Shown in pieces: positions 1 through 34,525 of a stretch of DNA of 34,525 nt. Under the pieces are notes generated by a model. The model saw only the letters and a program-made list of their open reading frames with translations, did not search any database and was not told where the DNA came from. The position numbers and the translations under genes are program-made. Position 1 is the stretch's first letter, and the number at the start of each line of letters is the position of its first letter. Source of the stretch: an uncultured Archangium sp. (GTDB lineage Bacteria > Myxococcota > Myxococcia > Myxococcales > Myxococcaceae); NCBI GenBank assembly GCA_903905455.1, contig CAIVGN010000200.1:1-34525 (forward strand), written 5' to 3'.

Positions 1-1752
1 ACCCGGCAGAACCTCCGCGTCGTCGACTGGCGCGTGGCCCCGGTGGCGCAGCTCTTCTACCGCTACAAGGAAGGCGACCCCTTCGAGGAGCAGTTCCCCG
101 GCCGCCTGGCCACCGGCACCGTCACCCTGCGGCGGGTGGTGGTGATCCACCAGGGCAAGCTGGTGCAGCTCATCGGCGACGACTTCGCGCTGTTCCGCGA
201 CGCCGACGGCACGTGGAAGTCGCGCGGAGCCACCGTGCTGGCCACCGGAGGCGCGGGCACCTCGGCGCGGGATGGGCAGCTGGGCGTCAGCGTGGGCGCG
301 CAGGCCAAGGGCACGCGGGTCGACGTCACGGCGTTGCTCGACGCCGAGCAGTACGCGGCCATCTCCGCGCCGCCCGACGAGCCGTTGCTGGTGCTGGGCA
401 GCGCCGGCTCGGGCAAGACGACCGTCGCGTTGCACCGCCTCGCGCGGCTGACCGTCGGCGATCCGCAGCGCATTCCGCTGGTGCGGGCGCGGGTGGTGGT
501 GCCGGAGGTGGGCCTCTCGCGGCTCGCCCAGCGGCTGCTCGCCCCGCTGCTCCCCGCGCCGGAGAAGGACGACGACGTGGGGCCGGAGATCGTCTTCACC
601 CTGGACGACTACCTCATGCGCCTCTCGCGGCGCGCCTTCGGCCAGTTGCCGCGCGTGAACTTCGAGCCGCCGGCCCTGGTGACCGCCGTGAAGCGGCACC
701 CGGCGCTGTACGACCTGCTCCGCGAAGCGGTGGAGGGCGAGAAGCCGGTGAAGCTCGAGGTCAAGCCGATGTGGCGCCAGCTCGCGCTGTTCCTCTCGGA
801 CTCGGCGTTCCTCGCGAAGGTGGTGGCGGCCGCGGGTGGCACGCTGCCCAGCACGGCCATCGCCGACACCATCGAGCACACCTCGATGCAGCTGCAGACC
901 CCGTTCAGCGCGCGGGACATCAGCGATCCCTCGATGCGCACGTCGATCGACGGGCTGGGGCTCAACGAGGGCACGCCGGACGAGATCGCCGGGTCCATCG
1001 ACGTGGAGGACCTGCCTCTGTTGCTCTCGATGCTCTCGTGGCGTCGCTCGCTGGCGTTGCCCCAGGCCTCGCACGTGGTGCTCGACGAGGCGGAGGACTT
1101 CTCGCTCTTCGACCTGGAGACGATCCGCGCCACCACGCGGGAGTTCAAGGGCCTCACCATCGCCGGTGACGAGGCGCAGCAGACGCACACCTCGTTCGCC
1201 GGGTGGCCGCGCAGCCTGGAGGTGGTGGGCGCGCAGGGGGCGGGCACGGTGCGGCTGACCACGAGCTACCGGTGCCCCCGGCCGATCGCCGAGCTGGCGC
1301 GGCAGGTGCTCGGGCCGCTCGCGCCTCCCACGCCGGCGAAGGCGTCACGGGAAGGCGTGCCGGTGGGCCGCTTCCACTTCCCTGGCGAGGCCGCGGCACA
1401 CCTGTTCCTCGCCGGCGCGTTGAAGGACCTGCTCGACGAGGAGCCGCACGCGACGGTGGCGGTGATCACCTCGACGCCCGAGGGTGCGCGCCGGTTCTTC
1501 CCGTTGATCGAGAGCCTGCAGCACACGCGGCTGGTGCAACGCGGCGAGTTCCCCTTCACCCCGGGCATCGACGTGACCGACGTCGACTCGGTCAAGGGCC
1601 TCGAGTGGGATTACGTGGTGGTCGCCGACGCGAGCGCGATGAACTGGCCGGGCACCGATGAAGGGCGCCGTCGCCTGCACGTGGCGGTGACTCGCGCGTC
1701 GCACCAGCTGTGGCTGGTCAGCCCGGGGACGCCCACGCCGCTCATCGGGTGA
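1..1752 (+). CDS. HelD-like superfamily 1 helicase/ATPase, 5' end outside window
   Basis: The frame is open from base 1, so the N-terminus lies upstream. The visible part starts with the VVDWR..PVAQLFY block typical of HelD-type (helicase IV/RNA polymerase-recycling) UvrD-family ATPases. Motifs then follow in order: Walker A GSAGSGKTT (near visible residue 133), Walker B LDEAEDFS, motif III AGDEAQQTH, motif IV TTSYRCPRP, motif V VDSVKGLEWDYVVV and motif VI HVAVTRASHQLW. The second acid of the usual DEAQ box is followed by Glu (DEAE). Known family role: HelD ATPases displace or recycle stalled RNA polymerase, or act as DNA helicases; which applies here cannot be told. The stop (TGA 1750-1752) sits five bases before a tandem repeat array, so nothing is co-transcribed downstream. 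The family is clear; the precise function is less so. Confidence 0.85.
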   Translation, partial: TRQNLRVVDWRVAPVAQLFYRYKEGDPFEEQFPGRLATGTVTLRRVVVIHQGKLVQLIGDDFALFRDADGTWKSRGATVLATGGAGTSARDGQLGVSVGAQAKGTRVDVTALLDAEQYAAISAPPDEPLLVLGSAGSGKTTVALHRLARLTVGDPQRIPLVRARVVVPEVGLSRLAQRLLAPLLPAPEKDDDVGPEIVFTLDDYLMRLSRRAFGQLPRVNFEPPALVTAVKRHPALYDLLREAVEGEKPVKLEVKPMWRQLALFLSDSAFLAKVVAAAGGTLPSTAIADTIEHTSMQLQTPFSARDISDPSMRTSIDGLGLNEGTPDEIAGSIDVEDLPLLLSMLSWRRSLALPQASHVVLDEAEDFSLFDLETIRATTREFKGLTIAGDEAQQTHTSFAGWPRSLEVVGAQGAGTVRLTTSYRCPRPIAELARQVLGPLAPPTPAKASREGVPVGRFHFPGEAAAHLFLAGALKDLLDEEPHATVAVITSTPEGARRFFPLIESLQHTRLVQRGEFPFTPGIDVTDVDSVKGLEWDYVVVADASAMNWPGTDEGRRRLHVAVTRASHQLWLVSPGTPTPLIG

Positions 1753-1756
1753 GGGG

Positions 1757-2170
1757 AAGTCGCCCGTGCGGAGTGGCGCGGTCGGTGGGCAGGAGGGCGT
1801 GGGAGCCGGGCACGAGTGGGGAAGTCGCCGGGCAAGTGCCCCGGGGCGCCGGGGAAGAGTGGGTAGGTCGCCCTGCAAGTGAGGGTAAGTCGCGCTGCAA
1901 GTGGCCGTGGACGCCGGGCAAGTGCCGGTAAGTCGCGCGGCAAGTGCCCGTGGACGGCGGGCAAGTGTGGGTAAGTCGCGCGGCAAGTGCCCGTGGACGC
2001 CGGGCAAGTGCCGGGAAGTCGCGCGGCAAGCGCCCCTCGACGCCGGGCGAGTGCCGGTACGTCGCACGGCAGGTTCCCCTCGACGCCGGGCAAGTGCCAG
2101 TACGTCGCACGGCAAGTGGTCCTGGGCGCCCGGCAAGTGGCTGTGGGTCGCGGGGCAGGTGCTCCCGACG
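1757..2170. repeat. Degenerate 43-bp tandem repeat array
   Basis: An AAGTCGC-type motif (variants ACGTCGC, AGGTCGC, GGGTCGC) recurs at 1757, 1822, 1865, 1887, 1930, 1973, 2016, 2059, 2102 and 2145. Most steps are exactly 43 bp; two are 22 and 65 bp, i.e. a half unit and one and a half units. Each unit carries two GCAAGTG words 21-22 bp apart, so the basic module is about 21.5 bp. The best copies lie between 1930 and 2058. Because 43 is not a multiple of 3, all frames stay open without being a coding repeat. There are no spacers, so it is not a CRISPR. Related sequence recurs at 4347-4530. Confidence 0.85.
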
Positions 2171-2457
2171 CAGGGCGAGGAGATCCCGGCTCGGAGCAAG
2201 TGCCATTCACTCGCCCGGCGGCAGTACTTCGCCCGCTGCAGAGGGAGCGGGAAGCAACGAGCGTCCCCGAGGACCGAGCGGAGGTGGGTCGAGCGGGCGC
2301 AGCGGCGCGGCTCGACACGGTCAGCCACTGGCGCCCCACCCCCGACCCCGACGTGTGGATCGCTCAACGCGCCGTGCATGCACACCGAAGCAAGACTGAT
2401 GGACCAGAAACCGCGCCGACGAGACACTTCGCGACTTGGAGGATGCCCCGTGAACTA
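2171..2457. other. Non-genic stretch between repeat array and IS element
   Basis: I see no convincing gene, RNA or repeat in these 287 bases. Open frames here are continuations of the repeat-array frames and have no recognisable protein content. The IS3-family element begins at its right edge. Confidence 0.5.
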
Positions 2458-2482
2458 TGGGCCTGACCCGATCTCGTGGACA
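2458..2482 (+). repeat. IS left inverted repeat (orfB side)
   Basis: Begins TGGGCCTGACCCGAT and contains GTGGACA. It pairs with 3819-3843, with mismatches at about three of 25 positions. It lies 118 bp beyond the orfB stop. Confidence 0.75.
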
Positions 2483-2600
2483 GTGTTGATGAGTCGAATC
2501 ACACCGTCGTCGTAGTCGTTGTCAGGGTACTCTTTTCTGTCTCCTTGTTGGTTGTCGGTGAGGGCGCGCGCCGAAGCGAGCGCAGCGAGCGAAGGCCCCG

Positions 2601-3476
2601 TCAGGCCGCAGCATTCATCACCTGCCGTGCGTTCCGCTCGAACTCGGCCGGCGACGCGTAGTCGATCGACGAGTGCATGCGCGCCTGATTGTAGAAGACC
2701 TCGATGTAGTCGAAGAGCTTCGCCTTCGCGTCGGCGGGGCTCAGGAATCGCTCGCCCAGTTCGCTCTTCAGCGTGCTGTTCCAGCTCTCCATCGCCGCGT
2801 TGTCGTAGCAATTGCCGCGGCGGCTCATGCTGCAGGTGACTCCGTGGTCGGCGAGGACTTGTTGGTAGTCCTCGCTGGCGTACGTCGCCCCCTGGTCGGA
2901 GTGATGCAGCAGCCCGGCCTCCGGGCATCGGCGACGCAGCGCCATGTCCAGGGCCTTGATGGTGAGGTGCCTGTCGTTGACCGCGCTCAGCGCCCAGCCC
3001 ACGACGAAGCGCGAGTAGAGGTCGAGCACCACCGCGAGGTAGACCTTCCCCGTGAGCGTGAGCAATTCGGTGGTGTCACCCACCCAGCGCTCATCCGGCC
3101 GGCTGGCGGTGAACTCCCGCGCCAGCAGATTCTTCGCCACCGGCAGTCCGTGCTCGCTGTCCGTGGTGCATTTGAAGCGCCGCCGCATGCGCCCGACGAG
3201 ACCGTCCTCCTGCATCAGCCGTACGACCCGCTTGCGGCTGACCGGCACGCCTTGCTTCGTGAGCGACCGATGCACCCGGGGGCTGCCGTAGTAGCTGCGG
3301 CCCTCGTCTGTGTGCGCCCTGTTGACGAGCACCTTCAGCTTCTCGTCCTGGACGGCGTGCGCGCTCTTCGGTCGAACGCACCACGCGTAGTAGCCCGCCC
3401 TTGAGACCACCAGCGCACGGCACAATCTCGCGACGCCAAACTGGGCCCGCTCCGCCTGGATGAACGCGAACCTCAT
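2601..3476 (-). CDS. IS3-family transposase OrfB (DDE integrase)
   Basis: A 291-residue protein with the IS3 OrfB layout: an N-terminal HTH_21-like region (RLCRALVVSRAGYYAW) followed by an rve integrase core. The DDE triad is visible: Asp in RWVGDTTELLT, Asp in LLHHSDQGATY and Glu in NCYDNAAMESWN. Length and motif spacing look complete. The ATG at 3476 overlaps the TGA that closes the conserved OrfA reading frame (ATGA). In this family OrfB is often made as an OrfAB fusion by -1 frameshifting. This frame has a TAA at the slippery run and stays open from there. Confidence 0.92.
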   Translation of the reverse strand: MRFAFIQAERAQFGVARLCRALVVSRAGYYAWCVRPKSAHAVQDEKLKVLVNRAHTDEGRSYYGSPRVHRSLTKQGVPVSRKRVVRLMQEDGLVGRMRRRFKCTTDSEHGLPVAKNLLAREFTASRPDERWVGDTTELLTLTGKVYLAVVLDLYSRFVVGWALSAVNDRHLTIKALDMALRRRCPEAGLLHHSDQGATYASEDYQQVLADHGVTCSMSRRGNCYDNAAMESWNSTLKSELGERFLSPADAKAKLFDYIEVFYNQARMHSSIDYASPAEFERNARQVMNAAA

Positions 3477-3792
3477 GCGTTCTCCTTGGCGAAGAAGACC
3501 GTCGCTTTTTTAGGATTTCTCGCTCGAGGCGAAGCTCACGAACCTCCTTCCGCAGCTTGGCGAGCTCGTCCTTCTCCTCGGTCATCAGCGTGCCGCGCTT
3601 GCTCTTGCCGCCGTCGGCGCGCGCCTGCTCGACCCACTTGCCCAGCGCGGACGCGGTCAGGTCGAGATCCTTCGCGACCTGCGTGACGCTCTTCCCCTCG
3701 TTGAGCACCAGCGCGACCGCCCCAGCCTTGAACTCGTCGCTGAAGTTACGTCGCGTGCGCTGCTGCCTCTTCGGCTTCTCTTCCTTCTCCAT
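3473..3792 (-). CDS. IS3-family transposase OrfA, frame break at A6G run
   Basis: About 106 residues if the frame is corrected. From MEKEEK it reads a basic HTH_Tnp_1 domain (RRNFSDEFKAGAVALV, VTQVAKDLDL) and then a Leu-rich coiled coil ending EREILKK. At the minus-strand AAAAAAG (3505-3511) the zero frame leaves the family consensus and runs on for over 130 codons. The conserved tail ATVFFAKENA, whose TGA overlaps the orfB ATG, lies in the -1 frame. Either a programmed -1 slip on A_AAA_AAG makes the normal OrfA, or one A has been lost from a seven-A run. In a seven-A version OrfB would be -1 to OrfA, which is the classical IS3 arrangement; that favours a base loss or a sequencing error. Confidence 0.75.
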
Positions 3793-3818
3793 GGACCACC
3801 CTAACTTGCTTCGAAAGG

Positions 3819-3843
3819 TGTCCACCAAATCGGGTCAAGCCCA
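3819..3843 (-). repeat. IS right inverted repeat (orfA side)
   Basis: Read on the minus strand this begins TGGGCTTGACCCGATT and contains GTGGACA. It lies upstream of orfA and probably contains or borders its promoter. The next bases (3844 onward) belong to a duplicated copy of a neighbouring gene. Confidence 0.75.
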
Positions 3844-3889
3844 CCACCGGTCGGCCTGCGAGGCAGCGCCCACCGGCGCACCGGGAACG

Positions 3890-4346
3890 TCAGTTCGGCT
3901 TCGCGGGAGGAGGCGTCGGCGCGCGCGCCTCGACCTCGGAGTTCTTCCCGAAGATGACCTTGAGGCTGGGGCCTGTGACCAGCGAGGGCACGCTGACACC
4001 GGCCGCGCGCGACTCGTCGAACAGGCGCAGCGAGGCGAATCTCGCGGAGCACGCGCCCCTCGATGCGGTTGACCGACGGCGCGTCACCTTCGGAGGCCGC
4101 AGCGTTGAGCGCGACCTCCCGCGCACCGGCGAGCGACTCGAGGGCCGAGTACGCGCTGTTGAGCCGCGCCTCGGTGAGGCCGACGTCGTCCGCCAGGGCC
4201 TCGATGATGTCGTCGCGGCGGAGCTTCTGCGCGAGATCGTTGGTCGCCGTCAGCGAGTCCTGCACGTCGTTGGCCGACGCCTCGTTGACCGGCGCGCAGG
4301 CGGTGATGTCCTGCAGCACCTTCTGCTGACCACCGGCCAGGGCGCG
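3890..4346 (-). pseudogene. Partial, frameshifted copy of the gene at 5757-6677
   Basis: The segment 3842-4346 is a diverged copy of 5709-6214, covering the C-terminal half of the Lys/Ala-tailed protein plus about 48 bp beyond its stop. The copy keeps blocks such as DIIEALADDVGLTEARLNSA and SLKVIFGKNSEVEA. A 2-bp loss near 4034 (where the parent reads GGCGCTGCGCCAGG) throws these into different frames. It has no N-terminus or tail. One edge coincides with the IS end and the other joins array-like repeat sequence. Confidence 0.85.
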
Positions 4347-4530
4347 GAGGCGAGTCGCCCGTGCAGGGGAGCTCGGTCGTCAGGCACGAGCGCCCAGGTG
4401 CAGGGACAGGTCGCGCGGCATGTGCCCATGGACCCCAGGGGAAGCGGGCGTGATGGGTTCAGCCGCCGTGCTCAACCCCGGCGTGCCCCTCGACTCCACG
4501 CCCCGGTCTGGCAAGTGAGGGAGGCGGGTG
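4347..4530. repeat. Second patch of array-like repeat sequence
   Basis: Right after the pseudogene, GAGTCGCCCGTGC at about 4352 matches the start of the 43-bp array at 1757. GTCGCGCGGCATGTGCCCATGG near 4409 follows the array consensus, and GGCAAGTGAGGG near 4510 matches the array at about 1876. The copies are too diverged to show a clean period. No gene is seen here. Confidence 0.6.
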
Positions 4531-4549
4531 GACTCCTGCATTCCCCACC

Positions 4550-4724
4550 GCCATCCCTGACCCACCAGCCCGACAGGCACTTCGCCCAGAAGTGGGTGAA
4601 GCCGGGGAAGTCGAACGAGTCGGGCTCGGGCCGCCATCCTCAGGACGCGGCGCGCATCGTGCTCGCGCGGGAAGCCCATGACGAAGTCGTCTGCGGAGCG
4701 GGTGAGGAAGCTGTCGCCGCCCAG
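4550..4724 (-). pseudogene. Remnant of a group II intron-type reverse transcriptase
   Basis: On the minus strand one frame reads SFLTRSADDFVMGF followed by EHDARRVL. This matches the palm-domain segment around the YADD box of group II intron-encoded RTs, with Ser replacing Tyr. The next frame then reads DSFDFPGFTHFW and LSGWWVRD, matching the FDFLGFTH block that follows the palm. The two blocks are in different frames and about 30 residues too close, so there is an internal deletion with a frameshift. No start, stop or other RT domain is present. Upstream it is cut off exactly at the inverted-repeat element at 4725. I looked for, but did not see, intron RNA domain V. Confidence 0.65.
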
Positions 4725-5082
4725 CAGTTGTCCTCTTTGATGACGGCCACGGGGGGTGGGACGGGTCTCAAAGGCGTGTCCTCTTTGATGACAAATAGCC
4801 GGCCAATGCGTTGGGGTGTTGAGGGCGAGTTGTCCAGCCCCGCCTGAGCGAGCAGCGCGAGCGAAGGCGGCCCTGTGCGCGCGGTTGACGACATGGCGCA
4901 GCGTCGAGCGGAGGCCGATGAGGAGATCCTCCTTCTCTCGTGCGCCGCTGGAGACCCTCGAGGCGCGTGAAGCCGGGCCAGCAGGCGCATGCGGGTCCGA
5001 CAAGTCGCCGCGGTTGTCATCAAAGAGGACACGCTTTTGAGACCCCTCCCACCCCGCTGGCCGTCATCAAAGAGGACAACTG
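4725..5082. mobile_element. MITE-like element with 70-bp terminal inverted repeats
   Basis: Bases 4725-4794 and the reverse complement of 5014-5082 are near-identical 70-bp arms. Each arm holds two copies of the word GTCCTCTTTGATGAC, giving four in all. The arms enclose 219 bp with no recognisable gene. Paired subterminal repeats at both ends recall the multiple terminal repeats of IS21-type elements, so this may be a non-autonomous derivative. I found no clear target duplication. It cuts off the RT remnant on its left. Confidence 0.65.
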
Positions 5083-5756
5083 TCCTGACCTGGTGACCAC
5101 ATTTCACCTTCACGACCACCCGACAGACGCCTGTCACAGTGCGCCCTGATCTCGCCTGAACGCGACCGTCGACGCCGAAGGGCGACCGAGGGTCACTCTT
5201 TGATCCACCGCGTCCACAGCGCTCGCTGAGCGCGTATACTCAGGTGTACGAATTGGCCATCAGGGACGACGGTCGGAAACCAACGCGCCCCCACTCCCCT
5301 GCCCATTCGTAGACGCGACGTTGGAGCCAAGGGGCAGGCCCGTGACGAGCACTGCTGTCGCACCCGCCACTCCTGCTGGCCCAAGGCTGTTCGCGACCCG
5401 AGCGCTCCCGCGTCGACGCTCACGAGGACTGAGGCACGCAGCGCGTGGCCTCGTGGGACGCGAGCGCGACAGTCGACAAGGGGCCGCAACGAGCGACCGA
5501 TGCCATGCAGTCACCACCGATTGAACACTCCATGGCACTCGTGCGGGCACCCTGGGTCGTCGCGCGTGACGGCGCGGCGCTCCACCGAGACCGCTCCAGC
5601 AGCCCCCCGGGCACGTTGGCCGAGGAAGCCGCTGACGCTTCACCGCGTCCGCTGGTCTGGACCCGCGAGCGCATCGCGCGCATCAGCCTGCAGTCCGCCA
5701 CGACGCGGCACCACCGGTCGGCCTGCGAGGCAGAGCCGACCGGAGAACCTGAAACG
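5083..5756. other. Non-genic stretch of about 670 bp
   Basis: No open frame here has convincing protein content on either strand, and no hairpin terminator or RNA is evident. The last 48 bp (5709-5756) are the 3' flank of the gene at 5757-6677 that was duplicated at 3842-3889. Confidence 0.5.
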
Positions 5757-6677
5757 TCAGTTCGGCTTCGCGGGAGGAGGCGTCGGCGCGGGCGCCTCGA
5801 CCTCGGAGTTCTTCCCGAAGATGACCTTGAGGCTCGGGCCCGCGACGAGCGAGGGCACGCTGACGCCGGCCGCGCGCGACTCGTCGAACAGGCGCTGCGC
5901 CAGGCGCATCTCGCGGAGCACGCGCCCCTCGATGCGGTTGACCGACGGCGCGTCACCTTCGTAGGCCGCCGCGTTGAGCGCGACTTCCCGCGCCCCGGCC
6001 AGCGACTCGAGGGCGGAGTACGCGCTGTTGAGCCGCGCCTCGGTGAGGCCGACGTCGTCCGCCAGGGCCTCGATGATGTCGTCGCGGCGGAGCTTCTGCG
6101 CGAGATCGATGGTCGCGGTCAGCGAGTCCTGCACGTCGTTGGCCGACGACTCGTTGTCCGGCGCGCAGGCAGTGATGTCCTGCAGCACCTTCTGCTGGCC
6201 ACCGGCCAGGGCGCGCAGCCGGCGGGCGAGATCGCGCCGGGCGTTCACGCCGACCGCGAGGGCCGCGTTGCGCGTGCTGCGCAGGCCGGTCATCGAAGAG
6301 TCCTTCGTGTGCTCGACCTCGTCCTGCAGGAGCACCAGCAGCTCACACAGGTACGCCAGGCGGCGACGCGAGTAGGTGACGTCGGTGTTGTCCTTGAGCG
6401 AGCGCGCCATGGTGGCGACGAACTTCTCGCCCTCGGCGATCACGTTCTCGGCCTTGGTCTTCTCGCCCCACGCGTCACACTGCTCGTCGGTGAACGCCGA
6501 GCGGAAGGCGCTGCGGAGCTTGCCGGTCAGCGCGGGCAACGTGCCCAGCGTCTTGACGGCCAGCGAGTCCTTCAGCGGGGCCGCCTTCTTCGCGGCGGGT
6601 GCGGCCTTCTTCGGGGCCGGTGCAGCAGCCTTCTTCGGTGCAGGAGCAGCAGCCTTCTTCGCCTTCGACGACGCCAT
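5757..6677 (-). CDS. Conserved helical protein with histone H1-like Lys/Ala/Pro N-terminal tail
   Basis: A 306-residue protein. Residues 1-40 are a basic low-complexity tail of repeated AAPAPKK/AAPAAKK units, like the tails of H1-like proteins and of some myxobacterial nucleoid or regulatory proteins. The rest (about 45-290) is predicted helical and charged, with blocks such as SRRRLAYLCELLVLLQDEVE and DIIEALADDVGLTEARLNSA, and ends in a Pro/Ala-rich tail. There is no signal peptide or membrane segment. The tail suggests nucleic acid or polyanion binding (inference). The start is supported by GAGGGGG upstream of ATG 6677. It is divergent from the GST gene across about 100 bp. A decayed partial copy lies at 3842-4346. 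No named family is recognised. Confidence 0.8.
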   Translation of the reverse strand: MASSKAKKAAAPAPKKAAAPAPKKAAPAAKKAAPLKDSLAVKTLGTLPALTGKLRSAFRSAFTDEQCDAWGEKTKAENVIAEGEKFVATMARSLKDNTDVTYSRRRLAYLCELLVLLQDEVEHTKDSSMTGLRSTRNAALAVGVNARRDLARRLRALAGGQQKVLQDITACAPDNESSANDVQDSLTATIDLAQKLRRDDIIEALADDVGLTEARLNSAYSALESLAGAREVALNAAAYEGDAPSVNRIEGRVLREMRLAQRLFDESRAAGVSVPSLVAGPSLKVIFGKNSEVEAPAPTPPPAKPN

Positions 6678-6780
6678 GTGGTGTTCCCCCTCGTGGAGAT
6701 TGACGGGCGGGAAACTACTCCGCGCGGGGCGGGGGTCAACGAGCGCCGCGCTCCGCGCCCCGTGGCGTTAGGACCCCCCC

Positions 6781-7449
6781 GTGAGCAACCCCACCCTCTT
6801 CTACTTTCCCGTTCGCGGCCGTGCCGAGCTGATCCGTCTCATCCTCGCGGAGGCCGGGCTCGAGTACGCCGAGCACCCCATCGGCAAGGACACCCCGCCC
6901 CTTCATGGCCGCCCGACCGACTTCGCGGCCCTCAAGGCCAGCGGCCTGCTCGCCTTCGAGGCCGTGCCCCTGTGGGAGGAGGCCGACGGGTTCCGCTTGG
7001 CGCAGAGCCTCGCCATCGCCAACCACCTCGCGCGGCAGCACGGTCTCATGGGCAAGACCCAGCGCGAGCACGCCCAGGTCGAGCAAGCGCTGGGCGGCTA
7101 CGAGGACGCCCGCATGGAGCTGCGCAAGGTGGCCACCGCGGCGCCCGCGCAACGCTCCGAGCTCCGGGAAGAGTTCGTCACCGTCGTCGCGCCGCGCTGG
7201 CTGGGGTACTTCGAGAAGCTGCTGCGCGCGAACCGTGACGCCACCGGGTTCCTGGTGGGCGACGCGCTGAGCAGCGCCGACCTCGCGCTCTGGTACTTCG
7301 TCGAGACCCTCGAGGACAACGGCATGGGCGCCGCGATGGCGAAGGCCCCGCTGGTGGCCGCGCACTTCGCGCGCATCGGCAAGCGGCCGCAGATCGCGGC
7401 CTACGTCTCGTCGCCCCGGCGACACGCGTTCATGACCATGCCGAAGTGA
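6781..7449 (+). CDS. Glutathione S-transferase family protein
   Basis: A 222-residue protein with the cytosolic GST plan. A thioredoxin-like N-terminal domain (about 1-80) opens with LFYFPVRGRAELIRLILAEA, where the Tyr at position 8 fits the Tyr-class (alpha/mu/pi/sigma) catalytic residue. The AVPLWEEADG and QSLAIANHLAR segments follow in the glutathione-binding position, although the Pro of the usual VP turn is shifted. A helical C-terminal domain (about 85-215) contains FLVGDALSSADLALWYFVE, the GST_C N-capping box. Known role: conjugation of glutathione to electrophiles, or peroxide reduction; the substrate cannot be predicted. It starts with GTG and is transcribed alone. It converges on the surface-protein operon. 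Confidence 0.88.
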   Translation: MSNPTLFYFPVRGRAELIRLILAEAGLEYAEHPIGKDTPPLHGRPTDFAALKASGLLAFEAVPLWEEADGFRLAQSLAIANHLARQHGLMGKTQREHAQVEQALGGYEDARMELRKVATAAPAQRSELREEFVTVVAPRWLGYFEKLLRANRDATGFLVGDALSSADLALWYFVETLEDNGMGAAMAKAPLVAAHFARIGKRPQIAAYVSSPRRHAFMTMPK

Positions 7450-7717
7450 GCACCTCGCAGCTCAGTTGCGGCGCGGCGAGCAGCCGCCCGGGCGTGACGC
7501 GGGCATGTGGATACCCGGAGCCCCACAGGGTCGCCGTGCCTGCCACGAGGCGTCCTTCGGCCGACCCGCGGCCTGAAGGATCTCGACGAGGTTGGGCTGT
7601 CTGGGCGCGCGGCAGCTCGGGCCATCGCCGCGAGACCCCTGCAGACGGCGCGCAGTGGCGATCCTCGACCGTCCTTCCCACCAGCGGCCGGTGACGCCGG
7701 AGCACTGGGTCGAGGTG
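7450..7717. other. Convergent intergenic stretch, no gene seen
   Basis: This lies between the GST stop and the first of three 59-bp repeats. No coding content, RNA or clear rho-independent terminator is visible. Confidence 0.45.
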
Positions 7718-7872
7718 TCAGCGTGCGTCGGGCAGCGCCGCATATGCCGTGGCGAGCGCCGAGGGTGCCGAAGCAGTCAGCCCGCGTCCGGCAGCGCCGC
7801 GTACGCCATGACGAGCGCCGAGGGGGCCGAAGCGGTCAGCCCGCGTCGGGCAGCGCCGCGTAGGCCGTGGCG
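7718..7872. repeat. 59-bp tandem repeat, 2.6 copies, overlapping the 3' end of a gene
   Basis: Copies start at 7718, 7777 and 7836. Each begins with TCA (TGA on the minus strand) and then the sequence that encodes the last residues of the lipoprotein gene ending at 7836 (AYAALPDAG). Copy 3 is the functional end; copies 1 and 2 are downstream duplicates with several substitutions each. The period is exactly 59 bp. Confidence 0.85.
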
Positions 7873-8357
7873 TCGAAGCCGGCGCAGGTGCCGGCGTCGC
7901 CGATCTCGAAGCGGTTGACCACCGGGGCCAGGGTGCTGGCGTTGCTCGTCGGCACCGCGGTGTTGACCCGCGCGTCGATGAAGACGCCCGCGTCGTCGTC
8001 GGTGGGCAGCCCCACCTCGAAGAAGTAGTCGCGAGGCGAGAAGGGCACGCAGGCGGTGACCAGCCAGGCGCCGCCGTCAGGCCGGCTCATCGCGAAGCGC
8101 TGGGCCCCGAAGACGAGCGTGGCCTCGAGCTCGAGGTCCGCGGCCGGGACGGCGAAAGCCACCGCGCAACAGTCGGGGTCGAAGTGGGCGCTGCCGTCGA
8201 GGTCCTTGCTCGGCGCGTCGATGTTCCCCATGGAGGTGGAGGGCGCGGGGTCGATCACCCCCGGCGTGGGTGCGGGGCGGGTGATGAGGTCGGGGGCCGG
8301 CGTCGGCGCGGGCGCGCAGGCGGTGAGGGCCAGCATGAGCAGGGCGAGCTTCTTCAT
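7836..8357 (-). CDS. Small lipoprotein, last gene of the surface operon
   Basis: A 173-residue protein. MKKLALLMLALTAC is a lipoprotein signal with Cys14 as the lipidation site, followed by a Pro/Ala/Thr linker. The mature part has a Cys-Cys pair (DPDCCAVAF), two more cysteines (TACVPF and TCAGF) and a predicted beta-rich core. The pattern VLVFG..FAMSR, WLVTACVPF, YFFEVGL resembles an Ig/CBM48-like fold, but no family is certain. I chose ATG 8357, not a more distal start, because it gives the signal peptide and overlaps the upstream stop by ATGA, implying translational coupling. Its 3' end lies within a 59-bp tandem repeat. Function unknown. Confidence 0.8.
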   Translation of the reverse strand: MKKLALLMLALTACAPAPTPAPDLITRPAPTPGVIDPAPSTSMGNIDAPSKDLDGSAHFDPDCCAVAFAVPAADLELEATLVFGAQRFAMSRPDGGAWLVTACVPFSPRDYFFEVGLPTDDDAGVFIDARVNTAVPTSNASTLAPVVNRFEIGDAGTCAGFDATAYAALPDAG

Positions 8358-10273
8358 CGGAGCACCTCGGCGATCTCGTCCCGCGTCAGCACGCGCGCGA
8401 ACTCGTTGAACAGCGAGGTCCGGTGCTTCCGCTCGAAGAGCGCCTGGGCCTTGAGCGCCTCGCGGACCTGGGGTTGCCGGGCCACCTGGCTCTGCGAGAC
8501 CAGCCGCACGATGTGGCGCCTGGTCATGACCGACTGCTCGGTCTTCAAGTCGATCAGCGCCTGCTCGACCAGCGCCGGGCTCGCGCCCACACCGACGTCG
8601 AGCTGCTGGCGCTGAATGACCGAGTACAGGGCCTTGCGGACGAAGGGGTCCTTCTCGCGGCGCAGCCAATCGATCTCCATCGCGTCGGCGTCGGCGGGCG
8701 GCATGCGGGAGAGCGCCTTCGCGGCGGCCTTTCGGGTGTCGGCGTCGGGCGAGCTCGCGTGGGTGGCCACCAGGGGCAGCGTGGACGGTTCGCCCATGTT
8801 CCCCACCGCGGCCAGCGCGACCTTGCGCGTCTGCGGATCGGCCTCGCTCTGCAGCACGCTCTCCAGCGCCTGGCGCGAGGTGCGCGTCACCTGCGCGTCG
8901 TCGCGCGAGCCGCTCATGGTCGACAGGGCGAGCATCGACTCGCCCGCCAGGAAGCGCCCCTCCTCGGTGCGGCGACCGAGCTGCCGCGTGACGTCGGCGC
9001 GGAACTCCTCGGCGAGCGCGGGGCCCACGTCCTCGCGCACCACCAGCGCGAACATCGAGCGCACCTGGTCCAGGCCGGGGGCCGCGTCGTCTCGCTTGAT
9101 GCCCAGCAGCGCGTCCCGGGCCTCCGGCACGCGCGCCTTGCCCAGCGCGAGGAAGAAGTCGCCGGCCGACGACACGGGCAGGCCACCTGCCTGGTAGCGC
9201 TTGATCGCGGGGCCGATGGCCTCGGGGTGCACCTCGAAGTAGGCCGACAGCTCGGGCCAGGTCGACTGGATGCCCACCCGCTGCTTGCTGCGCTCGGCGA
9301 ACTGGTCCATCGCCTGCTCGGTCGTCAGCGCGCGCACCTTGTCCTGCCGCGCCTTGTCGTACGACGTGAACGGCCGTGACACGAGCTCGTGGCGCCGGCG
9401 GGGGAGCAGGTTTTCCCAGGCGTACTTCGTGACGTCTTGCTCATCGGCGCTGAAGGCGACCTCGTCCGTCGCGAGTCGCACGAAGCTCGTCCGCGAATCC
9501 GACTTCGTCTCGCCGAAGCTGAAGCGCTCCTGCGTCTCGAGGCGCGCGAACCACAGCCCACCGAGCTCGACCACCAGCGAGCCGCGGGTGAGCACGTCGG
9601 TGTCGTCCTCGTTCCAGAGCGCCTGGTAGCGATCCAGCGTGCGGCGCAGGCGCCCGCTGCCTTCCGGAGCGAGGAGCCCCTCGGCCACGCCGTTGCCGTT
9701 CTGCACCTGCACCGGCGTCGCCGCGTCGACCACGCGAAACTGGGCTTCCCAGACCAGGGCCTGCTGGTTGCGCGCGGCCGTTCGAGGGGCCGTGTCCCGT
9801 CGCGCGAACCGGGTCAGGCCACACTGGGCGTCGACCTCGAAGAGGAACGGCGCCGCCATCGGCTGGGTGTCCATCGCCGCCTCGGGCATCGCGGCCAACG
9901 ACGCGAGCCGGCCGACCCACACGGTGGCGTGCTCGTTCGCGTCGACGGCCTGGGCCTGCAGCACCGCGTGCACCGTGAGGTCCATGGAGATGGGGGTGGG
10001 CGACCCCGGCACCCGCTGCGTGGCGGAAGACTCGAGGTCCACCGAGAAGGCCAGGCGCTGCCCCGGGCTGAAGTGACACGGAGCGTCCTTCCGGGCGTCC
10101 GCCGAGGGCTGCGGTGCGGTCCTCGCGTCCTGCGGCGGGGTCACGTCGGTGGCGCTGGCGGGCGCGGGCGGGGCGTCGTCGCGGCCCCAGAGGAGGGAAG
10201 CCCCCACCAGGGCCCCGAGCCCGAGGACCCCGGTCACGCCCAAAGCAGTCTTCGAAAATCGGCTGGAGGTCAT
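8354..10273 (-). CDS. Membrane-anchored HEAT-repeat protein with vitellogenin-like layout
   Basis: A 639-residue protein. Residues 9-30 form one hydrophobic signal-anchor (ALGVTGVLGLGALVGASLLW), followed by a Pro/Ala/Asp linker. Residues about 65-270 look beta-rich, beginning CHFSPGQRLAFSVDL, with later segments PFLFEVDAQCGL and RNQQALVWEAQF. Residues about 310-635 are alpha-helical with HEAT-like repeats (VALAAVGNMGEPSTLPLVA, AAKALSRM, VRKALYSVIQ). A beta module followed by a helical superhelix is the arrangement of the vitellogenin/large lipid transfer protein N-terminus; that comparison is my inference from order and pattern, not a search. It follows the lectin-like gene by 3 bp and overlaps the next gene by ATGA. 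It probably faces the periplasm. Confidence 0.8.
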   Translation of the reverse strand: MTSSRFSKTALGVTGVLGLGALVGASLLWGRDDAPPAPASATDVTPPQDARTAPQPSADARKDAPCHFSPGQRLAFSVDLESSATQRVPGSPTPISMDLTVHAVLQAQAVDANEHATVWVGRLASLAAMPEAAMDTQPMAAPFLFEVDAQCGLTRFARRDTAPRTAARNQQALVWEAQFRVVDAATPVQVQNGNGVAEGLLAPEGSGRLRRTLDRYQALWNEDDTDVLTRGSLVVELGGLWFARLETQERFSFGETKSDSRTSFVRLATDEVAFSADEQDVTKYAWENLLPRRRHELVSRPFTSYDKARQDKVRALTTEQAMDQFAERSKQRVGIQSTWPELSAYFEVHPEAIGPAIKRYQAGGLPVSSAGDFFLALGKARVPEARDALLGIKRDDAAPGLDQVRSMFALVVREDVGPALAEEFRADVTRQLGRRTEEGRFLAGESMLALSTMSGSRDDAQVTRTSRQALESVLQSEADPQTRKVALAAVGNMGEPSTLPLVATHASSPDADTRKAAAKALSRMPPADADAMEIDWLRREKDPFVRKALYSVIQRQQLDVGVGASPALVEQALIDLKTEQSVMTRRHIVRLVSQSQVARQPQVREALKAQALFERKHRTSLFNEFARVLTRDEIAEVLR

Positions 10274-10276
10274 GAG

Positions 10277-13200
10277 TCAGTCCTTCTGGAAAGCATGTTC
10301 CCACTTCGTGAGGGTGCCCTCGCCGACCTTGAACCCCTCGTATTCCAGCAGGGTGTACGAGATGTCGAAGAAGGGGAGCACCAGCTTGATCTCGAGCGCA
10401 CCCGTCAGGAGCGACACGCTCCAGTCGACCCGCAGCTCGAGCTTGCTCTTCACGCGGGAACGGCCCGTGTTGTCCTTGAGCGTCGTGTGTTGGTAGGCGA
10501 TGAGCGGCTTGATGCTCGCCTCGAGCAGGTTGACGGAGCCCTCGAGGCAGATGCCGAAGTCGGACGACGGGGTGCAGAAGCCCACGCTGAAGCCGGCCGA
10601 GAAGCCCGCGTTGATGGTGATGCTGGCCTTGTGGGACACGCCGCTGGTCACCAACTGCCGGTTGCAGACCGACTTGAAGGAGTCGCTCATCTTCTGCAGG
10701 GCGAAGTTGTTGCCGCGCATGGTGACGGCGCTGTCCACCGGCGTGTGGATGGCGGCCGTGGTGGCGGTCACCGCGGCGCCGCCGAGCGTGGTCGTGGTGC
10801 TCGGGTTCACGAAGGCGCCGAAGCCGGTGGCCTTCCCGAAGGTGGCCGCGTCGGACAGCCAGCGCATGAACTGCTTGTGCTCGGGACCGCAGGCCGTCGA
10901 GTTCCAGGAGGTCGCGCAGTTCGAGTTCTCTTTGTACTCGTTGCCGATCTGCCCGCCGACCCAGATCTCCTCGGTGGCGGCGATGGCGGCGTGCATCGCG
11001 CTGAACTGGGTATCGTCGCGGGGCTCGAGGAGCGTGCCGCCCATGAAGTAGCAGGTGTCGCGCGCCTGGCGGAACGGCATCGCGGGCAGCGCGAGGTTCG
11101 CGTCGGGGCACGTCTCGGAGGAGATGCCACCGCCGGCCGGCTGCACCGCGCAGCTCGACTGCACGCGCGGGTTGAACTCGTGCTCGAGCTCGACGCCCAC
11201 CCCGGCGCCGGCGCCCAGGCCGAACACCAGGTCGCCCTGGATGGGGCCGAAGCGCAGCGGCACCTTGAACTCGAACTGCACGCTGAGCCCGCTGACGCCG
11301 ACGGTGACGCGGCCCGACTCGATGTCGAAGAAGGGCCCCGGCTTGGGGAAGAGCGCGGCGATGGCGCCGTAGTTGGGGCTGATGGTGAGGGTCGTCTTCA
11401 CCGCGCCGATGGAGCCGTCCTTCACCGCCTCGAGCACGTTGAAGCCCAGCAGGTTGAAGCTGGTGGAGAACGTGTCGGTGGTGTCGGTCTCGTCCTCTTC
11501 GTTCTCGATGAGGATCACCGTCTTCTTCGCGGGGTTGTCGCTGCCCCCCAGGCCGTTGCTCACCATGGTGGTGCAGTGGGAGCCCACGCACATGCGGTCG
11601 GTGTCGGCATCGAAGGTGGCCGAGAGCCGGTCCTCGCCGCTGGTGGTGGGCTCGAGCTCGGTGACGTTGCCGTCGCCGACCTCGACCTCGGGGATGGGGG
11701 TGACGACGTTCTCACCGCGGAAGGCGAACACCGCGCTGCGGGCGCAGCCGTTGGACGCGATCCTGAGCGGGGGGGCGTCCGTCGGGGAGCGCAGGAAGTC
11801 GTTCTGCAACGCCTGGGTCTCGAGGTTGAACATGCGCAGCTTGTTGGTGGGGCACACCTGCAGCACGTAGTTGCGGGTTCCACCGGGGACCAGGGGGTAC
11901 GTGGGGTGGGTGAAGAGGGCGGTGCGCACCGCGGCGGTGATGGGCACGTGCAGGTCGGTGGTGGTGCCGCTCTCGTTCATCACTCCGCTCACCAGGACGT
12001 TGAGCTTCGCGCCGGGGAGGCCGATGACGCCGCTCTCGTCCACGGCGACCTCGCCGTTGGCGTCCTTCACCGAGGTGTCGGGCACGGGGACCAGGCCCGT
12101 CCTGGGCCGTGGGACCAGGCCACCGCTGTAGGCATCGAGGGACAGGGACATGCGGCCGAAGACCTCGTCGGTCCAGCGGTACCTGCCCACCTCGAGCATC
12201 AGCTTGGCCCACGCGGGCTGACCCGGGCCCGACAGGGCGAGCGTCAGGTCTGCGGCGATCTCCCCCCTGGGCCGACCGGCCTTGTTCACGAGGTACTCGA
12301 GGTCGCGCACGTTGACCTGGCGCACGCCGATGAGGGTGTCAGGGCCGGCGTTGATGCTCACGGCCATCTCGGTCCGGTCCCTGTTCTGGTTGGCGGGGAT
12401 GGTGCCCGAGTGGATCACCTTCAGCGGGTTCTGGGAGTAGTAGTCGAAGGCCCGGTGCACCTTGGTGGCGTGGTTGAAGAAGAGGTCGAGCGGGCGGGTG
12501 TTGCAGGTGCTGTCGATGCTGGTGCCCTGGACCTCGAGAATGGCCTTGTCATCGAGGTCGTAGGAGGCGCGCAGCGTGGTGGGCACCTGCTCGGGGAAGC
12601 CCGCCTCGCCCAGGGTGGCGAGATCGTAGCCCGCGGCCGCCCAGCCGGCTCGAATGGCGTTCTTCAGGGGATCGAGGTCACGGCACGACTGGGGGATGCG
12701 GTACTCCTCGACGAAGTCGATGCGCTTCTTTCCGCCGGCGTCCACGGGCGTGTACTTGCCCAGGTCGATGGTGCCGACGAGGCAGCGGAAGATGTCGAGC
12801 GGGGGGCCGTCTTTGGGCGCGGGCACGCGACTGCTCATCCACAACGTCACGTTCTGCTTGAGCGGCCCGGTCGAGGTGACGGAGCCCTTGAACTGGTAGA
12901 GCTGCGCGTCATCGAAGCGCAGGCCGGGCGTGGCCCCGGGGACATAGGCGGAGCCAGCGAGCGTCTCCGGGGGGTGCAGCGGCCGGGTGACCTCGTTGAG
13001 GCGCAGCTCCACGCCCTCGAGCTTCTCGACCTGCTTCACGTAGTCGGGCGCGCAGTCGAGCAGGCGATCGCGCCGGGTGTGGCCGTAGCAGTTCTCAGGG
13101 ACGCAGGCGGTGTGCACCTCTTCTTCGGTGGGCAGGCACTCGATGGGCTGCGGCACCCACCGCTCCTGGTACCCGACCTTCACGACGTCTGGTTTGAAGG

Positions 13201-13666
13201 AGCAGGTGTACTCGAAGCGGATCGTGTACCCGCTGTAGGCCTCCTCCGCATATGCCTTGCAGTACGTGCCGACGTTCTCGACGCGGCAGCTGGTCTTGCC
13301 GTCACAGCGCTCGGCCATCAGCGAGGTGATGGGCACGCCGCCGTCGTGATTGGTAATCACCCCGTCCTGGGTTCGGCCCTGGGGCCACGAGATGGTCGCG
13401 AAGGTGTTTTGGGTGCGGCCCCAGAGGCAGTTCGCCGAAGTCACCTTCATCAGGTTCTTCTTGTCGGGCGTGGTGCTCACGTAGCCGTTCTCGGTGCCAA
13501 TCTGAGACACGGCCTGCGCGGTGCGTGGGTTCACCTTGGGGATGTAGGTGAACGGGACCTTGCCCCCGGGGCAGCTCGTCGCGTCGAGGGCCGACTGGCT
13601 CTTCGAGTCGACCGGGGCCTGACAGGCGGCCAGGGCGAAGCACAACAGCGTCACTGACTTCTTCAT
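10277..13666 (-). CDS. Large lipoprotein with SUEL-like and C-type lectin-like domains
   Basis: A 1129-residue protein. MKKSVTLLCFALAAC is a lipoprotein signal. Residues about 75-157 resemble a galactose-binding SUEL-type lectin: CLWGR, ERCDGKTSCRVENVG and IRFEYTC give the Cys and Gly spacing. Residues about 865-955 resemble a C-type lectin-like domain: ARDTCYFMGGTLLEP, EEIWVGGQIGN, then two cysteines and FMRWL. Between them is a long beta-rich region of unknown family. The C-terminus (about 1050-1125) is beta-rich with alternating hydrophobics (LEIKLVLPFFDISYTLLEY). ATG 13666 was chosen because it gives the lipobox and an ATGA overlap with the upstream gene. Likely on the outer membrane or exported; the ligand is unknown. 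Confidence 0.82.
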   Translation of the reverse strand: MKKSVTLLCFALAACQAPVDSKSQSALDATSCPGGKVPFTYIPKVNPRTAQAVSQIGTENGYVSTTPDKKNLMKVTSANCLWGRTQNTFATISWPQGRTQDGVITNHDGGVPITSLMAERCDGKTSCRVENVGTYCKAYAEEAYSGYTIRFEYTCSFKPDVVKVGYQERWVPQPIECLPTEEEVHTACVPENCYGHTRRDRLLDCAPDYVKQVEKLEGVELRLNEVTRPLHPPETLAGSAYVPGATPGLRFDDAQLYQFKGSVTSTGPLKQNVTLWMSSRVPAPKDGPPLDIFRCLVGTIDLGKYTPVDAGGKKRIDFVEEYRIPQSCRDLDPLKNAIRAGWAAAGYDLATLGEAGFPEQVPTTLRASYDLDDKAILEVQGTSIDSTCNTRPLDLFFNHATKVHRAFDYYSQNPLKVIHSGTIPANQNRDRTEMAVSINAGPDTLIGVRQVNVRDLEYLVNKAGRPRGEIAADLTLALSGPGQPAWAKLMLEVGRYRWTDEVFGRMSLSLDAYSGGLVPRPRTGLVPVPDTSVKDANGEVAVDESGVIGLPGAKLNVLVSGVMNESGTTTDLHVPITAAVRTALFTHPTYPLVPGGTRNYVLQVCPTNKLRMFNLETQALQNDFLRSPTDAPPLRIASNGCARSAVFAFRGENVVTPIPEVEVGDGNVTELEPTTSGEDRLSATFDADTDRMCVGSHCTTMVSNGLGGSDNPAKKTVILIENEEDETDTTDTFSTSFNLLGFNVLEAVKDGSIGAVKTTLTISPNYGAIAALFPKPGPFFDIESGRVTVGVSGLSVQFEFKVPLRFGPIQGDLVFGLGAGAGVGVELEHEFNPRVQSSCAVQPAGGGISSETCPDANLALPAMPFRQARDTCYFMGGTLLEPRDDTQFSAMHAAIAATEEIWVGGQIGNEYKENSNCATSWNSTACGPEHKQFMRWLSDAATFGKATGFGAFVNPSTTTTLGGAAVTATTAAIHTPVDSAVTMRGNNFALQKMSDSFKSVCNRQLVTSGVSHKASITINAGFSAGFSVGFCTPSSDFGICLEGSVNLLEASIKPLIAYQHTTLKDNTGRSRVKSKLELRVDWSVSLLTGALEIKLVLPFFDISYTLLEYEGFKVGEGTLTKWEHAFQKD

Positions 13667-16600
13667 GGCAAGCACCTCAGGACGACGCACCCATTGCCAG
13701 ACGTACCCACACCCACCGCTTTGCCAGCCTGCGAGCAGGTCGCGACGTCCTGGAAGTCGTGGAGCGCGGTGCCCCCCGGGTTTCCGCTGACGTCTCCCAC
13801 CTCGGCGGCCAGGCCCGAGGGCACGGCGCCGAAGGTGCCGCCGGCGCCCGGAGCGCCATTGACGCCGGCCAGGCCGCCGTCGAAGCCGGCGCCGCCTCCG
13901 CCGGAGGTCGAGAACTGCGGGGCGGATTCACCGGCCGACGTCGAGTTTCCACCGGCGCCGGCGCCACCCGCGGGATCGGCCGGCTGCGTGGTGCCGCCAC
14001 CGCCTCCCCCGGGCACGCTCGAGGCCCACACGAGGACGTCGTTGGCCTCGGTGTACTTGAGGCTGGTGAGGCCGCCGCCGCTCCCGCCGCTGGAGGCGTT
14101 GAACATGCCGTCGCCGCCGCCGCCGTTGGCCGCGGTGCCCACCCAGGAGCCGATGCCGACGCCGGGCGTGGTCGAGGTGGCCGTGTCGCCCGCGGCGCCC
14201 ACCCAGACCACGAACTTCTGGCCCGCGGTGACGTTGAGCACACCGCCGACGAAGCCGCCGGCGCCGCCCGCATTGGCGAGCCCGGGGCCCATGAAGACCT
14301 GCTGCGCGCCCGGACCGCCAGCGGCGCCCCAGGCCGAAACGTGGAGCTGGGGGCAGCTCGCGGGCACGGTGAAGGTGCCGGAGGGCGTCACGCCGTCGGC
14401 CGTGGGCGTGCGGGCGAGGAACCGGCCGGCGCCGCAGTGGCCCGAGTTGCCGGTGCAGTTGCCGGAGTTGTCACCGCAGTAGCAGTCGCTGGAGGTGCAG
14501 TCGGAGTCGAGGGTGCACGCCGGGCCAGAGCCCGCGTCGACGGTGCCGGCATCGGGTGGCCCTGCGTCGGGGGGCCCCGCGTCGATTCCGGCGTCGACGC
14601 CCGCGTCGGTCCCGGCATCGGTGCCGGCGTCAGGCGGCTCGAGTCGCTCGCAGGTGCAGGTCATGGAGGCGACGACCTCGGTCGCCATGGGCATCGGCCC
14701 GGCGTTGGCGCCGACCAGGACGCACTCGGAGCGGTAGCGGGACGGCGCGGGCATCTGGAGCGCCGCGATGCGGGTCTGGTCGATGGTGTTGTATTGGTAG
14801 CGCGTCTGCACGACGGTCGCGGCGCTCACCGAGAAGGCATACGCCGACCCTCCGTCGTAGGTCTGGCCGGGCACGAACTCGAGGCCTTCCCAGACGCCGT
14901 TGGTCTGGTTGGGCCGCGAGGACGAGTCGAGGAGGCCGATGGTGGGGTTCCAGCCCACCAGGGTCCGGACGGCGGGATTGGTGGAGCTGACGGTGACGGT
15001 GGGGAGCGTCCAGTCGAGGATCTGTTCCCACACCCGGACCCCGGCATCTCGGGGGGTCACCTCGCGGTCCCCGCCCGCGCAGGCCCCGAGGGCCTTGTAC
15101 TTCACGTCGAACTTCCGCGCGGTGCACCGCACGGTGTTGGTCTGTGCCGTGGGCGTGCCCGTGGGGGTGTAGGTCCAGTCTCCCGAGCCGCCGGTGTCGA
15201 AGGTGCACGTGTAGTTGTCGCTCGACGGGTTCCTGAAGACGAAGCGGCCCACCGCTTCGAACTGCCAGGTGGGCGACGTCGCGAACGCGGTGCCCCGGTA
15301 CACGGGGCTCGCCTCGTCGTCCGTGGCGTAGATGGCCGAGGCCCCGTAGCCGCCGAGGCCGACGTAGTTGAGGGTGTGGAGCTTTTGGGCGCTGCAGGTG
15401 AGCCCCGCGTCGGCGCCCACGCACTTGAGGCCGGTCTGGCAGCGGTTGGGCGACGCGCAGCTTCCCCCGACAGGGCAGTCGCAGTAGCCGCCGCAGTCGG
15501 TGCTCGTCTCCCGGGTGTTGAGGCGTCCGTCCCGACAGCTCTGATCGGCGCAGGCCCCCTGAAAGCAGTCGCCCGCGTTCGCGTAGCCCGGCGCGGCGCA
15601 GTCGTTGCTGGCGCCGCAGCGTTTGGGGATGGCGCAGCGGCCGTCCCCGAACTTCTCGTCCTGCAGGTTGCAGAAGCCGCCGCAGTCGACGTCGGTCTCC
15701 ATGGGGTCCTTCTTGCCGTTCTTGCACGTCGCGTAGTTGACGCTGGTGCTGACCTCGGTCGCGCCGGTCATGGTGTTGATGGTGAAGGCCGCGTCGTTGC
15801 CGCCGGAGGTGGTGCCCTGGGCGACGGTGGTCGAGGAGACGCCTTCGGAGGTGGTGGTGGTGGTGATGACCGCCACGTGCGTGGTGCCGGTGGTGACGTC
15901 GGCGGTGACCTTGACGTTGTTGGGGTCCGACGCGTCGATGGTGACGCCGTTGGTCTTGGCGTCGACGGTCACCGTCACCGTGGTCTGGCTGCCGTCGGCG
16001 TTCTTGGTGGTGGTGCTGATGGTGGTGCCCCCGTCGCCGATGGAGTTGAAGCTGACCGTCTTCGCCGTGGGGTCGACGGTGATGGCCCCGGCGCCGCTCG
16101 AGCCCTCGACCTTGGCCGACACCGTGGGGCTCGTGGCGTACACCGCGCCCGCGTCGGCGCTCACCGAGATGGTCATGGGCGCGGAGCCTTTGATCATCAC
16201 GTTGGTGATTCCCGAGGGAGCCTTGCAGAAGCAGTCCGAGGCGCCGGGAAGCAGCGTGCCGCCCGCCTCGACCAGCTGGCCGTCCTTGAAGCCCACCAGC
16301 GTGCCGTCGCCTTCACCCTGCACGAGCAAGGTGCCGTTGGCGGCAGACACGGTGAAGCCCTCCACGAAGGGCGGCGTGAGCTGGCCCAGGCGCGGCGTGA
16401 CCGGGGAGAAGTAGAGGAGATTCCCGTTCTGCGTGGTGCCTTCGTACAGGCGCGGGAACTCGGGGTTGGGCGAACCCTCGTAGCGCCACGAGTTGTCGCG
16501 CACGTTGAGTTCGATGCGCCGCTCCTCGGCGGGGAAGTTGCTGTCGTAGATGCGAAGGAAGTACTGCCCGGGCTCGGTGCCCTTGAAGTACCCGAAGGGC

Positions 16601-17208
16601 ACGACGGCGTGACCCGCGTGGAAGCCGCTCTCGTCCCTCTGGGCGATGAGGAGCCGCCAGCGCTCAGAGGTGTCGGGGAGGGACTTGGCGAGGAAGGCGA
16701 TGACCTCCGAGGCCTGGAGCTTCTTGTCGCCGGCGTGCACCGCCTGCATCTTCTGGGTGGCCGACCAGTAGGCGAGCTCGGCCCTGAGCCCGGGGGTGTT
16801 GAGTTGGAGCGCCGCCGCCGTATCGCCCCCGAAGTCCGCCGAGGCTACGCGCCCCATGGACATCAGCTGCGCCAGCACCGCGAGGCCTTCGGAGTGACCG
16901 AAGTGCAGCGTCTGGTTCATCTCTTCGATCCACGCCGCGGCCGCGTCGTTCGGCACGCACGTCGAGCCCGCGCCGCTGCGGCACACGCTCGCGTCGCCGA
17001 ACATGCGCGCGGCCAGTGCGGGGCTCATCTGGGCCCCGCTCACCGAGTCGTCGAAGTTGGCGAAAGTGAAAGCGTCTCGCTCGAAGTCGAAGGCGCTGTT
17101 CACTGCGTCCGGAACCTGGGGCGTACAGCCGAGCACCGCAAAACTCGCGGCGAGACAGGCCTGCAGCAGTGATTTCAGGGTCTTCCCCGTCGTCGGTTTG
17201 CGGGTCAT
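13663..17208 (-). CDS. Large multidomain surface lipoprotein, first gene of the surface operon
   Basis: A 1181-residue protein. Signal to Cys28 (AASFAVLGC). Residues about 85-245 resemble a papain-like fold seen in secreted bacterial proteins: HSEGLAVLAQ, DFGG, LAYWSATQ, AGHAVVPFGY, LRIYDSN, SWRYEG. The usual catalytic Cys position is Ser106, while His200 and Asp222/Asn224 remain. Residues about 330-490 are a Thr/Val-rich stalk. Two Cys-rich modules follow, each with an ETDVDCGG or ETSTDCGG motif. After a beta-rich region comes a run of Asp-Ala-Gly repeats (near 14520-14640), and the C-terminal 250 residues are Gly-rich (WGAAGGPG, AGGAGGFVGG). Adhesin-like architecture typical of myxobacteria. 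It heads a four-gene coupled operon, with a promoter just upstream. Confidence 0.85.
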   Translation of the reverse strand: MTRKPTTGKTLKSLLQACLAASFAVLGCTPQVPDAVNSAFDFERDAFTFANFDDSVSGAQMSPALAARMFGDASVCRSGAGSTCVPNDAAAAWIEEMNQTLHFGHSEGLAVLAQLMSMGRVASADFGGDTAAALQLNTPGLRAELAYWSATQKMQAVHAGDKKLQASEVIAFLAKSLPDTSERWRLLIAQRDESGFHAGHAVVPFGYFKGTEPGQYFLRIYDSNFPAEERRIELNVRDNSWRYEGSPNPEFPRLYEGTTQNGNLLYFSPVTPRLGQLTPPFVEGFTVSAANGTLLVQGEGDGTLVGFKDGQLVEAGGTLLPGASDCFCKAPSGITNVMIKGSAPMTISVSADAGAVYATSPTVSAKVEGSSGAGAITVDPTAKTVSFNSIGDGGTTISTTTKNADGSQTTVTVTVDAKTNGVTIDASDPNNVKVTADVTTGTTHVAVITTTTTSEGVSSTTVAQGTTSGGNDAAFTINTMTGATEVSTSVNYATCKNGKKDPMETDVDCGGFCNLQDEKFGDGRCAIPKRCGASNDCAAPGYANAGDCFQGACADQSCRDGRLNTRETSTDCGGYCDCPVGGSCASPNRCQTGLKCVGADAGLTCSAQKLHTLNYVGLGGYGASAIYATDDEASPVYRGTAFATSPTWQFEAVGRFVFRNPSSDNYTCTFDTGGSGDWTYTPTGTPTAQTNTVRCTARKFDVKYKALGACAGGDREVTPRDAGVRVWEQILDWTLPTVTVSSTNPAVRTLVGWNPTIGLLDSSSRPNQTNGVWEGLEFVPGQTYDGGSAYAFSVSAATVVQTRYQYNTIDQTRIAALQMPAPSRYRSECVLVGANAGPMPMATEVVASMTCTCERLEPPDAGTDAGTDAGVDAGIDAGPPDAGPPDAGTVDAGSGPACTLDSDCTSSDCYCGDNSGNCTGNSGHCGAGRFLARTPTADGVTPSGTFTVPASCPQLHVSAWGAAGGPGAQQVFMGPGLANAGGAGGFVGGVLNVTAGQKFVVWVGAAGDTATSTTPGVGIGSWVGTAANGGGGDGMFNASSGGSGGGLTSLKYTEANDVLVWASSVPGGGGGGTTQPADPAGGAGAGGNSTSAGESAPQFSTSGGGGAGFDGGLAGVNGAPGAGGTFGAVPSGLAAEVGDVSGNPGGTALHDFQDVATCSQAGKAVGVGTSGNGCVVLRCLP

Positions 17209-17217
17209 GAAGCCCCA

Positions 17218-17246
17218 ATCTAAGTGATTCCAGTAGCGCGGTTCAA
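17218..17246 (-). promoter_or_regulatory. Sigma-70-type promoter, near-leaderless, for the surface operon
   Basis: On the minus strand TTGAAC (17246-17241), a 17-bp spacer and TTAGAT (17223-17218) match the -35/-10 consensus well. The ATG at 17208 lies only 9 bases after the -10 box, so a start site 6-8 bases downstream leaves a leader of 1-4 bases. No Shine-Dalgarno site is possible in that space. Confidence 0.6.
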
Positions 17247-17317
17247 GAAGCAGTTACTTCAGCGAGGACCTTTTCGACCCGGGTCGCGGAGCCGCAGGGG
17301 TGACTCGGCCCCCTGCC

Positions 17318-17947
17318 CTACCGGAGCACGAGCTCCACGCGGCGGTTCCGGGTGCGGCCCGCTTCGCCGGAGTTGTTGCGCACCGGGCTGAACGGCCCCA
17401 CGCCCTGGGCCTCGAGCCGATCGGCCGCGATGCCGTGGGTCTTCACCAGGGCGGCCACCACCGCCCCGGCGCGATCGCGGGAGAGCTGCAGGTTGTGCGG
17501 CACGTTCCCGACCATGTCGGTGTGGCCCACGATGAAGACCCGCGCGGTGGGGTTCTGGCCGAGCCACCGGGCCATCTCTGCCAACGAGGGAGCCGACTCG
17601 GCCTTGAGCACCGCGGAGTCGGTGTCGAAGTAGAGCCCGTAGAAGGCGACCCTTCCCTCCTCGGCCATGCCCGCGGCGATCTGGCCGGCCTTGACCACCA
17701 CGGACTGCTGGAGGGCGGCGACCCGGACGACCCGGTTGAAGATCGAGTTGCACTGGTCGCCGGTGCTGCCTCCGCAGCCCGAGTTGCCCCACCACTCACC
17801 GTCGTCGCGCACGAGCCGGAAGGAGATGCGGCCCCCGCCTTCGTCGACATAGAGGACGGTGCCCTTCGCAGCCAGGACGGCGTTCTCGAAGTTGCGGCGC
17901 ACCTCGAGCTTGCCCGGCTTCTTGCCGTCGGCCCCCCTGGGGAGCAC
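17318..17947 (-). CDS. OmpA-family C-terminal domain protein, 5' end apparently lost
   Basis: From GTG 17947 it is 209 residues. The C-terminal half is an OmpA/Pal peptidoglycan-binding domain: VAFYGLYFDTDSAVL, VGHTDMVGN, LSRDRAGAVV and GRTRNRRVEL, with the Asp and Arg that contact diaminopimelate. The homologous sequence continues upstream of this start: in frame to 18145 one reads SRPLFSPFPGTRLDTCERAKF, typical of the region just after the signal peptide in this family. An in-frame TGA (18146-18148) then closes the frame with no ATG, GTG or TTG and no signal peptide. The family is a periplasmic/outer membrane protein, so this copy is probably a 5'-truncated pseudogene beside the exporter gene. 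The internal GTG would give an untargeted product. Confidence 0.7.
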   Translation of the reverse strand: MLPRGADGKKPGKLEVRRNFENAVLAAKGTVLYVDEGGGRISFRLVRDDGEWWGNSGCGGSTGDQCNSIFNRVVRVAALQQSVVVKAGQIAAGMAEEGRVAFYGLYFDTDSAVLKAESAPSLAEMARWLGQNPTARVFIVGHTDMVGNVPHNLQLSRDRAGAVVAALVKTHGIAADRLEAQGVGPFSPVRNNSGEAGRTRNRRVELVLR

Positions 17948-18159
17948 CTCGATCGAGTACCAGGTCTCGCCCTCCTTCTTGAAGCGCTCGACGCCATCGC
18001 GGGGCCGCGCCGGATCGCGCCAGCGGGTCAGGTCGATGGCGGCGAACTTCGCGCGCTCGCAGGTGTCGAGCCGGGTCCCGGGGAACGGGCTGAAGAGGGG
18101 GCGTGAGTCTACCCGACCCGGCGCCCACCCCGCCTCGCCGCGAAGTCACGGCGCGCCGC

Positions 18160-20403
18160 TCAGGTGCCGCGCGGCGCCGAGAGCGGAGAGAGCAGCCACA
18201 CCAGCGTGACGCCCACCCCGAGCGTGATGCCGAAGGCGTGGATCGCCGGGGTGCTGGAGACCGCGAGCAAGCCGAAGGACAGCAAGGTGCTCACCGCGCC
18301 CAGGCCGATGGCCAGCCAGGCCTCGCCGCCGTCAGCCGGGTGCTCGATGAGGAAGATGCCGTAGTCCACGCCCATGCCCAGCAGCAGCCACAGCGCGAGT
18401 ATGTGGAAGAGCGTGAGCGGCTCCCCGAGGAAGCCCACGGTGGCCAAGGCGAGGCCCGAGGCCACGGCCGTGGGGAGCAGCGCGCGCCAGGCCCGGCCCC
18501 GGAAACGCCAGGAGAGCGCGGCGAAGATCACCGCGTAGCCCGCGAACATCAGCTGGCTCATGCCGATGCGCCAGCGCTGCATGAGCGCGGAGATGTCACC
18601 GGTGCGATCGACGAAGCGCACGCCGGGCAGCGAGCCGAGCGCCGCGAGCGTGGGCAGCGACTCCTTCGTGGGCGCGTGGAGCAGCACCACGCTGGCGTCC
18701 TTCATCCACAGCGGGCGCAGGGCGTCGCCGAGCTGCGTGGCGAGCACGTCGTCCACCGTCAACGGCGGCGTGGCGAGGGTGACCGGCGTGGGGTCCTCGA
18801 GCTCGTCGGCGAGCGCGGTGAGGATCGACTGGCGGGTGGTGTCGAAGAGTTCGTGCTGCCGCCGCTGGCGCTCAGGGGAAGGCACCCAGTTGGAGACCGC
18901 GTCGTAGCCGGTCAGCAGCTTGCCGGGGACCAGCGCGTCGAGCTGCGTGGTGAGGTGCTCTTCGCGCTCGAGGCGTTCGGCTTCGGTTGCTCCGCGCACG
19001 ATGAAGAACTGCGCCGGGCTGGGGAGGCCGATGCGCTCGGCGACCGTGCGCTGCGCGTCGATGAGGGCCTGCGGGCTCGCCTGCAACGCCCGGATGTCGT
19101 CTTGCGCGTGGAGCCGGGAGAAGCCCCAGGCCGTCACCAGCGAACTGCAGAGCACGGCGATCGCCAGTTGCTTCAGCGAGAGGGACGGCCAGCGGGACCG
19201 GGTCGCCGCCCAGGCAGCCGCGAAGCGCGTGGGCTTCACGACGCCGCGATCGAAGAAGGGGAACCACGCGAGCACCGTGAGGAACGCCGCCGCGAGGCCG
19301 ACCGATGAGAACAGCGCCACCTGCCGCAGCCCGGGGAACGGCGCGAGCGCCAACATCACGTAGCCCGCGACGCTGGTGAGCATCGCCAGGAAGAGGCCCG
19401 GGGTGTGGTGCGTGAGCAGCTCGCGCGGGGAGAGGTTCGGCTCTGCCTGGCGCGAGGCGAAGTAGTGGATGCCGTAGTCCTCCGCTACGCCGACCAGCGA
19501 GGCCCCGAAGACCAACGTCATCAGGTGCACCTTGCCGAAGACCAGCACGCAGACGGACAGGCCCGCCGCGACGCCCATGCCCACCGAGAGCACCACCAGC
19601 AGCAACGGCCGCGGGGAACGGAAGGCCAGCCACATCACGAGGAGGATCGCCGCCAGCGAGCCGAAGCCCACGGTGCTCACCTCGGCGTTCGCCTGCACCG
19701 CCGCGGCCTCCGCGAAAAGGGGGACTCCGGCGGGGAGCACCTCGGTGGTGGACGGGAGATCGCGCTTCGCCGTGGTCAGCGCGGTCGCGAGGTGCGCTAC
19801 GCCGTCGAGCGAGAAGGCGCCCCCGAGGACCTTGTAGCGGAGCAAGACGTGGTGCCCCGCGGTGGTCTCGAAGACCAGGTGATCGCCCTCGGGCCGGAGC
19901 TTGGTGACCTGCGCTCGCTCGCGCAGGTACTCCGAGTACAGGTCGAGCGGGTCTTCGCGGAAGTCGGTGAGGCGCGCACCGAGCGGCTGCTGGAGCTGGA
20001 GGATCGCTCGCTGGGTCAGGTCCTGCGGCGTGGTGGCGGTGAGGCGATCGACCTGGTTGCGCGTGAGCAGGTACTCGCGCCACGGGGCGAGCTGGTCGGG
20101 GAGCGAGGTCGCGTTGGGGTTGGAGGTGAGGCGCGCGAGCTTCGGGCTCTCAAGCTGGCTCGCGAACTGCGTCGCCGAGGCCAGGGCTTCGGCCTTGGTG
20201 GGCGCGGTGATTAGCACCACCAGGTTGCGCGAGGTCTCCTCGCTCAGGTGATGGAGGACCTCTTCAGCCGCCGTGTCCCGGGTGTCCGAGGGCAGGAGGG
20301 TGAGGAGATCGGTCTCGATGGGCAGGCCCGTCGTCCAGAGGAAGGACTGGTGCGCGAGCACGAGCGCGCCGATGAGCGTCCAGAGGAGCGGGAGGCGGGA
20401 CAA
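18160..20403 (-). CDS. MMPL/RND-type exporter of the APE-like operon
   Basis: A 747-residue protein with the duplicated MMPL plan. There is an N-terminal transmembrane helix, a periplasmic loop (about 30-240), six helices with the signature FGASLVGVAEDYGIHY (about 300), a second loop (about 430-610) and six more helices with LGMGVDYGIFLIEHP. The Asp residues in VAEDYG and GVDYG are the proton-relay positions of this superfamily. In aryl-polyene loci this exporter (COG4258 type) is thought to move the lipid-linked pigment or its precursor. It lies 4 bp after the lolA-like stop. Fourteen bases after its stop is the end of the truncated ompA frame, where known APE loci instead continue with lipoprotein and ketosynthase genes. 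Confidence 0.9.
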   Translation of the reverse strand: MSRLPLLWTLIGALVLAHQSFLWTTGLPIETDLLTLLPSDTRDTAAEEVLHHLSEETSRNLVVLITAPTKAEALASATQFASQLESPKLARLTSNPNATSLPDQLAPWREYLLTRNQVDRLTATTPQDLTQRAILQLQQPLGARLTDFREDPLDLYSEYLRERAQVTKLRPEGDHLVFETTAGHHVLLRYKVLGGAFSLDGVAHLATALTTAKRDLPSTTEVLPAGVPLFAEAAAVQANAEVSTVGFGSLAAILLVMWLAFRSPRPLLLVVLSVGMGVAAGLSVCVLVFGKVHLMTLVFGASLVGVAEDYGIHYFASRQAEPNLSPRELLTHHTPGLFLAMLTSVAGYVMLALAPFPGLRQVALFSSVGLAAAFLTVLAWFPFFDRGVVKPTRFAAAWAATRSRWPSLSLKQLAIAVLCSSLVTAWGFSRLHAQDDIRALQASPQALIDAQRTVAERIGLPSPAQFFIVRGATEAERLEREEHLTTQLDALVPGKLLTGYDAVSNWVPSPERQRRQHELFDTTRQSILTALADELEDPTPVTLATPPLTVDDVLATQLGDALRPLWMKDASVVLLHAPTKESLPTLAALGSLPGVRFVDRTGDISALMQRWRIGMSQLMFAGYAVIFAALSWRFRGRAWRALLPTAVASGLALATVGFLGEPLTLFHILALWLLLGMGVDYGIFLIEHPADGGEAWLAIGLGAVSTLLSFGLLAVSSTPAIHAFGITLGVGVTLVWLLSPLSAPRGT

Positions 20404-20407
20404 GGCG

Positions 20408-20956
20408 CTACTTCGCCTCGGCCGGGCTGAGGGTGATCAGGGTCGAGTCGCCGCTGATTTCCTGGAGCCGCACCTCGCGCACCGAGTCGTCTCCCTGGAG
20501 CGTGATGCGCGCGAAGACCTTCTTGAGGCCGTCCGACTTCGGGGTCAGCTCGATGTGCCAGCCCTTCGCGGTGACCTCGCCGGTCGAGGTGAAGTGCTCT
20601 GACAGCGCGCCGAGGTCTCCCGCGAGGAGCGAGAAGAGGAGCTGGGTGATCACCCGCACCGTGGGCTCGGTCTTCGCGTCGAGCTTGAAGACCTCCTTGT
20701 CGCCCTGCTTCGAGGTGATGTCGCCAGCGCGAACCGTGAGCTCGCTGGGGAACGGCTTGAGGGTGTTCCACTGCACGCCCTCGCCCTTCGTCACCGTGTA
20801 CGTGCCGCTCGACTTGAGGGGCCGCTTGAAGCCCTTGACCTGCTTGCCCTGCTCGAAGGTGCCGGAGATCACCTGCGCCTCGTGGAGCCGGGCCTTCACC
20901 TGCGAGGCGAGGTCCCCGGGCGCCGCGAGGGCGAGGAGGAGCAGCAGGTGGATCAC
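20408..20956 (-). CDS. LolA-like outer membrane lipoprotein carrier
   Basis: A 182-residue protein with a short signal peptide (IHLLLLLALAAPG) and then a LolA-type fold: LHEAQVISGTFEQGKQVKGF, KSSGTYTV, GVQWNTLKPFPSELTV and a C-terminal strand ITLQGDDSVREVRLQE. Known family role: periplasmic shuttling of lipoproteins on an open beta-barrel. The APE-locus version is believed to carry the lipid-linked product toward the outer membrane, with the MMPL exporter. GTG 20956 overlaps the thioesterase stop (GTGA). It is one of two export components here. It is unlikely to be the housekeeping LolA, given its context and divergence. Confidence 0.87.
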   Translation of the reverse strand: MIHLLLLLALAAPGDLASQVKARLHEAQVISGTFEQGKQVKGFKRPLKSSGTYTVTKGEGVQWNTLKPFPSELTVRAGDITSKQGDKEVFKLDAKTEPTVRVITQLLFSLLAGDLGALSEHFTSTGEVTAKGWHIELTPKSDGLKKVFARITLQGDDSVREVRLQEISGDSTLITLSPAEAK

Positions 20957-21366
20957 GGGCTGACTCCCAGCTTGTCCCAGAGGATCTGAGGGCAGACGTA
21001 CTGGAGCTCGTTGGTGGCGATGGTCACCGCCACCTGCAGCGTGTGCCCCTCGGTCACCTTCTCGCCCGTCAGGGCGTTGGTGATGCGGTAGTCGACGCGG
21101 AGCCGGTTCTCGAACTCGGTGATCTCGGCGCGCACCGTGAGGCGCTGACCGAGCATCGCCGGCCGGCGGAACTTGATGGCCACGTCGATGATCGGCCAGA
21201 AGTAGCCCGAGTCGCGCATCTGCAGGTAGTCGTAGCCGAGGCGCTCCATGAGGGCCGCGCGCGCCAGCTCGAAGTACTTCACGTAGTGCCCGTGCCAGAC
21301 GACCGCCATGGGGTCGACGTCGTAGAAGGCAGGACGCACTTCGATCTCGTGAAAGAGGTCAGGCAC
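20953..21366 (-). CDS. Acyl-ACP/CoA thioesterase, 4HBT hot-dog fold
   Basis: From GTG 21366 it is 137 residues. The hot-dog signature YDVDPMAVVWHGHYVKYFE holds the Asp and the HGHY/YFE pattern of YbgC/4-hydroxybenzoyl-CoA thioesterases, followed by IKFRRPAMLGQRLTVRAEI. I chose GTG 21366 over a longer start at 21417 because the extra residues are low-complexity and lie inside the acyltransferase frame. GTG 21366 gives an 8-bp overlap with that gene, like its neighbours. The likely role is release or editing of acyl chains from the carrier proteins in this operon. The family is sure; the substrate is inferred. Confidence 0.88.
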   Translation of the reverse strand: MPDLFHEIEVRPAFYDVDPMAVVWHGHYVKYFELARAALMERLGYDYLQMRDSGYFWPIIDVAIKFRRPAMLGQRLTVRAEITEFENRLRVDYRITNALTGEKVTEGHTLQVAVTIATNELQYVCPQILWDKLGVSP

Positions 21367-22282
21367 GCGGCGGCTCCCAGAAGGGGAAGAAGTTGAACCA
21401 GTCGTAGGGCGATTCACGGCAGAGTTGCTCGAGTTTCTGCGCGTACTGCGTGACGTACACGGCCGCCGCGGCCTCGCGCTTGCCTCGCGGGAGCTCGACG
21501 CGGTCGGTCAGCTTCTCGAAGCGCACCCGGTAGGTGTCCTCTTCGTGGAGCACGGTGAAGAGGATCACCTGGCACTTGAGCGCGGAGGCGAGGATCCACG
21601 GGCCGATGGGGAAGTACGCCTGGGCCCCGAGGAACGGCGCGGCCACGGTGCGCCCCGACGAGTCGGAGAGCGGCACGCGGTCGGCGGCGATGACCACGAA
21701 TTCCCCGGCGTCGACCTTCTCGGACAACATGGCCGCGGTGGAGGGCGCAAAGTCGGTGACCTGCAGCAGCTTGACCTGGGAGTGCGGGTCGAGGCGCTTG
21801 AGCATCGAGTTGAAGACCTCGGCGTGCTGGGTGTGCACCAGGACGTTGAGCTTCGGCCCGTCCTTGCGCTCGGCGGCGAGGCGACAGACCTCGAGGCAGC
21901 CCATGTGCGCGGTGACCAGCACCCCGCCCTTCTTCTGGGCCATCGACTCGAGCATCACCTCGCGCCCGGTGAAGCGGATGCGGTGAAACGGGTAGCGCCC
22001 GGCGACCGCGAGCGTCTTGTCCATGATCGTCTCGGCGAACGCCGTGATGTGCCGGAAGGTGGTCAGCCACGTGGGCTGGAGTCCCAGCTTGAGGAAGTAT
22101 TCACGGGAGGCCGCGCGCGCGAGGCGGTGCCTGGCCACGTAGAACAGGACCACCGGCGCCAGGGCCACGCGGAACGGCCAACGCCCGAAGAAACGGTGGA
22201 TGAAATAGAGCAGCCACAGGCCGAAGGCGAAGCCACCCTCGGCCACGCTCGCCCAGTGCGTGCTGCGCACCGGCCCGCTCAT
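21359..22282 (-). CDS. LpxL-type lauroyl/myristoyl acyltransferase family protein
   Basis: A 307-residue protein. N-terminal hydrophobic segments (FAFGLWLLYFIHRFFG and the next helix) anchor it to the inner membrane. The HX4E catalytic motif is in VTAHMGCLEVCRLA (about 130), and FLGAQAYFPIGPWILA is the downstream family block. Known members acylate lipid A. In APE loci the homologue is thought to attach the polyene acyl chain to a lipid or sugar acceptor. In several known loci this domain is fused to the glycosyltransferase; here they are separate genes joined by an ATGA overlap. ATG 22282 was chosen for that overlap. Confidence 0.88.
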   Translation of the reverse strand: MSGPVRSTHWASVAEGGFAFGLWLLYFIHRFFGRWPFRVALAPVVLFYVARHRLARAASREYFLKLGLQPTWLTTFRHITAFAETIMDKTLAVAGRYPFHRIRFTGREVMLESMAQKKGGVLVTAHMGCLEVCRLAAERKDGPKLNVLVHTQHAEVFNSMLKRLDPHSQVKLLQVTDFAPSTAAMLSEKVDAGEFVVIAADRVPLSDSSGRTVAAPFLGAQAYFPIGPWILASALKCQVILFTVLHEEDTYRVRFEKLTDRVELPRGKREAAAAVYVTQYAQKLEQLCRESPYDWFNFFPFWEPPRA

Positions 22283-23007
22283 CTCGCGACCTTGCGCCAC
22301 AGGAGCTTCGGCAGGCGCAGCAACATCCCGAAGAACAGCCGGGTGTGCATGCCGGAGATGCGCACGTTGTCCCAGAGCACGTCGAAGTGGCTCACGCCGT
22401 CGGTGGGGTACGTGACGTGGGTCGGGAGGTTCACCACCTCGGCCCCGCCCCACACGAGGCGCACGGCGATCTCGGGGTCGAAGTCCATGCGCTTGCCGAT
22501 GGAGGGCACGAGGGCGCGCAGGGTGCGCTCGAGCGGGTAGACCCGGAAGCCGCACATCGAGTCCTTGATCGCCAGGGAGAGCGTGTTGATCCACACCCAG
22601 ACGTGCGTGAGGTAGCGGCCGTAGAGGCGGCCCTTCGGCACCGAGTCGTCGTACTGCGGCACGCCGGTGATCAACGCGTCGGGGTGCGCGGTGGCCTGGG
22701 CGAGGAACGTGGGGAGATCGCCCAGCGCGTGCTGGCCGTCGGCGTCGATCTGCACCGCGTGGGTGAAGCCGAGCCGCTTCGCCTCGTGCAATCCCGACAT
22801 CACTGCCGCGCCCTTGCCGCCGTTCTCGGTGCGGCGAAAGAGCGAGACCCCGGGCTGCTGGGCCAGCGCATCGAGCACCGTCGCGCACGAAGGCTTGCTG
22901 CCGTCGTCGACCAGCAGCACCGGCAGCCCGTGGGCCTTCACCTGCTCGACCACCGCGGCGATGGCGTGCTCGTGGTTGAACACCGGGATGACGACGACTG
23001 GCTTCAT
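22279..23007 (-). CDS. Family 2 glycosyltransferase
   Basis: A 242-residue GT-A protein. MKPVVVIPVFNHE is the first strand of GT2, LLVDDGSKP is the nucleotide-binding Asp motif, and QIDADGQHALGDL contains the metal-binding DxD-like site. There are no strong membrane helices beyond a weak C-terminal patch (RLFFGMLLRLPKLL). The product is likely an undecaprenyl- or lipid-linked sugar transfer in the APE-like pathway (inference from context). ATG 23007 was preferred because longer frames lose family similarity and this start overlaps the ligase stop by ATGA. The gene downstream (the acyltransferase) overlaps the same way. Confidence 0.88.
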   Translation of the reverse strand: MKPVVVIPVFNHEHAIAAVVEQVKAHGLPVLLVDDGSKPSCATVLDALAQQPGVSLFRRTENGGKGAAVMSGLHEAKRLGFTHAVQIDADGQHALGDLPTFLAQATAHPDALITGVPQYDDSVPKGRLYGRYLTHVWVWINTLSLAIKDSMCGFRVYPLERTLRALVPSIGKRMDFDPEIAVRLVWGGAEVVNLPTHVTYPTDGVSHFDVLWDNVRISGMHTRLFFGMLLRLPKLLWRKVAR

Positions 23008-24551
23008 GACGACCACACCACTCTCCCGCTCGAGTACGAGCCCCTGGGCGACGTGAACTTGAAGGTGAGGGTCGATTTCTCGGCGTTCCAGTCGAGGTCG
23101 AGGCGCACGTCGTGGCCGGGCAGCATCAAGCGCTGGAACTTGAGCACGTCCAGGCGGAGGAACGCGCCCTGGATGCCGAACGCCTCGCGGCCCCAGCCGA
23201 TCGCCCAGTCCACCTGCGCCACCCCGGGGACCACCGGGGTCTGCGGAAAGTGGCCGTCGAGCACGCGCAAGGCCGGGGTGATGTGCATGGCCAGGGTCGC
23301 GTGGGTCTGCGTACGCTCCGACCACGTGGGCTCGGGGCGATCGGCGGCGAAGAGCGGCGAGAGGCGGGCCTCGGTGGGCTTGCCCTGTTCGTTGAGCGGC
23401 ATGGTGTCGAGGAAGCGGTAACGGCGAGGGAGCGCGACGAGCTCGATGGTGGCGGTGAGCGCGGCCTTGAGGCGATCGACGAGCGGCTTGCGGGTCAGCG
23501 CCTTGCCTTCAGCCGAGAGCACGCCCACGAAGCCTAAGGTGACGCGGGCGCCCTGGAGCACCAGCACCCGCGCCTCGGTGAGCAACCCGGTGGCGACGGC
23601 CGTGCGCTCGATGAGCTCGAGCGACACGCGCTTCTCTTCGATCTTCGCGATGCGATCAGCGCGGCCCAGGAGCCGGAAGGTGTCTGCCACCAGCTCGATG
23701 CGATCGGCCGTGGTGAACCATTCGGCGTCGGGGAGATGCGGGCTGTGCAGCTCGAGCGTCTGCTGGGCCGACTGCCGAACCTGGACCCCGCGCATGGGAC
23801 GCCACGGGTGCTCGAGCCCCTCGCGCCACGCGATGCCGCCGGTCTCGCTGCTGCCGAAGATCTCGATGGGTTGGTGACCGAGCACCGCGCGCGACATGGC
23901 GGCGCCCTCGGGGGGCAGCGGGCCTCCGCTCGAGAAGACGGCGCGCAGCTGCGTCTTCCACGTGGGCACGTCGGGCAGGCGCTTCAAGTGCGCGGGGCTG
24001 GAGATGAGGACGCAGGGGACCGGTGCGAGGACCTGCTCGAGCTGCTCGGGGTACTCGAGGCGGTGCGCGGTCAGCGTGCGGTGCGTGAGCGTCGGCCAGA
24101 GCACCGTGCACAGCAGCCCGTAGATGTGCTGGTGCGAGACGGTGCTGAAGAAGGTCGCGTTCGCGCCCAGGCGCTCGCCGAAGGTCGCCTCGAGGGTGGA
24201 CACCTCGTCGAAGAGCTGGCGCAGCTTCTTGGGGATCGCCGTGGGCGCGCCGGTGGAGCCCGAGGTGAAGACCACCAGGCCGTCGAGCTCGCGGTCCGGC
24301 TCCGGCCAGGGGGCGTCGCTCGGGGCGCCCGGCTGCAGCGTGGGCGTGTGGGGGAAGTCACCCACGTAGGCGTCGACGTGCGGGGCGAGGGCCGCGAGCG
24401 TCGCGGGGAGCACGTCCCCGGGGAGCACCACCTGCTTGCCCTCGGCCCAGGCCGCGAAGAGGGCCGCGGTGAAGGTGAAACGATCGTCGCAGAAGAGCGC
24501 GAGGCGGCGCGCCGGGGCCCTGGCGAAGGTGCTGCGCCAACGCGACTTCAC
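23004..24551 (-). CDS. Acyl-activating AMP ligase fused to FabA/FabZ-like dehydratase domain
   Basis: A 515-residue fusion. Residues 1-400 are an ANL-superfamily adenylating domain: TSGSTGAPTAIPK (95-108) for phosphate binding, FGSSETGG (232-239), TADRIEL (281-287), GRADRIAKIEEKRVS (296-310) and Lys391 in NEQGKPTE, the A10 lysine. Residues about 415-515 are a hot-dog domain with LDGHFPQTPVVPGVAQ, the HFPxxPxxPGV signature with His434, as in 3-hydroxyacyl-ACP dehydratases. In characterised APE loci these are two proteins (ApeH-like ligase, ApeI-like dehydratase). Likely role: loading the aryl or acyl starter on the ACPs and dehydrating chain intermediates. The GTG start overlaps the preceding gene by 4 bp. 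Confidence 0.9.
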   Translation of the reverse strand: MKSRWRSTFARAPARRLALFCDDRFTFTAALFAAWAEGKQVVLPGDVLPATLAALAPHVDAYVGDFPHTPTLQPGAPSDAPWPEPDRELDGLVVFTSGSTGAPTAIPKKLRQLFDEVSTLEATFGERLGANATFFSTVSHQHIYGLLCTVLWPTLTHRTLTAHRLEYPEQLEQVLAPVPCVLISSPAHLKRLPDVPTWKTQLRAVFSSGGPLPPEGAAMSRAVLGHQPIEIFGSSETGGIAWREGLEHPWRPMRGVQVRQSAQQTLELHSPHLPDAEWFTTADRIELVADTFRLLGRADRIAKIEEKRVSLELIERTAVATGLLTEARVLVLQGARVTLGFVGVLSAEGKALTRKPLVDRLKAALTATIELVALPRRYRFLDTMPLNEQGKPTEARLSPLFAADRPEPTWSERTQTHATLAMHITPALRVLDGHFPQTPVVPGVAQVDWAIGWGREAFGIQGAFLRLDVLKFQRLMLPGHDVRLDLDWNAEKSTLTFKFTSPRGSYSSGRVVWSS

Positions 24552-25105
24552 GGGGTCCCTCCCGGGGCTTCATGCAGCCGCCGCACGCGCAGGCGCACCA
24601 GGTACTCCACGCCGGCGAAGAGCCCCATCAAGGCGTAGGCGATGCCGCCATTGTAGAGCGCCCACTGGGCATCGGTTCCGTAGCTCGCGGTCACGGCGGC
24701 GACGGCGCCGTTGACCACGAAGAAGCCACACCACGCGACGGTCACCTTGCGCGTGTACACCACGGCGTGCGGCGGGAGGTTGGGCTCGCGCAGGCGCGCC
24801 AGGCGCGCGGCCATGGAGGGCGGGTGGCGCAGGGTCACCCCGAAGAGCACCAACAGCGAGCCGTTGACGAACACCGGGTACCACTTCAGCGGCCAGCCCA
24901 CGTTGAAGTAGCCGGTCACCGCGGCGAGCGCGAAGGCCCCCAGGGCGAGGCCCACCCACTTGCGCTGCTTCGTGGCGGCCAGGCGCAGGGCCCCGAGGAG
25001 CACCAGCGAGAGCGCCAGCCACCGCGGCTCGACGCGGGAGCCGAGCAGCCAGATGGCCAGCGGGTAGCAGAGGGTCAGCGCGGTGAAGAGGAGGTTCCGC
25101 GCCAC
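24548..25105 (-). CDS. Inner membrane protein of APE-type loci (COG4648-like)
   Basis: A 185-residue protein with about five hydrophobic helices: FTALTLCYPLAIWLLG, LALSLVLLGALRLAA, VGLALGAFALAAVTG, FVNGSLLVLFGVTL, and FFVVNGAVAAVTASYG. A final helix GGIAYALMGLFAGVEYLV and a basic C-terminus follow. Conserved ARLREPNLPPHAVVYTRKVT sits in a loop. This is the membrane protein that sits between the ACPs and the ligase in APE clusters; its biochemical role is not established. GTG 25105 follows the ACP stop by 13 bp, the largest gap in the operon. Confidence 0.82.
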   Translation of the reverse strand: MARNLLFTALTLCYPLAIWLLGSRVEPRWLALSLVLLGALRLAATKQRKWVGLALGAFALAAVTGYFNVGWPLKWYPVFVNGSLLVLFGVTLRHPPSMAARLARLREPNLPPHAVVYTRKVTVAWCGFFVVNGAVAAVTASYGTDAQWALYNGGIAYALMGLFAGVEYLVRLRVRRLHEAPGGTP

Positions 25106-25118
25106 GACGTCCCGCGGG

Positions 25119-25373
25119 TCAGGGCGCGTCGGAGTGGATCAGGGTGTGGAGCGCGTCGACCACGTCCTGCACCGAGCGCACCGACTTGAAGGCCTCGGGC
25201 GCCATGCGCTTGCCGACCACCGGCTTCATGCGAACGATGAGGTCGACGGCGTCAATGGAGTCGATGTCGAGGTCTTCGTAGAGCCGCGACTCGGGCTTGA
25301 TGCGGTCTTCAGGGAGATCGAACGTCTCGTGGAGAATCTCGACGCACTTCTTGAAGAGCTCGTCCTTCGTCAT
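25119..25373 (-). CDS. Acyl carrier protein, second copy
   Basis: An 84-residue type II ACP. LYEDLDIDSIDAVDLIVRM holds the phosphopantetheine-bearing Ser in DSID, at the start of helix II. There are acidic helices on both sides and no fused domains. It overlaps the first ACP gene by ATGA. It differs from that paralogue in the helix III region (GKRMAPEAFKSVRSV), suggesting different partners; APE pathways likewise use two non-equivalent ACPs for starter and extension or transfer. It needs a 4'-phosphopantetheinyl transferase encoded elsewhere. Confidence 0.92.
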   Translation of the reverse strand: MTKDELFKKCVEILHETFDLPEDRIKPESRLYEDLDIDSIDAVDLIVRMKPVVGKRMAPEAFKSVRSVQDVVDALHTLIHSDAP

Positions 25374-25639
25374 GACACGACCCCTGCGCGGTGATTCGTC
25401 ACCAGCGCCGCCAGCGCCTGCACCGACGCGAAGTGCTTGCGCGTCTCGGCGGCGTCGGCCGACAGCTTGATGCCGTACTTCTTCTGCAACCCCACCCCGA
25501 GTTCCAGGGCGTCGATCGAGTCGAGGCCGAGGCCCTTCACGAACAGCGGCGCGGCGGGGTCGATGTCCGAGACCTTCACGTCCTCGAGGGACAGGGTCTC
25601 GATGATGAACTGGGCGATTTCCTGCTCAAGAGGCTGCAC
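25370..25639 (-). CDS. Acyl carrier protein, first copy
   Basis: An 89-residue type II ACP with the modification site in VKGLGLDSIDALELGVGL (Ser of DSID). It is predicted to be four short helices. GTG 25639 overlaps the acyltransferase gene upstream by 14 bp and the stop overlaps the next ACP by ATGA, so three genes are translationally coupled. Likely carries the growing chain or the aryl starter; which of the two ACPs does which cannot be read from sequence. Confidence 0.92.
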   Translation of the reverse strand: MQPLEQEIAQFIIETLSLEDVKVSDIDPAAPLFVKGLGLDSIDALELGVGLQKKYGIKLSADAAETRKHFASVQALAALVTNHRAGVVS

Positions 25640-26402
25640 GGCCGGACTCCTGCTCGAAGAAGGACTTCAAATGCGCGTTCAGCCGACGGACCGCAAGGGG
25701 TTCTGGGGCCCCCCCGTCCGAGAAGGGGTCTACCTGAAGATCGTCGTGCACGCGGATGACGAAATGCATCGGCGCGGGGGGCACCTGGTACCACTTCTGG
25801 CCCTTGGCGAGGCCCCGGGGGGACTGGCGGATGCTCACCGGGGTGATGGCCTGGTGGCAGCGGATGGCGACGTTGGCGGCCCCGCGCTGGAGGTCGATCT
25901 CCCCGTTCAAGGGGGTGCGGGTGCCCTCGGGGAAGATGACGATGGTCTCGTGGCCGGCGAGGTGGACGCGGCAGTCTTCGACCATGGCCAGGCCCGCGTC
26001 GTTGGTGATGTAGCCAGCGGCGTGCACCGGCCCCCGGGTGAAGGGGTTCCTGGCGAGCGCCGACTTCACCACGCAGCCCGACTGGGGGATGAGCGAGATG
26101 ATGAAGATCACGTCGATCAGCGAGGGGTGGTTGGCGAGGATCAGCAGGCCGGGGCGCTGCAGCTTCTCCATGCCCGTCAGCTCGTAGGAGATCACCCCCA
26201 CGAAGTTCATCAGCCCGATGAAGAAGCGGAAGAAGTGGTGAACGATGAACCGCGAGGCGCGCAGGCGGCGCCTGGGGTCGCGGAAGAAGAGCAGGAGCAC
26301 CGGCACGCAGAACAGGCCCAGCACCAGCCCGCCCAGCCCGAAGACGAAGAAGCAGAAGCCGGTGGCGACGATGCGCCAGGCCCGGTCGAGGCGCTTACCC
26401 AC
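25626..26402 (-). CDS. PlsC-type 1-acylglycerol-3-phosphate acyltransferase family protein
   Basis: A 258-residue membrane-bound acyltransferase. Residues 10-60 contain a hydrophobic hairpin (GLGGLVLGLFCVPVLLLFF). The PlsC motifs follow: ILANHPSLIDVIF with HX4D (about 105), IVIFPEGTRTPLNG (motif III, about 170) and a basic groove. Known reaction: acyl transfer from ACP or CoA to lysophosphatidate. In this operon the acceptor is more likely the APE-type lipid anchor. GTG 26402 overlaps the ketosynthase-like stop by 8 bp. Confidence 0.88.
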   Translation of the reverse strand: MGKRLDRAWRIVATGFCFFVFGLGGLVLGLFCVPVLLLFFRDPRRRLRASRFIVHHFFRFFIGLMNFVGVISYELTGMEKLQRPGLLILANHPSLIDVIFIISLIPQSGCVVKSALARNPFTRGPVHAAGYITNDAGLAMVEDCRVHLAGHETIVIFPEGTRTPLNGEIDLQRGAANVAIRCHQAITPVSIRQSPRGLAKGQKWYQVPPAPMHFVIRVHDDLQVDPFSDGGAPEPLAVRRLNAHLKSFFEQESGRAAS

Positions 26403-27111
26403 GGCGGCTCCAGCGCCAGCCGGCGAGCGCGTCGGCGCGGCGAAGCGAGGGCGCGGCGCCGAGGAAGAAGCGCAGCACGTCGAGGGAATGGGGCAGCGGG
26501 CTGGTCGAGCCGGGGTCGCCGGCGTCGGTCTCGAGGCAGAAGTCGGTGCCCCGGGTCAGGCGCCAGGCAAAGGCGAAGTCCGCGCCGGGCTCGTCGAAGA
26601 AGCGCGCGTAGAGCGGCGGCGGGCTGGCGTCGTAGACCACGAGGGTCACGTCGGGCGACTCGGGGAACTGGGTGACCGCTTCGATCACCCCGGCCTCGAC
26701 GGTGAACAGCCCGTTGGAGATGGCGGACACGTTCGCGGTGTCGCCGCGGATGATCGAGTACTGCGCGCCGATGGCGTTGTGCACCGAGAGCGCGAAGCTG
26801 GTCGGAGAGAGCGACTCGCCCTTCGAGAGCATGGTGAGCAGCTCGACGCTGCGGCCAGCGTCGCCGTGACGCGAGGCGAAGATCAACGGCGCCCCGCGCG
26901 CTTCGCCCTGGCACCAGGTCGCGACCTGGAACGCGAGGCGCCCCATCTTCTCTACGCGGCGGCGGGCCATGGCGGGGACTTCGGTCAGCGGCGGCATCTC
27001 GGCGCCCCGGGGCGCGACGGCGGGCGCGCCAGCCCAGGCACGCCATTGGTCGGGAGTGGTGAGGCCCGGGGCCCAGGCGGCCCAGCTGCTGATGGAGAAG
27101 TCGACGCGCAC
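26395..27111 (-). CDS. Half-size beta-ketoacyl synthase-like protein, no catalytic Cys
   Basis: From GTG 27111 it is 238 residues. The pattern FSISSWAAWAPG near the start, FASRHGDAGRSVELL, SLSPTSFALSVHNAIGA and a VVYDASPPPLYA strand match the Ketoacyl-synt_2 family found only at APE-type loci. At the position of the ketosynthase nucleophile (usually TACSS) it has NVSAISNG, so Ser or Ala replaces Cys. This protein is the chain-length-factor-like partner (ApeC type) of a true ketosynthase, which is not encoded in this window. I preferred GTG 27111 to ATG 27171 because family homology begins there and AAGG lies upstream. It is the first gene of the operon. Confidence 0.82.
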   Translation of the reverse strand: MRVDFSISSWAAWAPGLTTPDQWRAWAGAPAVAPRGAEMPPLTEVPAMARRRVEKMGRLAFQVATWCQGEARGAPLIFASRHGDAGRSVELLTMLSKGESLSPTSFALSVHNAIGAQYSIIRGDTANVSAISNGLFTVEAGVIEAVTQFPESPDVTLVVYDASPPPLYARFFDEPGADFAFAWRLTRGTDFCLETDAGDPGSTSPLPHSLDVLRFFLGAAPSLRRADALAGWRWSRRG

Positions 27112-27272
27112 GGCAGCGGTCGCCTTACTTGGTTTCGAAGGGGAGATCAGCGGCGGCGGTCGGGAGGGCAAAGACTGAAGTTCCGGACGCTTGAACGGGG
27201 TGGGTCGAGGTAGGCAGACTATTTCCAGAGGTTGAGAATCTTCTAGCGGGGCTGGTCCGATAACCTCCCACC

Positions 27273-28250
27273 ATGGTCTCCATCACCAAGAAGCCGCTCC
27301 AGTTCATCCAGACGCACAAGAAGGTCGTCACCACCGCCACCAAGGCCGTGAAGACGGGCCTCGCGGTGAAGAAGGCTGTGACGGACGGCTTCGAGGCGGC
27401 CAAGAGCGTGTCGGCCAAGGGACTCAAGGGCGCGACCACGGCGGCGCGCGAGGCGGCCTCGAAGGCGGCGAGCAGCCCCACCGGCAAGCTGGGTATGATG
27501 GGCAAGCTGAAGATCGGCGGCAGCGCGGTCAGCGTGGTGACCGGCCTGACGAAGCTGCCCGGCCAGGTGGGCGCGGCGGGCAAAGACATTCGCACCGCGA
27601 TGCGCACCGGCAGCCGGCAGGACATCGCCACGGCGGCCAAGTCGACCATCAGCGCGGCGCAGACCACGGTCTCCACGACCAAGGGCGCGCTGACCACGGC
27701 GGTGACGGCGCAGAAGCTGATCGCCACCAACCGCGCGGCGACGGCGGCGTTCAAGGCGGCGGTGCCGGGCGCGTCGAAGGCCGTGACCTCGGCCGCGGGC
27801 CGCGCGGCGATGACCTCGGTGTTCTCGGGCGCGAGCGCCAGCGTCACCAAGAAGGCGACCGTTTCGGCGGTGCAGCTCGCGGCGAAGGAAACGGGCACGG
27901 TGGCCAAGGCCGTCGCGGGCTCGGCGTCGCGCGCGGCTTCGAAGGCGGCGTTGCGTGAAGGTGGCAAGGCCGCGGCGGAAGCAGCGGTGCGCGCGGGCGC
28001 GAAGGCAGCGACGGGCGCCCTGGCCAAGGGTGCGGCGCGCTTCGCCCCCGGCCTCAACGTGGCCATCGCGGCCCTCGACACGGCGAACGCGGCGGCGACC
28101 CTCGCCGACCCCAAGGCTTCGACGGGCAGCAAGATCACCAGCGTGATCACCGCGGTCGGCTCCATCGCCGCGGCGACGAACATCCCCATCGTCAGCCAGA
28201 TCGGCGCGGGTGTTTCGGCGGTCTCGAGCTTCGTCGGCTCGTTCTTCTGA
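27273..28250 (+). CDS. Ala/Lys/Thr-rich low-complexity protein of unknown function
   Basis: A 325-residue protein with very high Ala (nearly a third), Lys, Thr, Ser and Val. It is predicted to be a long helical or repetitive rod: segments like VKTGLAVKKAVTDGFEAAK and ALREGGKAAAEAAVRAGAK have a heptad-like Ala pattern. There is no Cys, Trp or signal peptide. The C-terminus is a hydrophobic, Gly/Ile/Val-rich hairpin (SITAVGSIAAATNIPIV-type, then QIGAGVSAVSSFVGSFF). It recalls H1-like basic proteins, or the membrane-active tails of secreted effectors, without a firm match. It runs divergently from the APE-like operon and 82 bp ahead of a trigger-factor-like gene. Not assigned. Confidence 0.75.
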   Translation: MVSITKKPLQFIQTHKKVVTTATKAVKTGLAVKKAVTDGFEAAKSVSAKGLKGATTAAREAASKAASSPTGKLGMMGKLKIGGSAVSVVTGLTKLPGQVGAAGKDIRTAMRTGSRQDIATAAKSTISAAQTTVSTTKGALTTAVTAQKLIATNRAATAAFKAAVPGASKAVTSAAGRAAMTSVFSGASASVTKKATVSAVQLAAKETGTVAKAVAGSASRAASKAALREGGKAAAEAAVRAGAKAATGALAKGAARFAPGLNVAIAALDTANAAATLADPKASTGSKITSVITAVGSIAAATNIPIVSQIGAGVSAVSSFVGSFF

Positions 28251-28332
28251 AAGCTCTGGTAGACCTCGCACGGTGAGCCGGTTCAGGCCCAGTTGGGATT
28301 TTGGGCCCGCCGGCTTCGTCCCGGGAGACACC

Positions 28333-29403
28333 GTGTCCAAGAGCAGCAAGAAGTCCAGCGGCAGGTCGCTGCCGCACCTCCTGAAGATGAGCCCGATGGC
28401 CGACGCGTTGGCGAGCGGCCCGGTGACGTTGCCGGACGTGAAGGCGCCGTCGTTGGAAGGGCTGAAGGTCACGGTGCCTGCGCGCGCCGACCTCACCGAA
28501 GACGACCTGCTGCGGCGGTTGCACGAGCTGAAGCGGGAACACGCCTCGATGCGCGATCGCGCGGTGGGCGAGCAGGTCGCGCTCGGGGACGAGGTGCAGC
28601 TCAACACCCTGGGCTACTGCGACGGCAAGCTCATCCCCTTCTCCGTGCGCGTGGGGTTGTGGCTCGAGTTGGCGCCCCAGGCCCCGCTGCCGGGCTTCGC
28701 GGAGGCCATCGCCGCCGGTACCGTGGGTGACAGCCTGGAAGTGAACCTCGTGCTCCCCTCCGACTACCCGGTGGAGTGGATGCGGGGCCTGCCGGCGCGC
28801 TTCGTGGTGGATCTCAAGGCGGCCCGCGAGGTGGTGGAGCTGGGCGACGAGACCCCGGCGCTGTTCAAGGCGCTGGGGCGCGGCACGACGCTGGACGCGG
28901 TGATGACCTCGATCCGCGAGGAGCTCGAAGACGAGCTGGCCGATTCGCTGACGCTCGAGGGCCAGGAGCGGGTGCTCGACGCGCTGGTCAGCCGCGCGAA
29001 GCTCACCGTGCCCTCGACGCTCGTCGAGGAGGAGATCCGCCGGCGTTGGGGCCAGCAGGAAGGCAAGCTGCTGGGCGAGCTGGGCTTCGACGCGGAGGAG
29101 CAGCGCGAGGCGATGCTGGGCTGGCTGAACGATCCCGCCACGCGGGCCGACGCCGAGCACCGGCTGCAGGTGGCGCTGGTGCTGCGGGCGGTGGCCGCCC
29201 AGGCGCACCTCGAGCTGACGCCGGCGAAGCTGGAGCACATCGCCCAGGTGGCCGGAGCCGCGAGCGGCCTGTCAGCCGAGCAGGTGCGCGCGGGCCTGCG
29301 CGAGTCGAAGGACCTGACGGCGCAGATGGCGCAGACGGCCTGGCACCTGCTCGCGGTGGAGCACGTGATGGCCGCCGCGCAGGTCACCTACGAAGGCGCG
29401 TGA
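28333..29403 (+). CDS. Trigger factor-like chaperone lacking the ribosome-binding domain
   Basis: From GTG 28333 it is 356 residues, shorter than the usual 430 or so. Residues about 55-190 match the linker and FKBP-type peptidyl-prolyl isomerase domain of trigger factor (ALGDEVQLNTLGYCDGKLI, PLPGFAEAIAAGTVGDSLEV, LPSDYPVEWMRGLPARFVV). Residues about 195-350 match the helical arm (ALVSRAKLTVPSTLVEEEI). The first 50 residues are basic and low-complexity and lack the ribosome-docking GFRxGxxP-type signature of the normal N-terminal domain. GGGAGA lies 5-10 bases before the GTG. A cytoplasmic holdase or foldase is likely, probably a paralogue and not the housekeeping tig. It converges on the transglutaminase gene with a 9-bp gap. 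Confidence 0.8.
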   Translation: MSKSSKKSSGRSLPHLLKMSPMADALASGPVTLPDVKAPSLEGLKVTVPARADLTEDDLLRRLHELKREHASMRDRAVGEQVALGDEVQLNTLGYCDGKLIPFSVRVGLWLELAPQAPLPGFAEAIAAGTVGDSLEVNLVLPSDYPVEWMRGLPARFVVDLKAAREVVELGDETPALFKALGRGTTLDAVMTSIREELEDELADSLTLEGQERVLDALVSRAKLTVPSTLVEEEIRRRWGQQEGKLLGELGFDAEEQREAMLGWLNDPATRADAEHRLQVALVLRAVAAQAHLELTPAKLEHIAQVAGAASGLSAEQVRAGLRESKDLTAQMAQTAWHLLAVEHVMAAAQVTYEGA

Positions 29404-29412
29404 CCGCGCGCT

Positions 29413-30219
29413 TCAGTCAGGGTCGAGATCGAGCATGGCGATCTTGCCGCCATCGAGGCGCAGCTCGAAGTCATCGCGCACCGCGCTCCTGGTCGCGCCC
29501 GGCTTGCGCAGCCCGTTGAGCGACTCGATGACGCCCTTCTCGGAGACGATGCCCAGGCCGTGGCCGAAGTACATGCCGTCGCCCAGGTAGATGACGTTCT
29601 CGCCCTGGAAGGCGCTGTTCGAGGGGTCGAAGTCGGGGTTCTTGAAGTAGGTGTGATCGCCCGGCCAGAAGCCCGGCAACTTCCCCGACTTCTCTGCCGC
29701 CTTGAAGTCGTCGTCCTTGATGTCCCAGCGGAAGAGGCGCGTCTTGGCGAAGGCGCGATCGAAGTCGGCCGGGCCGATGGTGTCGAGGATGCCCTTGTAG
29801 AGAACGACCATGGTGCCGGTCGCGCACTCCATGCCGTACTTGCCGCCGTTCTTGAAGATGTCGTTGATGGCGTCGGAGGGCTTCACGTTCTGGCGCACGC
29901 CCATCTTGCCGCCGTAGCCCATCCACCACAGGTCCTTGTTCACCTTGTCGGTCTTGCTCGAGCCCGAGAAGTTCACCCCGGCCGCGTCGAAGGACTTGGC
30001 CGCCTTGACGATGTTGAGCTGCATCGCCGCCTGCTGGGTGCGGGTCTTGCCCAGCGTGGTCTTGACCAGTTTGCCCTTGCCGTCGCGGTAGACGAACACG
30101 TCGGCGGGGTCGACCTTGCCCTTGAGGCCCGCGTCGCGGAGCACCGCGGACGGCCCGTAGACTTCCTTGAGGATCTTCTCGGTCTCAGCGTGGGTGTGGG
30201 TGACTTTGCCGACGGCCAT
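29413..30219 (-). CDS. tgl: Protein-glutamine gamma-glutamyltransferase, Bacillus Tgl type
   Basis: A 268-residue protein closely resembling the spore-coat transglutaminase of Bacillus. Shared features: NIVKAAKSFDAAGVNF, PSDAINDIFKNGGKYGMECA, VVLYKGILDTIGPADFDR, YFKNPDFDP, GENVIYLGDGMYFGHGLGI and LNGLRKPGATRSA. The catalytic Glu-Cys pair (GMECATG, near residue 135) and the second Glu (QGENVIYL) are conserved. Known reaction: isopeptide cross-links between Gln and Lys side chains. AAGGAG upstream supports ATG 30219. Known Bacillus Tgl acts on spore coat proteins; here spore or matrix cross-linking in a myxobacterium is inference. Do not confuse it with the unrelated Myxococcus pilus lipoprotein also named Tgl. 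Likely monocistronic. Confidence 0.9.
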   Translation of the reverse strand: MAVGKVTHTHAETEKILKEVYGPSAVLRDAGLKGKVDPADVFVYRDGKGKLVKTTLGKTRTQQAAMQLNIVKAAKSFDAAGVNFSGSSKTDKVNKDLWWMGYGGKMGVRQNVKPSDAINDIFKNGGKYGMECATGTMVVLYKGILDTIGPADFDRAFAKTRLFRWDIKDDDFKAAEKSGKLPGFWPGDHTYFKNPDFDPSNSAFQGENVIYLGDGMYFGHGLGIVSEKGVIESLNGLRKPGATRSAVRDDFELRLDGGKIAMLDLDPD

Positions 30220-30388
30220 GCGCGCGCTCCTTGGGAGTGGGGAGCCCTGAATGGAACCACGGTTCGCGTGACGCGTCGCCAACTCGCGCCGGGCCGCCCG
30301 AAAACAGAGGCTCCGAGAGGGTCTTCCGACGGACCTCAGGACTCGACGCGACAGCCGGGAAGGCGCCTGACCGGGGCCGCCTGCGGGC

Positions 30389-32773
30389 TCACGCGTCTTC
30401 GGAGCCGGGCCCGGACAAGCCCGCGTTGACCCAACCCGGGAGCTCGACCCGGAAGGTGGACCCCCGCCCGAGCTGACTGGTGGCGCTCAAGCGGCCCCCG
30501 TGCGCGGAGACGATGGCGTGCGACAGCGTGAGCCCCAGGCCCATGGCCCCACCGACGTCCTCGGTGGTGAAGAAGGGGTCGAAGATGTGTTCGAGCGTCT
30601 CGGGGGCAAGCCCCACGCCGTCGTCCGTCACCTCGATGACCGCGACGTTGTCCGCGGCTTCGCGGATCGAGACGAGCACCTGGCCCGGCCGCCCCGGGGG
30701 GATCGCCCGGGTGGCGTTGGCGAGGAACTGCGTGAGGAGTTGGACCAGCTGGTCCTCGCTGCCGGCGACGATGGGCGCGGCGTAGGACTGGAGCCGGAAA
30801 GTAACCCCGGCCGGCCGGGACGCTTCAGCCACCGCCAACGCGCGACCGGCGGCGATGTCGAGATAGACGGGCTGGGCACCTGCCGGGGGCAAGCGAAACC
30901 GGTGCAGGTCCTGCACCAGTCTGGCGATGCGCTGGCCTGCGTCGCGGGCGTCGGCGAGGGTGAGGAGCACCTCCTGAAGTTGGGCGACCAAGATGGCAGG
31001 GTCGACGCGCGCGCCAGACCCGGCCTGGTCGATGAGCGCCTCGACCTCCAGGAGCGCCATCGCCTGGTCGGAGATCACTGAGGCCAAGGGATTGTTGAGG
31101 TGGTGCGCGAGGCCGGACACCAGCCGGCCAAGCGCCGTGAGCCGGGACGCCACCGCCGCCTGTCGCCGCTGAGCATTCAGGTTGGTGACGTCGACCATCA
31201 CCCCGAGGTACCCCACCACGCCGCCGTCGGGGTTGCGGAGCGCGACGCCGTAGCACTGCACGTGGACCACCGCGTGATCCTCGCGGAGCACCTGGTACTC
31301 GGCCGCGAAGTGCCTGCCGCACGACACGGCCTGGTTCCACTCGGAGACCACGCGCGCGCGGTCGCGGGGGTGCACGGTCGCTTCCCAGCCCTCGTCGCGC
31401 AACTGCGCGGCCGTGCGTCCACTCGCCGCCTCCACGCTGGCGTTGGCGAAGTCGAGCTTGCCGCCCGGGTCTGTCTGGAAGATGCCGACGGGGGCCAATT
31501 CGGCCAGCGTGCGAAGGCCGGAGAAACGGTCCTCGAAGTCGGAGGCCTTCACGGCGCCGGCGTCGCACTGCATCGAGCAACCGATGACCTTGAGGGGCGC
31601 GCGCCCCTCGCCGTAGTGAACCGCCGCCCGGACCCCGAGGCGTCGCAGGCCCTTGTCCGCTGCGGGGACGTGGCACTCGAAGGCGATCTGGCCGACCTCG
31701 AGGCCGCGGGCGATGGCGCCCTTCACCTTTTCGCGTTCGCTGGGGAGCACCTGCGCGAGCATCTGGTCGAGGGACCAATCGAACTCGGGTCCCTCTGCGC
31801 CGAAGAGCTGGCCATGCCGTCGGTTGCGCCATGCGCGACCCGTGCGCACGTCGAGTTCGAAGACCCCGAGGCCCGCTGCCTCGGTGGCGACCGCCAGCTT
31901 CCGTTCGCGGCTGGCGAGGGCGTCCTCGGCGAGCTTTGCCTCGTGCACGTCGGTCAGCGTTCCGCAGAAGCGCATGGGGACGCCGCGGGCATCGTGCTCG
32001 ATGATCTTCCCGCGGCTGTGCACCCAGCGCGGCGCGCCATCGGGGCGCACCACGAGGAACTGGAGGTCAATCGTGGTCGTGGCGCCCGTGCGGAGGGCCC
32101 CGAAGGCGGCCTGCACCGCGGGCAACGAGTGGGGGTGGGTCCTGGCCATCCACTTCGTGGGGGCGATCTCGTCGACCGCGGGATCTCCCAGGATCTCGTT
32201 GAAGCGCGCGCTGTAGAAGGTGAGGCCCGTCGAGAGGTCGGCGTCCCAGAAACCATCGGTGCTGGCTTCGATCACCACCCGCAGCCGCGCATCACTCGCG
32301 CGCAGGGCCTCGAGGCGGTCGCTCAGCCGCTGCGATTCCTGGGCTCGCCGGTCTTCGGTGACGTCGATGACCATGCCGAGGAAACGCTCGACCCGGCCGT
32401 CGGGGCCACGCCGCGGGCCGCCGCGCGACATCAACCAGCGCGTCCCGCCGTCGCGCATCGCGACCCGCCATTCGAGCTGGAGCGGGCTCCCGGACCGGAC
32501 GGCGAGCTCCACGGCGTCGCTGCAGCGCTGGCGATCGTCGGGGTGCACGCTCGACAGCCACGCCGCGTACGAGGGGATGCAGCTCCCGGGCACGAGGTCG
32601 TAGAGCGACCACAGCCGCGGCGACCACGAGTTCTCGTCGGTGGTGAGGTTCCATTCCCAGACGCCCGCCTCGGCAGCGTCGAGCGCGGCCCCCAGGCCCG
32701 AACCACCGACCTGGCGAAGGGAGACATCCAGCAGGAGGCTCAGCAGGGTGTCCCGCTGGGTCAGCATGTTCAT
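30389..32773 (-). CDS. Orphan multi-PAS sensor histidine kinase
   Basis: From ATG 32773 it is about 794 residues (a frame start 12 codons further up is possible). Four PAS/PAC units occupy roughly residues 25-140, 160-280, 290-405 and 420-540 (e.g. WSLYDLV..SVHPDDRQR, NEILGD, LGMVIDVTEDR, YLGVMVDVTNL). The HisKA phosphoacceptor is in SGLAHHLNNPLASV, and the HATPase is complete: FLANATRAI (N box), DDGVGLAPE (G1), DPFFTTEDVGGAMGLGLT (F and G2). There are no membrane helices, so it is cytoplasmic. No response regulator is adjacent, as is common for myxobacterial orphan kinases. The signal is unknown; PAS_3-type units suggest small ligands or redox. Neither start has a good Shine-Dalgarno site. 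Confidence 0.88.
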   Translation of the reverse strand: MNMLTQRDTLLSLLLDVSLRQVGGSGLGAALDAAEAGVWEWNLTTDENSWSPRLWSLYDLVPGSCIPSYAAWLSSVHPDDRQRCSDAVELAVRSGSPLQLEWRVAMRDGGTRWLMSRGGPRRGPDGRVERFLGMVIDVTEDRRAQESQRLSDRLEALRASDARLRVVIEASTDGFWDADLSTGLTFYSARFNEILGDPAVDEIAPTKWMARTHPHSLPAVQAAFGALRTGATTTIDLQFLVVRPDGAPRWVHSRGKIIEHDARGVPMRFCGTLTDVHEAKLAEDALASRERKLAVATEAAGLGVFELDVRTGRAWRNRRHGQLFGAEGPEFDWSLDQMLAQVLPSEREKVKGAIARGLEVGQIAFECHVPAADKGLRRLGVRAAVHYGEGRAPLKVIGCSMQCDAGAVKASDFEDRFSGLRTLAELAPVGIFQTDPGGKLDFANASVEAASGRTAAQLRDEGWEATVHPRDRARVVSEWNQAVSCGRHFAAEYQVLREDHAVVHVQCYGVALRNPDGGVVGYLGVMVDVTNLNAQRRQAAVASRLTALGRLVSGLAHHLNNPLASVISDQAMALLEVEALIDQAGSGARVDPAILVAQLQEVLLTLADARDAGQRIARLVQDLHRFRLPPAGAQPVYLDIAAGRALAVAEASRPAGVTFRLQSYAAPIVAGSEDQLVQLLTQFLANATRAIPPGRPGQVLVSIREAADNVAVIEVTDDGVGLAPETLEHIFDPFFTTEDVGGAMGLGLTLSHAIVSAHGGRLSATSQLGRGSTFRVELPGWVNAGLSGPGSEDA

Positions 32774-32829
32774 TGGGGAACTAAGCCAGACATGCGTTCG
32801 GAGAATCAATACCCGGCCCCGCGCCCCCC

Positions 32830-32857
32830 AGCTTTCAACTGTCAGCTTTCGACTGTC
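32830..32857. repeat. 14-bp direct tandem repeat
   Basis: Two adjacent copies of AGCTTTC(A/G)ACTGTC, differing at one base, lie between the kinase gene and the TonB-receptor stop. Probably slippage or an operator; nothing else supports a function. Confidence 0.7.
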
Positions 32858-32881
32858 TCCCGTGCCGGACGGCGCCCGGCG

Positions 32882-34525
32882 TCAGTACTCGACGCGCATG
32901 CCCAGGAAGGGCCGGATGGGCAGGTGGGTAAATCGGCCCCGGTTGGGCTGCACCCCATTGGCCAGGTCGCCCTCGCCGTACACCCAGCTGAAGACGTTCA
33001 TCGTGTTCGTGAGGTTGAGCAGCTCCAGGTACACCGCGCACTGCAGCGGGCCCCACTGGAAGCGACGTTCCCCGCGCGCGCCGAGCTCGAAGAAGAACGG
33101 GTACCGGGCGCCCGAGGTCTGGCCGTACTGGGGCAGCCAGAAGCTGTTGGTGGCGTCGGGCACGAAGCCCTCGATGGGGGTGTAGGGGCGGCCGGTGCGG
33201 AAGTTGGCGCGGGCGGTGACGATCCACTTCGAGTTGGGGGACCACTGCACGCCGGCGCCGACGCTGAACTGCTGCTCCCACTGCACGGGGTAGGTCATGC
33301 GGCCGAGCGCCAGCGGGTTGGTGCGATCGGCCTTCAGCGCGCCGACGCCGAGGTTGTACGAGAACTGCCGGGTGCGCCCAAAGAGCATGGCGTCGACGCC
33401 GTAGGCGAGGCCGGTGCCACCGTTGGTGTACGCGGACAGGCCGTCGGCCACGCGCGCGTCGACCCCGGCCCGGGTGTCGGGGTTCACCACGAGGTTGCTC
33501 AGCCACTTGCTCCAGCCCTCGATGCGCACCAGGGCCTCGAAGGGCAGCGGTTGCTCGAGGCCGACGATGAGCGACGCGGTGCGCTCGGGCTGCAGGGCCG
33601 GGTTGCCGTAGGTGGGGTCGAGGGCCAGCGCCGCCTGCACCGGCTGGAGCACGTAGCCGCCTGAGAGCTTGAGCACGGTGAGCGTGGGCAAGGTGACCGA
33701 CGCCGCGAGCCTCGCCGAGCCGCTGAACTGGCCGTTGGTGGCGTCGACCTGGGCGCGCCCGCCGCCTTCGAGGGCGAACGCATCCACCGGCCGGAAGGTG
33801 TGCTCCGCGTAGGCCGAGATGAGGTTGCGGGTCAGCGAGGGTTGAATGCCGAGCGCGGGGCGGTGCTGGTCGACGATGGGCTCGCGGGCCCAGGGCGCCA
33901 CGCCGCGCGAGTCGGCCACGGTGCCGGTGAGGTTGATCTGCCGCCACGCGTACTGCACGCCGGCGGAGAAGCGGTGTTGCGGAGAGAAGACCCACTTCAG
34001 GTCGGCGCGCCCCACCACGTCGTGGCGCAGGGCCGCGGTGGCGAGGTCGATGGTGCCCTGCACGTCGAAGGCGTTCTGGTCTCGCAGGTAGGCCGCGGTG
34101 AAGCTCAGCTCGCTGTCGCCGGGGAGATCCACCTCGTGGCGCAGGCTGACGATCTGCGCGGTGTTGGCCAGCTTCAGGTCGCCGGCGAAGTTGATGAGCA
34201 CCTCCTCGCCCGGCTTGACCACGAAGTTGAAGCCATCCGAGGCGTGGGTGAAGGTGGCCATGGTGAGGTGCCGCCCGCGCCGGAAGGTGACGCGCGCGAA
34301 GGCCTCGGTGATGTCCGGGGCCACCACGTTCTGGCCGAAGAGCTTGAAGGCCTTGAGCACCGCGAAGTACGCCTCGGTGTAGCTGCGCCGGAAGCTGACC
34401 ACGGCGGACAGGCCCTCGAGGCCCAGGGGCACGTCGACGCGGGCCTTGGCGGTGAGCGCCGAGACGTCGACGATCACCTTCACCTTCCTGGTGTCGCCGC
34501 GCACGTAGCGCACGTCGAGCACGCC
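32882..34525 (-). CDS. TonB-dependent outer membrane receptor, 5' end outside window
   Basis: The visible 548 codons are the C-terminal part of a 22-stranded TonB-dependent barrel. Repeated amphipathic beta-strands with aromatic girdles (GVQYAWRQINLTG, YNLGVGALKADR, WIVTARANFRTGRPYTPI) and LNLTNTMNVF, the conserved Asn-rich LxNLxN barrel motif, end in GMRVEY with a terminal aromatic residue, the BAM signal. The plug and TonB box would lie beyond 34525. Known family role: energised uptake of siderophores, vitamins or other ligands; no specificity is readable. No iron or B12 regulatory site is in view because the 5' end is missing. Confidence 0.85.
   Translation of the reverse strand, partial: GVLDVRYVRGDTRKVKVIVDVSALTAKARVDVPLGLEGLSAVVSFRRSYTEAYFAVLKAFKLFGQNVVAPDITEAFARVTFRRGRHLTMATFTHASDGFNFVVKPGEEVLINFAGDLKLANTAQIVSLRHEVDLPGDSELSFTAAYLRDQNAFDVQGTIDLATAALRHDVVGRADLKWVFSPQHRFSAGVQYAWRQINLTGTVADSRGVAPWAREPIVDQHRPALGIQPSLTRNLISAYAEHTFRPVDAFALEGGGRAQVDATNGQFSGSARLAASVTLPTLTVLKLSGGYVLQPVQAALALDPTYGNPALQPERTASLIVGLEQPLPFEALVRIEGWSKWLSNLVVNPDTRAGVDARVADGLSAYTNGGTGLAYGVDAMLFGRTRQFSYNLGVGALKADRTNPLALGRMTYPVQWEQQFSVGAGVQWSPNSKWIVTARANFRTGRPYTPIEGFVPDATNSFWLPQYGQTSGARYPFFFELGARGERRFQWGPLQCAVYLELLNLTNTMNVFSWVYGEGDLANGVQPNRGRFTHLPIRPFLGMRVEY

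Follow-up and report, generated by a model that had tools for sequence, protein, structure and literature searches.

To our knowledge, work on the large lipid transfer proteins (LLTPs: vitellogenin, apoB and the microsomal triglyceride transfer protein, MTP) has been confined almost wholly to animals. Lipid handling is what the LLTP fold is known for; MTP in addition acts as a chaperone of apoB, and its N-terminal half lies in the ER lumen. The C-terminal beta sheet of MTP is the seat of lipid-binding and transfer activity (PMC3337244). A bacterial LLTP was not found described in the open literature, subscription papers being outside our search. The present analysis concerns P3, the product of the third gene of a four-gene operon in an uncultured Archangium sp., and MTP is its best fold match. 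Both proteins have a barrel followed by a helical superhelix, with domains of similar size and order. P3 differs from MTP in being bacterial and signal-anchored, and its chain has no C-terminal lipid sheet; a beta module whose fold is unproven is instead encoded by a separate gene, that of its partner. With vitellogenin/lipovitellin and apoB, P3 shares the fold of the N-terminal module, and the Vitellogenin_N domain is recognized in its relatives. Unlike them, it has neither fused lipid sheets nor a vWD domain and is not a protein of a circulating particle. The Lpt, Mla, AsmA-like and Lol systems presumably have a role in common with this locus, the passage of hydrophobic cargo across the envelope, but this is an inference, and no Pfam match to these families was found in P1 to P4.

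What is new here is the pairing of P3-type proteins with a conserved amphipathic beta-strand module across the Myxococcota. The most far-reaching interpretation, to which we assign a probability of roughly 0.4, is that this pair is a widespread, undescribed split LLTP that binds and moves lipid, a counterpart of MTP and apoB and possibly a relative by descent. A lipid-handling machine regarded as typical of animals may thus exist in bacteria too, in two pieces. A paired bacterial system with an LLTP N-terminal module would provide an outgroup for the origin of the LLTPs, making that origin testable in culturable myxobacteria, and a simple two-gene model of a barrel/helical module acting on an amphipathic beta sheet. 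It would also be a candidate new route by which lipids or lipoproteins travel in the envelope of myxobacteria.

The DNA analyzed (the window) is the whole of a 34,525-nt contig (C200) from an 8.6-Mb genome. Inspection of the open reading frames placed P1, P2, P3 and P4 consecutively on the minus strand (Table 1). The original prediction described these genes as coupled, and both ATGA overlaps and the short gap on which it relied were verified in the sequence. It had also called two large proteins and one small one lipoproteins; lipobox signal peptides were seen in all three (VLGC in P1, LAAC in P2 and LTAC in P4). P3, predicted to be membrane-anchored, indeed has a hydrophobic N-terminus with no lipobox and no clear cleavage site, followed by a Pro/Ala-rich linker. 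P2 starts with ATG, an alternative GTG lying at 13690. The open reading frame listed at 7836-8669 was rejected as P4 because it is too long. P4 belongs to no known family.

Table 1. Coordinates of the four genes, their junctions and their predicted domains in the window
Feature	Position	Strand	Basis or description
P1	13663..17208	-	lipoprotein, 1181 aa; N-terminal papain-like domain, middle part beta/Cys-rich, C-terminal part glycine-rich
P1 papain-like domain	16339..17031	-	motif alignment
P1 glycine-rich C-terminal region	13666..14436	-	DUF5122 repeats instead in subgroup B
ATGA overlap P1/P2	13663..13666	-	sequence
P2	10277..13666	-	lipoprotein: Ig-like beta domains, lectin-like domains, C-terminal beta module
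P2 SUEL-lectin-like region	13196..13453	-	residues 80-165, weak; several copies in long P2 variants
P2 beta module, first half	11162..11488	-	hhalign to partner module
P2 C-type-lectin-like domain	10652..11161	-	residues 844-1013, inserted in beta module
P2 beta module, second half	10280..10657	-	long amphipathic strands
3-bp gap P2/P3	10274..10276	-	sequence
P3	8354..10273	-	639 aa, membrane-anchored, LLTP-N-like (beta barrel + HEAT)
P3 N-terminal membrane anchor	10169..10273	-	signal anchor without lipobox; common to family
P3 beta-barrel domain	9416..10078	-	residues 66-286; one central helix
P3 helical superhelix	8360..9364	-	residues 304-638, about twenty helices
ATGA overlap P3/P4	8354..8357	-	sequence
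P4	7836..8357	-	173-aa lipoprotein; orthologues in cassettes

Directly upstream of the operon, at 17318-27171 on the minus strand, lies an aryl-polyene-like lipid biosynthesis cluster with genes for an OmpA lipoprotein, an MMPL exporter, a LolA-like protein, a 4HBT thioesterase, an AMP-ligase/ApeI dehydratase, an acyltransferase and a ketosynthase. A functional link between these genes and the operon was rejected since they are absent beside other cassettes. An IS3-type transposase (rve, HTH_21) is encoded at 2601-3476 on the minus strand.

Conservation of the gene order, which had been proposed as a check, was found across Myxococcaceae metagenome-assembled genomes. The complete P1-P2-P3-P4 order was present at 15 loci, the window included, and four further loci showed a partial order or were cut at contig ends (the latter at L006/L057, L126 and L128). 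With P3 as the query against 60 related genomes we obtained 12 additional full-length relatives, and among 84,980 species genomes scanned 11 loci were found, of which two had not been seen before. All named relatives were metagenome-assembled genomes of Myxococcales, mainly Myxococcaceae or Archangium. The cassette often occurs twice per genome; in the window's own genome the second copy, on contig C204, has a P3 that is 49% identical. Because the genes flanking the cassettes differ between loci, the order is kept as a unit. Pairwise distances among the four genes were correlated (r 0.88-0.95, 11 loci), the permutation maxima being also high as a result of the small number of loci. The recurrent order, the differing flanks and the correlated distances together argue that the operon is not a product of chance.

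The AF2 model of P3 was confident (mean pLDDT 82.5) and places the beta domain at residues 73-286 and its internal helix at residues 164-175; C66 and C151 are near-invariant in the barrel domain. When the model was compared with the PDB by Foldseek, the best three matches were all human MTP, with E values of 1.8e-12 to 4e-10 over about 600-650 columns, and generic HEAT proteins came next from E 5e-4. Lipovitellin (1lsh) matched with a Z of 16.7 over 512 aligned residues (67..622, rmsd 12.7) and apoB with a Z of 16.7 (9bd8) or 16.5 (9bd1); among the matches listed (VIA), lipovitellin and apoB were the ones that covered both P3 domains. Pure HEAT repeats reach an equally high Z on the helical part alone, so that Z by itself is not decisive for this part. 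The TM-scores were low, about 0.3. A low TM-score and a high rmsd are compatible with a flexible superhelix and a different angle between the domains.

Sequence comparisons added to this picture. The original prediction proposed a match to Pfam Vitellogenin_N (PF01347) as a check; P3 itself did not reach the curated cut-off, while its relatives did. One of these, L043 (the same locus as L010), was found by blast, the alignment of P3 with L010 having an E of 2e-14 over 48-595. Sixteen of 17 more distant relatives matched the domain, in each case over the helical part only, and there were no matches in 14 control genomes. A profile of the 17 relatives aligned co-linearly with human MTP (a query identical to PDB 6i7s) over 376 columns, which take in some of the barrel, with a score of 37.8 compared with a mean of 14.3 and a maximum of 22.0 for 40 shuffles. 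The barrel alone scored 19.2, below the shuffle maximum of 20.5 and hence not significant, and a barrel-only sequence search gave no match. By its AF2 model, P3 fulfils one mark of an LLTP, an N-terminal barrel followed by a helical superhelix as in MTP, lipovitellin and apoB. Another mark, lipid-binding C/A beta sheets on the one polypeptide, is absent, since P3 stops after the helical domain. Judged from its modeled structure, P3 is related to the N-terminal module of LLTPs, a beta barrel joined to a helical superhelix, and the vitellogenin-type layout originally attributed to it is borne out.

The gene adjoining the distant P3 relatives almost always encodes a protein of 353 to 1460 aa that ends in a module of roughly 280 aa made of long strands. 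The N-terminus of these partners is variable and the C-terminal module constant. In 146 Myxococcota genomes we found 82 Vitellogenin_N hits and 102 module hits, and the module lay within 6 kb of 60 of the 82. The two were present in 44 and 52 genomes, 36 of them shared (Fisher p 2.6e-14, a value that ignores shared ancestry). A P3-type gene stood beside the module in 20 of 20 loci examined, nearly all picked as module hits without a Vitellogenin_N hit. Module and P3-type genes were immediate neighbors in 42 of 43 pairs, and in 34 both lay on one strand with the module gene upstream; many of these loci had been selected via one of the two genes, not both. Distances between module sequences and between P3-type sequences were correlated across 41 pairs (r 0.93, permutation maximum 0.27). 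What stands consistently beside members of the P3 family is a beta-strand module and not a lectin. Its strands are amphipathic (mean z about 4), which suggests a hydrophobic ligand. No match to the module was found in sequence searches of Pfam, NCBIfam and the PDB. Homology to the LLTP sheets is unsupported, with no sequence similarity to the C-terminal sheet of MTP (for which a provisional sequence was used) and no match by Foldseek of the low-confidence P2 model. A supposed 2778-aa fusion of the module with Vitellogenin_N (L113) was rejected since the module is in a different frame.

P2 itself carries this module. With the lectin domain removed, its C-terminus aligned to the module by hhalign in both halves (Prob 92%, E 6e-7, score 54), whereas shuffled sequences scored at most 17.8 and decoys at most 19. 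P2 and P3 of the window are consequently a more elaborate version of the pair seen elsewhere, the module again lying upstream. A structure search with the low-confidence model of the P2 C-terminus found no LLTP sheet. Matches of P2 to complement C3/C5, integrin and mastigoneme proteins were discarded as low-TM similarity of beta domains.

We give even odds to the proposal that P2 and P3 are the halves of a split LLTP-like system, with P1 and P4 as surface accessories of the same complex. P3 would be anchored in the inner membrane with its barrel and HEAT superhelix in the periplasm, much as MTP has its N-terminal half in the ER lumen; this location is inferred. There it would bind the C-terminal amphipathic beta module of P2; this contact is likewise inferred, from the near-obligate pairing and the co-divergence of the two proteins. 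P3 might then load P2 with lipid or another hydrophobic cargo, or chaperone it with such cargo, and the lipid-anchored, lectin-bearing P2 might carry or hold the cargo at the outer membrane or cell surface together with P1 and P4. The operon, the pairing and the homology of the modules are observed, as are the folds predicted for P3 and for the lectin domain within P2; the binding of lipid, its transfer and the direction of any transfer are inferred. As the module has not been shown to be related to the LLTP sheets, the main rival is a chaperone or export role without lipid, in which P3 is a scaffold in the periplasm that folds or hands over the sticky beta module of its partner and so brings large lectin-bearing lipoproteins to the surface. 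The near-obligate pairing and a variable N-terminus on a constant module would fit such a role, as would the signal anchors of P3 relatives and the export signals of many partners. It accords less well with a fold known for lipid handling and with a module whose amphipathic strands point to a hydrophobic ligand, although MTP does both, so that the one function does not have to rule out the other. We regard a purely lipid-free role as somewhat unlikely but still a real possibility.

The inserted domain of P2 has the fold of a C-type lectin, by structure (mannose-binding protein: Z 11.4, rmsd 2.5, 103 aligned) and by profile (E 3e-10), but differs from such lectins in being embedded in a beta module. 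The evidence for a SUEL lectin is weak: PF02140 was matched by 4 of 12 P2 members (best E 0.0016), the window P2 not among them, and CSL3 gave an E of 0.07. Of the lectin-like folds predicted for P2, the first is clear and the second weak. The predicted glycan binding is unsupported for the window P2 because its C-type lectin domain lacks the EPN/QPD and WND calcium/sugar motifs. Two partners elsewhere (L042, L043) have a C-type lectin at the N-terminus with EPN and WDD kept.

P1 has orthologues in all cassettes, and its relatives match Gly_rich_2 and ALK_LTK_GRD. Its papain-like domain is recognized by motif only, a profile search of the PDB having given no match. Relatives have GRCEG or GHCEG, GGHA and YDNN, while the window P1 has GHSEG, AGHA and YDSN; His and Asp/Asn are kept and Cys is replaced by Ser, as in window-type cassettes generally, so that the Cys-His-Asp/Asn catalytic set is incomplete. 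From these motifs, the window-type P1 probably lacks protease activity. The domain is also found by itself, with Cys intact (GHCEG/GRCEG), in proteins of 508-529 aa at four loci (L129, L132, L133 and L134). At L131:2274-10034 a P1-domain gene lies on the opposite strand beside a module/P3-type pair, a third kind of association.

These domains raise the alternative of a surface adhesin that binds glycans or recognizes prey, in which the lectin domains and the papain-like P1 are the active parts and P3 is a mere assembly factor. The C-type lectin fold, the SUEL-like repeats of long P2 variants, the glycine-rich or DUF5122 surface regions of P1 and the presence of predators in the bacterial family are in keeping with it. 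We consider it doubtful, given that the window P2 lacks the canonical sugar-binding motifs, the window P1 has Ser for Cys and a lectin match is missing from most pairs in the phylum. Least tenable, and in our judgment very improbable, is a convergent likeness, with P3 a common type of periplasmic HEAT scaffold to which an unrelated beta domain has been fused. In its favor, the TM-scores are low, HEAT superhelices match many proteins and the barrel has no significant sequence match. Against it, MTP outscores every HEAT protein by many orders of magnitude across 650 columns, barrel and helices follow the LLTP order and size, Vitellogenin_N is matched in the relatives and the MTP alignment is co-linear.

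Further module/P3-type pairs were seen in other settings. A third pair (932 and 619 aa) lies in the window's own genome, at L097:4281-9055. In two genomes, P3-type/module pairs lie near a kinase-nSTAND-FGE-sulfatase gene (L046:2835-6620 and L080). At L078:5570-13471, in a member of the Myxococcaceae, a dnaA-like gene next to a yidC-like region has a module/P3-type pair and another P3-type gene as its flanking neighbors, and similar genes occur on the dnaA side in several relatives.
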